Source: Methylobacterium sp. DB0501 (GTDB taxonomy: Bacteria > Pseudomonadota > Alphaproteobacteria > Rhizobiales > Beijerinckiaceae). Taken from it: a stretch of DNA of 64,000 bases. The notes under the pieces were generated by a model. That model worked only from the letters and a program-made list of their open reading frames with translations, ran no database searches and had not been told where the DNA came from. The number at the start of each line of letters is the position of its first letter. Position 1 is the stretch's first letter. The position numbers and the translations under genes are program-made. Positions 1-64,000 of this stretch are shown in pieces. The DNA is taken from assembly GCF_011043735.1 (NCBI RefSeq), contig NZ_JAAKGV010000026.1, forward strand, positions 1 to 64,000, in the 5' to 3' direction.

Positions 1-245
1 GCCGAAAGCGAGGACGGGGCGAAAGAAAGGGAGGCGGCCTGACGGCCGCTCGCCGCCGCGTGAGCTGCGGCGAAGCCCGTCCGTCGCGCAGGTTCGGCGG
101 CCGCCCGCACGGGTGGTTGCCGCAGGCTGGAGACCGATCGGGAAACCTGGAATTGAAGGTCGCGCCGCGCGGCACGAACCAGGGTGATGCCCCGCCCCGA
201 TCGACGGGATCGAGGACCGCCGGTGGCGGCCCTGGGGGAGGGGGC

Positions 246-419
246 TCAGCCCTCCGTGGAGAGCTTGGCGACCTCGGCCTGGGCGGCCTTCAGCTCGGCC
301 GCGATGGTGCGCCGCTCGCGCGGGCAGGAGACCGAGGCCAGCTCGGCCTGGAGTTCCGCGACGTGGGTCATGAGGGCGAAGCGGGCGTGGGCGGGGAGGC
401 TCGAGGTGGGGCGCGGCAT
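246..419 (-). CDS. small hypothetical protein, 57 aa
   Basis: This is an unrecognised small protein. The start is the ATG at 419, preceded by AGGGA at a workable distance. The longer upstream frame reads as low-complexity GC-rich sequence and was not used. The C-terminal two thirds is rich in Ala, Glu, Leu and Arg with a heptad-like pattern (AELQAEL, AAELKAAQAEVAKL), so a short coiled coil is likely. The inter-stem element at about 510-605 lies upstream of it, as it does for the DUF2493 and DUF736 genes. Function is unknown; coding status rests on composition and the ribosome binding site. Confidence 0.5.
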   Translation of the reverse strand: MPRPTSSLPAHARFALMTHVAELQAELASVSCPRERRTIAAELKAAQAEVAKLSTEG

Positions 420-509
420 CGGTGGGGTGTCCCTGGCGCTCGGGACCGTCCCGGCGCGATGCGACCCCCCAAACAGGCGACGGCGCCGCCCGCACCCCGA
501 AGGGGCCGG

Positions 510-605
510 AGCGCAGCGGAGGACCGGCCGGACGGGCGATTTTGTCCCGCGAGGAATGGCGCGCAGCGCCAGGGGAAAATCGTCTGGCCGGACGGTTGCG
601 GGCGG
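510..605 (-). repeat. covarying stem-loop element, copy E1
   Basis: A long imperfect stem pairs CGATTTT (538-544) with AAAATCG (576-582). It extends outward through CCGGACG-like arms and encloses a small GGCGC/GCGCC hairpin and a CCGCGAGGA segment. A tail on one side reads GGAGCGCAGCGGAGGAC. The same architecture recurs at 4512-4640 and 35790-35890, each time about 90-130 nt upstream of a minus-strand start codon. The function could be a leader RNA, an attenuator or a terminator. Confidence 0.45.
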
Positions 606-1238
606 TGACGGCGTCTGTTCCCTTGTCGCCATCGTGTTGGGACGGTCCGACGCTGTGGCGAACGTCGGCGCCGCGGCTCACCGACGTTTCCGCATGGTCG
701 GGTCGGCCGGCCACCGTGCTTGCCGGACTTGGCGAGGTGGCCGCTTCCCACGCTCGCCGCTGCTCCAGAATGGCTCGGGAGGACGCCCCCCAACGCGCGC
801 CGCCTCCTCCCGATGGCGCCCACGCGGGGCGGTTCCAGCCTCACCCCTGGCCACGTGGGGCACCTCCTCATGGGGAGGGCCGCCTCGTCCTGGCGCCGGT
901 CGGCACCGCTTCCGTGCTGACCGACCTGAACGGGTATGCTACCCCAAGGACAATCGGCCCAACTCCGGGGCAGCCATGTCTCTTCGGCCGCGCCGGCCCC
1001 TCGCCAGCCCCGACACGATCAGCACCGGCACCCTCGACCGGATCGCCGCGCTGCTCGGGGTTCCAGCCTCTACTTACCTCGATCCGAACCCTGGGGCCGC
1101 CGAGGGCCTCGGGACGAATGCCCTTCCGGGTCTGTGGGAGCAGCGCGACGTGCCTCCCGGCCGGGCCAGGGGGTTCAACCGTCCCGCGATGCCAGGTCGC
1201 CCTTCACACCGCGCTCCGGATCTGCATGGAGGCCCCCC
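606..1238. other. gene-poor stretch, possible HTH remnant
   Basis: No convincing intact gene is visible. From an ATG at 976 the plus strand reads a short piece, ISTGTLDRIAALLGVPAS, that resembles the end of an XRE-type helix-turn-helix domain. The sequence after it stops looking like coding DNA before 1296. I read this as a degraded regulator fragment at roughly 976-1100. The other long open frames here are GC-rich shadows on both strands. Confidence 0.3.
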
Positions 1239-1697
1239 ATGGTCGCCACGGAACTCAGCCCCCCGTCGGCGTCCGACGGGGCGCGAACCCCGATGAGGCT
1301 CGTGTTCGAGGCCGGCACCACGCTCCGCTTCGAGGTGTCCGAACCGATCGACTTCCGCCTCTCGCTCGATGTCGGCTTCGCGACGATCGTCGCCAACGGG
1401 GTCGAGGACGTGGCCGACCTGGTGGCGGCCTTCCAGTTGCAGGATATGGAGCGGGTGTCCTGCCACCGTTACGGCTTCGCACTGGATGAGGTCGGGGAGG
1501 ACGCCGATCGGCGCGTCGTCTATCGCGACAAGGCGGTCGAGGTCCGGATCCTCCGCAGCGACTACGATCGGATCGCCGGCGTCGTGGCGGATCTGATCGC
1601 GGATCCACGCGTCCAGGCGGCGTTCCAGCAGGCCTACAGGCGGCACGCTGCCGCCTCGTGGGAGGCCGCCTGGCACCCTGGTCCCGGAGAGGCGTAA
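1239..1697 (+). CDS. hypothetical protein, 152 aa
   Basis: This is an unrecognised soluble protein. The ATG at 1239 is chosen because GGAGG lies at 1228-1232 with a 6-nt spacer; a second Met at residue 19 is an alternative. The sequence is mixed alpha/beta with many acidic residues (VGFATIVANGVEDVADLVAAF), no membrane segment and no visible catalytic motif. It is the only plus-strand gene before the first toxin-antitoxin pair and faces it tail to tail. It is probably a plasmid-borne conserved hypothetical. Confidence 0.6.
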   Translation: MVATELSPPSASDGARTPMRLVFEAGTTLRFEVSEPIDFRLSLDVGFATIVANGVEDVADLVAAFQLQDMERVSCHRYGFALDEVGEDADRRVVYRDKAVEVRILRSDYDRIAGVVADLIADPRVQAAFQQAYRRHAAASWEAAWHPGPGEA

Positions 1698-1761
1698 CGC
1701 CTTGGCAATGGGGAAGCCGACGGTCACGATTATCCAAGCGTGAGCGGTGCGATGGCGCTTG

Positions 1762-2169
1762 CTACCGTCTCGGTACGCTGCGAGCCTTGCCGGCTCTGAT
1801 GGCCGCAGCGGCAGCCGCTGCGATCCGGGACATGAATTTCCGCGAGAACCGGCCGAGCGGCTTGGCGTCCTCGAGCGCCCAGGACGCGGCGAGGTCGTCG
1901 GTGTTGAACTCGTCCACGATGACCCAGGCCGGGGTGTAGAGCTTCGCACGGCGGGCCTCGGTCTCCGGCACCTCGACGACGTGGGCGGACGAGCCCGGTG
2001 GCTGGCTGGTGATCGGAAACAGGAGGGGCTTCTGGCGCCCGTCCTTGCCGGCGACGATGAGCATGACGCAGGTCGGACGTGCCTTGCGCCCGGCCTCCTC
2101 GCCCCGATCGTACTCCCGCGCCCACAGGTAGGAGTAGAGGATGATCTCGCCGTGCTGCGGCTCAGTCAT
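1762..2169 (-). CDS. PemK/MazF-like toxin of a type II TA pair
   Basis: This 135-aa protein resembles PemK-like growth inhibitors. It opens with GEIILYSYLWAREYDRGEEAG followed by K-x-RP-x-CVMLIV, the usual early strand, Arg-Pro turn and hydrophobic strand of that fold; known members cleave RNA. The start at 2169 overlaps the stop of the upstream antitoxin by 8 nt, so the two are translationally coupled. The Ala-rich tail (IAAAAAAAIRAG) is unusual. A related pair lies at 37398-38079 with the same gene order. RNase activity is inferred from the family and not visible as defined catalytic residues. Confidence 0.65.
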   Translation of the reverse strand: MTEPQHGEIILYSYLWAREYDRGEEAGRKARPTCVMLIVAGKDGRQKPLLFPITSQPPGSSAHVVEVPETEARRAKLYTPAWVIVDEFNTDDLAASWALEDAKPLGRFSRKFMSRIAAAAAAAIRAGKARSVPRR

Positions 2170-2413
2170 CCCGCCCGTCGTCCTGCGCGACGGCATCGAG
2201 CCCGGCCAGGATCTCGTCGCGCTCCGGACCCGTCAGGTCCTCGGCACGGTGCGCGCGCTGGGTGCCGCCGCCGGTGAGACGGTCGAACTGCTCGGCCGTC
2301 AGCAGAACGAACTTGCGCTTTCCGCGCTTGGTGATGTCCACGGGGCCGCGGAACGCCGCCTCGACCACCTCGCCGGATTTGTTGCCGAGATCCGTCAGGG
2401 TGAAACTCGCCAT
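2162..2413 (-). CDS. Phd/YefM-like antitoxin
   Basis: This 83-aa antitoxin starts at the ATG at 2413, with GGAGGA 7-8 nt before it. The N-terminal half (TLTDLGNKSGEVVEAAFRG, then PVDITKRGKRKFVLLTAEQF) matches the pattern of prevent-host-death proteins: a short helix, a beta strand with K-x-G-K, and a conserved L-L-T-x-E-x-F helix. This half should bind the operator. The acidic C-terminus (GLDAVAQDDGRDD) would wrap the toxin. It lies upstream of and overlaps the PemK-like toxin gene, the normal order. Confidence 0.72.
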   Translation of the reverse strand: MASFTLTDLGNKSGEVVEAAFRGPVDITKRGKRKFVLLTAEQFDRLTGGGTQRAHRAEDLTGPERDEILAGLDAVAQDDGRDD

Positions 2414-2484
2414 CGCTGCCTCCTCCGCTCTCCATGAAGTAGCTGAATTAGCTGTTTCAGGCAATGAGGGCAGGGGAGGTCCGA

Positions 2485-2612
2485 CGCCTGAGCGCCGGGC
2501 TCAACGCCCCGCCGGACGAGAATGCCCACGCCTTGCCGACGAGGTTGTGGCTGATGCGGCCGTCGGGTCAGTGCACGATCCGATCGGCATCCAATCCCGG
2601 ATCGTGTCCGCG
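2485..2612 (-). pseudogene. 3' fragment of a DUF2493 gene
   Basis: This stretch aligns at the nucleotide level with the 3' end of the intact DUF2493 gene at 3455-3600. It shares the run encoding the final Ile-Pro-Val-Arg-Arg-Gly-Val region, the GCGAGGTTGT block and the CCGATCGGCATC block. The alignment has several small gaps and no continuous frame. It is a decayed duplicate tail lying between the antitoxin gene and the DUF4267 gene, and shows that a second copy was once present or was partly duplicated. Confidence 0.6.
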
Positions 2613-2748
2613 GTGGGTGGATGAGCGGTCCGGCCGATGCTAGGATGACAACTCGCGATAGCTGCCATCGATGAGGTGGCGTCGGCTTTCCCGGAACGAC
2701 CATCAATCAGGGAGGATCGTATCGTACCCAGCTTTGGCCAACCGAGAG

Positions 2749-3135
2749 ATGCAAATGTACTGGTTCTCGATGGCAGTGGCGCTGCTGGTGGCACTGGGGA
2801 TCATCGCGCTCGGCATCCTGTACCTTGCAAACCCAAGAGCAGCGACGCGGAGTTTCGGCCTCCCGCTTCCCGAAGAAGGGGCGAATGTCGCATGGTGGCT
2901 TCGCCTCAAGGGCGTGCGCGACATCTCTTCAGGACTGGTCGTGCTGGCCTTGATGGCGTGGGGGCCGCCGCGCGTGGTCGGCCTCGCCCTGCTGATCGAG
3001 GCACTGATCCCTGTCGGCGACATGTCACTGATATTAGCCGCGAAAGGCTCGACCTGGAGAGCTTTCGGCATACACGGCCTCACGGCGGTGCTGATGATCG
3101 TGGCCGCCATCCCCCTGTTCATGCAAACGGCCTGA
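2749..3135 (+). CDS. DUF4267-type small membrane protein
   Basis: A 128-aa integral membrane protein with four predicted hydrophobic segments: MAVALLVALGIIALGILYLA, then VRDISSGLVVLALMAWG, VVGLALLIEALIPVGDM and IHGLTAVLMIVAAIPLF. The spacing and the charged loop with NPRAATRSFGLPLP match the DUF4267 family, whose function is not known. I start at the ATG at 2749; the ATG at 2755 is equally possible. Its neighbours are on the opposite strand, so it is a single-gene unit. It is less GC-biased than the backbone genes and may be a later arrival. Confidence 0.7.
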   Translation: MQMYWFSMAVALLVALGIIALGILYLANPRAATRSFGLPLPEEGANVAWWLRLKGVRDISSGLVVLALMAWGPPRVVGLALLIEALIPVGDMSLILAAKGSTWRAFGIHGLTAVLMIVAAIPLFMQTA

Positions 3136-3454
3136 AGTGCTGCACCCTCTCGGTCCGGCCCCTCGGCGCCGTGTTCGACCAACGGAACGGTCGCCGTCGA
3201 ACTGCCAAGACTGAGCCGACGACGGCCCGGCAGGCTCACAAGCGGCCGGGAGCACCGATCTGAATGGGGCGCACCCCTAGTGCACCATGGCATGCAGTCT
3301 GTTTTGGGTGTCAACAAGGACCATCCAAAACGAACTTTTTCAAGCGCACCATCTATAGAGGACCGGCATTGCGAATGCCGTGAAGCGGACTTCGTGAAGG
3401 TCCACACGGGGTCGACATCGGCCCCTCGCGTCGGGACGTTGAGGAAGCCGGCGC
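3136..3454. other. intergenic stretch with two inverted repeats
   Basis: No gene is supported. Two small dyads are visible: GTTTTGG at 3301-3307 with CCAAAAC at 3325-3331, and a perfect 7-bp hairpin, CGGCATT-GCG-AATGCCG, at 3364-3380. The second sits about 75 nt downstream of the minus-strand DUF2493 stop and could contribute to transcript ending, although no U-run follows it. Confidence 0.35.
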
Positions 3455-4381
3455 CTAAGCGCTGGCCTTCACGCCCCGCCGCACGGGAATGCCCTTGGTC
3501 AGCGCCTTGTCGGCGAGGTTGTCGGAGATGCCACCGCCGGGGAAGTGGACGACCCCGATCGGCATCTGCTCCAGGATCGCGTCGTTGCGGCGGAACGGCG
3601 CCGCCTTGCTGTGGCGCTTCCAGTCGGGGCGGAACACCACCTGGGCGACCTTGCGGTTCGCAGCCCATTTCGCCGCGATCAGCTCGGCGCCCTCGCCACC
3701 ACCGTGCAGCAGGACCATGTCGGGGTGCTTGGCGCGCACCCGGTCGAGGGTATCCCAGATCACCGTGACGTCCTGGTACTGCTTGCCGCCCGTGAACGCG
3801 ATCCGGGTGCCCTGAGGAAGGTGGATCTCGGTCTCCGCCCGGCGCCGGGCGCTGATGTAGTCGCGCGAGTCGATCATTGCCGCGGTCATGGTGGCGTGGT
3901 TGACCCGCGAGCCCGAGTGCGGGCGCCACAGCGACTTGGTGGTGCGAGTGAAGAGATGGGCGGCGGCGTCGCGGGCGTACTCGAAGGCGTTGCGGCGCTC
4001 CGACAGCGTCAGCCCGAGGGCGGTCAGGCGTTCGAGCTCGACGGAGAGCACCTCGCTGCCGTCCTGCTCGCGCTGGCTCGCCCTCTGCGCCTGCTCGTTC
4101 TCGTCGAGCTTGCGCTCGACCTGCTCGACGCGGCGGTGGAAGACGTTGACGAAGGCCCACAACACGTCCTCGAGGTCGTCCTCCAGGCGGGTGCCGGCAA
4201 AGGCCTGCTCGAGCCCGGACATCGCCCCGCGCAGGGCCTGATCCATCGCGCCCTTGGCCGGGAGCGGCCGGGGATCGTCATGCTCCTCGAACGGGCGGTA
4301 GCCGGTGACCGCCAGCTCCTCCAGCAGGGTGGGATCGGCGGGCAGGTCCTCGTCGCGGTCGTGGATCGCGTGGTCGAGCAT
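3455..4381 (-). CDS. DUF2493 (SLOG superfamily) protein
   Basis: A 308-aa protein. The ATG at 4381 has AGGAG 7 nt upstream. The first half is charged and helical, with a coiled-coil-like stretch (VEQVERKLDENEQAQRASQ). The second half is the DUF2493 fold: a beta strand IAFTGGKQY, a helix, then MVLLHGGGEGAELIAAKWA and later VHFPGGGISDNLADKAL. These Gly-rich loops are the nucleotide-ligand loops of SLOG proteins. The family is common on alphaproteobacterial plasmids and may bind a nucleotide-derived ligand; no enzyme activity can be claimed. A decayed copy of its 3' end lies at 2485-2612, and stem-loop element E2 precedes it. Confidence 0.78.
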   Translation of the reverse strand: MLDHAIHDRDEDLPADPTLLEELAVTGYRPFEEHDDPRPLPAKGAMDQALRGAMSGLEQAFAGTRLEDDLEDVLWAFVNVFHRRVEQVERKLDENEQAQRASQREQDGSEVLSVELERLTALGLTLSERRNAFEYARDAAAHLFTRTTKSLWRPHSGSRVNHATMTAAMIDSRDYISARRRAETEIHLPQGTRIAFTGGKQYQDVTVIWDTLDRVRAKHPDMVLLHGGGEGAELIAAKWAANRKVAQVVFRPDWKRHSKAAPFRRNDAILEQMPIGVVHFPGGGISDNLADKALTKGIPVRRGVKASA

Positions 4382-4511
4382 CTGAAGGCTCCTTCGGGTC
4401 CGGGGTGACCGCGTCCATCGCGGCCTTCCTGGCGACCCAAGGCCGGGCCCGGGGGCCTGGCGCACCTGCGCGGCATCCGCATCGCACGCCAAGCGATGCG
4501 GCTCGCGCGGG

Positions 4512-4640
4512 CCGGAGCAAAGCGGAGGACGGCCCCTGGCCGTCGATTTTGCCTCGCGATGCAAAGCCGCCGTCAGGCGGCGGCGGAAAATCGTCGGCCG
4601 GGGCCATTGCGCCCAAGGTCCCCGGCCCGGCACAAGTCGC
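4512..4640 (-). repeat. covarying stem-loop element, copy E2
   Basis: A near-perfect stem of about 19 bp pairs GGCCCCTGGCCGTCGATTTT (4531-4550) with AAAATCGTCGGCCGGGGCC (4587-4605). Inside are a GCCGCC/GGCGGC hairpin and a CTCGCGATG segment. GGAGCAAAGCGGAGGAC flanks it at 4514-4530, as in E1. It fills the 337-bp gap between the Toprim gene stop (4719) and the DUF2493 start (4381). It could act on either gene. Confidence 0.5.
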
Positions 4641-4718
4641 CCTCTGAAGAAGGCCGTGGACGCAGGTCCTCTCACGGCCCGGGGCAGCCCGCCGCTCGCC
4701 CCCAAGGCTCATGACCGC

Positions 4719-5777
4719 TCAGGCCGCCGCCGCCTCCTCGAAGCGCAGGTGCGCCACCGCATCGTTCGGGTCGAGCTGCGGCGCCAGATGCAGGGCGAGA
4801 TCGCGCGGGCCGAGGTGGCACAGGTCGCGGTTGAAGTCGTCCTCGCGCGGGATCAGTTCGGTCACCAGGATCCCCTCGGCCTCGGCGCGGCGGCGCAGGA
4901 TCCCCGCCCCTCGCCCGCCGGCCTCGTCGGCGTCGCGGGCGATGTAGAGGTGGCGCAGGCCGGGCGGAAGGATCAGGGCGCCGAGGTGCCCGGCCGAAAG
5001 AGCCGCGACGTGCGGCACGTCCGGCATCAGCCTGTGGACCGACAGCACCGACTCGGTGCCCTCGCCCGCGACCAGCAGGTGAGGCACGGTTCCGCCAAAG
5101 CGCACGCCGTGGCCGAGCAGGTTCCCGAGCGACCGCCGGGGCTTGGGGAGATCCGCCTTGCCGCGCCCGTCCGGGGCGAGCCAGGTCCGGCCGACGCCGG
5201 TGACGGCGCCCGACAGGTCGGTGACGGTCGCCAGCAGGGCCGGATGCCACGTGTCCGGGCCCGGGGCCTTGCGGGACGCCCGGTACAGGCAGCGCGGGTG
5301 GAAGCGGAGCGCAGCCAGACTGAGCGCGTGCTCGAGCCCGCGCGAGCGCAGGTAGGCCGCCGCCGGCGTGCCGGCGAGCAGCCGGCCGTGGCGCAGCAGG
5401 CGCCGGGCCGACTCGGTCGTATCGCGCGCCTCCGGAAGCGGGCGGGTCCGCTCCGGCTCGGGTGGCAGGGGCAGGCGCAGGAACGCCCGCGCCTCGGCAA
5501 GAGCATCCTTCCAGCCGTCGCCGCGCTGGATCCGGATCAGGTCGAGCAGGTCGCCGTGCTCGGCCGTGGCCGCATCCTGCCACCGCCCGCGGGCGCCCTT
5601 GCCGCTGGCCGGACCGGTCAGGCGCACGTAGAGCGACCCGCCTTGCGTGTTGTGGACGTCGCCGACGCACCAGTACCGGCCGGAGCGATGTCCGTTGGAG
5701 AGGTAGCGGCGGCAGAAAGCCTCGACGTTCTCGGCGAGCTGGCGGGCGATCTCCGCGGCGGGGGGTAGGGTCGACAT
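4719..5777 (-). CDS. Toprim domain protein (primase-like)
   Basis: A 352-aa protein. The ATG at 5777 has GGGAGG 6 nt upstream. The N-terminal part (YWCVGDVHNTQGGSLYVRL) resembles the zinc-finger-like region of plasmid primase-type Toprim proteins. The central region carries RGLEHALSLAALRFHP. The C-terminal Toprim fold shows the acidic motif LLVAGEGTESVLSV followed by LYIARDADEAGGRGA with the DxD pair. Toprim domains catalyse phosphotransfer in primases and topoisomerases. It lies 26 nt downstream of the strawberry-notch gene and is probably co-transcribed with it, which suggests a joint role in plasmid replication or maintenance. Confidence 0.8.
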   Translation of the reverse strand: MSTLPPAAEIARQLAENVEAFCRRYLSNGHRSGRYWCVGDVHNTQGGSLYVRLTGPASGKGARGRWQDAATAEHGDLLDLIRIQRGDGWKDALAEARAFLRLPLPPEPERTRPLPEARDTTESARRLLRHGRLLAGTPAAAYLRSRGLEHALSLAALRFHPRCLYRASRKAPGPDTWHPALLATVTDLSGAVTGVGRTWLAPDGRGKADLPKPRRSLGNLLGHGVRFGGTVPHLLVAGEGTESVLSVHRLMPDVPHVAALSAGHLGALILPPGLRHLYIARDADEAGGRGAGILRRRAEAEGILVTELIPREDDFNRDLCHLGPRDLALHLAPQLDPNDAVAHLRFEEAAAA

Positions 5778-5803
5778 GGTGGCCTCCCGGTCCGGTCGCG
5801 GTA

Positions 5804-8800
5804 TTAAGCGTGGCCTTTGGCGTTTGTGCAACGCAGCAGCGGATGACGGTCGAGCAGAGCCGTCAGGATCGCCGGCCCGCGCTCCCCGGCGGGGATGAAC
5901 AGGCGGGTGCGCCAAGCGATCACCTCGGCGAACAGCCCGAGCGCCTTCAGGCCAGCCCGGGCGCTGTCGCTCGCCCCGATCAGCTCGACCCGGTCCTCGC
6001 CCATCACCCGCACGCGCCGGACCTGCAGGCCGCCGGTGAGTTCCAGGCCGGCCCGGCCGGAGAGCAGGGCGGCGAAGGCCTCGGCCGGAGCCATGGCGGT
6101 GCCGGCGCCGAGGCCGAGCCGCTCGCGGGTGACGGGCAGGTCCTCGGGCTCGACGACGCGGCCGACGATGCGCTCGCCCGCGTCGGTCACGAGGCGGAAC
6201 ACACGCATGTCGATGCCCGGCAGCCGGTCCCAGATCGGCAGGAGCAGGCCGGTGACGACGTGCAGGGTGCGCTCCTCGAATTCGGGCAGGCTGGCGAGTT
6301 CGCCGCTCCAGGCGGCCCGGAACGCGGCCGCGCCGGCCTCCCTGAACTGCGAGCGGTCGAACTGGTCCCGGTCGAGGATCTGGCGCTGGAGCGGACGCAC
6401 CAGGCGCACCCGCGCCACCACCGAGCCGTCCTCCCGGGTCTCGCTCGCCGCGCGACCGGCGAGCGCCGGGCGGCCGGACTTGGCGTTGACCACCGGCTGA
6501 TAGCCCTCCGCGATCAGGTCGAGGGCGGCATCGAGGTCGAGCGGCTTGAGCCGGCGCCGCTCGGCAATGGTGAGGAGATGTGTGCGGGCGCCGCTGCGGG
6601 GATGGGTGTAGGCCACCGCGCGGTCGGTGACCGTGAACGACTCGGCGGTGAGCACCTCGACCCCGACATCGTAGACCCCGGCGCTGATCGCGCCCTCGAT
6701 CACCAGGGCCAGGCGCTCCTCGAACGCCTCGAACAGGCGGTTCTGGACGGCGATGCGCAGCGCCAGGACGCGGTTGAGGAAGCGGCCGATCGGCGGCAGC
6801 TCGTCGAGCAGGCCCCCGGTCTCGCTGGTGAGCGCCAGCCCGGTCATCGCCTCGAATTCCTTGAGCGGGCAGCCGGCGATCTCGCCCCGCACGATCGCCC
6901 AGTAGAGCTGGCGCAGGGCCGTGGCGGCGTAGGGTCCCTCCAGGTTGTCCTCGGGCCGGAACAGGCCCTGGCCGCCGGTCTGGCGCTGGCCCCGCGTGAT
7001 CGCCCCGAGCGTGTCGAGGCGGCGCGCGATGGTGGAGAGGAAGCGCTTCTCGCCCTTCACGTCGGTGGTGACCGGCCGGAACAGCGGGGCCTGCGCCTGG
7101 TTCGTGCGGTTGGTGCGGCCCAACCCCTGCACCGCGGCGTCGGCCTTCCAGCCGGCCTCCAGCAGGTAGTGGACGCGCAGGCGCTGGTTCTTCGCGCCCC
7201 GGTCGGCATGGTAGCTGCGCCCGGTGCCGCCGGCATCGGAGAACACCAGGATCCGCTTCTCGTCGTCCTGGAAGGCCTGGGTCTCGCTGAGATTGGCCGC
7301 ACCCGGCCGGTTCTGGAGCACGAGGCGGTCGACCCCGTCCTTGCCCGTCCGGCGCACGATCCGGCGCGAGCGGCCGGTCACCTCGGCGACGGCGTCGGTG
7401 CCGAAGTGCTGCACCAACTGATCGAGCGCCGATTGCACGGGGGCGAGGGCGCACAGGTGCTCGATCAGGGCGTCGCGGCGCTCGACCGCCTCGCGGCATT
7501 GCACGGGCCGACCCTCGGCGTCGATGACCGGCCGGGACAGGATCGTGCCGCCCTCGTCGGTGTAGGGCTCGTAGAGCTGGGTCGGGAAGGCGCTGGCGAG
7601 GTACTCCATGACGTACTCGCGCGGCGTGACGTCGACCTGAAGGTCGCCCCATTCGTCCGAGGGGATCTGGGCCAGGCGCCGCTCCATCAGCGCCTCGCCG
7701 GTCGAGACGATCTGGACGACGGCGGCGTGGCCTTCCGCGATCCCGGCCTCGACCGCCGCGATCAGGGAGGGGCACTTCATCGCCGTGAGCAGGTGGTTGA
7801 AGAAGCGCTGCTTGCTCGACTCGAAGGCCGAGCGCGCCGCGGACTTGGCCGCCCGGTTCAGCGTTCCGGACGCGCCGGTGACGCCCGAGGCCTTGAGCGC
7901 CGCATCGAGGTTGGTGTGGATCACCTGGAAGGCGTCGGCGTAGGCATCATAGATCGCCGTCTGCTCGGGGGTCAGCCTGTGCTCGAGCATCTCGACCTCG
8001 ACGCCGGCATAGGACAGCGAGCGGGCGGTGTAGAGGCCGAGCGCCTTCAGGTCGCGGGCCAGAACCTCCATCGCCGCGAGCCCGCCCTGCTGCATGGCGG
8101 TCACGAAATCGGAACGGGTCGGGAACGGGAAGCTGCCCCCGCCCCACAGGCCGAGGCGGTGGGCGTAGGCCAGCTTCTCGACCGTGACGGCTCCGGTGGC
8201 GCTGACGTAGAGCACCCGGGCGTCGGGCAGGCGGTACTGGAGCGCCAGCCCCGCCTTGCCCTGCTGCGAGGCCTCGACCACGCCGCGGTCCCCGGAGCCG
8301 GCGGCGGCGTTGGCGAGCTGGTGGGCCTCGTCGAGGGCGATCACGCCGTCGAAGTCCGGCCCGAGCCAATCGCAGACCTGGTCGAGGCGCGAGCCGGCAC
8401 CGTTGCGGCCCGCCCCGCGCAGGGTGGCGAAGGTCGTGAACAGGATGCCTTCCGAGAGCGTCACCGGCTTGCCGGGGGCGAAGCGGGAGAGCGGCACGAT
8501 CTGGAGCGGCTCGCGGCCGAGATGGCGCCAGTCGCGCTGGGCGTCCTCCAGCAGCGCGTCGGATTTCGACACCCACAGCGCCCGGCGCCGGCCGGAGAGC
8601 CAGTTGTCGAGGATGATCCCGGCGACCTGGCGGCCCTTGCCGGCGCCGGTGCCGTCGCCGAGGAAGAAGCCCTGGCGGAAGCGCACCGCACCCTCCGCAC
8701 CCGCGGCCGCGGCCGCGGCCGCGAGGACGGTGCCGGTCTCGTCGACGGTCCAGTGGCCGGGCAGGTGGCGAGCATGGGCGGCGCCGGCGTAGATCACCGT

Positions 8801-10186
8801 CTCGATCTGGCAGTCCGAGAGCAGGCCGGTCTCGACGACCGACGCCGGCAGGCGGGGGGCGTGGCTCGGCCGGGGCAGGCGCACCGAGGCCATCGCGGTC
8901 GACTGGACGAGCGGGGTCGGGTGCGGCTGGCCGCCGTCGATGCGCAGCGTCTCCAGCGCATAGTCCTCGTACAGCGCCGCCTCCGCCGCGAGCGTGGCGG
9001 GCAGCGCCTCGATCACCGTGTAGGCGATCGGCTCGGCGCTCTTGGCCGCCACCGCCGCAGCGGGCGCTGATCGCGGTGCGGACGGGCGGACGGCAACCAT
9101 GCGCGGTGCGAGTCCGACACGGCGGGACAGGCCGGGGATGATGCGGCGGGGGTCCGGAGCTGGGGCCGGCGCGAAGCGCGGCGGGACACCGGCCAGGACC
9201 GCGTCCAGCAGCGCGGCAGGATCCTGGCTCAGCCCGAGCGGCGCCGTGGGCTCACTCACCTCACCGGCCGGGGCACGGTCGAATACCGACAGGCGCACGT
9301 CGACGGTGGTGCCGTGCTTCGCATAGGCGCGGCCCGACAGGCCGGCGGAGAACACCAGCCGCCCGCCCCGCTCAGCCAGCGCCGCGAAGGCGGCGGCGCT
9401 GGACGGGCGATCGGGGCGGAAACTCTCGCCGGTGATGGCGACCAGGCGTCCTCCGGGGGCAAGGCGCGACAGCGCCGCGCGCAGGTGGTCGGCGGTGGCG
9501 TCGCGGTAGCGGCCCTCGACATGCGCCGCGACCGAGAAGGGCGGGTTCATCAGCACCACGTCGGGGACCACGTCCGGGTCGAGCCGGTCGTGGATCTGGG
9601 CCGCGTCGAGCTGCGTGACGGCGCCGGCCGGGTACAGCGCCCGCAGCAGGCCCGCGCGGGTCTGGGCCAGTTCGTTGAGGTGGAGGCGTGCGCCGGCGAG
9701 CTCGGCGTGGACCGCGAGCAGGCCGGTGCCGGCCGAGGGCTCCAGCAGCGCCTCGCCCGGCCGCAGGCCGGCCGCGAGCGCGGCGACGTAGCCGATCTCC
9801 AGCGGGGTCGAGAATTGCTGGAACGCCTCGCTCTCCTCGGAGCGGCGGGTCTGGGTCGGCAGCAGGCCGGCGATCCGGCCGAGCATGGCCAGCCGCGCGG
9901 CCGGAGACCCGGCCTTGGCCCGGATCGCCGGCCAGAACCGGCGCAGGAACAGGGTCTGGGCGACCTCGCCGGCCTCGTAGGCGTCCTTCCACAGCCAGAG
10001 GCCGTCGGCGTCGCTGCCGCCGCAGGCGGCCTCCATGGCGCCGCGCAGGGCGCCCGTCTCGAGCGCCCTGCCCTGCGCGAATTGATCGGCGAGGCGCGAG
10101 GCGGCCTGCAGGATCGCGGCCGGGGCCGGGCTTGGGCTGAGGGCGGTGCTGTCCTGGACGTGCTGGGCGAGGATGGAGATGTTCAC
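5804..10186 (-). CDS. strawberry-notch family methylase-helicase
   Basis: A 1460-aa protein starting at the ATG at 10186. Residues about 130-350 form an N6-adenine methyltransferase-like domain, with LLEPSAGTGLLAVHAE as the SAM-binding loop and VLMNPPFS as the catalytic NPPF motif. From about 490 there is a superfamily 2 helicase with FFLGDGTGAGKGRQVAGI as the Walker A region and VIALDEAHQLANA as the DEAH box. The C-terminal half is the strawberry-notch helicase part, including VQGLGRTNRTNQAQAPLFRP. Such proteins are common on alphaproteobacterial plasmids and phages. The Toprim gene follows in the same direction. Substrate and biological role are unknown. The frame is intact. Confidence 0.88.
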   Translation of the reverse strand: MNISILAQHVQDSTALSPSPAPAAILQAASRLADQFAQGRALETGALRGAMEAACGGSDADGLWLWKDAYEAGEVAQTLFLRRFWPAIRAKAGSPAARLAMLGRIAGLLPTQTRRSEESEAFQQFSTPLEIGYVAALAAGLRPGEALLEPSAGTGLLAVHAELAGARLHLNELAQTRAGLLRALYPAGAVTQLDAAQIHDRLDPDVVPDVVLMNPPFSVAAHVEGRYRDATADHLRAALSRLAPGGRLVAITGESFRPDRPSSAAAFAALAERGGRLVFSAGLSGRAYAKHGTTVDVRLSVFDRAPAGEVSEPTAPLGLSQDPAALLDAVLAGVPPRFAPAPAPDPRRIIPGLSRRVGLAPRMVAVRPSAPRSAPAAAVAAKSAEPIAYTVIEALPATLAAEAALYEDYALETLRIDGGQPHPTPLVQSTAMASVRLPRPSHAPRLPASVVETGLLSDCQIETVIYAGAAHARHLPGHWTVDETGTVLAAAAAAAGAEGAVRFRQGFFLGDGTGAGKGRQVAGIILDNWLSGRRRALWVSKSDALLEDAQRDWRHLGREPLQIVPLSRFAPGKPVTLSEGILFTTFATLRGAGRNGAGSRLDQVCDWLGPDFDGVIALDEAHQLANAAAGSGDRGVVEASQQGKAGLALQYRLPDARVLYVSATGAVTVEKLAYAHRLGLWGGGSFPFPTRSDFVTAMQQGGLAAMEVLARDLKALGLYTARSLSYAGVEVEMLEHRLTPEQTAIYDAYADAFQVIHTNLDAALKASGVTGASGTLNRAAKSAARSAFESSKQRFFNHLLTAMKCPSLIAAVEAGIAEGHAAVVQIVSTGEALMERRLAQIPSDEWGDLQVDVTPREYVMEYLASAFPTQLYEPYTDEGGTILSRPVIDAEGRPVQCREAVERRDALIEHLCALAPVQSALDQLVQHFGTDAVAEVTGRSRRIVRRTGKDGVDRLVLQNRPGAANLSETQAFQDDEKRILVFSDAGGTGRSYHADRGAKNQRLRVHYLLEAGWKADAAVQGLGRTNRTNQAQAPLFRPVTTDVKGEKRFLSTIARRLDTLGAITRGQRQTGGQGLFRPEDNLEGPYAATALRQLYWAIVRGEIAGCPLKEFEAMTGLALTSETGGLLDELPPIGRFLNRVLALRIAVQNRLFEAFEERLALVIEGAISAGVYDVGVEVLTAESFTVTDRAVAYTHPRSGARTHLLTIAERRRLKPLDLDAALDLIAEGYQPVVNAKSGRPALAGRAASETREDGSVVARVRLVRPLQRQILDRDQFDRSQFREAGAAAFRAAWSGELASLPEFEERTLHVVTGLLLPIWDRLPGIDMRVFRLVTDAGERIVGRVVEPEDLPVTRERLGLGAGTAMAPAEAFAALLSGRAGLELTGGLQVRRVRVMGEDRVELIGASDSARAGLKALGLFAEVIAWRTRLFIPAGERGPAILTALLDRHPLLRCTNAKGHA

Positions 10187-10292
10187 GCGCGGCCTCCTGT
10201 CGGGCTCACGCCGGACCGCAAGTTCTCTCTGCCCTGCCGCCGGCTCGCCCGCCGGCCGGCCTCCTCTTCCTCTCTATCCGCGGACGGATGTA

Positions 10293-10311
10293 CTGGCACG
10301 CGCCGTGCCAG
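10293..10311. promoter_or_regulatory. inverted repeat ahead of the mucR-like gene
   Basis: A perfect dyad, CTGGCAC-GCGCC-GTGCCAG, lies about 50 nt before the mucR-like start and about 107 nt before the divergent strawberry-notch gene. It could be an operator serving the divergent pair. A sigma-54 reading of TGGCACG was considered, but no TTGC element follows at the right spacing. Confidence 0.35.
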
Positions 10312-10358
10312 ACCCTGCGCCATCGCAGGTCCCGTGGGAGAGTTCTGTTTTAGACCTT

Positions 10359-10943
10359 ATGACGATTGACATAGCGAAGGTCTCTGTCATCTCAGTCATG
10401 GAAGGCCCGGCAAGAGGCGGGAGGATTCGACGGTTGGAACGGCCGCAGGCGAGCGACGGCGATCGGGTCGTGACCCTCACGGCCAGGATCGTGAAGGCCT
10501 ATCTGGCCGGCAACGCCCTGACTCCGCAGGCCCTGGTCGCGGTCCTGCGCGCGGTGGCGGAGGCGATCGGGCAGCTCCACCGGCATGAGAACGATCCGAG
10601 CGCGATCCGCCGGCCGACGCGACAGCAGATCCGCGACTCGATCGGGGACGACTTCCTGGTCAGCTTCGAGGACGGCCAGCGCTATCGGATGCTCAAGCGC
10701 CATCTGACGAAGTGCGGCCTCACGCCCGAGGCGTACCGGGAGAAGTGGGGCCTGCCGAAGGACTATCCGATGGTCCCGGCCTTCTACACGCGCAAGCGCG
10801 CCGCCCTCGCCAGGCGGACGAAGCTCGGGCAGTACGATCGCAGCACGGCCAAGCCTCGGTCGGATCATGCCCTCAGGGCCGCGGCCAAAGCTGCGGCCCA
10901 GGGCGCCGATCCGCGCGCGACCGAAGCGGCTTACGGGGCCTGA
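10359..10943 (+). CDS. Ros/MucR family regulator
   Basis: A DNA-binding regulator of 194 aa if the ATG at 10359 is used, or 181 aa from 10398; neither has a strong ribosome binding site. The Ros/MucR core is clear: TLTARIVKAYLAGNALTPQAL at the N-terminus, then VSFEDGQRYRMLKRHL and LTPEAYREKWGLPKDYPMV. In canonical members the finger uses Cys, Asp and two His. Here the first Cys is Ser, the Asp is kept, the first His is kept, and a Cys stands near the last ligand position. Some rhizobial homologues are known to fold without a full zinc site. It probably represses plasmid genes. A paralogue lies at 36246-36749. Confidence 0.82.
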   Translation: MTIDIAKVSVISVMEGPARGGRIRRLERPQASDGDRVVTLTARIVKAYLAGNALTPQALVAVLRAVAEAIGQLHRHENDPSAIRRPTRQQIRDSIGDDFLVSFEDGQRYRMLKRHLTKCGLTPEAYREKWGLPKDYPMVPAFYTRKRAALARRTKLGQYDRSTAKPRSDHALRAAAKAAAQGADPRATEAAYGA

Positions 10944-10946
10944 TGG

Positions 10947-11351
10947 TCACGGAACAGTGTCAAGGTCGGTCTGCCGAAACTCGTCGGCGGTCGCCAGGAT
11001 CGGCACGCGGTAGTATTTCGCCGAGGCGTAATGCAGGCAGTCGCCGAGATTGAGGCCCCGGCGCCCGGCTCGGTAGCGATGCGCGGCGGACAGGGCGAGC
11101 GTCGTGGCGCGCTTGGCCGGTGGCAGGTCGCGGATCTCGATCCCACGTGCCTCGAGGAACTCCAGGATGATCGGCTGGACGGCCTCGAGCGGCAGCGCGA
11201 ACTTGTCCTGACGCGCCAGCGGCAGCGCCGCCTCGAGCACGGCGACCGGCGAGGTCATCCGCTTGGCCGCGCCGGCGATGGCGTCGGACACGCGCTCCGC
11301 CTCCGGTTCGTCCGAGAGGAGCGCGACGATCGCCGAGGCATCGACGAACAT
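10947..11351 (-). CDS. vapC: VapC-type PIN-domain toxin
   Basis: A 134-aa PIN-domain ribonuclease. The acidic metal ligands are visible in MFVDASAIVALLSDEPEAER (Asp4) and further on in LNLGDCLHYASAK, with an ATADEF motif near the end. The start codon at 11351 overlaps the antitoxin stop by one base (TGATG), so translation is coupled. VapC toxins cleave tRNA or rRNA when freed from the antitoxin. It belongs to a different subgroup from the VapC proteins at 54.5 and 60 kb (ALSAAHRYRAGRRG before the second acidic motif). Confidence 0.85.
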   Translation of the reverse strand: MFVDASAIVALLSDEPEAERVSDAIAGAAKRMTSPVAVLEAALPLARQDKFALPLEAVQPIILEFLEARGIEIRDLPPAKRATTLALSAAHRYRAGRRGLNLGDCLHYASAKYYRVPILATADEFRQTDLDTVP

Positions 11352-11596
11352 CAGCGCTCCCCCCACATCTCGTCGAAGGCCTCGCGCGGCAGCGGCGCGC
11401 GTGCAGCCTCGGCGAGCGCCACACCGTGCTTCTCGCGAAGGCGCGCCGCCGTCTCGCGCGGCGTTTCGGTGTTGCGTCGGCGCTCGATCGCCTCTCTCAT
11501 GGCAATGACGATCGCCTCGGTGATCCCGACCCCCGCAAGCTCGGCGAACCTGCGCGTCAGCGCATCGGCCTCGGGGTTGTTGACGTTGATCGGCAT
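11351..11596 (-). CDS. vapB: VapB-type antitoxin (Rv0623-like)
   Basis: An 81-aa antitoxin starting MPINVNNPEADALTRRFAEL at the ATG at 11596, with GGAGG upstream. The N-terminal ribbon-helix-helix-like segment and the following GVGITEAIVIAMREAIERRR match the Rv0623-type antitoxins that pair with PIN toxins. The C-terminus (PLPREAFDEMWGER) is the toxin-binding tail. A strong palindrome lies 24 nt upstream of the start and is probably its own operator. The in-frame Met further upstream was rejected because it overlaps that palindrome. Confidence 0.85.
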   Translation of the reverse strand: MPINVNNPEADALTRRFAELAGVGITEAIVIAMREAIERRRNTETPRETAARLREKHGVALAEAARAPLPREAFDEMWGER

Positions 11597-11620
11597 CCCG
11601 GCCTCCGGCTGGAAATCCTG

Positions 11621-11651
11621 ATGTAGACATGTAGATTGCAAAATCTACATG
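11621..11651. promoter_or_regulatory. operator palindrome of vapBC
   Basis: A perfect 10-bp inverted repeat, CATGTAGATT-GCAA-AATCTACATG, lies at 11628-11651, with an extra direct half-site ATGTAGA at 11621-11627. It sits just upstream of vapB, where autoregulation by the VapBC complex is expected. It is AT-rich against a GC-rich background, so the promoter probably overlaps it. Confidence 0.7.
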
Positions 11652-11731
11652 AGCAACGGTCGGGGGTGAAGCGGAGCCGCGTGCGCCGGGTCGGGCTCGC
11701 CGTCGGCGTCGCCCGCCAGGAACCGCAGCGT

Positions 11732-12037
11732 TCAGGCCGCCTTGACGTCGCGCCACCACGCGATGCGTTCGTCGCGGCTGGCGTTGGCGAGGCGCATCAG
11801 GAGATCGCCGTGGCAGGGTAGCGGCGCGCACCAGCACACGAGATCGCACCCGCGCAGCTCGTCGAGCGCCCGCAGCAGATGATGCTGGTCAGCCAGCCAA
11901 CGCTCGTACCTCGCGATCACCGTCGCGCGGTCGCCGTCGCGGCCGATCACGAACGGATTCCCCCACTTCGATCCTCGGCCGATGGAGATGGCCCGGGCCG
12001 GCAGGCCGGTGTGGCGTTTGTTCAGAACTCGACACAT
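11732..12037 (-). CDS. DUF4326 domain protein
   Basis: A 101-aa protein starting at the ATG at 12037, the first Met after a low-complexity GC-rich upstream frame. The DUF4326 pattern is clear: ISIGRGSKWGNPFVIGRDGDRATVIARYERWL, later LRGCDLVCWCAPLPCHGDLL. The Cys/His cluster CWCxPLPCHGDLL is diagnostic of this phage and plasmid family, which resembles a minimal nucleotide- or nucleic-acid-binding fold. Function is not established. It stands alone on the minus strand between vapBC and the ParB-like gene. Confidence 0.78.
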   Translation of the reverse strand: MCRVLNKRHTGLPARAISIGRGSKWGNPFVIGRDGDRATVIARYERWLADQHHLLRALDELRGCDLVCWCAPLPCHGDLLMRLANASRDERIAWWRDVKAA

Positions 12038-12082
12038 CGTCCCGGTCCCCGCTCGCTGGAGCGGACGGGCGACCGCGAACGA

Positions 12083-12145
12083 GCGGCCGGGGTCACGCGA
12101 GCCCCCGGGCGACGCGGAAACGGCTTGCCCGTTGACCCCGGCCGC
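12083..12145 (-). repeat. long stem-loop, possible fourth copy of the E element
   Basis: A perfect 13-bp stem pairs GCGGCCGGGGTCA (12083-12095) with TGACCCCGGCCGC (12133-12145). Between the arms is a second small hairpin (AACGG/CCGTT). The stem begins 46 nt upstream of the DUF4326 start. The layout (outer stem, inner hairpin on one side, CGCG-containing loop on the other) matches E1-E3, but the primary sequence is diverged, so membership is tentative. Confidence 0.4.
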
Positions 12146-12225
12146 GGCGCGGCCATGCGGGAGGGCGGAAGCGAACGGGGCCGGACGGGTGCGGGCCGAG
12201 ACGCGCACCCATCCGAGCCCGACAC

Positions 12226-14394
12226 TCACTCGGCCGCGATGCGGAAGGCTTCCGCCTCATCGCCGCGATCCGCTTCCCCGGTCTCGCCCGACAGGAAGGC
12301 CGGCAGCGCCTCGGCCTCCTCCGGACCTGCGGCCTGCTCCGGCGCCTCCACCGCAGCGTCGAGGTCCGCGGCGGGGCGCAGCGGCTCGGGCAGCCAGCCG
12401 GTCTCGGCGAGCAGGCGCTCGGCCTCCCGGGCCATCTCGCCCTTCCTGAGATGATCGACGAGCTGCGCCTTGTCCGCGCCTGCGCCCTCGCGCACCGCCT
12501 CCAGGATGCGCGCCTTGGTCACCCGGCCGAGATAGTTGCCCACCGTTGGCCGCCAGCCCGCCGCCACCATGTCGAGGCCGGTCGCCCGTGCCAGCCGGTC
12601 GGCCTGGGCGAGCCGCATCCGCAGCCCGTGCTCGGTCACGCCCATGCCGCCGTAGGGGTTCGGCTTCTCGTGCAGCGCGTTCACGCCGAAGCTGACGCAG
12701 TGCGCCAGCAGCGCCATGCGGCTGGCCTCGTCGAGCGCCGCGAGCCAGTCCCAGACCGCATTGTCGTCCTCGGGCAGCTCTTCCTTCCAGGCGGCGTGCC
12801 GCTCGGCGACCGCGCGGGCGCAGGCGCTGTCCTTCAGGTCGTCGGCCTGCATGGCGAGGTGGACTTCCCGGACTCTGGCCTCAAGGCAGCCCTGTCCGGT
12901 GCGGAAGTGGAAGGTGTCGAGCACGAGCTTGTGCAGCAGCAGCGTCAGCGCGACCTGCGGGTCGTTCGCCACCGCGTCGCGCAGCGCCAGGGTGCGATGC
13001 GCCGTCAGCTCGGAGAGCAGACGATCGGACAGCGGGCGGATGCCGTCCTCCTCCTCCGGCTCGGGAGCGGCCGGTGCTCCGCCGATCTGGATGATCGCCC
13101 GCTGCACCGCCGGCATCGCCGTGGGCCCGGGCCCCGCCGGCTCGCGCGCCCTCTCGTCGCCCGCCTCGCCGTTTCCGTCCTGCGGCTCGGGCATGGCCGG
13201 CGCCTCGTCCTCGGGCCGGACGTAGCCGCGCTGGACCTGGAGCCGGCCGTCATGGCCGAGGCTGACGAAGGCGCCGGCGCGGGCGATCTCGGCCGGGTCG
13301 TAGCGCAGCGGGCGGTCGCCGAGCTCCTCCAGCGCCGCCTCGATCTCGCCGAGCCGGTCGTCGACCGCCTCCGGCAGTTCCTCGTCCGCTTCGTGCTCGG
13401 CGATCAGGCGCTCCTGCTCGGCGGTGAGCGCATCGATCGCCGCGCGCTCCTCCTCCGACAACGCGACGGGCTCCCCGTAGACCAGGCGCAGGCCGGCCTG
13501 ATGACCGTAGGGGAAGCCAATCGCCACTTCGATCCACTTCCAGCCCTCGCCCGCGATCGCCTCGGCCGCGGCCTTGAGCCTGTCGTCGACGAGCCGGTCG
13601 AGGAGCGCCACGTCCTGCAGCCAGCCGCCGCGGTCGGCCTCGAACAGGTCGCGCAGGACGATCCCGCCGGCCTCTTCATACGCCTCGATGCCCACGAACG
13701 CGGCGCGCTTGTCGCCGGCCGCCACCGCCTTCTCGGTCAGCAGGCGCCGGATCTGGTAGGGCTCCTTCTGCCAGGAGTTCTGCACCGCCGCCCAGACCTG
13801 CTCCTGGCGGGCGTGATCCGGCGTGACGGTGAAGGCCATCAGCATCTCCAGCGTCATGCCGTCGGCGGCGTAGACGTCAAGGAGAGCGGGGGCGACCTCG
13901 GCCAGGCGCAGGCGTTGCTTGACCACCTTGACGTCGATGAAGAACGCCGCGGCGGTGGCCTCCTCGCTCATGCCCTTGTCGCGCATGGCCTGGAAGGCAC
14001 GGAACTGGTCGAGCGGGTGGAGCGGGGCGCGCTCGACGTTCTCGGCCAGCGAGATCTCGTCGATCAGGATCCCGCCGGCCGGGTCCGACACGATGCAGGG
14101 CACCGGGCTGGTCTTGTTGAGGCGCTTCTGCTTCACGAGCAGCTCCAGCGCCCGGTAGCGGCGCCCGCCAGCCGGCACCTCGTACATCCCGGTCTCCCGG
14201 TCCTCGGCGTCGAGAACCGGGCGCACGTGCAGGCTCTGGATCAGGCCACGCCGGGCGATCGACTCGGCCAGTTCCTCGATCGAGGCGCCGGCCTTGACGC
14301 GCCGGACGTTGGCCTGGCTCAACACGAGCTTGTTGAAGGGGATCGGCCGGGCCGGGGCGAGGGTGATCTTCTGGGGGGCGTTGGCCATCGTCAT
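12226..14394 (-). CDS. large ParB/RepB/Spo0J-like protein
   Basis: A 722-aa protein; I start at the ATG at 14394 (MTMANAPQ) with the ATG at 14388 as alternative. Residues about 15-120 form a ParB N-terminal domain with GGRRYRALELL and ENVERAPLHPLDQFRAF. A KorB/ParB helix-turn-helix follows (VKVVKQRLRLAEVAPALLD). The rest, with an acidic hinge around residues 340-420 and a helical C-terminal part, is much longer than in a partition ParB. This class is a frequent plasmid accessory gene separate from repB, so a DNA-binding or nuclease-like role is more likely than segregation. A structured leader (L1) precedes it. Confidence 0.83.
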   Translation of the reverse strand: MTMANAPQKITLAPARPIPFNKLVLSQANVRRVKAGASIEELAESIARRGLIQSLHVRPVLDAEDRETGMYEVPAGGRRYRALELLVKQKRLNKTSPVPCIVSDPAGGILIDEISLAENVERAPLHPLDQFRAFQAMRDKGMSEEATAAAFFIDVKVVKQRLRLAEVAPALLDVYAADGMTLEMLMAFTVTPDHARQEQVWAAVQNSWQKEPYQIRRLLTEKAVAAGDKRAAFVGIEAYEEAGGIVLRDLFEADRGGWLQDVALLDRLVDDRLKAAAEAIAGEGWKWIEVAIGFPYGHQAGLRLVYGEPVALSEEERAAIDALTAEQERLIAEHEADEELPEAVDDRLGEIEAALEELGDRPLRYDPAEIARAGAFVSLGHDGRLQVQRGYVRPEDEAPAMPEPQDGNGEAGDERAREPAGPGPTAMPAVQRAIIQIGGAPAAPEPEEEDGIRPLSDRLLSELTAHRTLALRDAVANDPQVALTLLLHKLVLDTFHFRTGQGCLEARVREVHLAMQADDLKDSACARAVAERHAAWKEELPEDDNAVWDWLAALDEASRMALLAHCVSFGVNALHEKPNPYGGMGVTEHGLRMRLAQADRLARATGLDMVAAGWRPTVGNYLGRVTKARILEAVREGAGADKAQLVDHLRKGEMAREAERLLAETGWLPEPLRPAADLDAAVEAPEQAAGPEEAEALPAFLSGETGEADRGDEAEAFRIAAE

Positions 14395-14400
14395 GTCTTC

Positions 14401-14447
14401 CGCGACGGACGCCGAGAGCCTCTCTCGAACTGGAAAATCCGTCACGC
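14401..14447 (-). promoter_or_regulatory. leader hairpin L1 of the ParB-like gene
   Basis: On the minus strand an outer stem GACGGA/TCCGTC (14438-14443 with 14404-14409) encloses the inner stem CGAGAG-AGG-CTCTCG (14413-14427). It starts 7 nt before the start codon and presents a purine-rich AGAGAGG segment. The same arrangement precedes the zincin and DUF6884-like genes. It may control translation or transcript stability. Confidence 0.55.
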
Positions 14448-14558
14448 AGCGCAGCGCCGCCTCTTCCTCTGGAGGGCAGCGCCGCACATGGTCATGGTCC
14501 ATTCATCCCTGGTTCGGGCGGCCGGGTTCTCTGTCCGACCTCGAAGCCCTCAAAGGCG

Positions 14559-14587
14559 AAGCCCCCTCCGACTCTGGAAGGGGGCTG
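14559..14587 (-). terminator. intrinsic terminator-like hairpin
   Basis: AGCCCCCTCC at 14560-14569 pairs with GGAAGGGGGCT at 14576-14586. On the minus strand it lies about 20 nt past the stop of the 159-aa gene and is followed by TTCGCCTTTG. The U-tract is weak, so efficiency is uncertain. Confidence 0.6.
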
Positions 14588-14607
14588 ACGGATCGAAGTA
14601 CGCCGGA

Positions 14608-15087
14608 TCAGGCAGCGGCCGGCCGGCCGGCGCCGGCGGCCTCGACCAGGGCCAGCGGCGGCACGGCCGTGGCCACGGCCTCGTCGAGCCGCATCACGAC
14701 GTCCGCGAGCGTCTGCCCGGCGTCCACGCAGCACCGGAGGGCCGCCAGGGTGATCATCGGCTCGCCGCCGTCGTCGGCCGCCTCCTCCACCGGGCTCCCC
14801 ATGTCCGGCTTCCAGAATTTCACGCCCGCCTCGAACACGCCGGGCCGCGCGATCCAGGCGCGCTGGTAGGACAGCCCGTGCGCCTGACAGAAGCGGTCGA
14901 GGTTCGGCGTCAGGCCGAAGTCCTGCGCGTCCTCGAAGGTCACGCTCGTCCCCTCGGCCAGGGCCTCGTGCACGAGGCTGTCGGCCTCGGCGAAATACAC
15001 GCTCGCCGCCGCGATCAGCGCTGCGACGGCGTCCGGGCCCGGCAGAGGGCCGCCGACGGTCACGGTGGTCATCACGTACTCGCCCAT
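14608..15087 (-). CDS. hypothetical protein, 159 aa
   Basis: Unrecognised. The ATG at 15087 has GAAGGA 9-10 nt upstream. The protein is alpha-rich and acidic, with PDAVAALIAAASVYFAEAD near the start, FGLTPNLDRFCQAHGLSY in the middle and ALRCCVDAGQTLADVVMRL later, ending in an Ala/Gly/Pro-rich tail. There is no signal peptide or membrane segment. It lies between two terminator-like hairpins, so it is probably a single-gene unit. Similar small proteins are frequent on plasmid backbones of this type. Confidence 0.6.
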   Translation of the reverse strand: MGEYVMTTVTVGGPLPGPDAVAALIAAASVYFAEADSLVHEALAEGTSVTFEDAQDFGLTPNLDRFCQAHGLSYQRAWIARPGVFEAGVKFWKPDMGSPVEEAADDGGEPMITLAALRCCVDAGQTLADVVMRLDEAVATAVPPLALVEAAGAGRPAAA

Positions 15088-15143
15088 GGTGCTCGTTCCT
15101 TCACCGCGGATCCGCCGGGAGCCGGCGATCCTGCACGGGCGAA

Positions 15144-15171
15144 GGGCCCCCCTCTGGCGCGAGGGGGGCCG
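15144..15171 (-). terminator. intrinsic terminator-like hairpin
   Basis: GGCCCCCCTC (15145-15154) and GAGGGGGGCC (15161-15170) form a 10-bp perfect stem, 13 nt past the stop of the 89-aa gene on the minus strand. As at 14559, the minus-strand 3' flank begins CTTCGCC, so the two may be one repeated terminator type. Confidence 0.6.
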
Positions 15172-15183
15172 GCATGGGCGGCG

Positions 15184-15453
15184 TCAGGCGCCGGGCTGGG
15201 GGAGGATGGCCGGGATCGGCTCGCCCGATCCGGACTGGATCTGCAGCACCACCGCACCGGCCGAGGCGAGATCGTGCAGTTCGATCAGCACCGTGAGCGC
15301 CTTCGGCACGTCACCGGCGAGCAGGGCCCGAGCTGCGACGACCGACGAAGCGCCGCGGCGCCGGAAGATCTTGCGAGCGGCCGCCTCGAGCACCCGGGCC
15401 GGTTCCTGGACCGCGAGGTGGAGGGCCAGGGTGTAGGACAGGCTCTCGGTCAT
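15184..15453 (-). CDS. hypothetical protein, 89 aa
   Basis: Unrecognised small helical protein: MTESLSYTLALHLAVQEPAR, then VLEAAARKIFRRRG and ALTVLIELHDLASAGAVVLQ. The start is the ATG at 15453; no clear ribosome binding site is visible in the unfolded leader. A strong hairpin (L2) of the recurrent leader type lies 24 nt upstream, which supports a real transcript. It is followed by a terminator-like hairpin, so this is a monocistronic unit. No function can be proposed. Confidence 0.55.
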   Translation of the reverse strand: MTESLSYTLALHLAVQEPARVLEAAARKIFRRRGASSVVAARALLAGDVPKALTVLIELHDLASAGAVVLQIQSGSGEPIPAILPQPGA

Positions 15454-15469
15454 GTGCGCTCAATCCAGC

Positions 15470-15503
15470 GGGAGGGGCTGAGAGCCTCTCTCTCAGCTTG
15501 CTG
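15470..15503 (-). promoter_or_regulatory. leader hairpin L2
   Basis: An 8-bp perfect stem, GCTGAGAG (15477-15484 complement) with loop AGAGG and CTCTCAGC, lies 24 nt before the 89-aa gene. It has the same loop as L3, L4 and L6, with different arms that keep pairing. The outer stem of the family is weak here. Confidence 0.55.
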
Positions 15504-15824
15504 ATCCCTCGTCGGAGACGCCGAACCCTCTGCCTCTCCTGAGCTGAGACGCTGGATCGAAGCAGAGCGAGCGCCTATGATCTCCATGGGGCGGTACGCG
15601 CTGCCCTGGGGTGTGAGAACCTCTCATCTAACGGTTTGGTGCCGGCCGTGACGGCGCCGAGATCCTCTGGCCATGCGGCCGGGGGCCTGTGACGTATGTC
15701 CAGGCGCCTCGGTGCTAAAGGTCACGGGACCGTTTAGATGCGGTTTCTCACCCCCCGGCTTGGGATGGTCGAGGCTCGTTTGCGGGGGCGTACCGCAGAC
15801 ACGGGCCTTCCGGGGAGATGGCCG

Positions 15825-16055
15825 ATGGGCGCCTCGTGCGATCCCGACGCGGACCTGTTTCGACCGATCAGCAAGCGCGATCTCGACGAGTTGGGCGGCG
15901 TCTATCTGGACTCCCTGGCCTGGGACGACTGGCGGGCGATCGACCGGGACCTCCTCCGGTCGAGGGATCTGCTCGGTGCCATCCTCGCCGCCCTGGGCTG
16001 GCGTCCGGACGACGCGACCGTCCGGATGCCGCCGCATCCGAAGTTCGACGCCTGA
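15825..16055 (+). CDS. hypothetical protein, 76 aa
   Basis: Unrecognised. The ATG at 15825 has GGGGAG upstream and gives MGASCDPDADLFRPISKRDL followed by DLDELGGVYLDSLAWDDWRAIDRDLLRSRDLLGAILAALGW, a helical protein. The in-frame ATG at 15738 would add 29 residues of low-quality sequence. A second small plus-strand gene follows 15 nt later. The stretch 15504-15824 upstream holds no gene that I can see. Confidence 0.5.
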   Translation: MGASCDPDADLFRPISKRDLDELGGVYLDSLAWDDWRAIDRDLLRSRDLLGAILAALGWRPDDATVRMPPHPKFDA

Positions 16056-16070
16056 GCCTCTCGGACCGCC

Positions 16071-16286
16071 ATGTGGCCGCAATGTCATCCGCGCCGCTGG
16101 GCTCGCGTGCGGGCGCGGGCCCGGATCATGCGCGCCCGCTACGGTGGCGATGCCTATTATCTGGCCCGGGAGCGGGCGCGGCGTCCGGACGGGCGGCGGA
16201 CCTGCTTCTGGACGCGCGTCGCGGTCGAACTGGCCCGCCTGGACGGACGGGAGATCGGTGTCGGGACGAGCGACCGGTGGCGCTGA
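16071..16286 (+). CDS. hypothetical protein, 71 aa
   Basis: A small, strongly basic protein (MWPQCHPRRWARVRARARIM, then RYGGDAYYLARERARRPDGRR). It starts 15 nt after the preceding small gene and may be translated with it. The Arg content suggests nucleic-acid contact, but composition alone is weak evidence in DNA this GC-rich. No family was recognised; it could be a chance frame. Confidence 0.4.
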   Translation: MWPQCHPRRWARVRARARIMRARYGGDAYYLARERARRPDGRRTCFWTRVAVELARLDGREIGVGTSDRWR

Positions 16287-16340
16287 CGGCCTCGGTCCGA
16301 TGATCGCCGCCGGGTACAGGCGAGCGACTGCGGCACGTGG

Positions 16341-16381
16341 CCGAAAAACAATCGGCGCGCCTCTCGTCGGAGAGGCGCGCC
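16341..16381 (-). terminator. strong intrinsic terminator
   Basis: A perfect 12-bp stem, GGCGCGCCTCTC (16354-16365) and GAGAGGCGCGCC (16370-16381), has a 4-nt loop. On the minus strand it is followed by GATTGTTTTTCGG. This is the best Rho-independent terminator in the window. It would end transcripts from the zincin operon or from the 34-aa frame just upstream of it. Confidence 0.8.
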
Positions 16382-16410
16382 GCAAGGTGGTTCTTGGTCT
16401 CAGGAAAGAA

Positions 16411-16515
16411 CTAAGGCCGCTCGTAGACAATCTCCCCGTCACAATCTGTGTCCGCCGCGCAACACCCGAGACCAGTCGATACAATCTCGACCTGCGATAG
16501 GTGGATACCGGCCAT
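16411..16515 (-). CDS. possible 34-aa peptide with three Cys
   Basis: A short frame, ATG at 16515 to TAG at 16411, reads MAGIHLSQVEIVSTGLGCCA and ends ADTDCDGEIVYERP. A GAGGAGA sequence lies about 12 nt upstream. The strong terminator begins 30 nt after the stop, so this could be an independent small transcript unit or the last cistron of the zincin operon. The three Cys residues near the middle are notable. It is too short to classify, and chance is possible. The rest of 16516-16714 shows nothing else. Confidence 0.3.
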   Translation of the reverse strand: MAGIHLSQVEIVSTGLGCCAADTDCDGEIVYERP

Positions 16516-16714
16516 GTTCTGCTGACGTTCTCCTCAAAGCGGCAGGAACTGTTCAAAATGATGAGCGCATCGGCGTCACCCGCGTCGATCGAATACAGGA
16601 TACACGACATCGGGAGCAGGGCTCGAACGAAAGCCGGCGGGCGTCTGCCGTGAGACCGGGATCGGATCGCCTGGTTGCCGAGCAGGCGAGCACGAGGAGC
16701 CGGGCGGGCGACGC

Positions 16715-17494
16715 TCATGACGCCGCCCTCGCCTCGGTCCCAGCCCCGAACGGGACGATGCGCCGGACCGCGACCGGCCGGGTGTCGGCGGCCTGGGCCA
16801 GGCGCTCGATGAGAGCGAGGTCCGCGTCCGAGCACGGCCCGCGCACCTCGATGTCGATCCAGTGTCCGGAGCGGCCGACATGGCTGTCGCGCAGCCGGTG
16901 GTTCGAGGAGGTGTAGAAGCTCTCGTTCGGCTCGACGAGCCGCACGCGCGAGGTGAGGAACAGGATGCCCGCGCCGAGATTGCCGCAGAAGATCAGCTCG
17001 TCGGCCGGCGTGGTCTTCGGGCCGCCGCCGACCGCGCGCTTCCCGATCTGCCGGAACGCGGCGTCGAAGGTGGCCGGGTTCGGGGTGGTGCGCGCCTGCG
17101 TCGGGGCGTGGAAGATCCACGGCGGCCGGTGCGGGTCGATCCGGCCGATGGCGATCTGGTGCAGCAGATCGCCGAAGCTGTGGGGATCGGCCGGATAGGG
17201 GCAGGTCCGCCACAGGGCGCGGATGGTCCGGCGCAGCGCGGGGTCGAAGGTGAACAGCCGGGCGCGCATCCGCCGCCAATCGGCGGCGCGCTGGGAGCGG
17301 CGCGCGCGCTCGGCCTCGCCCCACCAGACGGCGCGGCGGGCCATCTCCGCATCGACGCCGTGCTGGCGGGCCGCGATGGCCTCGGCGAAGAGCGGCAGGG
17401 CCTCGCGCTCCAGGCGCTGCTTGCGCAGGAACGCCGCGCGCTTGCGCGTGGTCTCTCGGTAGGGTTCGGAGCGGGGCGAGGGGCGGAAGCGCAT
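16715..17494 (-). CDS. hypothetical protein paired with the zincin, 259 aa
   Basis: Unrecognised. It starts at 17494, overlapping the stop of the zincin gene by one base (TGATG), so the two are translationally coupled. The N-terminal half is very basic and helical (RKRAAFLRKQRLEREALPLF, RAVWWGEAERARRSQRAADW). The middle has LLHQIAIGRIDPHRPPWIFH, and the C-terminal half looks beta-rich (ELIFCGNLGAGILFLTSRV). There is no signal peptide or transmembrane segment. The tight coupling suggests a functional partner of the ArdC-type protein. Confidence 0.65.
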   Translation of the reverse strand: MRFRPSPRSEPYRETTRKRAAFLRKQRLEREALPLFAEAIAARQHGVDAEMARRAVWWGEAERARRSQRAADWRRMRARLFTFDPALRRTIRALWRTCPYPADPHSFGDLLHQIAIGRIDPHRPPWIFHAPTQARTTPNPATFDAAFRQIGKRAVGGGPKTTPADELIFCGNLGAGILFLTSRVRLVEPNESFYTSSNHRLRDSHVGRSGHWIDIEVRGPCSDADLALIERLAQAADTRPVAVRRIVPFGAGTEARAAS

Positions 17495-18498
17495 CAGGCC
17501 GCCTCCGCCACGGCCGCCACCGGCAAGGCGGCATCGCCGTCCTCGGCCGAGGCGGACGGCTCCCCGTCGGGCAGGCGGGCGAGCAGCCAGTCGGCGGCCT
17601 TGCTGGCGTGCGAGGCGGCGCGTACGATCGCCCGCTCGTCCTCGCGCAGGACCTCGAGCCAGGAGCCGATGTAGTCGGCGTGCCGCACCGTCGGCACGAT
17701 GCCGAGGCTGGCGCAGACGAAGGCCGCGGAAATCTCCGCGACGAGTTCTTCCCGAGCGTAGCAGGGGCTGCCGTGCCGGCCCTTCATCTCCCGGTTCAGG
17801 CGCGAGGAATGACCACTCGCGTGGCCCAGCTCATGGGCCGCGGTCCGGTGGAAGTTCACCGGCTCGTGGAAGGCCTCCGGCGGGGGCAGCACGACCACGT
17901 CGTCGGCCGGGCGGTAGAAGGCCCTGTCGCCGCCGATGCGGATGGTGACGCCGGAGGCCTCCATCAGCGCGCGGAAGCGCGGCTCGATCAGGTCCTCGCG
18001 CGGGGGCGGCGGGGGCACGGTGAGCTCCTCCGGCAGGCCGTCGCACTGCGCACAGTTGAAGACCGTGTACTGCTTCAGGAAGGCGATCGAGCGCGCCTCC
18101 TCACCCTCCCGCGCGGCACGCGCGCGCTCCTGCTCGGGGGTGAAGCGGTCGGCGTAGACGACCGGAGTGCCGCGCTCGCCCCGGCGCACGCAGCCTCCGA
18201 GGCCGAGGGCCTGGCGAAACGTGAGCCAGCGCTGGGTGGCGTAGCCGGCCGCGATGCCGGCAGCCCATAGAAGCATGACGTTGATGCCGGAATAGGCTCT
18301 GGCCGTGGCGGCGTTGCGGGGCATGGCCACCGCGGCGGTGCCGGGCCCGGCGCTCCAGGGCTGGACCCAGGGCACGCAGCCGGCCTCGAGCTGGGCGACG
18401 ATCGTGTCGGTGATCTGCCGGTACAGGTCGACGCGCGGGACGGGAGCTGCATCGGCGCGGGGGCGGCGGGCTGTCCGGGACGAGGGGCGGCGGGCCAT
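17494..18498 (-). CDS. ArdC-like antirestriction zincin
   Basis: A 334-aa protein with the ArdC architecture. The N-terminal ssDNA-binding domain (residues about 22-140) includes ITDTIVAQLEAGCVPWVQPW and the YSGINVMLLW motif. A zincin-like metallopeptidase domain follows with the HELGHASGH active site (HExxH) at about 217-225, then ELVAEISAAFVCASLGI with the downstream Glu. ArdC proteins of conjugative plasmids protect incoming DNA from restriction. The CxxC of FNCAQCDGL is an extra feature. The leader hairpin L3 precedes it, and the partner gene at 16715 overlaps its end. Confidence 0.85.
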   Translation of the reverse strand: MARRPSSRTARRPRADAAPVPRVDLYRQITDTIVAQLEAGCVPWVQPWSAGPGTAAVAMPRNAATARAYSGINVMLLWAAGIAAGYATQRWLTFRQALGLGGCVRRGERGTPVVYADRFTPEQERARAAREGEEARSIAFLKQYTVFNCAQCDGLPEELTVPPPPPREDLIEPRFRALMEASGVTIRIGGDRAFYRPADDVVVLPPPEAFHEPVNFHRTAAHELGHASGHSSRLNREMKGRHGSPCYAREELVAEISAAFVCASLGIVPTVRHADYIGSWLEVLREDERAIVRAASHASKAADWLLARLPDGEPSASAEDGDAALPVAAVAEAA

Positions 18499-18510
18499 CG
18501 GCGGGCTTTC

Positions 18511-18555
18511 GCGACGGGCGCCGGAGCCTCTCTCCGGCCTGATCTCCCGTCACGC
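18511..18555 (-). promoter_or_regulatory. leader hairpin L3 of the zincin gene
   Basis: On the minus strand GACGGG (18546-18551 complement) pairs with CCCGTC (18513-18518 complement). Inside them GCCGGAG-AGAGG-CTCCGGC forms a 7-bp stem. The sequence between the outer stem and the start codon reads GCGAAAGC, as in L4. It ends 13-14 nt before the ATG at 18498. Confidence 0.6.
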
Positions 18556-18812
18556 CGTTCCGGCTTCCTCTCACTCCGGCACGCCCCTCCCCAAGAAACC
18601 GAGAGGTGATGTTTGACCGATCCTGTCGCGAGCGGCCGGGGTTTCAGTCCGATAGAGATACACCTTTAGTGAACTGCGTGGAATAACTGCTTGAGATGGA
18701 TTTCTGTCGATTTGCTTCGGAGCGGAGATTGGCACAGCAGAGTGGTCGCTCGGGGTGGGTTTCTGCCCGTCCGCTATCGAGCTGCCAGCCGGCGAAAGCG
18801 GACGGTGGTACA

Positions 18813-19304
18813 TCACGGCCGATGCACGACGACTTCAAAAGCCTCGTCCAATGAGGGTGGTATGAAGTAAGTGGTGAATAGGTCAAATTCTTCGTTGCTG
18901 ACGATAAATTCGTGCTCCCCGCTTTCATTTCTGCGTCGGAGGCGAGCTTTGCAAACCTGATCTGGCACATCGAGGTAGTGAAGCTGGTGCGCGCAGCGCG
19001 CATCCTCGAACAGGGTCCGCATTCACGCGCGGCTATTCAGAGTATTGGCGGGGAAGTCGAGCACGACAGAAAGCCCGTTGCGGAGTAAATCGACCAAATG
19101 CGCCCCGATGGCACTTCTCAAGCGTGTCGAGTTGCGAACGTAATCGTCCAAAGTTTTTTGCTCTCCGGGATATAAGCGAGAAAGCCAATGGTCCTCTCGC
19201 ACAATTACCGTGCTCGACCGGCGGCCCAACTCGGTAACGAGAGTCGATTTCCCAGCCGCGATCTTCCCGCACACGAGGTGCAGTGTAGTCTTGTTCGTAG
19301 ACAT
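18813..19304 (-). pseudogene. P-loop kinase-like protein, broken by TGA
   Basis: The frame from ATG 19304 encodes TTLHLVCGKIAAGKSTLVTE with a Walker A loop, as in small AAA/zeta-toxin-like kinases. It runs to TGA at 19023-19025. The same frame continues with MRTLFEDARCAHQLHYLDVP and the family's expected C-terminal half to 18813. The stop falls where relatives usually carry Trp, so a TGG to TGA change is the simplest explanation. Both halves look otherwise intact, which suggests a recent mutation. The remaining 18556-18812 holds no gene. Confidence 0.75.
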
Positions 19305-19867
19305 GCATAAGGACCTTGCGAGACGCTAAAACGTCATGATGTTCACACGGACAGCCCCGGCCCGACGCATCAGGCCGGGCGGTTAATTCGTCCGATGGTC
19401 GCGAGAACCGCGATGTGAACAAGGAAGGTCATGCTCGGATGATGCCAGCCCATGCATGTCCGGTCCAGCCTCGCGTGTCCGGTTTCAGCTTTCAAAGGGC
19501 GATGCGTGAGCGTTGAGGATGGGTCGGGAAGCGGGATGGCTGCTCAGGGTGGGGAGCGGTAGTTGGCGCGACGCCCGGAAGCGGTCCTTCGGCTTCGCGG
19601 CCGATTAGGTCGTTCAGAGCACGACAGGACCAGCCTAGAGACGGACATGCGACATCAATGTTCTCAATAGAAATTTTAAAAAGCAATGACTGAACGGAGA
19701 TCAAGGAAAAAGATTTTGGAAATGCCTTGCATATGCTATTATATTAGCTGTAATTCTAGATTTATGTAATACGTAATTCCGTATAATACTCACAATTCAA
19801 TTCGTAAAAACCCTTCAATGTTGCAGATTATTGAACTTCTCATCAGGCATCATGAAAAATATTTCCA
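19305..19867. other. intergenic stretch, partly AT-rich
   Basis: No gene is supported. The part from 19305 to about 19640 is GC-rich with only shadow frames. From about 19660 to 19867 the base composition becomes AT-rich, including TATTATATTAGCTGTAAT near 19735. This segment continues into the AT-rich 3' end of the RyR gene and may be its terminator region or imported flank. Confidence 0.5.
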
Positions 19868-22600
19868 TCATTTCGCATTTGAATGTTGATATACGACAGC
19901 AGCAAGCCAAACAACTCGAAAATTAGCCTCGCAAATCCGGCGCCAATAATTTCGGACCATCATTCTGTCTTTCTTACGATCGTCCTCGCGCAACTCGTCG
20001 TAGACCACGAGGCAGGGATGGGTACGCCTTGCGAAGTCACGCATTGGGCCTTTAGTCCATCCATTCGCCAGCCTGTGTGCCATCCACCCGTCATGCTCTG
20101 CCTCTGCAAGTCGCTCGATGTTGTGCTCTACCATCATCTCATAATCTTGCTGTTGTACGACGCCGACGATATCGCTCTGCGCAATACTCATCCCGATGAG
20201 AGATAGTACATCAATGATGCGCCGGGCGGCGGCCACGTTGTCCTCTCTTTCCGCTGCGCCAAGGCTCTTGAAACACTTGTCGATATGCGGATCAATCGAG
20301 CTCCCCGCTTGACGGCGATAGGCGTCATGGATGGCGCCCGCCTGCTCCTCCACGGCTTGGTCGGTTCGAAAGGAGGCACTGGCATCGATGATGCGGGTGA
20401 AGGCCGGCCCATCGACGAACATGTCGAGCTGCCGCGGCGGCGGTAGCGCCGACCGTCGGACGGGGACGCCCGCGGGACTGCGCAAGGAGGCCACGAGTTT
20501 ATCGAGCGACCGAGCCCCATGCCGGTACCCGGGGACGAGCAGGAGCGCGTTGAGTAGGTCCGAGTCGATGTCCAGGCGGCCTTCCCCGGGACCAGCGAGC
20601 AGGCTCCGCACGAGTTGCGCGCGCCTGAGCGGAAAGGTTCCGTCGCGCGGGCGTGCCGTCCCTGCTTCGTCTTCCGCGCGCGGATTGGGTCCTAGTACGT
20701 CAAAATAGCCGTCCAGGCGGCTGACGAAGTCAGGGCCCTTGCACGCTTTGAAGGTCTTGGCCGTCTCGGGCACCTTCCCGTTCCGCTTGAAATGTTCGAA
20801 AGTCCAGCTTGTGCCTCCGGCGAAGATCCAGACGGCTCTCCCGGTCGAGTGGGTGAGTTGCCCGTCCTGGAAGTGGCCGTCCTGCATCGGCGCGATCAGG
20901 TATTGCAGCCATTTCCAGTGCTCTGAGTCGAACTCGTCCCAGAGTACGACCGGGACGACGCCTTCGAGGGCGCGGTCGCGGCCGCGATGGAACGGGCCCA
21001 TGAGGTCCGAGGGCTTCTCGAACTGCGAGAGGTTGAACTCCAGCCACGAACGCTCGCCGAACAGCTCGAAGGCGAGTTGCTTGACGCCGAACGACTTGCC
21101 CGCCCCCGGCGGTCCGAACACGCCGAGGCATAGCGGTCGCGTGCGCTTGGTGTCCGCACGGTAGGCGCTCATCAGGGCGTGGAGCCCGCGTAGTGCCTCG
21201 ATCTCTTGGGGATCGATAGCGACCATCTTGCCGAACACCGCGTACGGGATCGCCCCGAGGATTTTGGACGGTCCGTGCGTCACGAGCAGCCGAGCCAAGC
21301 CGGGGACCGGGGCGCGCGGTTCGACGCCGTGCGGCACCTGGGCAGCCTCGACGATCGTCCAGTTGTCGTCCGCGCCCGCCCACGGCACCTCGACGCGGGC
21401 GAACGCCTTCACGGGAAGGCTTGCGGCGACCTTGGCGACCCGCTCGACGGGGAACCCCTCGGGTTTCTCCCCGGCGCTGCCGTGGCCCAGGTCGGCCAAG
21501 TCGCGCATCGCCGCGAGCCCGGCGGCAAGGGCTGCCTCGAACCCGGCACGCCGGATCTTCTCCGGATCCCCGTCCTGCGAGTCCCCCTTCCAGCCCGCTT
21601 CCTCCCAGCCGGCATCTTCGGCGCACCAGAGCGCGAGCGCGGCCGCGAAGGCGGTCAGCCGGCCGGGGACCGTGCCGGCGCGGCTCGCGTTCCAGCGGCC
21701 CTCGATCCCGCCGGGATCGAACATCAGGACTGCCCTCGCCGACGCGCCGACCGGGCGGTCCACCCAGAGGACGCCGTCGAGCGACAGGGCGACGACGAGG
21801 TGGCGCGCGCACGCGAGCTTCCTCAGTTGAGGATCGGTCCGGAGCGCCCGCCGCAGGTCCGCCACCGTTCTCTCCCAGGACAGGCCCCGGCTGATCGCCG
21901 CGCCCTCCGCCCGCAGGTCGTCGGCCGACACCAAGCAGACGGTCCTGTCCAGGCCCTCCTCTTCGAGGCGGCTCCACAGGTCGCCCCGCGCGACCGGCAT
22001 CGTCGTCTTCAGGATGATCCAAGACGGTGGCCCGGGTAGGACGGTCGGCCTGCCGTCGAGCCCTCGGAACAGCCCGGAATCGTAGCGGGCGCCGAGATTG
22101 GCATCATCGAGCACGAAGACGTCGGCCGGAGGAGCGTCCGCTGCCGCGTCGACTTCCGCGGCATCAACCTCCGCGGCCTGGTCCGGCGCCTCGGCAGGGA
22201 AGGGCGCGGATGCCCGGTCCATCCCCTCGCCGAAGCCCAGCAGCCTCGCCCGCCAAACCTTGCGGGGTTCCCGCTCGGGCTCCCGGTCGTCGGTTGGATG
22301 AGGCGCCCAGGTCGCGTAGGCATGGGTGATCTGGCGCGGTCCCGGCCCGGCCGAAAGCTTGAGCTGGACGGAGATTCCCGGGCCACCCCGATGCGGGGCA
22401 GCAGCCGCGATCAGACGGGCGAGGCCGGCAGCCCCACCCCAGGCGTCCACGAAGCGCACGCCGCGGCTGCCGGCGAGGCCGGGTCTGTCCCCCTCGCCCT
22501 CATAGAGATGATGGTCGACGACGAGATCCCCGGTCACTACCACGCGCCGCGGCGCCAGGGCCGTCGCTGCCCGCACGCCGTCCGGCGCCGCGCCGCTCAT
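19868..22600 (-). CDS. PfkB-like / AAA+ / RyR three-domain protein
   Basis: A 910-aa protein; I use the ATG at 22600, but the frame is open to 22711. Residues about 18-330 look like a ribokinase (PfkB)-type fold: VVVTGDLVVDHHLYEG, a GGAAGLARLI turn, WIILKTTMPVARGDLW and LRKLACARHLVVALSLDGVL. Residues about 480-700 form a AAA+ ATPase with GPPGAGKS (Walker A) and VVLWDEFD (Walker B). Residues about 822-895 form a RyR domain: NIERLAEAEHDGWMAHRLAN, then THPCLVVYDELREDD. RyR domains in bacteria are proposed ligand sensors. The gene is divergent from the SIR2 gene across a truncated IS. A defence role is inference. Confidence 0.75.
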   Translation of the reverse strand: MSGAAPDGVRAATALAPRRVVVTGDLVVDHHLYEGEGDRPGLAGSRGVRFVDAWGGAAGLARLIAAAAPHRGGPGISVQLKLSAGPGPRQITHAYATWAPHPTDDREPEREPRKVWRARLLGFGEGMDRASAPFPAEAPDQAAEVDAAEVDAAADAPPADVFVLDDANLGARYDSGLFRGLDGRPTVLPGPPSWIILKTTMPVARGDLWSRLEEEGLDRTVCLVSADDLRAEGAAISRGLSWERTVADLRRALRTDPQLRKLACARHLVVALSLDGVLWVDRPVGASARAVLMFDPGGIEGRWNASRAGTVPGRLTAFAAALALWCAEDAGWEEAGWKGDSQDGDPEKIRRAGFEAALAAGLAAMRDLADLGHGSAGEKPEGFPVERVAKVAASLPVKAFARVEVPWAGADDNWTIVEAAQVPHGVEPRAPVPGLARLLVTHGPSKILGAIPYAVFGKMVAIDPQEIEALRGLHALMSAYRADTKRTRPLCLGVFGPPGAGKSFGVKQLAFELFGERSWLEFNLSQFEKPSDLMGPFHRGRDRALEGVVPVVLWDEFDSEHWKWLQYLIAPMQDGHFQDGQLTHSTGRAVWIFAGGTSWTFEHFKRNGKVPETAKTFKACKGPDFVSRLDGYFDVLGPNPRAEDEAGTARPRDGTFPLRRAQLVRSLLAGPGEGRLDIDSDLLNALLLVPGYRHGARSLDKLVASLRSPAGVPVRRSALPPPRQLDMFVDGPAFTRIIDASASFRTDQAVEEQAGAIHDAYRRQAGSSIDPHIDKCFKSLGAAEREDNVAAARRIIDVLSLIGMSIAQSDIVGVVQQQDYEMMVEHNIERLAEAEHDGWMAHRLANGWTKGPMRDFARRTHPCLVVYDELREDDRKKDRMMVRNYWRRICEANFRVVWLAAVVYQHSNAK

Positions 22601-22777
22601 CGGATGTGCGTTGTGCGCGGGGCAAGGCCGGCGCCTTGGCCGGATCGCCGGCGGGTCGGGCTCGTCCGAGCGGGCGGGCCGCCGCCACACCGCGTCGGCT
22701 CGACGCCGCATCGCAGGACCGTGAGCGCCGCGATGTCCATTCCCGTCTCCTCGGATACGGTCCTCAAACGCAATCTA

Positions 22778-23703
22778 AGCAGCTTGGTTTGATCTTCTCA
22801 ACAGATGAGCGCTGTGATTCGCTTGGGCCTGGATGGAGGCGAGGCGGACTATGGCGGGCCGATCCAGACTGACGGCGACAGCCGAGCAACGCGGGGAACT
22901 GGCGGCTCTGGCGAGCGGCCCGGATCGTCCGCAGGCGGATCGCGCCCGGGCGATCCTTCTGACGGTGTCGGGCTGGACCAACCCGCGCATTGCGGAGGCG
23001 TTCGGGGTACAGGAGAACACGGTGCGGCTCTGGCGATGCGCCTTCCAAAGCGGTGGCCCGGAGGCGTTGCGCAGCCGCGTATCCGCCGGGCCTGTGCCGG
23101 TGAAGGCCGAGGCCGCCCTGCGCGTGGCGGTCCCGTTGCTGAGCGCGCCGGTGACCGACCGGACCAACGGGACCTTGGCCCGGTTGACCGAGGAGATCGA
23201 GCGCCAGGAAGGCGTCACGATCTCGTGCTCGCAACTCTCGAAGGTGCTGCGCCGAAAAGGGGGCTGCGCTACCGGCGCCCGCGTCACACGCTGAACGGGC
23301 GCCAGGACGCGGATGACGTGGCCCGGGTCGGCCTGCGGCTGATCCTGCGCAAGCAGCAGGCGCAAGCCGGCGACACGGTGCTGTTGTTCGGCGACGAGAG
23401 CGAGGCGCTCACCCGTCCCTACCTCGCCCGCGCCTGGGCGCCGCGCGGGGCCGACCTGCGCGTGCCGGCGCCGGGACAGGCCCGCAAGATCGCTATGCTG
23501 GGCGTTCTCGATCATGTCAGCCGCGCCCTCGTCGTGACGACAGCCCGGACCAAGCGCAGCACCGACTTCATCGCCCTGCTGGAGCGGCTCGATGCCCTCT
23601 ACGGGCCCAAGCCCGGTCAGCCGTCCAAGCCGGTGGTGCTGGTCCTCGATAACGGCCCGATCCACACCAGCAAGCTCAGCCATGCCGCGTTGGCAGCTCG
23701 ATG
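22778..23703 (+). mobile_element. IS630-family element, copy A, right end lost
   Basis: The left end, AGCAGCTTGG after TA (22776-22777), matches the left end of the intact copy at 33171. Similarity to that copy continues to about 23703 and then stops. The last part of the transposase and the right inverted repeat are missing. The element lies between the start codons of the two divergent large genes. The sequence from 23704 to 23926 is not recognisable. Confidence 0.75.
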
Positions 23704-23926
23704 CGGAGGCCACCGGCTTCCCGTGGCCGATCCGCGACGCATCGGGGGACCCGACGGGCCCGCGCCGCGGCCGATGCCGCGCACCCTGCTCCGCCCGATG
23801 CCGGCCCTCCGCGACTGGCATTCCGCCCAATCGATCCCGGATCGCTACAGGCCAACTTACTGCACTGCACAATCAAATCTCGTCACTCTGCCCTGCCAGA
23901 TCATGACTATCTTGATAATGATCTGA
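22833..23926 (+). pseudogene. IS630-family transposase, 3' truncated
   Basis: The first frame (22833-23294) is the helix-turn-helix part (MAGRSRLTATAEQRGELAAL, NPRIAEAFGVQENTVRLW). The second, in the -1 frame, carries the catalytic region with LLFGDESEALTRPYLARAWA (first Asp) and VLVLDNGPIHTSK (second Asp). A conserved AAAGGGGGC run at the junction (23256-23264), also present in the intact copy, suggests programmed frameshifting. The third catalytic segment (PELNDIE in the other copy) is absent, so this copy cannot be active. The frame after about 23703 is unrelated sequence. Confidence 0.75.
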
Positions 23927-23951
23927 CGCGCCCCATGCTTGAGGCGCCGAC

Positions 23952-23975
23952 GCCGGCACACGGCTTTATTTTTTT
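23952..23975 (+). terminator. short hairpin with T-run ahead of the SIR2 gene
   Basis: GCCG-GCACA-CGGC is followed by TTTATTTTTTT. The stem is only 4 bp, so strength is doubtful. It ends about 20 nt before the SIR2 start and could block read-through from the IS copy or act as an attenuator. Confidence 0.35.
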
Positions 23976-23996
23976 GTTGCCAAATAGGAAGACATC

Positions 23997-26900
23997 ATGA
24001 GTTCAGGTACAGGCGAGGACGCCGACGCGGAACCAACGGGTGAAGCCAAGAAAGATGGAACAGATGGGTTCGCGTATCTGAACGATTGGCCCTACACGTC
24101 TTTCCATCTGCAATCGACGCTCGACCCGAAACTGATCGAGCGGCACGGCGAGGCGATCCTGTCACGCGCGCTCAACCTCGGGCGCGTGGTCGCATTCGTG
24201 GGCTCCGGCGTGTCGATGAGCTACGGGCGGTTGAGCTGGAAGTCGCTGGTGCAAGCGCTCGCGGAAGACGCGCATCGAGACCATGACAGGGAGGAGTCCG
24301 CCTGGGCGGATCGGGCGAAGAAGACCCTGGATGACCTCGACATCAAGGGCCGATCCCTGGGCGGCGACCTCCAGAGCGGTCGCTATCCCGCCGCCTTCCA
24401 GTTCTGCGAACAGCTCAGCATCGCCGGCGAGAGAAAAAACGGTCAGAAGGAATTTCGAAAAAAAGTGAAGCGCCTGCTGTTCCATGACGCCGGCCATGCA
24501 AAGGTTCTGATTGATGACTTGATTCGCGACTGCGCCGAGATCTCCTGCGTCGCGAAAAACACAGATGCGGAAAAGACTAAAATCGCAAAAACTCGAGACT
24601 TTTACAAAGAAAAATCGGATACGTGGCTGGAAAAACTACACGATTCCCTCTCGATAAAAGCCCTATATGGAAAAATCAATGAGGATGAGAAGACAGATTG
24701 GCGATATTTCTTTGCTATTCATAAATTAAGAGGAGATGAAAAACATTCTCCGGAAGGAGAATTATTTAATTCGGATGGTATTCTGCGCTTGAGTGACGAT
24801 TTCGGTAACGACATTTCACGTGATGAGATCGCAAAAGGCATAGTACGAGATCTGGCCCTGAATTTGGGTGACGCCGTGTGTTGCACGAAAGACAACACAG
24901 GCCTCGGTAGATTGCCACTCCATCGTTACCTCGTAACGGCCGTCGCGCGGCTGTCCATCCCGGCAATCGACAAGCTTGAGCAGGTGTTGCCTTCAGGGGA
25001 CAGGTTGTGGAAGCTATTCGACGAGACCAGATCGTTCTTCAATCCCGATCCAGCTCCCGATCGATCGATCCTCGAACGAACCGACTTCGTTCCCCCCGAG
25101 CGTGATCCGCTCGCGATCCTGGCCGACCGGCTGAAGATCGGCCGGTTCATCACCTCCAATTTCGATCTCGACATCGAGCGGCTGATCAGGGATCGCGGGT
25201 TCACCCCGGACGGCCGCGACACGGACGACACGGCGCTGCCCACGTCGAACGAGACCATCAGCCCGCTCGGCGCCACGGCGACCGATTCGGTGTTCAAGAC
25301 CAAGAAGGCCACCGACCTGATCGACTTCGCGATCAACGACGCCACGAATACGTTCACGCTCATGCACCTGCACGGCCGCGCCACCGAGACGGACGGCATG
25401 GTCGTGACCGAGCGTGACTACCTGGAGCTCTACCTGCCGCGGGGGCCGGACGGGGAGGTCGTCAACGACGCGCTGGAGATTGGCTTCGGATCGAACCCGC
25501 TGCTGTTCGTCGGCAACGGCATGGGCGAGGACGACATCCTGCGGCCGCTGCGCCAGTTCGTCTCGGAGCGGACCAGCGGCAGCGACCGGCAGGTGATCGC
25601 GCTGCTGCCGGCGCTCGGCAGCCCCGCCCAGGAGATCGAGGAGACCATCGCGATCTACAGCCGGTACGGCGCCTACACGGTCCATTTCGGGCACGCCGAC
25701 GTCGGGACGGGGACGGGGACGGCGAAGACCAAGAGCGTCCGGTGGCTGGCGCATACGCTCGCCCTGACCAGCGACCTCAAGGATGTGTTCACGGCGCTCG
25801 ACCAGTGCCTTTCCGGTTCGGCAGACGCGTATAGGCTGTTGAACAAACTTAAAAAGCTGAATAAAAAACTCCACTCAAGCAGCGACGATGATTGGAATGT
25901 TCTTATAGAAAAAGCCGACCGCGATAAATGTAACAAAATTTCGATCAATCTGAAACAAATAAATATAATCGAAAACATTTTCTATATAAATGGAGACTCG
26001 CAGGACCATATTGAGGCCAGATTATTACACCCAACACTTGAGATGGAAGTCCTAAAGGCGGCGTTGTCTGCTGCCATGAGACTGTTCGAGAGAAATGTTG
26101 GAGAACAATCCAGAGACGTGAATGCCATAGCGTCGTCGATCAAGCTGGTTCCAGAACTCGAGTTCGCGATCAAGAGCCTACCGAAAGATCGATCAGGTGA
26201 AGCGGATCCACAATACGAACTCGTTCTCGGAGTCTCCGAGGACGACCGGAATGCGCAGCACCGGAGGGCCTGGCGCCGGGTCGCGCTCGCCTACGTCGCG
26301 GCCCTCGACGGCCTGCCCGACGCGCTGATCGGACTGAGCCTGTGCGCCAAGCTTCTCAGCATCGAGGCGGGCTGGGTGCGGTGGAAGCGCGATTGGCACG
26401 CGCTGCCGATCCCGCGGCTGACGGGCGGACCGTTCCAGGAACTGCTGCTCCGCGGAAAGAATGTCCCCTTCTGCGGGCGGCATCCGCTCGCCTTGCCCGT
26501 CCTCGCCTCGCCCGATCCGGGCGCGCCCGCCGGCAGCCTCCCCGGCAATCACGGTGACCGCTTCTTCGCCGGCGCCCCGTCGCAGATGTTCGGCAGCTTT
26601 CTCAGCGCGCTGCGATACGCGCGCGATCAGCCGGACTCCGCCCTCAAACGCCCTTGGGCGAATCAACGACCCGAAGTCTTCACGCATGACAAGACGCATA
26701 ACAAGGCCGGGCGTCGGATCTTCATCCTTCTCGCAAAGCGCGGGGCCGGGAGGGGCGACTTCTTCGAGAATCTGCGCTCGTCCGAGCAGGTCGAGCGGTT
26801 TATCGAAGTGTCGTGGCCGAAGGACAAGAATCTGCCGCCCTACGCCGCGGTGGTCGCCCTGAACCTGCGGTTCTCCGCCGAATTCACCTCGGCCTTCGAC

Positions 26901-29900
26901 CGCTTGGCCAACATCCTCGTCTACAGCGCGCCAGAGGTCTTCGGAGAACTCAAAGACAGTCCGGCGACCCGCGCGATCGTCGCGGCCGGCCGCGACCTCG
27001 AAAAGAACCGCCTCGGCAAGCTGACGCGGTTGTTCGAGCTCTACAGCGAACACCACGTCCATGCGCGAGCGCGCATCCTCATCGCGATCAACGCCGTCGA
27101 GGTTCTGTTCAACAGCGACGGTCAGCCCAAGACGGGGCAGGCCTCCCGCCTCGTCGAGGCGGTCCTGTCGAAGCGCGCGGATCACGCGCCGATCGACCTG
27201 ATGCTGGTCGGCGTGACCGGCGGCGTGCCGATCATGTTCCGCAAGGACCGACCCGGCCATCGCTATGAGCAGGCATCTGGCGCATTGTGTACCGTCGCCC
27301 CGATCCCGCTGGAGCATCTCGTGCGGGAGAAGGTAGACGAGGAGGGACGGCGAAAGCTCGCGAAAGTCGTCCAGCAGCACGAGATCCGCGACGAGAGCGG
27401 CTGGACCACGACCGGCGACCTCCGGTGGCGACCGACGTCGCCCGGCAGCCCGACCGCGTTCGTCCACCTGCTTCACGAGACGCGGGCCTCGCTGGTGATC
27501 GGCACATTCTTTCCACGGGTCGCCCTCGCCCTGGCCGCCAACCCAGGCAGGCTCTCGAGGGACGCTGCCGGAGCGCCGGAACGGTCGGTGCCCGATCTCG
27601 ATCACGATCGCCAGCGGGAGCTCTCGAAGGCCATCGCCGCTGAACTTGCCGGTAAGCCTTATCTCGCGAAGAACGCCTGCCTGATGGTCCGAAAGACCAT
27701 GCTTCTCATTCTGGATCGTGCCGAAGAAAAGAAAATTAACCAAAGAATACCGAAAGATATTTTGAACGAATGCATTCGTGAGCGAACATTCAATGAGATC
27801 GCCCGTGAAATTGCCAGACAACCTGCGGATCAGCCGCCCTCTGACCCACGTCTCTCGTCCCTCGACGCGGACTTCAAGACGGTGTTCGGCCTCTGCGGCG
27901 GCTATCGCCTCGTGCTGTCCATCGCCTGCGCGGCGGCGGACGAGGCGGCCGGGAAGCCGGGATCAGGCGCCTTCGCGGCCGATCGGATCGTGCGTTGGTT
28001 CAGCGATGCCCTGGGCCACATGCACGGCGCGCCGCTGCCCGCGCGCCCCGAGTTGATGATCGGCTACGTGCTCCAGTTCTACGCGACCCGTCACGATTCC
28101 AAAATGCCGTTGCCGGACGCCTGCAAGATCGTACCCACGCTGGCTCAGAGGATGACGAAGGCGAACAAAGCTTGTCTGGGCGGCAAATTCACCAAAGCTG
28201 AGACGATCGTCGAAGATCTTGCCCGTGAGCTCGAAAAAAGATTGGAGAGTCCCGATGGCTGGCGCCTGCAGCAGGTGATCCTGTGGCACCTTGGTGTCAC
28301 CGGCAATCCTCTGACCGCGGACGTCCTCGCTGCGGCGCCCAAGATCCGTGAGCTGTGCAGGAACATCGTCAACGAGGCCGATAAAGAAAAAGCGCATACG
28401 GATGAGCGCAAACGGTCGCGCTGCTGCGTCGTCCTGGTCCAGGCGGCGCTCGACATCCTCGTCCACCGCTGCCTGATCTTCCGTCTTCAGGAGGGCCTGA
28501 CGGATTCGAAGGATGTCCCGGGTCGGTCGGATACGCCAGTCAGGCCGGATGCGCCGTCCGATGGAGAAGAGAACAAGCCGCCCGTCCCCGAACCCCTTTG
28601 GCGCTTCACGCTGCATAGGTTGCTGCAACGCTCGATCTATCAGCGCCTGCACGCCCCGGCGGTCGAGTTCACGGCGGTCGACCAGTACACTCTGTCGCTC
28701 TACGGGACCCTGCCGAACGACCTGCCCAAGCCGCGGGCCGAGGCGGTCCGCGACCTCGATGCGCTGATCGCTGACTGGACCGGGTTCCCGAAGGACTCCG
28801 AGGCGATCACCACCCCGTCATCCTATCACGACGCGGATCGGGCACGGATGGTGGCGGAGACGGTGGCGGAGGCGGCGAAGGCAGAGGATGCGGCGAAGAC
28901 GGCGGCTGCGGCGGCGAAGGCTGTTGCGGTTGATGCGGAGAACGCGGCGGCGGCGAAGAAGGCGGCGGTGGCGGCTCCGGCAGAGAAGGCGGCTGCGGCG
29001 GTGGAGACGGCGCAGAAGGATCGAGAGGTGGAGGCGGCGAGGAAGGAGGCGGCGGAGGCGGCGGCGGAAAAGGTGGCGATACAATCCGCGCAAGGGCTGC
29101 CGTCACGGATGCTGCGAGCCGCCTTCGGCGTCGTGCGGTCGGTCTACTCGGTCGGCGTGGTCTCGCGCTTCGACGATTTCGGCGACTGGAATGGTCCCCG
29201 ATGCGGCTATTTCGAGGAGCACCGCCTCCAGATCCGCTGGCTGCTCAAGAAGGCCGTCGGCCTGTCCTACGAGGACCCCAAAACGACCCGAGTCTTCGAG
29301 GGAGCCGAGTTCGAGCACGACCATCCCGGCACGCCGTTCTTCGCCGAGGAGATCGTGTGGCTCTACAACGAGTGCGGGCTCTTGAGCCTGATCGAAGGCC
29401 GGCTCAACGACGCGCTGGCCCTGTTCGGGCGCGCTCTGGCGGCGGCGGAGCGGATCGAGCCGGGGTCGGAGCACGGACCGTTGCGGTCGCGGCTGATGCT
29501 GAACAAGTCGATCGTCGACATGGAGCGCGGCCGCGTGTCGTCGGCGCGCAGTCAACTCGAGATCGTCGCCGCTCGTCCGAACGAGCATCACGTCATCGGG
29601 GCCGTGGCCAACGGCTACATCGGCGTCTGCGCCCACATCGCCGGGGATTTCGAGACTGCCCAGGCGAAGTATCGTAGCTCCATCAAGAGTCTGCGCGCGT
29701 CCGGGCACTCGCGCGGGGTCGCGATCTTCTCCCGGCACCTCGCTGATCTGTACCGGGCCTGGAGTCCCGACTTCCAGGGCCAAGCCTTTCGGGCGGTGGA
29801 GCAGGCGATCTCGCACGCGGAGAAGGGCGGTCACGAGGATATCCGACAGATCGCCCGCTTGGCCCGCGTCCGGCTGGAGATCAACCGATCCTCAACGAGC

Positions 29901-30245
29901 CCTCAGAGGGACGGCGTCCAGTCGGAACTCGACGATCTCGAGCGCTACGCCGAGGTCATGGGCTTGCCGCGGTTGCTTTGCGAGGTTCTCTACGTGCGTG
30001 CTTCGTTCCTGCTGCAGATCGGCGAAACACGGCATGCCGCCAGTCTGGCGAGAAGATGCCTGCAGCAGGCGACGATGAACGATCTGAAGCTTAGGCAGGT
30101 GTCTACGCTAGGTTTGCTGGCGAGCATCTATCAAAAGCGCGGTCTTCACGATGCAGCCAAGCCGCTATTTGATCGAGCTCGGATGTTTGCTACCCTATGC
30201 AATTACAGAAACACACGCTTCGCAACAAATCTGCGCGGGGATTAA
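23997..30245 (+). CDS. SIR2 / STAND-like / TPR giant protein
   Basis: A 2082-aa protein. The ATG at 23997 has GGAAG 7 nt upstream. Residues about 55-590 form a SIR2-like NAD-binding domain: FVGSGVSMSYG (66-76), ITSNFDLDIERL near 383 with the Asn, LMHLHGRATETDG near 455 with the His, and VGNGMGEDD near 504. A degenerate P-loop, AKRGAGRGDFF, near 913 and a hydrophobic RILIAINAVEVLF near 1025 suggest a STAND-type NTPase. An Ala/Lys coiled segment spans 1620-1696, then TPR-like helices run from about 1790 to the end. SIR2-STAND proteins (Avs5 type) deplete NAD during phage infection. The target here is unknown. AT-rich patches near 24.6, 25.9 and 27.7 kb are odd. Confidence 0.82.
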   Translation: MSSGTGEDADAEPTGEAKKDGTDGFAYLNDWPYTSFHLQSTLDPKLIERHGEAILSRALNLGRVVAFVGSGVSMSYGRLSWKSLVQALAEDAHRDHDREESAWADRAKKTLDDLDIKGRSLGGDLQSGRYPAAFQFCEQLSIAGERKNGQKEFRKKVKRLLFHDAGHAKVLIDDLIRDCAEISCVAKNTDAEKTKIAKTRDFYKEKSDTWLEKLHDSLSIKALYGKINEDEKTDWRYFFAIHKLRGDEKHSPEGELFNSDGILRLSDDFGNDISRDEIAKGIVRDLALNLGDAVCCTKDNTGLGRLPLHRYLVTAVARLSIPAIDKLEQVLPSGDRLWKLFDETRSFFNPDPAPDRSILERTDFVPPERDPLAILADRLKIGRFITSNFDLDIERLIRDRGFTPDGRDTDDTALPTSNETISPLGATATDSVFKTKKATDLIDFAINDATNTFTLMHLHGRATETDGMVVTERDYLELYLPRGPDGEVVNDALEIGFGSNPLLFVGNGMGEDDILRPLRQFVSERTSGSDRQVIALLPALGSPAQEIEETIAIYSRYGAYTVHFGHADVGTGTGTAKTKSVRWLAHTLALTSDLKDVFTALDQCLSGSADAYRLLNKLKKLNKKLHSSSDDDWNVLIEKADRDKCNKISINLKQINIIENIFYINGDSQDHIEARLLHPTLEMEVLKAALSAAMRLFERNVGEQSRDVNAIASSIKLVPELEFAIKSLPKDRSGEADPQYELVLGVSEDDRNAQHRRAWRRVALAYVAALDGLPDALIGLSLCAKLLSIEAGWVRWKRDWHALPIPRLTGGPFQELLLRGKNVPFCGRHPLALPVLASPDPGAPAGSLPGNHGDRFFAGAPSQMFGSFLSALRYARDQPDSALKRPWANQRPEVFTHDKTHNKAGRRIFILLAKRGAGRGDFFENLRSSEQVERFIEVSWPKDKNLPPYAAVVALNLRFSAEFTSAFDRLANILVYSAPEVFGELKDSPATRAIVAAGRDLEKNRLGKLTRLFELYSEHHVHARARILIAINAVEVLFNSDGQPKTGQASRLVEAVLSKRADHAPIDLMLVGVTGGVPIMFRKDRPGHRYEQASGALCTVAPIPLEHLVREKVDEEGRRKLAKVVQQHEIRDESGWTTTGDLRWRPTSPGSPTAFVHLLHETRASLVIGTFFPRVALALAANPGRLSRDAAGAPERSVPDLDHDRQRELSKAIAAELAGKPYLAKNACLMVRKTMLLILDRAEEKKINQRIPKDILNECIRERTFNEIAREIARQPADQPPSDPRLSSLDADFKTVFGLCGGYRLVLSIACAAADEAAGKPGSGAFAADRIVRWFSDALGHMHGAPLPARPELMIGYVLQFYATRHDSKMPLPDACKIVPTLAQRMTKANKACLGGKFTKAETIVEDLARELEKRLESPDGWRLQQVILWHLGVTGNPLTADVLAAAPKIRELCRNIVNEADKEKAHTDERKRSRCCVVLVQAALDILVHRCLIFRLQEGLTDSKDVPGRSDTPVRPDAPSDGEENKPPVPEPLWRFTLHRLLQRSIYQRLHAPAVEFTAVDQYTLSLYGTLPNDLPKPRAEAVRDLDALIADWTGFPKDSEAITTPSSYHDADRARMVAETVAEAAKAEDAAKTAAAAAKAVAVDAENAAAAKKAAVAAPAEKAAAAVETAQKDREVEAARKEAAEAAAEKVAIQSAQGLPSRMLRAAFGVVRSVYSVGVVSRFDDFGDWNGPRCGYFEEHRLQIRWLLKKAVGLSYEDPKTTRVFEGAEFEHDHPGTPFFAEEIVWLYNECGLLSLIEGRLNDALALFGRALAAAERIEPGSEHGPLRSRLMLNKSIVDMERGRVSSARSQLEIVAARPNEHHVIGAVANGYIGVCAHIAGDFETAQAKYRSSIKSLRASGHSRGVAIFSRHLADLYRAWSPDFQGQAFRAVEQAISHAEKGGHEDIRQIARLARVRLEINRSSTSPQRDGVQSELDDLERYAEVMGLPRLLCEVLYVRASFLLQIGETRHAASLARRCLQQATMNDLKLRQVSTLGLLASIYQKRGLHDAAKPLFDRARMFATLCNYRNTRFATNLRGD

Positions 30246-30603
30246 TATTATTAGTTGCGGAATGTCGCTTACCGCTTAAAATATGTAAATCTGGATTGAA
30301 TTGGGAACAAAATTAAACGACTTGGCGATATGATACAACAAATATTGACTCTTCAATGCTGGCCTTTACGCCACTTCCCTAGGCGGTGGTCAATGCCGTC
30401 TATAGGATCGGCGAAATTGGGACACTCATGCATGATTTTGACGTCCGGATGGACAAGCCGCCTTCCAGAACCGACTAGGCAGCTTTCGGCCGCACTCAGT
30501 CATTCGTGGCCAATCAGACTGCCAGCAAGCGGACCTTTCGAAGGTCTCAGAAGGGTCGCAAGCAGCCCCTCGCATAGTCAATCCGATTAAGTTTTGACCC
30601 TAG
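30246..30603. other. gap between the SIR2 gene and IS1380
   Basis: No gene is supported in these 358 bases. The first part is AT-rich and the rest is of mixed composition. CTAG at 30600-30603 is the left-hand flank of the IS1380 and is likely one copy of its target duplication. Confidence 0.5.
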
Positions 30604-32220
30604 CCCGTCTTATTCACCGGGCGGCAGCGGACTGTCAGTTTTGGGGTCCTGACGAGCGGGGTTGTCCGTCCGATTCGACGCTTGTGGATCAGGCTTGGCT
30701 CGCGGGCGCTGGAGGGACGGTGATGGGTTGGTCGGGGTGTCACAGCCCCCTCGTTCAGGCTGGTGCCGGGGCGAGCGCGACTATGAGGTGGCGCAACAGG
30801 TCGGCCTCGGGGCAGGCGGCAGCGAAGGCGAGGCGGACGCGGGTCGCGGTCTCGCGGATGCGGGCGCCGAGCTTGAGCAGCCGCAGGCGGAGCGTGGCGA
30901 ACTCGGCCTTGGCGAGGCGGTGCGCATTCGGGACGGCATCGCGTACGGTGAGCATCAGCCAGTAGGCGGCGGTGTGCAGCACGAGCCGCATCTGGTTGGC
31001 GGCGGCCGAGCGGCATGAGGTTCGGTCGGAGGCAAGCTGGCCCTTGTGCAGCTTGATCAGGTTCTCGGCCTGCCCGCGGGCGCAGTACAAATCGGCGTAG
31101 AGCCATTCGGGCGTGCCGGTCGTGATATTCGTGACGATGTAGCGGATGTCGAGCCCGAGCCGGGTGGCTTCGATACGAGCGGTCACGCGGCGCTTCTGCC
31201 GCCAGGACTTGGCCGCGTGCGTGGTCTCGGCAAAGCCGCGCTCCGCATCCTTCTTGCCGATCGCCCGCACGACCCGGATGTGGTCGGCGGTCGGCTCGAC
31301 CTTGGCAGCCAGCGCCTTGGTGCCGCTGAGACCGAAGATGTAGGCGATGCCGTGGTCCTCACACCAGTCCATCACCTCGGGCCGCCCGTAGTGGCCGTCG
31401 CCGCGCAGGGTGATGGCGGTGTCGGGCCAGTGCCTGCGGATCGCCCGGATCAGGCGGCGCAGATGGCCGCGCACCTCGCAGCCCGAGGGCGTCTTGCCCG
31501 GCCGCAGGATCACCGCGACCGGGCAGCCGGTGGCGGTGTCGTAGACGTGGATCGGCAGAAAACACCGCGCATCATAGTGGCCGTGGAACAGCGAGAGTTG
31601 CTGCTGGCCATGCACCACGTCGCAGGTGTCGTCGATGTCCAGGGTGACGGCCGCGGGCGGCACGGCGTAGCTGGCGCAGTAGAGATCGACCAGCACCCGC
31701 CCGAGGCGGATCAGGTCGCGCAGGCCAGGGGTGTTCTCCAGCCGCGAGACGGTGGGCTGGCTCATCAGGTCGCGCCCGCTCTCGGGCAGGCGGCCGCAGG
31801 CCAGCTTGAAGGCCGGGTCGGCGCGCAGGTGGTCGAGGTCGTCGGCGTCCGCGTAGCCGCAGGCGATGGCCAGGATGCGCGCCAGTACGATCTCCGGCAG
31901 CGGATGCACGACCCGGCTCGGATCGCGGCCGTCAGGGATCACCGCGGCGAGCTTCTCGGCGATGCCGAGCCGCCGGGCGGCCTGAGCCAGGAGCAGCACG
32001 CCGCCGTCCGAGGTCAGGCGTCCGCCATCGAAGGCGGCTGTGAGCTTTCTGCCCCGCACGGATGGAAACGCGAACGCGGCGGCCGTAGGATCAGACATGG
32101 CGGGCGTGGCGGGCTCGATCCGGTGGTGGACGTTGGCGTCAGCACCCAATCCCTAAGCCACATCAATGCCTTACGCTACGCTCGCCACCCCAAATCCACC
32201 ACTCCAGTGAATAAGACGGG
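30604..32220 (-). mobile_element. IS1380-family insertion sequence
   Basis: The 1617-bp element is bounded by CCCGTCTTATTCACCGG at 30604 and its inverted counterpart CCAGTGAATAAGACGGG ending at 32220. Flanks are CTAG on the left and TTAG on the right, a near-perfect 4-bp target repeat. It carries one complete transposase gene. Immediately to its right a second pair of the same ends bounds a 166-bp element. Confidence 0.88.
30755..32098 (-). CDS. IS1380-family transposase
   Basis: A 447-aa DDE transposase from the ATG at 32098 (MSDPTAAAFAF); a TTG at 32149 would add 17 residues. The family pattern is clear: AAFDGGRLTSDGGVLLLAQA at the start, TLDIDDTCDVVHGQQQLSLF with the first catalytic Asp, ITLRGDGHYGRPEVMDWCED with the second, and YCARGQAENLIKLHKGQLAS with the catalytic Glu. 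The frame is intact and the element has both ends, so it may be active. It catalyses its own cut-and-paste movement. Confidence 0.9.
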   Translation of the reverse strand: MSDPTAAAFAFPSVRGRKLTAAFDGGRLTSDGGVLLLAQAARRLGIAEKLAAVIPDGRDPSRVVHPLPEIVLARILAIACGYADADDLDHLRADPAFKLACGRLPESGRDLMSQPTVSRLENTPGLRDLIRLGRVLVDLYCASYAVPPAAVTLDIDDTCDVVHGQQQLSLFHGHYDARCFLPIHVYDTATGCPVAVILRPGKTPSGCEVRGHLRRLIRAIRRHWPDTAITLRGDGHYGRPEVMDWCEDHGIAYIFGLSGTKALAAKVEPTADHIRVVRAIGKKDAERGFAETTHAAKSWRQKRRVTARIEATRLGLDIRYIVTNITTGTPEWLYADLYCARGQAENLIKLHKGQLASDRTSCRSAAANQMRLVLHTAAYWLMLTVRDAVPNAHRLAKAEFATLRLRLLKLGARIRETATRVRLAFAAACPEADLLRHLIVALAPAPA

Positions 32221-32224
32221 TTAG

Positions 32225-32390
32225 CCCGTCTTATTCACGAGGGCGGACGTGATCGGTCTCGACGCGTTGAAAAGGGCGCGTTTTATGAGTTTTTTGGCCG
32301 AGACAATTTCTGTCCGCTGCCGTTTCAGGAAAAGACCAATGCGGTCAGGCGGTTGGCCCACTTTGATCTCGGCGTGGTGAATAAGATGGG
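32225..32390. mobile_element. 166-bp non-autonomous derivative with IS1380 ends
   Basis: It begins CCCGTCTTATTCACGAGG and ends GTGGTGAATAAGATGGG, the same inverted ends as the neighbouring IS1380. TTAG flanks it on the left and CTAG on the right. It contains no gene; the interior does not obviously match the adjacent element. It looks like a MITE or an internally deleted relative that the transposase could mobilise in trans. Confidence 0.7.
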
Positions 32391-32474
32391 CTAGCGAACT
32401 GCGTGGAACAACTGCTTGATGTGGAAACCGGACTGGCAGCTTTTCATTCTCCGTCCGACAAAGCTGCCGCCCAA

Positions 32475-33083
32475 TCAACCGTACTGGCGAGCCAACCAGA
32501 CGGTGCGATGACCACAGTCCGGATCTTCCAATACGTGAGCGACAACCTCGAAACCGGTGGCATCGAGCAGGGTTCGATACTCGTCCGGGTCAAGGCTGCC
32601 ATGATAGAGAGGATCGCCCTCCAACTCGCCAATGGCGGCACCTTCGGCAGTCCCGCTCGTGAACATCAGAGCGCTATCCGGTACGGCATGGGCTTGGAAA
32701 CGGGAGAACATGGCGCGTTGATCGTCGGGCGAGAGGTGAAAGAAGCTATCCCAGGCGATCAGCCCTGCGAAACGTCGGCCCAAGGCAAGTTGGCGCATGT
32801 CCGCGAGATGCGCCGGGGCGCCTGGCAGATTGCGCCGGAACAGCGCGAGCATCGTCGGGGTGCCGTCCACCCCCGTTACGTCGAAACCGCGCCGGATCAG
32901 CTCGCCTGCGATCGGCAGGCCCGAGCCGCAGCCAACGTCGAGCACCGCCGCTCCGGGTGGCAGCAGGTTGCAGAAGCGATCAAGCCACGCATTCTCGACC
33001 AAAGTATCGCCGCGCAGCTCGGCCCATGCCGCGCCGTGGCGCTGATAAACGTCGATCACGGAAGCTTCCGGGCTGTCGGTCAT
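32475..33083 (-). CDS. class I SAM-dependent methyltransferase
   Basis: A 202-aa protein. The ATG at 33083 has AGGAG 5 nt upstream. The SAM-binding motif I is VLDVGCGSGLPIAGELIRRG, followed by the acidic end of strand 2 in FDVTGVDGTP. Post-motif II is FAGLIAWDSFFHLSPDDQ, and the C-terminal part includes FTSGTAEGAAIGELEGDPLY and DEYRTLLDATGFEVV. Small-molecule methylation is likely, but the substrate cannot be told. It sits between mobile elements: the 166-bp IS1380 derivative at its 3' side and the intact IS630 at its 5' side, about 85 nt from its start. Confidence 0.8.
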   Translation of the reverse strand: MTDSPEASVIDVYQRHGAAWAELRGDTLVENAWLDRFCNLLPPGAAVLDVGCGSGLPIAGELIRRGFDVTGVDGTPTMLALFRRNLPGAPAHLADMRQLALGRRFAGLIAWDSFFHLSPDDQRAMFSRFQAHAVPDSALMFTSGTAEGAAIGELEGDPLYHGSLDPDEYRTLLDATGFEVVAHVLEDPDCGHRTVWLARQYG

Positions 33084-33170
33084 GTTTCTCCTGCGTCACC
33101 GTGAACTGGTGCTTGAACGCCGTATGTGGTGAGACGGCGGACGCCGCTGCCCGCTCCTGCGGCGTGTCTA

Positions 33171-34295
33171 AGCAGAGTGGTGCGGTCTTCTCAACGGATG
33201 GCTGGCGTGATTCGATGGGCCTGACGGCGAGGCGGGGCGGATCATGGCGGGACGATCGCGGTTGTCGGCGACGGCGGCGCAGCGCGCTGAGTTGTCGGCT
33301 CTGGCTGGCGGCGCGGACCGGCCGGAGGCGGACCGGGCGCGGGCGATCCTGCTGACGCTGTCGGGTTGGACCAGCCCGCGGATCGCCGAAGCCTTCGGGG
33401 TGCAGGAGAACACGGTGCGGCTGTGGCGCAGCGCCTTCCAGGCCGAGGGCATCGCGGCCCTGCGCACGCGTGTGGCGTCTGGACCGGCTCCGGTTAAGGC
33501 CGAGGCGGCTTTGCGTGTCGCGGTGCCTCTGCTGAGCGCGCCGGTGGCCGACCGCACCAACTGGACCCTGGTCCGGCTCGCCGAGGAGATCGAGCGCCGG
33601 GAAGGCGTCACGATCTCGCGCGCGCAACTCTCGAAGGTGCTGCGGGCCAAAGGGGGCTCCGCTACCGGCGGCCGCGCCACACGCTGAAGGGCCGCCAGGA
33701 CGCCGAGGCCGTCGCACGGGTCGGCCTGCGCCTGTCCTTGCGCAAGCAGCAGGCACAGGCCGGCGACATCGTGCTGCTGTTTGTCGACGAGAGCGAGGCG
33801 CTGACCCATCCCTATCTCGCCCGGGCCTGGGCGCCGCGCGGGGCCGACTTGCGCGTGCCGGCGCCGGCCCGCAAGATCGCCGTGCTGGGCGCCCTCGACC
33901 ACGCTCGCCGCGACCTCGTCGTGACCACGGCGCGCACGAAGCGCAGCACCGACTTCATCGGCCTGCTGGAGCGGCTCGACGGCCTCTACGGTCCCAGACC
34001 CGGCCAGCCGACCAAACCCGTCGTCCTCGTCCTCGACAACGGCCCGATCCACACCAGCAAGGCCAGCCGGGCCGCCCTCGACGCACGTCGGCATTGGCTC
34101 ATCGTCGAGTGGCTGCCGCGCTATGCCCCCGAACTCAACGACATCGAGGGCGTTTGGCGCGATCTCAAGGCGCATCACCTGGCCCATCGAACCTTCACCG
34201 AGCTCGATGATCTCGACACCACCATCCATGACGCCGTCGCCAACCTGAACCACCGCCGCCAGCGCGATCCGTTGGTCAGCCCACGAATCTCTGCT
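33171..34295 (+). mobile_element. IS630-family element, copy B, intact
   Basis: The ends are AGCAGAGTGG at 33171 and AATCTCTGCT finishing at 34295, inverted to each other, with the family's TA duplication at 33169-33170 and 34296-34297. Joining the flanks across one TA restores the codon TAG at the end of the neighbouring minus-strand gene, so the insertion hit that stop codon. Copy A at 22778 is a truncated sister. Confidence 0.85.
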
Positions 34296-34298
34296 TAG
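33244..34298 (+). CDS. IS630-family transposase, frameshifted orfAB
   Basis: The transposase is split into two frames. The first part (33244-33687) has the helix-turn-helix domain (SPRIAEAFGVQENTVRLWRS). The second, in the -1 frame, has the DDE core: LLFVDESEALTHPYLARAWA, VLVLDNGPIHTSKASRAALD and YAPELNDIEGVWRDLKAHHL. The frames meet near AAAGGGGGC at 33649-33657, a run shared with copy A, so -1 programmed frameshifting is likely. The stop TAG at 34296-34298 is made from the TA target duplication plus one flanking base. All three catalytic acidic residues are present. Confidence 0.82.
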
Positions 34299-35026
34299 AC
34301 AGTGCGCACGACCCGCTGCGTCGCGGCCGCTTCGGCCTTCGCGCTCGCCTTGGGCGCCGCGACTTCACCAACCGAGCTGTTCATGAACTCGACGCTCCAC
34401 GACCGCAGCTTCCCGTCGTCGAGCGTCATCGTACCCGACAGGTCCTGCGACTTCATCAGCCGTGCGGTGTAGCGTCCATAGGCGGCGTCGCGCTCCTCGT
34501 CGTTCCGGGCCGCCTTCTTTTCCTTGTCGAAGGCCTCCAGCGCCTTTTGCGCCGCCTTCATCGCGTTGAGTCCGGCAACTTCCCTGAACTCCTTGGCGAG
34601 CTCAGGGTCGTCCTTGAACATCTTCTCGATTTTTTTCTTGTAGGGACTGTCGGTCGTGACGTTTCCGGCGCTATCCAACTTGAGATCGATCGGTTCGTCG
34701 AGCGGGATGCCCAGGTTCGTCAGCCGTGAAACGAGGGTGTCGGCCAAGGCTTTGGAGCGATCCTGCACCACCTCGTCGAACGACTTGATGCCGATGGCGC
34801 CCGAGGTCGACGGCGCTCCACTGACGAGGTTGGCGAGCTGAGCCTTCGCGTTGGCACTCAGATCGACCACCGCCGCGGCACCCGCCTTGGCGGACGAGGT
34901 CGTCGTCGGGCTCGCGCCGGTCTGGGTCGCGGTCGACGATGGCCTGGTCGCGGCTTTGCCGCCAACCGAGTGCTCGGACGACGCTGCTCTCGTCCTTTGC
35001 GCCGTCGCTGCTGCTACCGTCGTCAC
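34295..35026 (-). CDS. hypothetical protein, 243 aa, ends at the IS boundary
   Basis: Unrecognised. I start at GTG 35026 because GGGGGGA lies 7 nt upstream. The N-terminal 60 residues are low-complexity Ala/Thr/Ser (TTVAAATAQRTRAASSEHSV). The rest is helical and charged (VVDLSANAKAQLANLVSG, SRLTNLGIPLDEPIDLKLDS, KAAQKALEAFDKEKKAARND). There is no signal peptide. The last codon is TAA, formed at the TA duplicated by IS630 copy B; before insertion it was TAG, so the protein is unchanged. A surface or secreted structural role is possible but unsupported. Confidence 0.6.
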   Translation of the reverse strand: MTTVAAATAQRTRAASSEHSVGGKAATRPSSTATQTGASPTTTSSAKAGAAAVVDLSANAKAQLANLVSGAPSTSGAIGIKSFDEVVQDRSKALADTLVSRLTNLGIPLDEPIDLKLDSAGNVTTDSPYKKKIEKMFKDDPELAKEFREVAGLNAMKAAQKALEAFDKEKKAARNDEERDAAYGRYTARLMKSQDLSGTMTLDDGKLRSWSVEFMNSSVGEVAAPKASAKAEAAATQRVVRTV

Positions 35027-35340
35027 GATCCGTCCCCCCAACCGATCACGCTCCCCTCGCTCTAGTCGAGATAGGGATAAAGTACTCTTAAAGGCCCGGG
35101 GAATATTGAGAATTACGGACGCGGGGCGACGTCGTTCGAGGAGGCCGGCACCTCGACCGACGAGCCCCCCTCGATCCCCTCGCGCGGAATGTCGCCGATC
35201 CCCCGCACCGGCGCGCACGGGCGAAGTTCCAGACGGTGATCGGCCGCCGTCTGCCTCGGGCGCCGGGTCCGCTGCTGGGGCGTCCGTCCGGCCTGTCGGA
35301 GACCGTGCGCTCTGCTGGGCCCTCCGGGTGTCGCACGGTC

Positions 35341-35365
35341 CCGCCCCGCCCGAAGGGCGGGGCGG
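35341..35365 (-). terminator. terminator-like hairpin after the DUF736 gene
   Basis: A perfect 11-bp stem, CCGCCCCGCCC (35341-35351) and GGGCGGGGCGG (35355-35365), has a 3-nt loop and lies 13 nt past the DUF736 stop. There is no U-tract. The stretch 35027-35340 beyond it holds no intact gene; one minus-strand frame near 35113-35230 reads like a lost C-terminal fragment (RGIGDIPREGIEGGSSVEV). Confidence 0.55.
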
Positions 35366-35377
35366 CGGAGGCCTCGA

Positions 35378-35698
35378 TCAGTCCTGGCGGCGACCGCTGG
35401 AGCGGGTCCAGACCAGCGAGTGGGTCCTGCCATCCTCCTCCGCGAAGAGGCGGGCGTAGAGGGGCGCCGGCAGGCTCGGGTCGTCGAGCTTGATCGAGAT
35501 GTAGTCCCGCTCGCCCTTCGACACCTTGGCCCAGCCCGCCCCGATCTCGGCCTTGCCGAGGTAGATGCGGTGGGTGGGCGCGTTCTCGCCGCCGCGGTTC
35601 TCCTCCACGATCGCGACCTTGCGCGCCTGGATCGTCAGGGTGGCGATGTCGCCGGTGAAGCCGGTCTGGGTCTGGGTGAAGGTGCCGATGGTCGCCAT
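35378..35698 (-). CDS. DUF736 family protein
   Basis: A 106-aa protein starting at the ATG at 35698. The DUF736 pattern is complete: MATIGTFTQTQTGFTGDIAT, LTIQARKVAIVEENRGGENA, APTHRIYLGKAEIGAGWAKV, GERDYISIKLDDPSLPAPLY and LFAEEDGRTHSLVWTR. The family is typical of alphaproteobacterial plasmids and is often near replication or transfer genes; its molecular role is not known. Element E3 lies about 95 nt upstream and a GC-rich hairpin follows the stop, so it is probably transcribed alone. Confidence 0.88.
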   Translation of the reverse strand: MATIGTFTQTQTGFTGDIATLTIQARKVAIVEENRGGENAPTHRIYLGKAEIGAGWAKVSKGERDYISIKLDDPSLPAPLYARLFAEEDGRTHSLVWTRSSGRRQD

Positions 35699-35789
35699 GG
35701 TGTGCTCCTCGTCCGGTTGCTCTCGGCCGCGCCCTGCGGCCTCGATGGCGGTCGTCGAGCCGGAGGCTGCCCGGCGCCGCACCTGCGTG

Positions 35790-35890
35790 CAGGCCGCAGC
35801 GCAGCGGAGGACGGCGAGGGACGGGTTTGTTGTTCCGCGAGGAGCCGCCTTGGCGGCGGGGAAGAAACCCGGCCTCCGCCGTTGCGGTGG
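35790..35890 (-). repeat. covarying stem-loop element, copy E3
   Basis: GACGGCGAGGGACGGGTTTG pairs with GAAACCCGGCCTCCGCCGTT, enclosing GCCGCC-TT-GGCGGC and a CCGCGAGGA segment. Where E1 and E2 pair GATTTT with AAAATC, this copy pairs GGGTTT with AAACCC, so both strands changed together. The flank CGCAGCGCAGCGGAGGAC is conserved. The rest of the gap 35891-36245 has only shadow frames. Confidence 0.5.
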
Positions 35891-36245
35891 TCCCGGGCGC
35901 CCCGGATAGAACCGCCCATCCACGAGGCCCATGGGCTGCGGCTGCGCTCAGCGCGCGAGGTGAACCTTGGCCTTCTCGGATCCACCATCAGCCGGCACGG
36001 CACCGCGACGTCCTCCACGGGCCAGGCTGCCGGACGCAACGCAAGGAGATCTCGCACCGGGCAGCACCGTCCCCATGATCCGACGTTTGCAGGGCCTTCG
36101 GGCGCGGCCGGTAGGGATCTCGGTTCGGAACAGGGCTCCTCTGGCTCGCGGCGGCGCCACAGGCCGGGGGATCGCGTCCCACCACCCACGGCGCGGAGGG
36201 CAACGGACGACTCTCCGATCCCAAGGTGACGGCGTGGGCGTACCG

Positions 36246-36749
36246 CTAGCTCCTGCGGCCACGCCCCGCCGCCCGGTTCGCGATCGGCGCCTGCTTGGTG
36301 ACCCGAGAATGCCTCGGAACGAATTTGTGGGTTCGGGCAATGGCGGCGCGCCTGATCGAGTAGTTCGCGGCCGTCTTCGGGTAATCGGCCGGCAGCCCGT
36401 AGAGGGCTCGATAAGCGGCAAACGTCAGGCCGCGCTCCGTCAGATGTCGCTTCAGGGTCTTGTAGCGCTTTCCGTTGATGAAGGAGATCAACGCATCCGG
36501 CGTAATCGATCGACGGATCTGTTCCGGCGTCGGCATCGTGGAGAGCGCTTGAGCTTTCTCCGAAGCTGCATCATCCTGCGTTATCAATTCCTCTCGGCCG
36601 ATTTGGTCCAATGCTTCATGGACGGCGCCGATCAGCGTGACGATCTCGCGCGGACGCACGTAATTGTTCATGACATACGCCGCCACGACAGCCGTCGTGA
36701 GTTTCAACCGACCAGCCGATTGACCGGCGTGTCGTCCGACAACACTCAT
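36246..36749 (-). CDS. Ros/MucR family regulator, zinc ligands lost
   Basis: A 167-aa regulator starting at the ATG at 36749, with AGAGG upstream. The MucR pattern is kept: KLTTAVVAAYVMNNYVRPRE at the N-terminus, then ISFINGKRYKTLKRHLTERG and FAAYRALYGLPADYPKTAAN. The usual finger Cys is Ser, the Asp is Asn and the last His is absent; only the RH of LKRHL remains. The fold may be zinc-independent, as reported for some rhizobial homologues. The AT-rich TATCGAATTTTGGAAAAATC region upstream may be its promoter. It is a paralogue of the regulator at 10359. Confidence 0.82.
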   Translation of the reverse strand: MSVVGRHAGQSAGRLKLTTAVVAAYVMNNYVRPREIVTLIGAVHEALDQIGREELITQDDAASEKAQALSTMPTPEQIRRSITPDALISFINGKRYKTLKRHLTERGLTFAAYRALYGLPADYPKTAANYSIRRAAIARTHKFVPRHSRVTKQAPIANRAAGRGRRS

Positions 36750-36983
36750 TTCAACAACCTCTGCGTAAGGTTGTATCGAATTTTGGAAAAATCGTATCGT
36801 CAGTCAATGACCAGACAGCCGCTCGAGCAGGCGGAATGTCGGTCGACGGAAAAGCGTTGCCTTCGAACCGCAACGGCCTGCGGCAGGCCGGGGCGCGCGC
36901 AAAAGGCGAAGCGATCCCCGACATCGAGCCCGGCCGGTCTGCATCGGGGGAGGGGCAGCCTCGAAACTGCCCCCGCGCGCGGT

Positions 36984-37154
36984 TCACCCCTCATGGGGAT
37001 CGAACTCGGTGACGACGCTGGCGGGATCGCCCTCGAACTCGTCCGAGGTGACGACGGCGTAGCCGGCCTCGGAGCGGAAGACGGTGACCGGGACCATCAG
37101 GGAGAGCGCGAGGCTGTGGGCGTAGCGGTTCGCGAGGGTGAGATCGGTCGCCAT
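36984..37154 (-). CDS. small hypothetical protein, 56 aa
   Basis: Not recognised. The ATG at 37154 follows AGGAG by 11 nt. The protein reads MATDLTLANRYAHSLALSLM, then VPVTVFRSEAGYAVVTSDEF and EGDPASVVTEFDPHEG: a helix followed by two likely beta strands and an acidic tail. Composition is that of a real protein, unlike the overlapping frames. Upstream, between 37210 and 37260, a 15-bp sequence (CCGGGAGCGGCCGC) occurs twice in direct orientation, 34 bp apart. Confidence 0.55.
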   Translation of the reverse strand: MATDLTLANRYAHSLALSLMVPVTVFRSEAGYAVVTSDEFEGDPASVVTEFDPHEG

Positions 37155-37397
37155 CGGGGTCTTGCTCCTGACGGAGCGGGGGCGATCCCCGCTCGACAGC
37201 GCCCCAGAAGGCCGGGAGCGGCCGCGATCACCGCGGGAGGCGAAGCCGGGAGCGGCCGCCCGCTTGCGGAGCGGACCCCTCGAGGGTTGATCGTGGAAGG
37301 CCGCGACGGCCTATCGGGGTTGCTGCGAGAGAGCGGGGTCGACCACCGCCAGCCGGGCGCGCCATCGACAGGACATCGATCTCATAGCGAAATGCGG

Positions 37398-37820
37398 TCA
37401 CAGGGTCCGGTCGATCCGGCCCTGGGCGGCGGTGAAGAGCGGACGGATCGCGGTCCGGATCAGGTTCATGAACCCGGGTCCGAACGAGCCGCGTGGCGTC
37501 TGGTTCGGGTCGAAGTGGAAGGACCGCTCGGCGACGTCGTAGTTGTACTCGCTGACCATGACCCAGCCGCGCTTCAGCGTCGACAGGCCAGCCCGGCGCA
37601 GTTCGAGCACCGGGATCTCGAGGGCGATCTGTCCCTCGCCCGGCGGGGTTCCGGAGATGGCCAGCAGGACGAGGTGGGTCAGCCCCTGGGCCTGATCGGG
37701 CACGGTGATGGCCAGGCAGGTCGGGCGATCCTTGGGCGCGTTGAACCGGCCCTCCTCCCGCTGCCACCGCCACAGGTAGGGATAGGCGATGACCGTGCCC
37801 GACGGGAAAGCGCCGGTCAT
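37398..37820 (-). CDS. PemK/MazF-like toxin, second pair
   Basis: A 140-aa protein starting at the ATG at 37820. GTVIAYPYLWRWQREEGRFN is followed by KDRPTCLAITVP, the same pattern as the toxin at 1762-2169 (GEIILYSYLWAREYDRGEEAG and RKARPTCVML). WVMVSEYNYDVAERS parallels WVIVDEFNTDDLAAS. The two are diverged paralogues. The start codon lies one base after the antitoxin stop. RNA cleavage is expected from family membership. Confidence 0.65.
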   Translation of the reverse strand: MTGAFPSGTVIAYPYLWRWQREEGRFNAPKDRPTCLAITVPDQAQGLTHLVLLAISGTPPGEGQIALEIPVLELRRAGLSTLKRGWVMVSEYNYDVAERSFHFDPNQTPRGSFGPGFMNLIRTAIRPLFTAAQGRIDRTL

Positions 37821-37821
37821 C

Positions 37822-38079
37822 CTAGTTGCTCCCGTGCTCGGCCGACTGGCGGTCGAGTTCGTCCAGGATGAGGTGCGCCAGCTCCGGGGGCGTCTCTCCT
37901 GCGGCATAGGCCCGGCGCGGGTCGGCCTGTTCGGTCAGTTGCCGGTAGGTGTCGGCCGAGAGCACGACCAGGGATGGCCGGCCGTGCTTGGTCAGGGTCA
38001 GGGGCGCCAGGCGCGCCTCGTCGTGGTAGCGGCCGAAGTGGCGGAGGAACTCGGCGGTGGTGACGGATTTTTCGGGCAT
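37822..38079 (-). CDS. Phd/YefM-like antitoxin, second pair
   Basis: An 85-aa antitoxin starting at the ATG at 38079, with GGGGAG upstream. The operator-binding half reads KSVTTAEFLRHFGRYHDEAR and APLTLTKHGRPSLVVLSADT, matching prevent-host-death antitoxins (T-KHGRP-x-xVV-L-S). The C-terminal tail is acidic (PELAHLILDELDRQSAEHGS). It directly precedes the PemK-like toxin. A good sigma-70-like promoter lies 26-48 nt upstream, in an AT-rich segment where autoregulation would act. Confidence 0.75.
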   Translation of the reverse strand: MPEKSVTTAEFLRHFGRYHDEARLAPLTLTKHGRPSLVVLSADTYRQLTEQADPRRAYAAGETPPELAHLILDELDRQSAEHGSN

Positions 38080-38104
38080 GCTCTCCCCCCTCTGAGTTAC
38101 ACGG

Positions 38105-38132
38105 ATTATACAGATAACACGAATTAGCGTCA
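38105..38132 (-). promoter_or_regulatory. promoter of the second PemK-like pair
   Basis: On the minus strand a -10 TATAAT (38105-38110) is preceded, after 16 bp, by TGACGC as a -35. It lies 25 nt upstream of the antitoxin start in a locally AT-rich stretch. This is one of few clear sigma-70-like promoters in the window. Confidence 0.55.
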
Positions 38133-38158
38133 TCCCGCTCTGTGGCGGGGCCACGCCG

Positions 38159-38542
38159 TCACAGGCCGAGGTCCTGCTGGAGGAAGCGGGCCGGGATGTC
38201 CTCCTCCCTGCCCTGCCAGACGACGCGGCCGTTCTCCCAGATCGTGACGAAGCCGCCGCCCTTCGGCATCGGCGGCGGAGGCGCCGCCTCGAAGTTCCGG
38301 CAAGCCGAACTCGCCCGTCGTGGCCGAGAAGGTCGGCGTCCGGCTGTTGCCGATCAGGACGCGGTCGCAGGCGCCTGTCGGCCGCCGGACGCGGCGGCGC
38401 GACAAGCCGAGGTGGAACAGCTCGTAGGCGCGCTGCTCCTCGAGGGCGCGTTCCAGTGCCGACAGTGCTTGCACCGGCCGGGGCGGGTGTCGGCCGGCTC
38501 GTCCAGGGCCGGTCCGCCATTGTGCCCGACCCGGGCGGTCAT
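38159..38542 (-). pseudogene. HNGGP-type plasmid protein with two offsetting frameshifts
   Basis: The gene starts at ATG 38542 (MTARVGHNGGPALDEPADTR), overlapping the upstream gene's stop. The frame then shifts: CKHCRHW is in frame one, RAYELFHLGLSRRRVRRPTG and SRTPTFSATTGEFG continue in a second frame, and NFEAAPPPPMPKGGGF to the TGA at 38159 returns to the first. One base is missing near 38430 and one is extra near 38308. The shifts cancel, but the first frame has a stop at 38354 between them. Either the gene is dead or these are sequence errors. The CxxC pair suggests a small zinc-binding protein. Confidence 0.65.
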
Positions 38543-39132
38543 GGCCGCCCTCCCCGCGCCCGAGCGGCTCCGCACAGCCAGCGCCGCAGGTCCCGGCGCA
38601 TCAGGCCGATCGGCCCGTTGAGGACGCTGACGCGGGCATCGCGGCGCACGCAGCCCATCTCGACGAAGCCGCGCACGAGGGCGTGCATCACCGTCAGGTA
38701 GAGCTGGCCGCCGACCAGCGCGACGTCCTCGACCGGTTCGTCGCCGTAGCGGGTCAGCCCGGCAATCTCGGCGCCGGCGTGCATCCCATAGGTGTCGGGT
38801 CGCCGCGGCGAGGGTGGCCGTGGCCAGCGCGTGGTCACGCCGCCGGCGATCATCCGCTCGGCGAGGTCCTGCGTCAGCCGCGCGTCGTAGTCGGCGATCG
38901 GGGTCGCCGCGTCGCGAAAGCCGTAATGGGCCGAGAGGAAGGCGACCTTGGCCATTCGGCCGTCCGGGTCGGCGGCGCGCAGCGTGCGCCAGAGCGGGCC
39001 GTCGTAGCGCGCGAGCGCCGGGATGCGGTCGGGATCGGGGCGCTTCGTCGCCGAGCAGGCGAGGACGAGGAGGCGGGCAGGTCGGGAGAAAGGGAGATCG
39101 GCTGGGCCAGCGGCGGAGCGATGTCGGTCCAT
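38539..39132 (-). CDS. DUF6884-like protein
   Basis: A 197-aa protein starting at the ATG at 39132, just after leader hairpin L4. Its core LLVLACSATKRPDPDRIPAL, ARYDGPLWRTLRAADPDG and KVAFLSAHYGFRDAATPI matches the DUF6884 pattern (C-S-x-TK and LSA-x-YG). Later DTYGMHAGAEIAGLTRYGD and GQLYLTVMHALVRGFV follow. Family function is unknown; the conserved CSxTK suggests an enzyme acting on a nucleotide or base. The segment TTRWPRPPSPRR is of poorer quality. It overlaps the frameshifted gene downstream by 4 nt, so they form an operon. Confidence 0.7.
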   Translation of the reverse strand: MDRHRSAAGPADLPFSRPARLLVLACSATKRPDPDRIPALARYDGPLWRTLRAADPDGRMAKVAFLSAHYGFRDAATPIADYDARLTQDLAERMIAGGVTTRWPRPPSPRRPDTYGMHAGAEIAGLTRYGDEPVEDVALVGGQLYLTVMHALVRGFVEMGCVRRDARVSVLNGPIGLMRRDLRRWLCGAARARGGRP

Positions 39133-39143
39133 GGAGACGCTTT

Positions 39144-39187
39144 CGCGACGGGGCCGGAGCCTCTCTCCGATCACTCATCCCGTCGCG
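39144..39187 (-). promoter_or_regulatory. leader hairpin L4 (best example)
   Basis: On the minus strand CGCGACGGG (39179-39187 complement) pairs perfectly over 9 bp with CCCGTCGCG (39144-39152 complement). Inside, CGGAG-AGAGG-CTCCG forms the second stem. It ends 11 nt before the ATG of the DUF6884-like gene, whose own ribosome binding site is weak. This makes translational control plausible. Confidence 0.65.
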
Positions 39188-39293
39188 AGGCCTCGCCCCT
39201 CCTCTGGCTCCGGGCCTCTACGCGTCGATGTCCCGCAGCCCTGCGATCGAGGGGGATTCGCCGTTCAGCCGGCCTTGCTAGCGTGGCCGCATC

Positions 39294-39725
39294 GTGCCGA
39301 TCCACCCCGAACACCGCCACTTCTACCCGATCGACTGGCCGCAGCTCTCGGACGCGATCCGCTTCGGCCGGGCCGGCGGGCGCTGCGAGGCCTGCGGACG
39401 CCCGCACGGGCAGGTCATCGTCTGCCTGGACGAGGGGACGTGGTACGATGCCGAGGCCGGGCATTGGCGCTCCGGCCGGGGTCGGCCGCTGCGGCGCCCG
39501 CCCGGGCTCGCGGCCCTGGCCGAAGCCCGGCTGACGCTGCCGATCCTTGCGACCTGCCATCGGGCGCACGACACCAGCCTGAACGGCGACCGGGATCTGG
39601 CGGCGTGGTGCCAGCGCTGCCACCTGCTGCACGACCGGCCCGAGCATCTGCGGCGGCGCCGGCTCACCTATCTACGGCGCCGAGCCCTCGGCGATCTGTT
39701 CCTCGGTCCCTACCCGCTCCCGTGA
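39294..39725 (+). CDS. HNH-type nuclease-like protein
   Basis: A 143-aa protein with a probable GTG start at 39294. FGRAGGRCEACGRPHGQVIV gives the first CxxC; later LPILATCHRAHDTSLNGDRD and LAAWCQRCHLLHDRPEHLRR give the CH, the Asn-containing loop and the second CxxCH of a zinc-stabilised HNH/beta-beta-alpha-Me fold. Such proteins nick or cut DNA. The C-terminus is basic (RRRRLTYLRRRALGDLFLG). It is close to the SH3 fragment but on the opposite strand. The start is tentative. Confidence 0.7.
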   Translation: MPIHPEHRHFYPIDWPQLSDAIRFGRAGGRCEACGRPHGQVIVCLDEGTWYDAEAGHWRSGRGRPLRRPPGLAALAEARLTLPILATCHRAHDTSLNGDRDLAAWCQRCHLLHDRPEHLRRRRLTYLRRRALGDLFLGPYPLP

Positions 39726-39735
39726 ATGGCGCGGC

Positions 39736-39978
39736 TCAGGACCGTCCGGCCGGACCACGGCCATAGGTTCCGGGTTCCTGCGGGGGAATGCCGGGACCGG
39801 CGGGACCGTGACCATGGTACGGGTTGGCGCCGCGTCCGATGAAGCGGCCCGCCACCCAGCCGGAGCCGCCGTAGACATCGACGTAGCACCAGGTGCCCCG
39901 AGACGCGCCGACATTGACGAAGTCGCCGCGCGCGAGGCGATTGACGATCCGGCTGCCGTCACCGGGGCGGGCATGCAC
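39736..39978 (-). CDS. bacterial SH3 domain protein, N-terminus lost
   Basis: An 80-aa piece with MHARPGDGSRIVNRLARGDF, VNVGASRGTWCYVDVYGGSG and WVAGRFIGRGANPYHGHGPA, a typical SH3b domain of exported proteins. The frame is open upstream to about 40032 (AGGYEQAYVTVRTA continues the domain), but a TAG follows and no signal peptide is present. The 5' end has been replaced by transposase fragments, so this is probably a truncated gene. The Gly/Pro-rich tail is normal for the family. Confidence 0.6.
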   Translation of the reverse strand: MHARPGDGSRIVNRLARGDFVNVGASRGTWCYVDVYGGSGWVAGRFIGRGANPYHGHGPAGPGIPPQEPGTYGRGPAGRS

Positions 39979-40024
39979 GGCGGTTCTTACCGTTACATAG
40001 GCCTGCTCGTATCCGCCCGCGCGC

Positions 40025-40153
40025 CTCGGCGGCTACCTCGCCCGCTCACGCGATCCGCCGCCCGGCAATCTCGTCATGTGGCGCGGCTTTGCACGGCTCA
40101 CCGACATTGCGCTCGGAGCCGCCCTCGCGCGGACATCGACAGGATATGGGTAA
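40025..40153 (+). pseudogene. C-terminal scrap of an IS4-type transposase
   Basis: The plus strand reads LGGYLARSRDPPPGNLVMWR, then GFARLTDIALGAALA, and stops at 40151. This is the characteristic end of IS4-family transposases (LGGYLAR-x-x-DPPPGN-x-x-WRG-x-x-RLTDI). Nothing upstream of 40025 continues the frame. It lies across the damaged 5' end of the SH3 gene. Confidence 0.6.
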
Positions 40154-40500
40154 AAGGAAGCCTCACCGAGGGCTTACGGCAGAGGATGCGCGACAGCATG
40201 GCCGGCGTCGCCGTCACACCATGCTCGGTCAGAAGCCGCTCGGCCAGTTCCGGCATGGTGACGTCGGGCGTAGCCTCCACCGCTGCGATCAGGAAATCCG
40301 CCACCGGCTCCAGCTTGCCGCTGCCCTTGGGGCGCCCTTGGCGGGCCGGTGCCGCGGAGCTGGTCCGAGAGGGACGCCACGCCAGCTTGATCGCGCAACT
40401 CGCACTGACCGAAAACTGCCGGGCCGCAGCTCGGCGAGAACCGCCGTTCTCGACAAACCCGGTGATCCGCTCGCGAAGATCCTAAAGAGTAGCAGCCACA
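40150..40500 (-). pseudogene. N-terminal fragment of an IS630-type transposase
   Basis: Two minus-strand frames give the helix-turn-helix part of an IS630-type transposase distinct from copies A and B. One reads LEPVADFLIAAVEATPDVTM and PELAERLLTEHGVTATPAML; just upstream in a different frame is a SLRERITGFVENG-like start. The catalytic domain is missing and there is at least one frameshift. It marks the left border of the catabolic island. The 118 bases to 40618 hold no gene. Confidence 0.6.
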
Positions 40501-40618
40501 CATGATCCACCTCCTCGCACAAGGCAATCAGGTCAGCCGCACCCTCGCAACCCGCGAGTCCAATTTCTAGGACGACGCTTTAGTGGCGACTTTGCGAGTC
40601 CAACGCTTACAAATGCAG

Positions 40619-41572
40619 CTACTGGCCAATATTGCGGCGGATCTCATCTAACAGTTCTGGAACTATAGAGAAAAGATCACCAACAACGCCGTAATCGGCC
40701 ACCTGGAAGATCGGCGCGTCCTCGTCCTTGTTGATCGCAACGATGGTCTTCGAATCCTTCATCCCGGCGAGATGCTGGATGGCGCCGGAGATTCCCACCG
40801 CGACGTAGAGGTCCGGCGCCACCACCTTGCCGGTCTGACCCACCTGCCAGTCGTTCGGCGCGTAGCCGGCGTCCACCGCCGCGCGCGAAGCGCCGACCGC
40901 GGCACCCAGCGCGTCGGCCAGCGGCTCGATCAACTCGTGGAACTTGTCGGCCGAGCCGAGCGAGCGCCCCCCGGACACGATGATCCGCGCCGAGGCCAGC
41001 TCCGGCCGGTCGGACTTGGCGATCTCCTCGCCCTTGAAGGTGGAGCCGCCGGCCTCCGGCGCCGCCGCCGACACCACCTCGACCAGGGCCGCCGATCCGC
41101 CCTCCTCCGCCGCCTTGAAGGCCGCCGTGCGGACGGTGATCACCCGCTTCGGGCCGGGCGCCTGCACCGTCTGGATGGCGTTGCCGGCGTAGATCGGCCG
41201 CTCGAACGTGTCGGGCGCCACCACCCTGATGATATCGGACACCTGCGCCACGTCGAGCAGCGCGGCCACCCGCGGCAGCACGTTCTTGCCGGTGGTGGTG
41301 GCCGAGGCGATGACCGTCTCGTAGGGCTCGGCGACCGCCGCGATCAGGGCCGCGACCGGCTCGGCGAGGTCGTGGTCGTAGACCGCCTCCTCGCTGTTGA
41401 GCACCTTCTCGACCCCGTCGAGCTTGGCCACCGCGTCAGCGACCGCCTTAGTGCCGGAGCCCAGGACCAGGGCGTGGACCGGCGCGCCGATCGCCTTGGC
41501 GGCGGTGAGCGCCTTCAGCGTGCCGTCCTTGATCTGGCCGTCGCCGTGCTCGACGAAGAGAAGCGTGGTCAT
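40619..41572 (-). CDS. etfA: electron transfer flavoprotein alpha subunit
   Basis: A 317-aa EtfA. It binds FAD together with EtfB and carries electrons from acyl-CoA dehydrogenases to ETF-quinone oxidoreductase. The C-terminal FAD signature is complete: [53 protein letters not shown]. The N-terminal ETF domain begins [20 protein letters not shown]. The central loop [20 protein letters not shown] is typical. It is the last gene of the minus-strand run. It starts 70 nt after the etfB stop. The chromosome of such organisms normally has its own etf genes, so this is probably a pathway-specific copy. Confidence 0.95.
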
Positions 41573-41642
41573 GTGCGCGTGAACTCCGGTTGCGGTTCGC
41601 GCCGCTCGACCTCTGGGGGAGCGACGCCGAGTCCGAGAAGAA

Positions 41643-42392
41643 TCAGATGACGCCGGCCTCGACCTTGAGTTTCTGAACGAGCTCGGCAGCCGAGCCGACC
41701 TTGACGCCCGCCTGACGGCCCGGCGGCTCGGCGGTCTTGAGCACCTTGAGCTTCGGGGTCACGTCGACGCCGAGACCCTCGGGGTTCAGCTCGTCGAGCG
41801 GCTTCTTCTTGGCCTTCATGATGTTGGGCAGCGAGGCGTAGCGCGGCTCGTTGAGGCGCAGGTCGGTGGTGACGATCGCCGGGAGCTTGAGGGCGACCGT
41901 CTGGAGGCCGCCATCGACCTCGCGGGTCACGTCGATCCCGCCCTCGCCCGCCTCGATCTTGTAGGCGAAGGTGCCCTGCGGCCAGCCGAGCAGGGCACCG
42001 AGCATCTGGCCGGTCTGGTTGCAGTCGTCGTCGATCGCCTGCTTGCCGAGGATGACGAGCTCGGGCATCTCCTTCTCGACGACCGCCTTGAGGATCTTGG
42101 CGACGGCAAGCGGCTCGCAATTCACGTCGGTCTTCACGAGGATCGCGCGGTCGGCGCCCATGGCGAGCGCGGTGCGCAGGGTCTCCTGCGCCTGCTGCGG
42201 CCCGATCGATACCGCGACGATCTCGGTGGCCTTGCCCTTCTCCTTCAGGCGGATCGCCTCCTCGACGGCGATCTCGTCGAAGGGGTTCATCGACATCTTG
42301 ACGTTGGCGAGTTCCACGCCCAATCCGTCGGCCTTCACGCGGATCTTCACGTTGTAGTCGACCACCCGCTTGACGGGCACTAGAACCTTCAT
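41643..42392 (-). CDS. etfB: electron transfer flavoprotein beta subunit
   Basis: A 249-aa EtfB starting [20 protein letters not shown] at the ATG at 42392. It pairs with EtfA and holds AMP. The family motifs [20 protein letters not shown] and [20 protein letters not shown] are present, as is the recognition-loop region [20 protein letters not shown] that docks acyl-CoA dehydrogenases. It stands between the ETF-quinone oxidoreductase gene and etfA on the same strand. Length is normal for the family. Confidence 0.95.
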
Positions 42393-42470
42393 AACAGTCT
42401 CCCTAGCTCCATAGTCCCAAAACGACTTTTATTTATTCCGATAACAGATTGTCATAAAAGATCTACACAA

Positions 42471-44144
42471 CTACATATTTGGGTAGTTCGGCCCGCCCGG
42501 GCCTTCCGGCGGTACCCAGTCGATGTTCTGGTTCGGGTCCTTGATATCGCACGTCTTGCAGTGGACGCAGTTCTGCGCGTTGATCTGGTAGCGCACCCCG
42601 TCCGAGGCGGAGGCGTCCTCCACCCACTCGTAGACGCCCGCCGGGCAGTAGCGCGCCGAGGGCCCGCCGAACACGTCGTGCTCGGAGCGCTTCTGCACCT
42701 CCAGGTCGCGGACCTGGAGGTGGGCCGGCTGGTCCTCCTCGTGGTTGGTGTTCGACAGGTAGACCGAGGAGAGCCGGTCGAAGGTCAGCTTGCCGTCCGG
42801 CTTCGGGTAGACGATCGGCGTCACCTCCGAGAGCGGCTTCAGGCAGGCGTGGTCCGGCTTGCCGTGGCCGAGCGTGCCGAACGGCGAGGCGCCGAGCAGG
42901 GTCGTCGCCCACATGTCGATCCCGCCGAGGCCGACCCCCACCAGCGTGCCGTACTTCGACCAGAGCGGCTTGACGTTGCGCACCGCCTTGAGGTCCTGCC
43001 CGATCGGGCTGTCGCGCCAGCCGGCCTCGTAGGCGGCGAGCTCGTCCCCGGCCCGGCCGGCCTTCAGCGCCTCGGCGATCGCGTCCGCCGCCTGGATGCC
43101 GGACAGGATCGCGTTGTGCGAGCCCTTGATGCGCGGCACGTTCACGAAGCCCGCGGAATCGCCCACGAGGCAGCCGCCGGGGAAGACGAGCTTGGGCACC
43201 GATTGCCAGCCGCCCTCCATGATCGCCCGCGCCCCGTAGCCGATGCGCTTGGCGCCCTCGAACGTGTCGCGGATCAGCGGGTGGGTCTTGAAGCGCTGGA
43301 ACTCCTCGAACGGCGACAGGGTCGGGTTCTCGTAGTTCAGGTGGGTGACGAACCCGACCGAGACCAGGTGGTCGTCGAAGTGGTACAGCCACGAGCCGCC
43401 GCCGGCCTTGTTCGGCAGCGGCCAGCCCATCGTGTGGCGCACCAGCCCCGGCTCGAACCGGTCGGGAGCGAGCTGCCACAGCTCCTTCACGCCGATCCCG
43501 TACTTGAAGTGGTCGCTTTCCTTGTTGAGCGCGAAGCGCTGGATCAGCCCCTTGGTCAGCGAGCCGCGGGCGCCCTCGCCGAACACCGTGTACTTGGCGC
43601 GCAGCTCCATGCCGCGGGTGTAGTCGTCGCGCTGCGCGCCGGACTTCGCGATCCCGAGATCGCCGGTGGCGATGCCCACGACCGCGCCGGCCGCGTCGAA
43701 CAGCACCTCCGCGGCAGGGAAGCCCGGGTAGATCTCGACGCCGAGCGCCTCGGCCTGGGCGCCGAGGTACTTGGCGACGTTCGACAGCGAGCCGACAAAG
43801 TTGCCGTGGTTGGACATCAGACGCGGAAAAAACACGTTCGGCAGGGTCACGCCGCTGTTCCTGGTGAGCATCATGAACGCGTCGCGGGCGACCTCGGTCT
43901 TGAGCGGCCGCTCGGGGTCCTGGCGCCAGTCGGGCAGCAGGGCGTCGAGGCCGGTCGGGTCGACCACGGCGCCGGACAGGATGTGGGCGCCGACCTCCGA
44001 GCCCTTCTCGACCACGACGACCGAGATGTCCCCGCCGGCTTCCGCCGCGCGCTGCTTGAGGCGGATCGCGGTGGCGAGCCCGGCCGGCCCCGCCCCGACG
44101 ACGACCACGTCGAAGTCCATGCTCTCGCGTTCGGGCAGCGCCAT
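42471..44144 (-). CDS. ETF-ubiquinone oxidoreductase
   Basis: A 557-aa membrane-associated flavoprotein that passes electrons from ETF to ubiquinone. The ATG at 44144 has AGGAGAGG upstream. FAD is bound through VVVVGAGPAGLATAIRLKQR near the start. The C-terminal 4Fe-4S segment is complete, with INAQNCVHCKTCDIKDPNQN, and the family end EGPGGPNYPNM. The quinone and membrane region lies around WLYHFDDHLVSVGFVTHLNY. It is co-oriented with thiolase upstream and etfBA downstream. Together they give the island its own respiratory link. Confidence 0.94.
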   Translation of the reverse strand: MALPERESMDFDVVVVGAGPAGLATAIRLKQRAAEAGGDISVVVVEKGSEVGAHILSGAVVDPTGLDALLPDWRQDPERPLKTEVARDAFMMLTRNSGVTLPNVFFPRLMSNHGNFVGSLSNVAKYLGAQAEALGVEIYPGFPAAEVLFDAAGAVVGIATGDLGIAKSGAQRDDYTRGMELRAKYTVFGEGARGSLTKGLIQRFALNKESDHFKYGIGVKELWQLAPDRFEPGLVRHTMGWPLPNKAGGGSWLYHFDDHLVSVGFVTHLNYENPTLSPFEEFQRFKTHPLIRDTFEGAKRIGYGARAIMEGGWQSVPKLVFPGGCLVGDSAGFVNVPRIKGSHNAILSGIQAADAIAEALKAGRAGDELAAYEAGWRDSPIGQDLKAVRNVKPLWSKYGTLVGVGLGGIDMWATTLLGASPFGTLGHGKPDHACLKPLSEVTPIVYPKPDGKLTFDRLSSVYLSNTNHEEDQPAHLQVRDLEVQKRSEHDVFGGPSARYCPAGVYEWVEDASASDGVRYQINAQNCVHCKTCDIKDPNQNIDWVPPEGPGGPNYPNM

Positions 44145-44412
44145 CGTCGCCTCTCCTGATCTGATCCGCTTTATCGCCGGATCTATAGTCCGGGCAGCAC
44201 TGTCGGCTCTACATTTCGATTGATCTGCCCCAACGGGGTAATCCGATTCGAAAGTTAGCGCAGGGTCAGGGTGGAATTGACCCTGTTTTTGATCCACGAC
44301 CTATGCAAGTTCTCGGGCTGTGACAGCTTGGTTGGCGAAGGCTCGACAGTCCCTCGTCCTGATAGAGCCGGCACGGTCCATCGCAAATCGATGCTCAACA
44401 GGCATCGTCGGT

Positions 44413-45618
44413 TCACGTCCGCTCAAGAGCCAAAGCGATCCCTTGGCCGACGCCGACGCACATGCAGACCAGGGCTCGCGCCTTGCTGGAGAGGGACAAT
44501 TCGAGGGCAGCCGTGCCGGCGAGCCTCGCGCCGCTCATGCCGAGAGGGTGGCCCAGCGCGATGGAGCCGCCGTTTGGATTGACCCGCGGCTCGTCATCGC
44601 CGAGGCCCAGTTGGCGCAACACGGCCAGGCCCTGCGACGCGAAGGCCTCGTTCAGTTCGACCACATCGAGCGCCTCGACGGTCCAATTGATGCGGCCGAG
44701 CAGCCTGCGGGTTGCCGGAACAGGGCCGATTCCCATAACGCGGGGCGCCACGCCGGCCGCCGCTCCTCCGACGATGCGCGCGACCGGCGTGAGACCGTGC
44801 CGCCGCGCCGCCGCTTCCGAAGCGATGATCAGCGCCGCGGCACCGTCGTTCACCCCTGAGGCATTGCCCGCTGTGACCGTTGCGCCGGTTATCCGATTGA
44901 CGGGCGCCAGCTTCGCCAGAGTCTCCAGACTCGTCAGACGCGGATGCTCGTCGGTCGCCACTTGGACGGGTTCGCCCTTCCTGCGCGGCACAGGGACTGC
45001 CACGATCTCGCTGCTCAAGCGACCATTCGCCTGCGCGGCCGCAGCCTTTTCCTGGCTGCGAAAGGCGAAGAGATCCTGGTCGGCGCGGGCGATCTCATAG
45101 TCGATCGCCACGTTGTCCGCCGTCCCCGGCATCGAATCGACCCCATACCGGGCCTTCATCTGCGGGTTCACGAAGCGCCAGCCGATCGTGGTGTCGTGGA
45201 CCTCGGCCGAGCGGGAGAACGCGGCCTCCGCCTTCGGCAACACGAAGGGCGCGCGGCTCATGCTCTCGACCCCGCCGGCGACCACGAGTTCAGCCTCGCC
45301 CGACTTGATGGCGCGGGCCGCAGTGGCGACGGCGTCGAGCCCTGAACCGCACAGGCGGTTGATCGTGGTGCCCGGGATGGTGTCCGGCAGGCCAGCGAGC
45401 AAGAGAGACATCCGGGCGACGTTCCGGTTGTCCTCGCCCGCCTGATTGGCGCACCCGAAGATCACATCATCCACGCTCGCCCAGTCCAGACCTGGATTGC
45501 GGTCGGCCAGCGCCCTGAGCGGGATCGCGCCAAGATCGTCGGTCCGAACGGACGAGAGCGCGCCGCCGAAGCGGCCGATGGGCGTGCGGATGTAGTCGCA
45601 GATGAAGGCTTCGGTCAT
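44413..45618 (-). CDS. acetyl-CoA acyltransferase, 3-oxoadipyl-CoA thiolase type
   Basis: A 401-aa thiolase that splits a 3-oxoacyl-CoA with CoA to release acetyl-CoA. The acylated Cys is in TTINRLCGSGLDAVATAARA, the His residues in NEAFASQ and GGSIALGHPLGMSGARLAGT, and the second Cys in LVCMCVGVGQGIALAL. The start EAFICDYIRTPIGRFGGALS and RTDDLGAIPLRALADRNPGL resemble PcaF/PaaJ thiolases, whose product is succinyl-CoA plus acetyl-CoA. This favours a C6 dicarboxylate route, but the substrate is inferred. A 92-nt gap separates it from the CoA-transferase gene. Confidence 0.92.
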   Translation of the reverse strand: MTEAFICDYIRTPIGRFGGALSSVRTDDLGAIPLRALADRNPGLDWASVDDVIFGCANQAGEDNRNVARMSLLLAGLPDTIPGTTINRLCGSGLDAVATAARAIKSGEAELVVAGGVESMSRAPFVLPKAEAAFSRSAEVHDTTIGWRFVNPQMKARYGVDSMPGTADNVAIDYEIARADQDLFAFRSQEKAAAAQANGRLSSEIVAVPVPRRKGEPVQVATDEHPRLTSLETLAKLAPVNRITGATVTAGNASGVNDGAAALIIASEAAARRHGLTPVARIVGGAAAGVAPRVMGIGPVPATRRLLGRINWTVEALDVVELNEAFASQGLAVLRQLGLGDDEPRVNPNGGSIALGHPLGMSGARLAGTAALELSLSSKARALVCMCVGVGQGIALALERT

Positions 45619-45710
45619 GGCTGCTGATTCGTCTCCCGGATCGATGTCGGATGCCTGCCCGCGTCGGAGCTTGGCCTCCTGGGAATTCTCGGTTTCGGGC
45701 TGCCGCGTCC

Positions 45711-46949
45711 TCAAGACTCGAGTGGCAGGCCGACGGCGCCTCGACGCTCGAGTTGCCCGAGCTGCTCGTCATCCACGCCGGCCAGGCGTCGGAGGATGGA
45801 AGCGGTGTGCTCGCCCAGCATCGGCGGCGGCGCGGGATATTCGACCGGGGTGCCGGACATCTTGATCGGGCTTCCCACCGTCATGAAGTCCGTCTTCAAG
45901 GGGTGCGGGATCTCCACCAGCATCTCGCGCGCCTTGACCTGCGGCTCGTCGAGGGCCTGGGCGACGTCGTTGATCGGCCCGATCGGGACACCATGGGGAT
46001 GGATGCGCCCGATCCATTCCTCCGCAGTGCCGGTGAGAAAATGCGCGGCGAGGATGCCGACGACCTCGACACGATTCACCACGCGGTCGGAGTTGCGCGC
46101 GAAGCGAGGGTCCTTCGGAAGGTCCGGCAGACCAATGGCCTTGCACAGGGAAACGAATTGCGAATCGTTGCCGCAGGCGATGACGAAGTCGGCGTCGGAC
46201 GCTCGGAACACCTGATAGGGAACGATGTTCGCGTGGGCATTGCCGTACCGTCCGGGCGGCCGTCCGGAAGCCAGGAAATTCTGGCTCTGGTTGCAGAGCA
46301 TCGCGATCTGCACATCGAAGAGCGCCATGTCGACGTGCTGGCCTCTGCCGGTCAGGTGCCGGCTCAGGAGAGCGGCCTCGATCGCCACGACCGCGTAGAG
46401 CCCGGTCATCAGATCGGCCACGGCGACGCCCACCTTCTGCGGGCCTCCGCCGGCCAGGTCGTCCCGCTCGCCGGTGATACTCATCAACCCGCCGAGTCCC
46501 TGGATGATGAAGTCGTAGCCGGGCTCTGCCGCGCGTGGGCCGGTCTGCCCGAAGCCCGTCACCGAGCAATAGACCAAACGCGGGTTGGCCTTCGACAGCG
46601 TCTCGTAATCGAGGCCATACTTCGCCAGAGACCCGGCCTTGTAATTCTCGACGAGAACGTCAGATTTCATTGCGAGGATACGCAGCAGCTCCTGTCCTTC
46701 GACAGAGGCGATATCGATCGCAACGGAATACTTTCCGCGATTCGTCGACTGATAATAGGACGACTCGCGGGTCGGCTCTCCCCGAGCGTCCTTCATCCAC
46801 GGCGGACCCCAGTCGCGTGTATCGTCGCCCCGTCGCGGACGCTCGATCTTGATGACCTCCGCCCCAAGGTCGGCCAGGATCTGGCTGCACCAGGGGCCGG
46901 CCAGCACACGGCTCAGGTCGAGCACCCTCAATCCGGTCAAAGCGCCCAT
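45711..46949 (-). CDS. CaiB/BaiF family type III CoA-transferase
   Basis: A 412-aa protein. The ATG at 46949 has GGGAGGA upstream. The family start LTGLRVLDLSRVLAGPWCSQ, LGAEVIKIERP and DWGPPW are present, as is the catalytic Asp in VGVAVADLMTGLYAV. GKYSVAID and GFGQTGP are also typical. Type III transferases move CoA from succinyl-CoA or acetyl-CoA onto a carboxylate, so this would activate the imported acid. It is between the hydroxyacyl-CoA dehydrogenase and thiolase genes on the same strand. The substrate is not defined by sequence. Confidence 0.92.
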   Translation of the reverse strand: MGALTGLRVLDLSRVLAGPWCSQILADLGAEVIKIERPRRGDDTRDWGPPWMKDARGEPTRESSYYQSTNRGKYSVAIDIASVEGQELLRILAMKSDVLVENYKAGSLAKYGLDYETLSKANPRLVYCSVTGFGQTGPRAAEPGYDFIIQGLGGLMSITGERDDLAGGGPQKVGVAVADLMTGLYAVVAIEAALLSRHLTGRGQHVDMALFDVQIAMLCNQSQNFLASGRPPGRYGNAHANIVPYQVFRASDADFVIACGNDSQFVSLCKAIGLPDLPKDPRFARNSDRVVNRVEVVGILAAHFLTGTAEEWIGRIHPHGVPIGPINDVAQALDEPQVKAREMLVEIPHPLKTDFMTVGSPIKMSGTPVEYPAPPPMLGEHTASILRRLAGVDDEQLGQLERRGAVGLPLES

Positions 46950-47114
46950 TCTGTCGTTCCTCCCTCTGATGTATGTCTTCGCTTCGGCCGTCGGTCCGCG
47001 ACGACGGAGCTTGGTCAGTGCCCGAAGTCGAGCGGAGGTGGCGCGTGCGGCCAAAGGGGTCGCGCACCGCCTCCGTGGCCCACAGAACGATCCGAGCCTC
47101 CGGAGCTTGACCCG

Positions 47115-48659
47115 TCAGCGCGTGTCCGCTGAGGCCGCGCACGGTTCCGCGGTGCGCAAGGACAATCCGAGCGCAGCCCGGCGGCGGAGCCACGGGCTCG
47201 GCCGGTAGCGGGGATCGCCCGTTGTCGCGAGCAGGCGCGTCAGGATCGTGTGGAGACGGTCCGCCCCCAAGGCGTCGCCCCAGGCCAGCGGGCCGCGCGG
47301 ATAGCCGAGCCCGAGCCGGACGGCATCGTCGATGTCCTCGACGCTCGCGATGCCTTGCTGCGAAATATCGCAGGCCAGGTTCACGATGGCGGCCAGTGTC
47401 CGCTGCACGATGAAGCCGACGCTGTCGTTGATCACCGTCACGCCGACGCCGTCACGCGCCAGAATGGCATGCGCGGCATCCCTGGCCCCGGCGTCGGTAG
47501 CGGGCGTCAGCATCAGCGTCCTGTGCCGATCGAGACCGGGCAGGAGGTCGATGCACACGGTCCTGCGAGGATCGGTCACGTGCAGTCGACACGCCGTCGT
47601 CGCATCCTGACCATAGGGCGCGAGGAGGCAGAGCGCTCCCCTGGAAGGCACCGCCTCCGTCTCCACCGTGACGCCGATGGCGTGCAGGAGGGTCCGGAGC
47701 GCATCGCGGTCGGCCTCGCGTTCGGCGCCGATCCAGACCGGCGGCAGAACGCCGACATCCGGAACCCGCTGGTTGGGTGCCGGATCGAGCGGCTTCCCAT
47801 CGCGATATCGGTAGAAGCCGTGGCCGGTCTTCCTTCCGAGCCGGCCGCCCTCCAGCATCTGCCGCGTCAGGGCCGACGGCCTGCAGCGAGGCTCCTGATA
47901 GAACTGCGCATAGATCGATTCCATGACCGGGTGGGACACGTCGAGCCCGGTAAGGTCGAACAGCTCGAAGGGACCCATCCGGAAACCCGCCGCCTCGCGC
48001 AGGACGCGGTCGATGTCGCCGCAGGATGCGACGGATTCGCCGAGCATCATCAGGGCTTCGGTCCCGTAGGCGCGGCCGGCGTGGTTGACGACGAAACCCG
48101 GCGTGTCCTTCGCCCGGACGGCGCGGTGGCCCATGCGCTCCGCAAGGGCGACGAGCGCATCGCCGACGGCAGGAGACGTCTCCAGGCCATCGACGACCTC
48201 GACGACCTTCATCAACGGGACAGGATTGAAGAAATGGAAGCCGGCGATGCGCTCGGGATGTCGGGCGCATCGAGCGATGGCGGTGACGGACAGCGACGAG
48301 GTGTTCGAAGCCAGGATGCAGGTCTCGCCGACGATGTCCTCTAGTTCGGCCAGCAGGGCGCGCTTGGGCTCGATCCGCTCGACGATGGCTTCGACGATCA
48401 GGTCGCAAGACGCCAGGTCGCCGAGGGTCGCCGCGACGTGGAGGCGCGCGGCGGCGTCCGTGGCCTCGCCCGCGCCGATCTTTCCCTTGTCGGCCAGCCT
48501 GTCGAGCGTCGAGACCAGGTTGTCGCGAGAGGAGGCCGCGGCACCTGCCCGGGCATCGAAGAGATGGACGCTCAGCCCCGCCTGCGCGGCGATCTGCGCG
48601 ATCCCGGTGCCCATGACGCCAGTGCCGACGACCGCCATGCGATGGATGGAATGCGCCAT
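47115..48659 (-). CDS. 3-hydroxyacyl-CoA dehydrogenase
   Basis: A 514-aa NAD-dependent dehydrogenase oxidising 3-hydroxyacyl-CoA to 3-oxoacyl-CoA. The Rossmann loop is MAVVGTGVMGTGIAQIAAQA (residues about 8-27). The catalytic His lies in FHFFNPVPLMKVVEVVDGLE and the SNTSSLSVTAIA segment is typical. A second, C-terminal helical 3HCDH domain (VGFIVQRTLAAIVNLACDIS, AVRLGLGYPRGPLAWGDALG) makes it the long PaaH-like form. The start is 3 nt after the enoyl-CoA hydratase stop, so the two are co-translated. The second domain suggests internal duplication, as in other long members. Confidence 0.93.
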   Translation of the reverse strand: MAHSIHRMAVVGTGVMGTGIAQIAAQAGLSVHLFDARAGAAASSRDNLVSTLDRLADKGKIGAGEATDAAARLHVAATLGDLASCDLIVEAIVERIEPKRALLAELEDIVGETCILASNTSSLSVTAIARCARHPERIAGFHFFNPVPLMKVVEVVDGLETSPAVGDALVALAERMGHRAVRAKDTPGFVVNHAGRAYGTEALMMLGESVASCGDIDRVLREAAGFRMGPFELFDLTGLDVSHPVMESIYAQFYQEPRCRPSALTRQMLEGGRLGRKTGHGFYRYRDGKPLDPAPNQRVPDVGVLPPVWIGAEREADRDALRTLLHAIGVTVETEAVPSRGALCLLAPYGQDATTACRLHVTDPRRTVCIDLLPGLDRHRTLMLTPATDAGARDAAHAILARDGVGVTVINDSVGFIVQRTLAAIVNLACDISQQGIASVEDIDDAVRLGLGYPRGPLAWGDALGADRLHTILTRLLATTGDPRYRPSPWLRRRAALGLSLRTAEPCAASADTR

Positions 48660-48662
48660 GGC

Positions 48663-49448
48663 TCAACCTCCCGTGAAGACCGGCCGGCGCTTCGCCAGGA
48701 ACGCGTCGGCTCCTTCCTTCTGGTCCTTGGAATCGAAGAGGAGTTGAAAGGCCTTGCGTTCGAGCGCGAGCCCGCCTTCGAGCGACATGTCCGCGCCGGT
48801 GAGCATGACCTCCTTGATCTGTGCGACCGCCAGGGCCGGCAGCGCGGCGATCTCTGCCGCCAACTCACGCGCTCTGGCCAGGGTCCGGCCATCCGGCACG
48901 ACCTCGCTGATCATACCGATCGCCAAGGCTTCCGGCGCGCGGATCGTGCATCCGGTCAAGGCAAGCCGCATGGCGTGGAATTTTCCGACCGCTCGGACGA
49001 GCCGCTGGGTTCCACCCGCACCCGGCATGAGGCCGAGCTTCACCTCGGGCTGTCCGAATCGGGCGGACTCGCCCGCAACGATGATGTCGCAGTGCATGGC
49101 AAGCTCGCATCCGCCCCCCAACGCATAGCCGTCGACCGCGGCGATGACGGGTTTCGGGCAGCGTGCGATCGCGTCCCAGAGCAGCTCGGTATGCCGGAGA
49201 TACATCTCGACCGGGCCGGCGGCGGCGAATTCTCGAATGTCGGCACCCGCGACGAAGCACTGGTCCGTCCCGGTCAGGACGATCGTGCGCGTTTCCGCAT
49301 GGGCCGAGGCGGCGCGGAAACACGCGGCCAACTGCTCCCGGATCCTCAGATTCAGAGCGTTCTTGGCCTCCGGTCGATCGATGCGGATGGTGGCGACGCC
49401 GTCGCCTGAGCTCTCCAGTGTGACGAACGCATCCTCGGACTCTCTCAT
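48663..49448 (-). CDS. enoyl-CoA hydratase
   Basis: A 261-aa crotonase-fold hydratase that adds water across a 2-enoyl-CoA. The ATG at 49448 is the first in a sensible context; operator-like site O1 lies 14 nt upstream. The oxyanion hole segments are FVAGADIREFAAAG and VDGYALGGGCELAMHCD (with one catalytic Glu). The second Glu is in ARFGQPEVKLGLMPGAGGTQ. It is the first gene of the seven-gene minus-strand run. The C-terminal EGLALERKAFQLLFDSKD pattern is typical. It acts after the acyl-CoA dehydrogenase encoded divergently at 50588. Confidence 0.93.
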   Translation of the reverse strand: MRESEDAFVTLESSGDGVATIRIDRPEAKNALNLRIREQLAACFRAASAHAETRTIVLTGTDQCFVAGADIREFAAAGPVEMYLRHTELLWDAIARCPKPVIAAVDGYALGGGCELAMHCDIIVAGESARFGQPEVKLGLMPGAGGTQRLVRAVGKFHAMRLALTGCTIRAPEALAIGMISEVVPDGRTLARARELAAEIAALPALAVAQIKEVMLTGADMSLEGGLALERKAFQLLFDSKDQKEGADAFLAKRRPVFTGG

Positions 49449-49462
49449 GGCGGATCCAGCAG

Positions 49463-49488
49463 TTTCGCTATGCGAAATTTGGTTTCGC
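49463..49488. promoter_or_regulatory. operator-like site O1 at the enoyl-CoA hydratase start
   Basis: TTTCGC-TAT-GCGAAA-TTTGG-TTTCGC: an inverted repeat of TTTCGC plus a third direct copy, spaced 20 bp from the first. It lies 14 nt upstream of the enoyl-CoA hydratase ATG. O2 has the same layout. IclR regulators often bind such repeated half-sites. Confidence 0.65.
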
Positions 49489-49611
49489 ACATGATCATAG
49501 GCACTGGTCTGCACGGTTGTAAATAGGCTTTGCCGCGAGGAATCCACCCGTCCTTCAAGTGTACCCTCGCGCTGTTTTGCATTCCTTGCGCCATTCCAAG
49601 AAATCTGCTAA

Positions 49612-49637
49612 TTTCGCTATGCGGAATTGGATTTCGC
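49612..49637. promoter_or_regulatory. operator-like site O2 ahead of the IclR gene
   Basis: TTTCGC-TAT-GCGGAA-TTGGA-TTTCGC matches O1 in 22-23 of 26 positions, including both spacings. It ends 29 nt before the IclR start. The two sites are 149 bp apart and flank the divergent promoters, which fits co-regulation and possible looping. Confidence 0.65.
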
Positions 49638-49666
49638 GGATTGACAAGGCTCAAGGAGTGGCTCTA

Positions 49667-50539
49667 ATGCGCCGCAAGAACAATGACACGCACACCGGGA
49701 GCCCCGAAAAAGGTCTCGATGCTCCGACCGATGCGATACCGGCTGTCCTCGGTCCGATGGAGGCGAAATGGGAGGAGGATCGGCAGTTCGTGACCGCCCT
49801 CGGCAGAGGTCTCGAGATTCTGCGCTGCTTCACGCCGAAGGAAAATGCACTCGGCAATCAGGATATCGCGGCTCTGACCGGGCTTCCGAAGCCGACCGTC
49901 TCGCGGTTGACATACACTCTTCTGCGGCTCGGCTATCTCCGGCAAGACGCCCGCACCGGACGGTATCAGCTGGACATCGGCGTCCTCGGCTTCGGCTACT
50001 CAATGCTGTCCAATCTTGTGATCCGATCCGTCGCGGCGCCACTGATGATGGAACTTGCCGAGCACGCGAAGGCTGCCGTCGCCATGGCCGCGCGCGACCG
50101 GTTGCAGATGATCTACGTCGACGTCGTGCAGGGACAGGGCAACATGACGATGCGCCGTCAGATCGGGAGCGGCGTGCCGTTGCCGCAGAGCGCACTGGGT
50201 CGCGCCTGTCTGGCCGCGATGCCCGAGAGCGAGCGGGATTTCCTGCTCGATCATGTCCGCCGACGCGATCCGGATGGATGGCCAACCGTGCGGAAGGGCT
50301 TGGACCGGGCACTGCGTGACTATGAGGACTACGGCTACTGCCTGTCGATCGGGGAGTGGCACAAGGATGTGAATGCGGTCGCGGTGCCTTTGGTCCATAG
50401 CCAATATGGTCTCTTGGCCTTCAACTGTGGCGGCCCGAGTTTTCAGCTTTCACGCGAGAAGCTCGAAGACGATATCGGCGCGCGCTTGGTCGGAATGGTT
50501 CGCAACATCAGCTCCGCTGTCCCTTCATCGATAGGGTGA
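49667..50539 (+). CDS. IclR family transcriptional regulator
   Basis: A 290-aa regulator. The ATG at 49667 has AAGGAG 9 nt upstream. After a polar N-terminus of about 35 residues comes the winged helix domain, LGRGLEILRCFTPKENALGN followed by ALTGLPKPTVSRLTYTLLRL. The C-terminal IclR effector domain (about residues 110-280) includes AMAARDRLQMIYVDVVQGQG, GSGVPLPQSALGRACLAAMP and DVNAVAVPLVHSQYGLLAFN. It probably responds to the pathway substrate or a CoA intermediate. It is divergent from the catabolic run and co-directional with acyl-CoA dehydrogenase, with sites O1 and O2 between. Confidence 0.92.
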   Translation: MRRKNNDTHTGSPEKGLDAPTDAIPAVLGPMEAKWEEDRQFVTALGRGLEILRCFTPKENALGNQDIAALTGLPKPTVSRLTYTLLRLGYLRQDARTGRYQLDIGVLGFGYSMLSNLVIRSVAAPLMMELAEHAKAAVAMAARDRLQMIYVDVVQGQGNMTMRRQIGSGVPLPQSALGRACLAAMPESERDFLLDHVRRRDPDGWPTVRKGLDRALRDYEDYGYCLSIGEWHKDVNAVAVPLVHSQYGLLAFNCGGPSFQLSREKLEDDIGARLVGMVRNISSAVPSSIG

Positions 50540-50587
50540 CGGAGTTCTCAAACCATCGCTCGAGAGACAATCGAAGAGGAAAGGCGT

Positions 50588-51742
50588 ATGATCAGGGATC
50601 AAAACACACTGGAGATGATCACGAATTCCGTCCGTCAGTTCGTGACGGAGGTCCTGATCCCACGCGAGGAAGAAGTCGCGGAACACGACGCCATTCCTGA
50701 AGACATCATCGAGCAGATGAAATCTCTGGGCTTCTTCGGGCTGACCATTCCGGAGATGTATGGCGGTCTCGGTCTGACGATGGAAGAGGAGGTGGAGGTC
50801 GTGTTCGAACTCGGCCGCGCCTCCCCGGCCTATCGGTCATACATCGGAACGAATAACGGGATCGGTTCGCTCGGCATCTTGATCGACGGCACGGATGCCC
50901 AGAAAGATGTCTATCTTCCTCGGCTCGCGAACGGGGACTTGCTCAGTTCTTTCTGCCTAACCGAGCCCGATTCCGGCTCTGACGCCGCCTCTCTGAGGTG
51001 CACCGCAGTCCGCGACGGCGACGTCTATGTTCTGAACGGCACGAAGCGTTTCATCACGAACGCGCCGGTCGCCGACCTGTTCACGGTGATGGCTCGGACG
51101 ACGCCGGCGATTGCGGGCGCCGCGGGCATCAGCGCTTTCATCGTGGATCGCCACAGTCCTGGCCTCTCCGTCGGCAAGGCCGATCGCAAGATGGGGCAGA
51201 AGGGCGCCCTCACCAGCGACGTTATCTTCGACGACGTCGCCGTACCGGTCGGCAACTTGATCGGGGGCGTCGAAGGGATCGGCTTCAAGACTGCCATGAA
51301 GGTCCTCGACAAGGGGCGGCTGCACATCGCAGCGTTGAGCGTGGCTGCAGCCGAACGGATGCTTGCCGATGCCCTGCTCTATGCCACCGAACGCCGACAA
51401 TTCAGGAAACCGATCTCCGAGTTCCAGTTGATCCAGGCGATGCTGGCGGACAGCAAGGCTGAGATTTACGCCGCCAAATGCATGGTCCGCGATGCGGCGC
51501 GACGCCGCGACGAAGGCCTCGATGTCGGCACGGAGGCCTCGTGCGCGAAGATGTTCGCGTCTGAGATGTGCGGACGTGTCGCCGATCGCTGCGTTCAGAT
51601 CCATGGCGGCGCCGGCTACGTGAGCGACTATTCGATCGAGCGATTCTATCGGGATGTCCGGCTGTTCCGGATCTATGAAGGAACGACACAAATCCAGCAA
51701 ATCATCATCGCCCGCAACATGATCCGAGAGATCACGAGTTAA
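50588..51742 (+). CDS. acyl-CoA dehydrogenase
   Basis: A 384-aa FAD enzyme that makes the 2,3-double bond in an acyl-CoA and reduces ETF. GAGGAAAGG precedes the ATG at 50588, 48 nt after the IclR stop. Motifs: FFGLTIPEMYGGLGLTMEEE, FCLTEPDSGSDAASLRCTAV (the FAD/substrate loop) and FITNAPVADLFTVMARTTPA. The catalytic Glu is probably in FRIYEGTTQIQQIII near residue 367. QIHGGAGYVSDYSIERFYRD is the usual C-terminal region. The nearby etfAB and ETF-quinone oxidoreductase genes give its electron path. The substrate is inferred from the pathway only. Confidence 0.93.
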   Translation: MIRDQNTLEMITNSVRQFVTEVLIPREEEVAEHDAIPEDIIEQMKSLGFFGLTIPEMYGGLGLTMEEEVEVVFELGRASPAYRSYIGTNNGIGSLGILIDGTDAQKDVYLPRLANGDLLSSFCLTEPDSGSDAASLRCTAVRDGDVYVLNGTKRFITNAPVADLFTVMARTTPAIAGAAGISAFIVDRHSPGLSVGKADRKMGQKGALTSDVIFDDVAVPVGNLIGGVEGIGFKTAMKVLDKGRLHIAALSVAAAERMLADALLYATERRQFRKPISEFQLIQAMLADSKAEIYAAKCMVRDAARRRDEGLDVGTEASCAKMFASEMCGRVADRCVQIHGGAGYVSDYSIERFYRDVRLFRIYEGTTQIQQIIIARNMIREITS

Positions 51743-51988
51743 GACAATGCCGGAGCACGGCGTGAACGATCACGTTCGGCTGTAGATCCTGCGTCGTGCG
51801 ACACGCCTCGACTGAGGCGCACACGACAGAGAAGCGGAGGCGGGCAGGTCGGGATTTTGCGGCTGCCTCCCAACCCATCACAGAACTCGATTTGAGAATG
51901 GCTGTAGCGGACCCGCACTGTGCGTCCGAAGGAAGACCTATGTCCGCTGCAGACAGAACGCAACCATCAATGCAAGGGGAGGATATCG

Positions 51989-53266
51989 ATGCAAACGACT
52001 ACTGCCGGGAGCGCACGCGCAAAGGATGAGATCGCGCGTGACAGGACATGGATGTACGCCTTCGTCTTCTGTTTTCTCGCGCTGTTGATCGATGGCGCCG
52101 ATCTGATGCTGCTGGCCTACGCCTTGACGAGCATCAAGGCCGAGTTCGGGCTCACCAGCGTGGAAGCCGGCAGCCTCGGCAGCGTCACCCTCGCCGGCAT
52201 GGCGCTCGGCGGCATCTATGGCGGCTGGGCGTGCGATCGCTTCGGCCGGGTCCGGACCGTCGCGTGGACGATCATGCTGTTCTCGGTCGGCACCGCCCTG
52301 CTCGGCTTCACGCAAAGCTACCTGCAGTTCGCCGTCGTAAGGTTCGGGTCCTCCCTCGGACTTGGGGCACTCTACGTAGCCTGCAACACGCTGATGGCGG
52401 AATACGTACCGACCAAGTACCGGACGACCGTGCTCGGCACCCTGCAGGCTGGGTGGTCTGTCGGCTATGTCGTGGCAACCTTGCTGGCTGGCTGGATCCT
52501 GCCCATCCACGGCTGGCGGTGGCTGTTCTTCATCGCGATCATTCCCGTCATCCTGTCGCTTTTCATGCGCAAACTTGTCCCGGAGCCGGAGAGTTGGGTG
52601 AAGGCCAAGGCTGAACGGCTAGAGACGGCCGGCACCGTGGAGACGCAGGCCCAGCCTAGCGAGAGCGCGTTCAAGGCTGTCTTCGGCGACCCGCGCACCC
52701 GAAGCATGTTCCTGTTCTGGGCGGCCACGGCCGGATTGCTCCAGTTCGGTTATTATGGGGTCAACAATTGGCTTCCGGCCTACCTGCAGACAGAGATGAA
52801 CATGAAGTTCAGTTCAGTGACGTCCTATCTCGTCGGCAGCTACACGGCGATGATCCTGGGTAAGATCGTCGCCGGCGTGGCGGCGGACAAACTCGGCCGT
52901 CGTGCTGTTTTTGCCCTCGGTGCTCTCGGGACCGCCGTCTTTCTTCCCGTGATCGTGCTCTGGCACACTCCAGACAACATTCTCTGGATGCTGGTGGTGT
53001 TCGGCTTCCTCTATGGTGTCCCCTACGGTGTCAACGCGACCTATATGGCCGAGAGTTTCCAAGCCCGCTATCGCGGAACGGCGGTGGGCGGTGCCTACAA
53101 CCTCGGCCGGATCGGCGCGGCCCTCGCCCCGATCGTCATCGGGTTTCTCGCGAGCCAGTTCTCGATCGGCTTCGGGTTCCTGGTCATGGGGGCTGCGTAT
53201 CTCGTCTGCGGACTGATCCCCGCCCTCTTCATTCGCGAGAAGCAGTTCGATCCGAAGACCCAATAA
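51989..53266 (+). CDS. MFS acid transporter, AAHS type
   Basis: A 425-aa, 12-helix carrier. The ATG at 51989 follows GGGGAGG by 7 nt. The first helix FVFCFLALLIDGADLMLLAY carries the Asp-Gly-x-Asp motif of the aromatic acid:H+ symporter group. GGWACDRFGRVRTVAWTIML is the loop 2-3 signature, and EYVPTKYRTTVLGTLQAGWS the loop 4-5 region. The central loop (residues about 200-240) is charged. Related carriers import aromatic acids or, in dca-type clusters, dicarboxylates. It ends the plus-strand unit after acyl-CoA dehydrogenase, across a 246-nt gap, and should bring in the pathway substrate. Confidence 0.88.
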   Translation: MQTTTAGSARAKDEIARDRTWMYAFVFCFLALLIDGADLMLLAYALTSIKAEFGLTSVEAGSLGSVTLAGMALGGIYGGWACDRFGRVRTVAWTIMLFSVGTALLGFTQSYLQFAVVRFGSSLGLGALYVACNTLMAEYVPTKYRTTVLGTLQAGWSVGYVVATLLAGWILPIHGWRWLFFIAIIPVILSLFMRKLVPEPESWVKAKAERLETAGTVETQAQPSESAFKAVFGDPRTRSMFLFWAATAGLLQFGYYGVNNWLPAYLQTEMNMKFSSVTSYLVGSYTAMILGKIVAGVAADKLGRRAVFALGALGTAVFLPVIVLWHTPDNILWMLVVFGFLYGVPYGVNATYMAESFQARYRGTAVGGAYNLGRIGAALAPIVIGFLASQFSIGFGFLVMGAAYLVCGLIPALFIREKQFDPKTQ

Positions 53267-53411
53267 GTGGGTTAGCACTCGGCAGAAACGGCTCAAGTCG
53301 GACGGACAATGATGGTGCGCCGCTCAAGGCGTCGACACCAACATTGCCCGTCCGCATCGCAAGAAGAACCGAAAGCTGCATTCTTGCCATACATAGGGCA
53401 AGCTATTAGAT

Positions 53412-53972
53412 CTATGTCAGCCCTGACTGGGATGTTCTGAGTGCACGATAGACGCTGGCCCGGGCTATGCTGAGCTTCCGTGCGATCTCGGCAGGCCCCA
53501 AGCCCTCGGCCTTCAGGGCACATACCTCGGCGGGATTGATCGAGGGGGTCCGGCCCTTGTAGACGCCGGCGGCCTTGGCCTTGGCGATCCCTTCCATCTG
53601 GCGTTCGCGCCGCAGGTTGGTCTCGAACTCGGCGAAGACCCCGAGCATGTCGAGGAAGGCCTTGCCGGTGGCCGTGCCGGTGTCGATCGGCTGCTCGGTG
53701 GCCTGCAGGCGGGCGCCTTTGGCCTTCAGGGTGCGCACGATGTCCTGGAGGTCGCCGATGGAGCGGGCGAGCCGATCGATGCGGGTGACGACGAGGGTGT
53801 CGCCCTTGCCGATGAAATCCAGCACGATCGACAACTCGGTCCGGCCGGTGGTCGAGGTGCCGGAGACTTTCTCCGCCCGGATCGGGTCGCACCCGGCCGC
53901 CTTGAGGGCGTCGAGCTGGATCGTGAGGTCCTGATCAGTGGTGGAGACGCGTGCGTAGCCGATACGAGCCAT
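53412..53972 (-). CDS. serine recombinase (resolvase/invertase family)
   Basis: A 186-aa small serine recombinase. The nucleophile Ser is in MARIGYARVSTTDQDLTIQL. LDFIGKGDTLVVTRIDRLAR with the RxDRLxR motif and GVFAEFETNLRRERQMEGIA are the core and long-helix regions. The C-terminal helix-turn-helix is CALKAEGLGPAEIARKLSIA then RASVYRALR. It acts on paired short sites near its own gene. It marks the right border of the catabolic island. Resolution of a transposon or of plasmid multimers are both possible. Confidence 0.93.
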   Translation of the reverse strand: MARIGYARVSTTDQDLTIQLDALKAAGCDPIRAEKVSGTSTTGRTELSIVLDFIGKGDTLVVTRIDRLARSIGDLQDIVRTLKAKGARLQATEQPIDTGTATGKAFLDMLGVFAEFETNLRRERQMEGIAKAKAAGVYKGRTPSINPAEVCALKAEGLGPAEIARKLSIARASVYRALRTSQSGLT

Positions 53973-54004
53973 GAAGCGTCCCGGATGGATCTAGACCCTG
54001 CATG

Positions 54005-54090
54005 CTTAGCGTCGCAAAACCCCAAAAACAACCCTAATAAGACGCCGTTTTGCGTCTCAAGGTCACGACTCTTTTGGGTATACCCATCTG
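54005..54090. promoter_or_regulatory. possible recombinase sites upstream of the resolvase gene
   Basis: Three dyads lie here: GTCGCAAAAC near 54010 inverted against GTTTTGCGTC near 54052, the hairpin AGACGC-CGTTTT-GCGTCT, and the perfect 12-bp palindrome TGGGTATACCCA at 54075-54086. Small serine recombinases bind two or three such sub-sites just upstream of their own gene. Confidence 0.45.
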
Positions 54091-54188
54091 CTCCATTCAG
54101 ACCGTGACATAACTGCGCCTTGATGCGAGAATGCCGCTTAGGGAGAGATGCATTCTTACTCCCTGGATAGGTGGCAGGGCTAACGCTG

Positions 54189-54476
54189 ATGGCAGAGCTA
54201 ATTCGCCGAACCGTACAGGTGGCCGAGAATGGAAGGATGAACCTCCCTGCCGAGATGCGTCGCGGCCTAGGACTGACCGGACCGGGGCGTGTGATCCTCA
54301 CTCAGGATGAGGATGGCATCCGTATCACGACGGCCGACCAAGCCCTCAGACGCATTCGCGCCCTGGCTGCTCCATTTGCCCAAGGACGAGCGTCCGTAGT
54401 CGACGAATTCCTCGCGGAGCGTCGGGCTGAAGCGGCCCGTGAGGAGGGCGGGGAAGCGGATGCCGGGCATGACTGA
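54189..54476 (+). CDS. AbrB/MazE-like antitoxin of a VapC pair
   Basis: A 95-aa antitoxin; the ATG at 54189 is chosen, with GTG at 54171 as alternative. The swapped-hairpin domain reads IRRTVQVAENGRMNLPAEMR and RGLGLTGPGRVILTQDEDG, as in AbrB-type antitoxins. The tail AAPFAQGRASVVDEFLAERR with EEGGEADAG is the toxin-binding part. It overlaps the VapC gene by 8 nt. The same arrangement is at 59691-60319, whose antitoxin shares the D-E-FLA-x-R ending. Confidence 0.8.
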   Translation: MAELIRRTVQVAENGRMNLPAEMRRGLGLTGPGRVILTQDEDGIRITTADQALRRIRALAAPFAQGRASVVDEFLAERRAEAAREEGGEADAGHD

Positions 54477-54861
54477 TCCGGTTCTGGATGCCTCGGCGGT
54501 GCTGGCCGTCATATTCGACGAGCCGGGTGCCGATCGCGTGGCGGCCCACCTGCCCGGCGCGCGGATCTCCGCGGTCAACGCCGCGGAGGTGATGACCAAG
54601 CTCGTCGATCTCGGGATGCCGGAGGATACCGTCGACGCGATCTTCGAGGGGCTGCAGCTCACGATCCTGCCCTTCGAGATGGCTCATGCGCGCGAGACCG
54701 CGCGCCTGCGGACGCTCACCCGGGCGGCCGGCCTCTCGCTCGGCGATCGCGCCTGCCTGGCGGTGGCGGGACAGCTCGATGCCCCTGCGTTCACGACCGA
54801 TCGGGCTTGGTCGCGGGTGGACGGTGCCGTCGTCGGCGTCACGATCGAGCTGCTGCGCTGA
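54469..54861 (+). CDS. vapC: VapC-type PIN-domain toxin
   Basis: A 130-aa PIN ribonuclease. The first acidic cluster is VLDASAVLAVIFDEPGADRV, then a Glu in ISAVNAAEVMTKLVDLGMPE, the third acid in AGLSLGDRACLAVAGQLDAP, and the last in AFTTDRAWSRV. All four expected positions are filled. The start at 54469 overlaps the antitoxin. It is clearly related to the VapC at 59930 (GLSLGDRYCLALANREGVPA) and less so to that at 10947. It should cleave RNA when released. Confidence 0.85.
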   Translation: MTDPVLDASAVLAVIFDEPGADRVAAHLPGARISAVNAAEVMTKLVDLGMPEDTVDAIFEGLQLTILPFEMAHARETARLRTLTRAAGLSLGDRACLAVAGQLDAPAFTTDRAWSRVDGAVVGVTIELLR

Positions 54862-54865
54862 ACCG

Positions 54866-55540
54866 ATGGCGGGCGCCGCGGCCCTCGTGGTGATCGCCGC
54901 AGGGCTCAACGAGCGGCAGCGGGCCTATCTGCTCGCCACCTACGACGAGGATCAGGCCCGCGAGGCGACGCATCGCGGGCCGGGCGGTCCTCCGGCCCGG
55001 CGCTGGCGCTGGATCGAGTACGGGCCTGTCGGTCACAAGTGGCTCGATGGGCCAGGATCCCGCCTGCTGCGGGCCAAGCTGACGCAGTCCGGCATGGTCA
55101 GCCAGGGGACCGGCGCCACATGGGCGGCGCTGGCCGAGCGCGGCCTGCTGACCACGCGACACGAGCATACCGGCCTGATCGACACGCGCAGCCGCCGGGC
55201 GATCCGGTCCCTCATGGTGCGGCTGACGACCGACGGCCGGAAGGTGGCCCGCCTCCTGCGGGGCGAGCCGCCGACACGGCCGCGGAGCATGGAGCCCAAG
55301 CCGCTCTCCCTGTCGGCGCTGCGCCTGGTGGCCTACGGCCAGCAGCATCCCGAGGAGGCGTTCGATTTCCATGCCCCCTGGGGCGTGTGCCCGCTCGACT
55401 ACCTCGTGGTCCTCGGGATCTGCCGCGGCCTCGTGAAGCGCGGGCTGCTCGCCGGCGACCCGCCGACCCGGCTCCGGATCACCCCGGCCGGCTCGGTCCT
55501 CGACGTCACGCAGGAGACCAACTGGAAGCCCTTCGCCTGA
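54866..55540 (+). CDS. hypothetical protein with winged-helix-like segments, 224 aa
   Basis: Not assigned to a named family. It starts 4 nt after the vapC stop, so it is in the same transcript. Two regions look like winged-helix ends: SQGTGATWAALAERGLLTTR, then IRSLMVRLTTDGRKVARLLR, and later LVVLGICRGLVKRGLLAGDP, LRITPAGSVLDVTQ. N-terminal LNERQRAYLLATYDEDQARE is also typical of small DNA-binding regulators. A DNA-binding role is likely but its target is unknown. Position after a toxin-antitoxin pair may be accidental. Confidence 0.65.
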   Translation: MAGAAALVVIAAGLNERQRAYLLATYDEDQAREATHRGPGGPPARRWRWIEYGPVGHKWLDGPGSRLLRAKLTQSGMVSQGTGATWAALAERGLLTTRHEHTGLIDTRSRRAIRSLMVRLTTDGRKVARLLRGEPPTRPRSMEPKPLSLSALRLVAYGQQHPEEAFDFHAPWGVCPLDYLVVLGICRGLVKRGLLAGDPPTRLRITPAGSVLDVTQETNWKPFA

Positions 55541-55712
55541 AATCCCGAGAGCGTGTCGCCGCGTTCCGACTGGTGAGCGGCGCACGGGCCTTGAGTCCTG
55601 GTCAAGGTGGTAGCCGCAGCGGTCCCCAGAGGAGTTCCGGCTCGGTCGACCGGCGGCGCGGCCGGCTGGCCCACGCGGCGATGGCGTCTCGGAGCGCTCC
55701 TCTCTCGGTCGG

Positions 55713-56561
55713 TCAGGATGAGCGCTGAACGAGGGCCTGCAGACTCGCCAGGATCGAGGCAGCCTCGTACGGCTTGCGGACCACCGGCACGTCCTTCAGT
55801 TGGGCAGGGATGTTGGCGCTGTCGCCATAGCCGGTCGCGAACAGGAACGGGACGTTGCGCCGCCGCAGCTCCTCCGCGACGGCGATCGACGTTCCCACCC
55901 CGAGGTTGATGTCCAGCACCGCGACATCCGGCGTCCGGGCAGCGAGAAGCTTCAACGCTTCCGACTCGGAGCCTGCCGTGACGACGTGCTCGATCCGGGC
56001 GTTGGCCAGGATCTGTTCGAGGCCGACCGCGATGACGAGTTGGTCCTCGAGGATCATCACGCACAGCTCGGCCAAGTCTTCGACGTCGAGAGCGGGAGGG
56101 AGAACGGACGGTACGGGCCGCGCGACGTCCCTGGCTTTGGACACCGTCAGATACCTTGCCGGGATCCTGAAGTGGCCCCGCAGCCCCTCGGGCCGGTACT
56201 CGACGGCGCTCGATCCGCCGAGATCGTAGGGGATGCTGCGGTCGATCAGAACGGACCCGAAGCCGCTGCGGCTCGGGGGACGGACCTCCGGACCGCCGCT
56301 CTCGCGCCAGGTGATGTCGCAGGTGCCGCCGGCATCGATCGTCCAGGCGACCGCGAGCTTGCCGCCCGGGCGGGACAGCGCGCCGTACTTGGCGGCGTTC
56401 GTCGCCAGTTCGTGCAACACCAGGGCCATGACGGAGTAGGCCCGCGCGTCGAGCACGAGGGAAGGCCCCGCCGTCTCGATGGCATCGGCGGCGGTGCGGT
56501 AGGGGGTCAGTTCCGCGTCGAGGAGCGCGGCGAGACTGCCGCCACCGTCGCCCCGCACGAC
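55713..56561 (-). pseudogene. detached C-terminal part of the phytochrome kinase: HATPase and receiver
   Basis: This part shares the reading frame of the gene at 56562-58259 and is cut from it by one TAG. It begins RGDGGGSLAALLDAELTPYR, continues with the HWE-type ATP-binding N-box LVLHELATNAAKYGALS and GSVLIDRSIPYDLGG, then a receiver domain: CVMILEDQLVIAVGLEQILA with the acidic pocket, VAVLDINLG with the phosphoacceptor Asp and PVVRKPYEAASI with the Lys. It could be translated on its own from GTG at 56558 as a kinase tail without its histidine. More likely it is the rear of an 848-aa protein. Confidence 0.7.
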
Positions 56562-58259
56562 CTAGTCGTGCGCCAGGGACAGCGCCTGGATCCGGCCCTT
56601 CAGCGTCGCGACGTAGCCTGCGAGGCTCTGGCCTTCCTCGGTCGGGTGGGCGACGAGGGCCCCGATCAGCGCGAGGATGTTCTTGACCCGATGGTTGAGC
56701 TCCTCGTTGAGCATGCGCTGGCGGACGTCCGCCTTCGACCGCTCGTCGGCCAGCAGCTCGCTGTTGTGGAGCACGACCTCGACCACGGCGGCGCGGATGG
56801 CCTCGCCGAACTGCCGGTCCTGCTCGGTCCAGGGCTGCGACTGGCAGTGGACCGTCTCCTTCCAGACGGCGAAGCTCTTGCGTGGGGTCAGGCGATCGCC
56901 GAACGGGCCGCTCTCGTAGCTCTTGTTCGGGTCGCCGGCCCATTCGAGGGTCTCGACCACCTCCCTGCGGAACAGCATCAGATAGTCCTGCGGGCGCTGC
57001 GACATCGGGATGACCAGCGCGCCGGAGACGTCGCCGGCGTAGTCCTGCGCGGGCGCATGCGCGGCCGACAGCCGGTTGGAGGCCCAGGTCCGGCCTTCCG
57101 CCACCCCCTCGGCGAAGCGCAGCAGGGCCGGGAGAGCGGGCTTGGGTGGCGTGGTGCCCTCCGAGGACCACCGCCCCCCGAGCGACATGCCGATGCCGTC
57201 GCAGGGGATCAGCGCCTTGAAGACGGTCATGCGGGAACGGAGCAGCTCCTCGACGTCGGCGGACCGGTTCGCGTCCCTCAGCAGGTCGTCGAGGAACTGG
57301 CGCGCGCGGGTCGCGGCCTCCAGCGTCTGCCTCGCGCGCATGGTCTCGATGTGCAGCGAGAAGAACTCGCCGAACATCTCGGCGGCGACCCGCTGGCCCA
57401 GCGTCAGGGTCCGCGGCGCGTAGTGGTGGCAGGCGATCAGTCCCCACAGAGCGCCGCCGACGATGATCGAGATCGACATCGAGGCGCCGACGCCCATGTT
57501 GCGCAGGTACTCGCAATGGATCGGCGAGACGCTGCGCAGGTGCGCGTGAGACAGGTCGAGGGGCTCGCCCGACAGGTCGAGGACCGGCTCGATCGGAACG
57601 GTCTTGAAGTCGGCGTCGGAGATGACGCGGATCGGGTTGCGCAGGTAGAGGGCCCGCGCCTGCTGCGGGATGTCGGAGCCGGGGAAATTCTGCCCCATGA
57701 AGCTTTCGAGGTCGCCGCGCTTGGCCTCGGCGATCACCTTGCCGGCGCCGTCCGCGCCGAGCTGGTAGATCATCACCCGGTCGTAGCCGAGCATGGCCCG
57801 GACGAGCCGTGCGGTGTCGCGAAACAGCCGGTCCGTCCTGTCGACGTCCCGGACGTGGGCGACGACCGTGCGCGCGAGTTCGAGGGGTTCGGCGACGTTG
57901 TCGCCGGCCGGCTCGAACTCGACGACGACCGTGCCCTTGAAGCGGTGGGCGGCGACGTCGAACGCTCGTCCGGACGGAAGCGTCAGGCCGAACGTCAGCG
58001 CCGGCCGGGACGCCTCCTTCGCGCGGGCCAGAGCGTTCCGGACGGCATGGGCGGCCTCGTCCCCGAGGACCGCCTCCAGCCGCAGGCCGTTCGGGTTGCC
58101 GGCCATCCCGAGCATGGCCGGCGCGTTCGCGGAATGGCGGAGCACGACGTTCGCCGCGGTGTCGCAGGCGAGCAGGCCGCCGTGGGGCTGGATGCTTCCC
58201 GGGATCTGGATCGGTTCCCGATCGCAATTGGTGAGGTCGACGCGTGGTCCAGAGATCAT
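56562..58259 (-). CDS. phytochrome-type sensor, HWE kinase, truncated by TAG
   Basis: A 565-aa front part of a bacteriophytochrome kinase. The PAS domain has the bilin-binding Cys12 in LTNCDREPIQIPGSIQPHGG. The GAF domain includes FPGSDIPQQARALYLRNPIR and SPIHCEYLRNMGVGASMSIS. The PHY domain has the tongue motif LTPRKSF. The phospho-accepting His is in LNEELNHRVKNILALIGALV. The frame then meets TAG at 56562 after SLAHD; the next codons continue the kinase, so the ATP-binding domain and receiver are lost unless the stop is read through. In relatives Gln often stands at this place, so CAG to TAG is likely. Confidence 0.82.
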   Translation of the reverse strand: MISGPRVDLTNCDREPIQIPGSIQPHGGLLACDTAANVVLRHSANAPAMLGMAGNPNGLRLEAVLGDEAAHAVRNALARAKEASRPALTFGLTLPSGRAFDVAAHRFKGTVVVEFEPAGDNVAEPLELARTVVAHVRDVDRTDRLFRDTARLVRAMLGYDRVMIYQLGADGAGKVIAEAKRGDLESFMGQNFPGSDIPQQARALYLRNPIRVISDADFKTVPIEPVLDLSGEPLDLSHAHLRSVSPIHCEYLRNMGVGASMSISIIVGGALWGLIACHHYAPRTLTLGQRVAAEMFGEFFSLHIETMRARQTLEAATRARQFLDDLLRDANRSADVEELLRSRMTVFKALIPCDGIGMSLGGRWSSEGTTPPKPALPALLRFAEGVAEGRTWASNRLSAAHAPAQDYAGDVSGALVIPMSQRPQDYLMLFRREVVETLEWAGDPNKSYESGPFGDRLTPRKSFAVWKETVHCQSQPWTEQDRQFGEAIRAAVVEVVLHNSELLADERSKADVRQRMLNEELNHRVKNILALIGALVAHPTEEGQSLAGYVATLKGRIQALSLAHD

Positions 58260-58456
58260 GGCCTGCCGCCCGTGAACGACCGGCTGGATGCGCGACCGCT
58301 TGAAAAGGTTCCGCCGGGCGAGGCACTTGCCGCCGACGTCCCCATCCCCGTTCTACGCCCCGCGCCGGTCTCCGTCATCTCGGTTCACCGGGTGAGGTGG
58401 ATCCCGAGGCGAACGCCACGAGCTGGTGGTGCGGCGAGGTCGAGCCGTCGCCAGCC

Positions 58457-59410
58457 TCAACTCCGGTGTCGGTGGGCCGACGGGTGAAGGTGAGCCGCGG
58501 CCTGTCCACGCCCGGCCAGCCTGGCTCGGCCAAGGAGTTGCAGGCGGGCCCTCACGGCTTCGTGGGCAGCCTCCTGCGTCTTGAGGACTGCGGCTTCCCT
58601 GGGCGAGGCCGCGCGGGTGTAGGCGTAGCAGCAGGGCCGCCCCTCCTGCCCGTGGAGGTGGGGGCCCCACACGCTCGCGGTCTTCGGGTCGAGGAGAAAC
58701 GTGCGGCCGAAACCATCGATCACGCGGGCTTCGGCGCCGATCCGCACCAATGATCCGGAGACCGGCCGGAGGGCGAGCAGCATCAAGACCCGGCCGGCCC
58801 GGCGCGCCCGCGCGGCCGCCTCGCGAGCCTCCTCGTCAACGCCCCGCTCCCGTGCCGCGGCCGCGGCCGCCCTCGCGAGGGATTCCTCCATCCGGTCGAC
58901 CACGCCGTGCAGGGCACGGACGTTCGCGAGGGAAACGGACCACGCCTTCAGATCCGGCAGGAAGCGAGCGCCCGGGACCGTGCGGACGAGAGCCACCGCT
59001 TCCTCGTTGTAGGCAAAGCCGACCCTCACATGGTCGTCCCTCACGCTCACGAGGATGTGGCGCGTCGAGAGCTGCTGGCCGTTGTGGGCGAGCGCGGCGA
59101 GGTACGAGCGTCCCTCGAGGCCGGGAGTGTCGAGGGGGATCGCGTGCCCCTCGAACTCGGCATCGCGCAGGATCCGCTCGATCCTGGCCTGCACCTCGCG
59201 CTGTTCCTGCGCGACGGCTTCCGCGAACCGGGTCACCCGGTTGACCGCGAGCACGCCCGGGACGTGCCACGATCTCGTTGCGAGGCGGAAGCGGGCCCTT
59301 GGGAAGGTCTGCTTGAACCGGGGCAGCATCGTCGGATCGGCGTCGGAGAGTTGCACGAGGGCGCCGTCCGGGAGGGCCGTGATGGCGAAGCCGCCGATCG
59401 TCGTCATCAT
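58457..59410 (-). CDS. protein with two HARP-like repeats
   Basis: A 317-aa protein starting at 59410 or 59407. Two related repeats are visible. TMLPRFKQTFPRARFRLATR with SWHVPGVLAVNRVTRFAEAV is the first, and LVRTVPGARFLPDLKAWSVS with LANVRALHGVVDRMEESLAR the second. They resemble HARP-type modules of annealing helicases (F-x-x-x-x-W-x-V). The C-terminal part is Ala/Arg-rich and ends in LHGQEGRPCCYAYTRAA. DNA binding is plausible. It has a leader hairpin (L5) and no strong ribosome binding site. Confidence 0.6.
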   Translation of the reverse strand: MMTTIGGFAITALPDGALVQLSDADPTMLPRFKQTFPRARFRLATRSWHVPGVLAVNRVTRFAEAVAQEQREVQARIERILRDAEFEGHAIPLDTPGLEGRSYLAALAHNGQQLSTRHILVSVRDDHVRVGFAYNEEAVALVRTVPGARFLPDLKAWSVSLANVRALHGVVDRMEESLARAAAAAARERGVDEEAREAAARARRAGRVLMLLALRPVSGSLVRIGAEARVIDGFGRTFLLDPKTASVWGPHLHGQEGRPCCYAYTRAASPREAAVLKTQEAAHEAVRARLQLLGRARLAGRGQAAAHLHPSAHRHRS

Positions 59411-59414
59411 GGAG

Positions 59415-59455
59415 GTCGCCCCTTCGATCGGAGCCTCTCCGATCACGGCCGACGT
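59415..59455 (-). promoter_or_regulatory. leader hairpin L5
   Basis: An 8-bp perfect stem, GATCGGAG-AGG-CTCCGATC (59426-59444), lies 15 nt upstream of the HARP-like gene. The loop is shorter than in L2-L4, as in L1. A GTCG/CGAC pair may form the outer stem. Confidence 0.5.
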
Positions 59456-59690
59456 CTCGCAGGCCTGGCCAAGGCTGAGTCTAGAGGAGCCCGTGGCGCC
59501 TGTATGCGCCATCCGTCATGGCGCATATCTCATTCAGCGGCGGGAAAAGGTACGCTTTGCAACAGTGAGGACGACACCGTGCCTGCGAAGGAGCGCCGTG
59601 GATCCATATGGCCACCGTCTCCGCATTTTATGGCTATCTCGGCTTCACATGGCGTATATGACTTTCTGTGGCGAACGATGGATATGCCCC

Positions 59691-59933
59691 ATGAAAGCTA
59701 AAGTGATGCCGGACGGGCGGATGAGCCTGCCAGCCGATCTCCGGAAACGGCACGGGCTCGGCAACGGCGGCGAAGTCATCGTCGAGGATACCGGGGACGC
59801 CATCGTGCTCCGGACGCTCGATCAGGTGGTGGCGCGGGCACAGGCACTGAGCCGCAAGCTGATCGCCGGCAAAGCTGGCGCCACCGTCGAGGACTTCCTG
59901 GCTGACCGGGCCCGTGAGGCTCGAGGCGAATGA
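59691..59933 (+). CDS. AbrB/MazE-like antitoxin of a second VapC pair
   Basis: An 80-aa antitoxin with start at the ATG at 59691; other ATGs nearby are out of frame. The AbrB-like domain is MKAKVMPDGRMSLPADLRKR then HGLGNGGEVIVEDTGDAIVL. The tail AGATVEDFLADRAREARGE binds the toxin. It overlaps vapC by 4 nt (ATGA). No good ribosome binding site precedes it, so expression may depend on the leader. Its promoter region (59500-59690) is AT-richer than its surroundings. Confidence 0.78.
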   Translation: MKAKVMPDGRMSLPADLRKRHGLGNGGEVIVEDTGDAIVLRTLDQVVARAQALSRKLIAGKAGATVEDFLADRAREARGE

Positions 59934-60319
59934 CACGTTTCGTCTTGGATGCGTCTGCACTCCTAGCACTTCTGCTTGAAGAGCCTGGAGCCGACAAGGT
60001 CAAAGATGTGCTCGACCAGTGCGTCATGACGGCCGTCAACCTGGCCGAAGTGGTGAGTCACTACGCAAAGCTCGGCGCCGAGCGCCACGATATCGAGGCA
60101 CTGCTTCGGCCTCTGCCAATCCAGTTGATCCCGGTCGACACGATGTTGTCCTATGACGCTGGCCTATTGCGTTCAGTCACTCTCGAAGGCGGACTGTCAT
60201 TGGGGGACCGCTATTGCTTGGCACTGGCAAACCGTGAAGGCGTGCCAGCGCTGACTGCCGAGCGGCGCTGGCCGGAGATTGCGAGTGTTGCTGGTGTTAG
60301 GATTGAATTGATCCGGTGA
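59930..60319 (+). CDS. vapC: VapC-type PIN-domain toxin
   Basis: A 129-aa PIN ribonuclease. Acidic residues: FVLDASALLALLLEEPGADK, VNLAEVVSHYAKLGAERHDI, GGLSLGDRYCLALANREGVP and LTAERRWPEIASVAGV (here the usual final Asp appears as Glu). Overlap of its ATG with the antitoxin stop indicates coupling. It is a paralogue of the VapC at 54469 in the same subfamily. A small helical gene follows after 6 nt. Confidence 0.84.
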   Translation: MTRFVLDASALLALLLEEPGADKVKDVLDQCVMTAVNLAEVVSHYAKLGAERHDIEALLRPLPIQLIPVDTMLSYDAGLLRSVTLEGGLSLGDRYCLALANREGVPALTAERRWPEIASVAGVRIELIR

Positions 60320-60325
60320 ACGACC

Positions 60326-60580
60326 ATGACTGGCGACAATGACGATTTCTCACCGCTTCATGAACGACTGCACGCAGCCCGCCGGCTTCTGGCTGAGGCT
60401 TACGAGCGCCGCGATGTCCTCGCCCGCCAAATTGCGACCGTCGAGGCGACGGACGGCATCGGCCTCCCCGTCGATCTGATGAATGCCTACGGCGCGGCCG
60501 AGCGGGCAGTGCTGGTGGCCGAGGCTGATATGAAGGACGCGGAACACGCCCTCGCCATCGCGAGCGAACGCCTGCCGTAG
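60326..60580 (+). CDS. small helical hypothetical protein, 84 aa
   Basis: An unrecognised 84-aa protein in the same transcript as the VapC pair. The sequence is almost entirely helical with heptad spacing, FSPLHERLHAARRLLAEAYE, RRDVLARQIATVEATDG and AERAVLVAEADMKDAEHALA, so a coiled coil is likely. There is no signal sequence. Its position behind the toxin gene could mean a third component, but the order could also be accidental. Confidence 0.6.
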   Translation: MTGDNDDFSPLHERLHAARRLLAEAYERRDVLARQIATVEATDGIGLPVDLMNAYGAAERAVLVAEADMKDAEHALAIASERLP

Positions 60581-60697
60581 CTGCTCTCGCCCGACATCGC
60601 CCACGGCTCGACCATCTCCGCGACGACGTAGGGCCGCCCTTGGGCCGCACGAGGCAGCGGGCGCTCCTCAGCCCGCCCGGGCCGACATCCTCTCCCA

Positions 60698-61186
60698 TCA
60701 TGCGGTCCCGGCGGGCGGCCTGCTGTAGAGGTCGGCGCGCGCCAAGCCATCGCCGATCCCCTGGGCGATCCGATCGTGGGCTGCGGCCTCGGTCACATCG
60801 GGGTCCCAGGTGTAGACGTCCCGATGAGCCCCGACCTGACGACCGATCTCCCGCGGCCAGCGGCCGAGGGTGATCCAGGGCCAGCCAGGCGCTGGTGGCT
60901 CGTAGAGCGCCAGGACCGGGTCGCCGCCGCTGCCCGGCCGGCTCACGGCGGCGTCCGGGCCTGCGGAGAAGTCGAAGGCACCGGCCCGGCGCGGCACGGG
61001 CCGGGCCAGGGCCGCGAGCAGAGCCTCGCGTTCCGCCGGGGTCTCGACGGCCCAGAGCTTCCAGGGTGTCTCCGCGGCGATATCGGGCGGCCAACGCCCG
61101 AGGCAGAGGTCCGGCAGCCCGGGGAGGAAGCCGCCGTACCAGACGATCGGCATCCAGGATGTGAGGGGTGCGATGGGGTCGATCAT
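60698..61186 (-). CDS. hypothetical protein, 162 aa
   Basis: An unrecognised protein. GAAGGA precedes the ATG at 61186. Two similar segments, DLCLGRWPPDIAAETPWKLW and WPWITLGRWPREIGRQVGAH, each with LGRWP, suggest an internal repeat. The C-terminus is GIGDGLARADLYSRP. No membrane or signal segment. It is the last of a run of three minus-strand hypotheticals (62307 to 60698). Confidence 0.6.
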   Translation of the reverse strand: MIDPIAPLTSWMPIVWYGGFLPGLPDLCLGRWPPDIAAETPWKLWAVETPAEREALLAALARPVPRRAGAFDFSAGPDAAVSRPGSGGDPVLALYEPPAPGWPWITLGRWPREIGRQVGAHRDVYTWDPDVTEAAAHDRIAQGIGDGLARADLYSRPPAGTA

Positions 61187-61352
61187 CGGGCGATCCTTCG
61201 GCGGCGTCGGGTTGTGGTGCCTCCTTGCGGCAGCTCATCCCTCGGTCCCAACGAGAAGCCGGACTGCCAGTTCGCGCGGTTCCGGTCCCGACGACAGGTC
61301 CGTCATGGCGCGGACCGCTCCCACGATACGCTCCGCCGCGGCGATCGCGGCC

Positions 61353-61937
61353 TCACCTCGGCTCTGTGGGCCGCTCGATCGGCGCGACGTCGCGCAGCTC
61401 GACGAACGCGACCTTCTCCGAGCGCTCGGCGCCGATCAGGCGGAGATTGACGTAGACGTGGTCGGCGAAGACGGCGCTGCACAGGCGCCAGATCACGCCC
61501 GTGCGGCCGACGCGCCGCTCCGCGCTGCCGTCCAGGGTCAGGGGCGCCCCGGTGATCCGCACCGGCTGGCCCACGCGCAGCCAGTTGGCGGCGCTGGCGA
61601 CGAGAGCGGCGATCTCCTCGGCGGTGAGGCTCGCCCGCGTGGTGCGGGCGAAGGGCGTCCGGGGGTCGGCCGCGAGGCGCCGCGCCTGTTCCTCGGGGCT
61701 TAAGTCGTGGAACAACTCCACCTCGTAGTCGGGCGTCCAGGCCTGCGGCGCCGGCTGCTTGGGGGAGGCGCGGAACACCTCGATCGCCGGCCCGCCGAGC
61801 AGGTCGGGCTGGATGCCGATCAGGGCACGCTCGTACTGCGCCTGGCGGTACTCGGCCCGCCAGCGGGCGTCGCTGCCGGCCGGCAGCCGCGTCACGTCCT
61901 GGCGAACGTGGTGGGACTTCCTGGATCGTCTCGGCAT
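61353..61937 (-). CDS. hypothetical protein with SH3/KOW-like tail, 194 aa
   Basis: A 194-aa protein starting at the ATG at 61937, with GAGGG upstream. The N-terminus is basic (MPRRSRKSHHVRQDVTRLPA). The middle has LSPEEQARRLAADPRTPFAR. The last 65 residues are beta-rich: LRVGQPVRITGAPLTLDGSA, RRVGRTGVIWRLCSAVFADH and EKVAFVELRDVAPIERP, as in small SH3/KOW barrels that bind RNA or DNA. It follows the 119-aa gene after 10 nt. No specific family was recognised. A short frame, MTDLSSGPEPRELAVRLLVG, at 61306-61235 may also be coding but lacks support. Confidence 0.6.
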   Translation of the reverse strand: MPRRSRKSHHVRQDVTRLPAGSDARWRAEYRQAQYERALIGIQPDLLGGPAIEVFRASPKQPAPQAWTPDYEVELFHDLSPEEQARRLAADPRTPFARTTRASLTAEEIAALVASAANWLRVGQPVRITGAPLTLDGSAERRVGRTGVIWRLCSAVFADHVYVNLRLIGAERSEKVAFVELRDVAPIERPTEPR

Positions 61938-61947
61938 GGCGCAGCCC

Positions 61948-62307
61948 TCACGCGAGGCCGATGCGGCGGGCGGTCTCCAGCTCGCCCGGGTCGACGTCGC
62001 CGGCGAGGCCGATATGCGTCGCGAGCGCCGCCAGCAGGACCTCCTCCCAGATCGGGAGGCCGCCGGGGCTGCGGGAGCCTTGCAGGTCGAGGTAGATGCC
62101 GGCGTCGAAACCGGCCTCGGCCCGGGCGCGGATCGCGGCGATGCCGGAGGCGAGCGCGGCGCCGTCGATATCGTCCTGATCCTGGAACGCCTCGGTGGTC
62201 GCGAGCCAACCCTCGAACCCGCGCACGAAGCAGGGCAGGCCGACACGCTCGGCCTCCTCGTGCTGGGCGTCGGACGTGGCGGAGGTGATGATAGGCTGGA
62301 TGAGCAT
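61948..62307 (-). CDS. hypothetical protein, 119 aa
   Basis: An unrecognised 119-aa protein with start at the ATG at 62307. Sequence: MLIQPIITSATSDAQHEEAE, LPCFVRGFEGWLATTEAFQD, GIAAIRARAEAGFDAGIYLD and EEVLLAALATHIGLAGDVDP. It looks like a soluble, mostly helical protein. It is the first gene of the minus-strand trio, and leader hairpin L6 lies about 40 nt upstream. Small backbone genes with this leader type also occur at 15184 and 38539. Confidence 0.55.
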   Translation of the reverse strand: MLIQPIITSATSDAQHEEAERVGLPCFVRGFEGWLATTEAFQDQDDIDGAALASGIAAIRARAEAGFDAGIYLDLQGSRSPGGLPIWEEVLLAALATHIGLAGDVDPGELETARRIGLA

Positions 62308-62345
62308 CGGATCGTCTCCCGAGAGGGAAGGTTCCTCGCCGGCCC

Positions 62346-62370
62346 GGATCGGAGCCTCTCTCCGGTCCTG
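62346..62370 (-). promoter_or_regulatory. leader hairpin L6
   Basis: CGGAG-AGAGG-CTCCG (62350-62364) is identical to the inner hairpin of L4. It lies about 40 nt upstream of the 119-aa gene, further than in L1-L5, and an outer stem is not obvious. Confidence 0.45.
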
Positions 62371-62484
62371 GGAGCCGTCATCCAGGCCAGGCCCACCCTG
62401 GCTCCGGTGCGCTTTGGAGCGCTACAGCAAGGGCACCGGATCGGCGCCCCCTGCGACGTGCCCCTTCAGCCAGATGATGCCGTG

Positions 62485-62967
62485 ATGCCAAATCTGACCG
62501 ATCGCCAGCGCGTCGAGCTCGCGATCCCGGCCTACCTCCTCTACGCGCTGACCTCGGCGCCGGGCGTGTTCGTCCCGGCCGACCCGGCCCTGGCCGCTCG
62601 GGCCGAGGCCGACATCGCGGCGATGCGCTTTGACCTGAGGGCGGCCTGCTTCGAGCCGCTGGAGGACGTTTCCGAGAGGAAGAAGGGCGCTCTGCTGCGG
62701 CGGGTCGAGCGGATTGCGCGGGGCGTGATCGTCGACTGGAAGGATCGGCCGGCGCTGAGCGTGATGCTGACGCTCTGGTACGTCCTGAAGGAACTGACCG
62801 ACCGCGAGGTGCTGATCCTGTGGCAGGGTTCGGCGATGGATCGGGCGACGAGCCGGCTGCTGCCGATGTTCGCGCACGGGTTCGAGGAGCAGAAGCGCGA
62901 CGCCTCGGCCCAGGAGCAGGCCCGCCAGCTTCTCTCCCAGCTTCAGGAAGAGGGGCTGTACCGCTGA
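62485..62967 (+). CDS. hypothetical protein, 160 aa
   Basis: An unrecognised protein with start at the ATG at 62485 (MPNLTDRQRVELAIPAYLLY). There is no clear ribosome binding site. It is mostly helical: DIAAMRFDLRAACFEPLEDV, RRVERIARGVIVDWKDRPAL, SVMLTLWYVLKELTDREVLI and EEQKRDASAQEQARQLLSQL. The middle hydrophobic helix is not long enough to be clearly transmembrane. It is divergent from the minus-strand trio and convergent with repB. It is probably a conserved plasmid hypothetical. Confidence 0.6.
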   Translation: MPNLTDRQRVELAIPAYLLYALTSAPGVFVPADPALAARAEADIAAMRFDLRAACFEPLEDVSERKKGALLRRVERIARGVIVDWKDRPALSVMLTLWYVLKELTDREVLILWQGSAMDRATSRLLPMFAHGFEEQKRDASAQEQARQLLSQLQEEGLYR

Positions 62968-63342
62968 GGCACCACCCGCGCCTCCCTATTTTCGGGGATC
63001 GGCAGGCTCGACCGCCCTCCCCTATCCGCGGGCTCGCGCGAGGCGATCGTAACCCGTCAGGGCCGAAACCGCGCAGTGGGTTCGGGGAGGCGCCCTAGGC
63101 GGCGAGTAGAGCGCGGTCCCGCAGGGACGCGCCCTCATGCTCCGTCTTCGATCTTTCCGTTCTGCGATAGAGAACGGTGTTATTTCAAACTTCGACCCCT
63201 TATGTCAGGCTGACAGATCGACAAATTGGCCTTACCGGAGGCTGCTGGAGGCGGTGCGGCCTTAGGAGAGACGGACCGCGACGTTGAGCTTGGCCGCCTC
63301 TCACTGCCCTTTCACTGCCCTTTCCCGCTCGACGGCGAACGC
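62968..63342. other. gap downstream of repB
   Basis: No gene is visible. A hairpin (CCGTTCT-GCGAT-AGAGAACGG, 63157-63177) and the short palindrome TGTCAG-G-CTGACA (63203-63215) lie between the two convergent genes. The first could help end transcripts. No copy of a 16-bp GTT-N4-GC-N4-AAC type centromere was seen here. Confidence 0.4.
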
Positions 63343-64000
63343 TCAGCTTTGAGAAGCATTTTCGGCACCGGCTTGTCCGGGATCGGAGCCTGCGCCTCTA
63401 TCACGGAAGGACGCATACAGCTCGTCAAGCTGCGAGGCCACGAACTCCCCAAATGCGGGATCGCGGTTGATAGCGAGCGTGACAGTTGCACCGCTCCGCG
63501 AGATGCGGGCCGTTGCATTCCCCCCCTGCCCTCTCCACGCCGTGGATCTTGGATCAGACTCCGTCCGCGGCGTTGCTGCTGCAAACACCCGCAGGAACCG
63601 AGCATCGCTGTCCAACGCCGCGAAAGCTTCCTCCCTGACAACTCGCTCCACGACCTTCACGCTTCCGGCATTCTCCAGGAGTTCGGCAAGGGCTAACCAG
63701 CGGCGGCGACCCGCCTTGGGAGCAGGTCCGACCGCCTGCACGATCGGTTCAGGAACTGCGCGAGCGACCGAGATCAGTTTCGAGAGTTCCCCCTTATCGG
63801 TCGAGAGAGCATCAACGATGACCGAACGCTCGAAGCCTCGATCCTCCAGCCTGCGTGCGAACAAGGCCTTCTCGATATAGGTGAGGTCCTGCCGGGCTGA
63901 GTTCTCGACGCCCTGGGCCACAACGAGTTCGACGTCGCTCAGCGTGCGGACGACAGCGCGCACGCGTTGTCCGAGTTCAGCAGCAGCCCGCAACCGCCGA
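63343..64000 (-). CDS. repB: plasmid partition protein RepB, C-terminal part
   Basis: This is the C-terminal 218 residues of a repABC-type ParB homologue; the frame continues past the window edge, so the start is outside. The visible part has AELGQRVRAVVRTLSDVELV, VAQGVENSARQDLTYIEKAL, FARRLEDRGFERSVIVDALS and STDKGELSKLISVARAVPEP, the central ParB region with helix-turn-helix typical of RepB. The C-terminal part is AWRGQGGNATARISRSGATV then DPAFGEFVASQLDELYASFR, the RepB tail. It binds the plasmid centromere and works with RepA in segregation. RepC and RepA should lie beyond the window on opposite sides of it. Confidence 0.93.
   Translation of the reverse strand, partial: RRLRAAAELGQRVRAVVRTLSDVELVVAQGVENSARQDLTYIEKALFARRLEDRGFERSVIVDALSTDKGELSKLISVARAVPEPIVQAVGPAPKAGRRRWLALAELLENAGSVKVVERVVREEAFAALDSDARFLRVFAAATPRTESDPRSTAWRGQGGNATARISRSGATVTLAINRDPAFGEFVASQLDELYASFRDRGAGSDPGQAGAENASQS

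What the first reader, a model, noticed from the sequence alone, without database searches (positions are those of the whole stretch)
55713..58259. Phytochrome HWE kinase split by an in-frame TAG between the histidine domain and the ATPase domain
The frame is open from 58259 to 55713 apart from one TAG at 56562-56564. Both halves are complete in motifs: bilin Cys, tongue PRxSF and the phospho-His before it, N-box and receiver after it. A CAG to TAG change explains it. If read as two proteins, a sensor with a phospho-His but no ATPase and a separate ATPase-receiver would result, which could still cooperate in trans.
Basis: partly seen in the sequence, partly recalled or inferred. Interest (0 to 1): 0.5.

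Follow-up and report, generated by a model that had tools for sequence, protein, structure and literature searches.

The report
Plasmid light-sensor gene broken by stop
A bacterial light-sensor (phytochrome) gene on a Methylobacterium plasmid carries a real stop codon in place of a highly conserved glutamine; it is most likely a recently disabled gene and otherwise ordinary.

Summary
The minus-strand frame 58259-55713 is open except for TAG at 56562-56564. It encodes PAS-GAF-PHY, an HWE kinase and a receiver, the order found in Agrobacterium Agp2. The stop is not a sequencing error: the gene is base-identical on plasmid pA of Methylobacterium sp. FF17. The two plasmid copies differ at 14 positions, none in the gene, and their hosts differ by about 11% over the longer aligned rpoB-region stretch. 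In relatives the site is Gln in 90 of 104 loci that align there, Leu/Val/Ile in 14, never a stop; among 66 well-aligned relatives the codon is CAG in 57 and CAA in 9. No tRNA with anticodon CUA was seen among 68 tRNA matches, and the only restart codon that keeps the whole ATPase part lacks a ribosome-binding site. Nothing downstream looks eroded. Best reading: a recent CAG-to-TAG nonsense mutation, inherited by both copies of a plasmid that crossed species, leaving a phytochrome without ATPase and receiver. A two-protein kinase working in trans is not excluded but has no positive support.

The parts
55713..58259 (-). whole phytochrome reading frame (848 codons + stop), interrupted at codon 566
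   Evidence: relatives align over nearly the whole length
56562..56564 (-). in-frame TAG at codon 566, where relatives have Gln (CAG/CAA)
56562..58259 (-). truncated product if TAG is obeyed: 565 aa, PAS-GAF-PHY plus nearly all of the DHp (phospho-His) domain
58224..58226 (-). Cys12, expected biliverdin attachment site
   Evidence: sequence; nearly invariant C12; role from established knowledge
57906..58226 (-). PAS_2 domain (residues 12-118)
57351..57833 (-). GAF domain (residues 143-303)
56760..57299 (-). PHY domain (residues 321-500), tongue PRKSF at residues 459-463
56565..56702 (-). HWE_HK (DHp) match before the stop, residues 520-565, phospho-acceptor His523 at 56691-56693
   Evidence: H523 invariant
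55716..56561 (-). sequence after the stop: CA (ATPase) domain with N-box HELATNAAKYG, then receiver
55746..56060 (-). receiver (Response_reg) domain, phospho-acceptor Asp783 at 55911-55913
   Evidence: D783 invariant
56556..56558 (-). only in-frame ATG/GTG/TTG that would give the complete ATPase-receiver part (GTG); no ribosome-binding site

Best explanation
The gene is a plasmid-borne, Agp2-type phytochrome (PAS-GAF-PHY-HWE kinase-receiver, likely a bathy phytochrome) disabled by one recent C-to-T change that turned a conserved Gln codon, CAG, into TAG. Translation should stop at codon 566. That leaves at most a 565-residue photoreceptor that could still bind biliverdin and dimerise but lacks the ATP-binding and receiver domains, so it cannot autophosphorylate or relay. 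The mutation predates the split of the two plasmid copies known from two Methylobacterium species. Shown: the stop, its presence in two independent assemblies, Gln as the usual residue, no erosion elsewhere, no visible suppressor tRNA. Inferred: no full-length product, loss of signalling, bathy character.
For: The TAG is in the frame and, base-identical over 2547 bp, in FF17 plasmid pA. The copies differ at 14 sites, all outside the gene, and the host rpoB regions are 89% and 93% identical in the two aligned stretches. Gln in 90 of 104 loci aligned at the site, with 0 stops there; CAG 57 and CAA 9 of 66; invariant in the 31 other rows. No CUA anticodon. No ribosome-binding site at the GTG behind the stop: -1.5 kcal/mol against a background mean of -3.8. 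Recent: 6 changes at 348 otherwise invariant positions, against 0-13 in 25 relatives each left out in turn. Both hosts keep other phytochrome genes with open frames.
Against: The stop lies close to the border between two domains that can work apart in other kinases, and both sides are undamaged, as a functional split would also look. The two copies are identical in the gene, so selection after the mutation cannot be measured. No expression data. The tRNA set is incomplete: no tRNA-Ile(GAT) or tRNA-Ala(TGC) was seen. dN/dS against M. planeticum is higher after the stop (0.24) than before it (0.15), and M. planeticum itself shows only 2 changes in the left-out test against the window's 6; but the window's private changes are not concentrated behind the stop.
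Confidence: 0.88

Rival explanations
1. Two-protein kinase: the 565-residue sensor-DHp protein and a reinitiated 281-residue ATPase-receiver protein work together in trans.
For: The stop and the next in-frame GTG are one codon apart (TAG GTC GTG), a spacing that can allow reinitiation; catalytic motifs on both sides are intact. EnvZ domains A and B are recalled to work when mixed (recalled, no call).
Against: No ribosome-binding site at that GTG. None of 104 relatives has a stop at this site. The stop cuts the last two turns off the DHp helix (low-confidence model) and removes an invariant Gln. FF17's locus tags leave room for one feature here, not two (weak, because the gene table is incomplete).
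Confidence: 0.05
2. Amber suppression or read-through: some full-length phytochrome is still made. (Low-level read-through would not exclude the best explanation.)
For: Near-cognate reading of UAG by tRNA-Gln(CUG) happens at low level in bacteria in general (recalled); such a tRNA is present.
Against: 68 tRNA matches in the genome; ARAGORN finds none with anticodon CUA in the 62 loci that hold them; the one weak match that it did not call has a loop that I read as TCT. No tRNA on the plasmid contig.
Confidence: 0.05
3. Sequencing or assembly error.
For: A single-base difference would be enough.
Against: The same TAG is in the complete FF17 plasmid, a separate assembly that differs from this one at 14 other positions and lies in another species.
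Confidence: 0.01
4. The truncated protein is itself selected: a light-sensing DHp dimer acting as a phosphatase or as a dominant-negative partner of other phytochromes.
For: The DHp domain of EnvZ or NtrB alone gives a constitutive phosphatase phenotype in vivo (passages of PMC3510030). The hosts have further phytochromes. Agp1 and Agp2 are reported to work together and to interact (title and start of the abstract of PMC11931990).
Against: No sign of selection can be read from identical copies; HWE kinases differ from HisKA kinases; its own receiver is lost.
Confidence: 0.03

Closest known systems
Agp2 / AtBphP2 of Agrobacterium fabrum and AvBphP2 of Allorhizobium (Agrobacterium) vitis: bathy phytochromes, photosensory core - HWE kinase - receiver
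   Same: Same domain order (passages of PMC11021371); the closest solved structure is 6g1y (that it is Agp2 is recalled); A. vitis relatives align at about 55-56% over residues 7-846.
   Different: Here the kinase is interrupted by TAG at codon 566; the gene is on a plasmid of Methylobacterium; the photochemistry is not known.
Relatives with an open frame in Methylobacterium planeticum (L059) and in the group L060-L083, nearly all Pseudomonas
   Same: 83% and 68-76% protein identity over 836-848 residues.
   Different: They have Gln at codon 566 and no stop in the aligned frame.
Plasmid pA of Methylobacterium sp. FF17 (NZ_CP107533.1)
   Same: The same plasmid, and the same TAG.
   Different: 14 base differences elsewhere; another host species.

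Membership tests
Agp2-type bacteriophytochrome (PAS-GAF-PHY-HWE-HK-REC) | PAS_2, GAF and PHY domains in order | tested here: met
   all above the curated cut-offs
Agp2-type bacteriophytochrome (PAS-GAF-PHY-HWE-HK-REC) | Cys near the N-terminus for biliverdin and PRxSF tongue | tested here: met
   Cys12 and PRKSF 459-463 in the translation; C12 nearly invariant
Agp2-type bacteriophytochrome (PAS-GAF-PHY-HWE-HK-REC) | one continuous protein with HWE kinase and C-terminal receiver | tested here: not met
   TAG at codon 566 separates DHp from CA and receiver; HWE_HK (partial) and receiver are recognised on either side
Agp2-type bacteriophytochrome (PAS-GAF-PHY-HWE-HK-REC) | Pfr dark state (bathy) | not testable with these tools
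   needs spectroscopy
Pseudogene by nonsense mutation | stop where intact relatives have a sense codon one change away | tested here: met
   CAG in 57 of 66 relatives; no stop at the site in 104 loci
Pseudogene by nonsense mutation | relaxed selection after the mutation | tested here: inconclusive
   the two copies are identical in the gene; about 0.36 changes would be expected from 14 per 99,759 bp (my arithmetic)
Natural split kinase or recoded gene | start signal for the second part, or a suppressor tRNA | tested here: not met
   the tRNA set is not complete
Natural split kinase or recoded gene | split conserved across independent lineages | tested here: not met
   0 of 104 relatives; the FF17 copy is the same plasmid

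The most novel reading that the evidence does not exclude
The stop has turned a hybrid photoreceptor kinase into a kinase-less, light-sensing DHp dimer, with or without a separately made ATPase-receiver protein. It would act as a light-set phosphatase or dominant-negative partner on the host's other phytochrome pathways, and would travel between species on a plasmid.
Probability: 0.06. Interest if true: 0.5.

Novelty: new member of a known kind. Interest (0 to 1): 0.14.

Why it matters
It settles a doubtful stop codon: it is real and shared by two species through one plasmid, so it should be annotated as a pseudogene candidate and not as two working genes. It also documents an Agp2-type phytochrome on a plasmid that carries conjugation genes, which touches on reports that Agp1 and Agp2 control conjugation in A. 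fabrum (passages of PMC8117939). If the truncated protein were active it would be a natural test of what a phytochrome does without its kinase.

Tried and rejected
Sequencing error: rejected because of the second plasmid copy. Suppressor tRNA: none seen; not fully closed, since no tRNA-Ile(GAT) or Ala(TGC) turned up. Reinitiation: the GTG behind the stop scores below the gene's own background for a ribosome-binding site; a later GTG at 56456 scores -5.6, like the main start at -5.8, but would leave out 35 residues behind the stop. Erosion after the stop: not seen; residues changed in the window only versus in M. planeticum only (at sites where at least 80% of 24 other relatives agree) were 18:6 in PAS-GAF-PHY, 1:0 in DHp, 4:2 in CA and 4:2 in the receiver, so the excess of window changes is not special to the part behind the stop. 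Pseudogene status from FF17's gene table: the table lists nothing under the gene and skips one locus tag, but it also skips the tag at an intact IclR-like frame at window 49559-50539 (the name is my reading, no family search was made), so this is weak evidence. Conserved neighbours: between window 45001-64000 and 20-kb stretches around the relatives in G030 (M. planeticum), G092 and G075, only the phytochrome gene matches; no shared operon was found. Pfam scans of 5 neighbours in L059, 3 in L062 and 2 in the window gave no heme oxygenase. L004, chosen as a chromosomal yardstick, turned out not to be conserved in the other genomes, so the rpoB regions were used. A search for papers on separately expressed DHp and catalytic domains found none; one on EnvZ domains listed 8 of 55 papers, of which I looked at passages of one.

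Full report
What is there. The minus-strand frame from ATG at 58259 to the stop at 55713-55715 has 848 codons with a single internal stop, TAG, at codon 566 (56562-56564). Pfam finds PAS_2 (12-118), GAF (143-303), PHY (321-500) and the first 46 of 83 positions of HWE_HK (520-565) before the stop. After it there is a receiver, and a HATPase_c_2 match below its curated cut-off. The closest solved structure to the first part is 6g1y, 'Bacteriophytochrome protein', E = 3e-193; that this is Agp2 of Agrobacterium is recalled. Passages of PMC11021371 describe the Agrobacterium and Allorhizobium proteins as having an HWE kinase plus a C-terminal receiver, and name AtBphP2_D783N; the window's receiver Asp is also residue 783.

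Is the stop real? The gene is base-identical over all 2547 bp in plasmid pA of Methylobacterium sp. FF17, NZ_CP107533.1, and in G040:C2, which by length (99,759) and coordinates is the same record; so there are two independent sources, not three. The window's contig G000:C19 (100,058 bp) is a circular copy of the same plasmid, with a 299-bp overlap of its ends. The two copies differ at 14 positions, none in the gene. The hosts are different species: the two aligned stretches of their rpoB regions are 89% (3458 bp) and 93% (1070 bp) identical, and each is the one genome held for its species (tool description of the genome search). A shared error in two separate assemblies that differ elsewhere is very unlikely. 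Of the 14 differences, 8 were placed in annotated genes: 5 are silent and 3 change a residue. The other 6 were not classified there; 3 of them lie in or just before the IclR-like frame, whose translation is unchanged.

What was ancestral? Of 108 loci (28, 80), 104 align across codon 566: 90 have Gln, 11 Leu, 2 Val, 1 Ile, none a stop. All 90 Gln rows align over much of the phytochrome (442 bits or more); 1 of them, L101 from a metagenome bin, has a stop elsewhere in the aligned frame. One further long alignment (L038) has Leu, and the other 13 rows align only over the kinase part or little more. In one search, which used the 80 loci and kept the 66 with at least 400 bits, the codon is CAG in 57 and CAA in 9. 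In a 32-row alignment Gln566 is invariant in the 31 other rows (in the window's row it was set by reading TAG as Gln). One change, CAG to TAG, explains the stop.

Where does it cut? In an AlphaFold model of the read-through protein (mean pLDDT 79, pTM 0.54) codon 566 lies in a helix spanning 546-572, which I take as the second DHp helix, and the CA domain follows from about 576 (pLDDT around the site is about 46, so the exact end of the helix is uncertain). So the first product keeps nearly all of the DHp hairpin with His523 and loses ATP binding.

Could it still work? Suppression: the genome has 68 tRNA matches over the cut-off. All 68 lie in the 62 loci that I gave to ARAGORN; it names tRNAs in 61 of them, 95 gene calls with overlapping loci counted repeatedly, and none has anticodon CUA. 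The remaining weak match (L211) has a loop that I read as TCT. No tRNA lies on the plasmid contig. tRNA-Ile(GAT) and Ala(TGC) were not seen, so the set is not complete. Reinitiation: the GTG one codon after the stop has a predicted anti-Shine-Dalgarno pairing of -1.5 kcal/mol, weaker than the gene's background mean of -3.8; the main start has -5.8. None of the 104 relatives has a stop at this site. The trans-acting kinase therefore has no positive evidence. It is not excluded: recalled work on EnvZ shows DHp and CA domains acting as separate proteins, and passages of PMC3510030 say that DHp alone is sufficient for phosphatase activity in EnvZ and NtrB.

How old is it? At 348 positions invariant in 25 relatives the window differs at 6 (3 of 200, 0 of 38, 2 of 67, 1 of 43 by region). 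Relatives left out one at a time differ at 0 to 13 such positions, M. planeticum at 2; the Pseudomonas relatives are close to one another, which lowers their counts. dN/dS against M. planeticum is 0.15 before and 0.24 after the stop. The window branch has more private changes than M. planeticum, but before the stop (19:6) as well as after it (8:4). So there is no sign of long decay, and the mutation looks recent. With 14 differences per 99,759 bp, only about 0.36 would be expected in the gene, so its identity in the two copies says nothing about selection after the stop.

Context. The plasmid carries repABC, VapC-type toxin-antitoxin pairs on both sides of the gene, Dot/Icm-like and Ti-type tra genes, as annotated in FF17. 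The genome's single match to the heme oxygenase family PF01126 is not here but on contig C24, beside another phytochrome. The window's host has two further phytochrome genes with open frames, and G040 three. Loss of this one may therefore be tolerable (inference). Only the phytochrome gene itself, not its flanks, matches the M. planeticum locus, so it seems to have arrived as a single gene (inference).

Verdict. The likely meaning is an ordinary, recent nonsense mutation carried on a plasmid that crossed species. Searches of the paper library for the strain (3 papers, 3 listed) and for split or broken bacteriophytochromes (12 of 42 listed) listed nothing on this gene by title or start of abstract; I opened none of those papers. 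The odds given for the rival readings are not strictly exclusive.

Noticed in passing
window 1-64000 (contig G000:C19): The window lies on a repABC plasmid of about 99.8 kb, 99.99% identical to pA of Methylobacterium sp. FF17 although the hosts are only 89-93% identical in the rpoB region: a recent transfer between species.
   Followed up: yes
L224 (NZ_CP107533.1 50000-99759): PLSDB types the plasmid as non-mobilizable, yet its gene table lists a Ti-type TraA relaxase, TraC, TraD and TraG and a Dot/Icm-like secretion set.
   Followed up: no
window 54171-54861 and 59634-60319: AbrB/VapC toxin-antitoxin pairs flank the phytochrome on both sides, annotated so in FF17.
   Followed up: no
window 49540, 49615, 49987: 3 of the 14 differences between the plasmid copies fall within 450 bp, in and just before an IclR-like frame (49559-50539; name is my reading) that FF17's gene table omits.
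   Followed up: partly
G000:C34:72434-72501 (L211): A tRNA-like remnant with a weak score (33 bits), not called by ARAGORN; anticodon loop reads as TCT; possibly the scar of an integrated element.
   Followed up: partly
L060-L083, L119: Among the loci the nearest relatives outside Methylobacterium are nearly all Pseudomonas (68-76% protein identity), closer than those of other Alphaproteobacteria (61% or less): a sign of transfer between classes.
   Followed up: no
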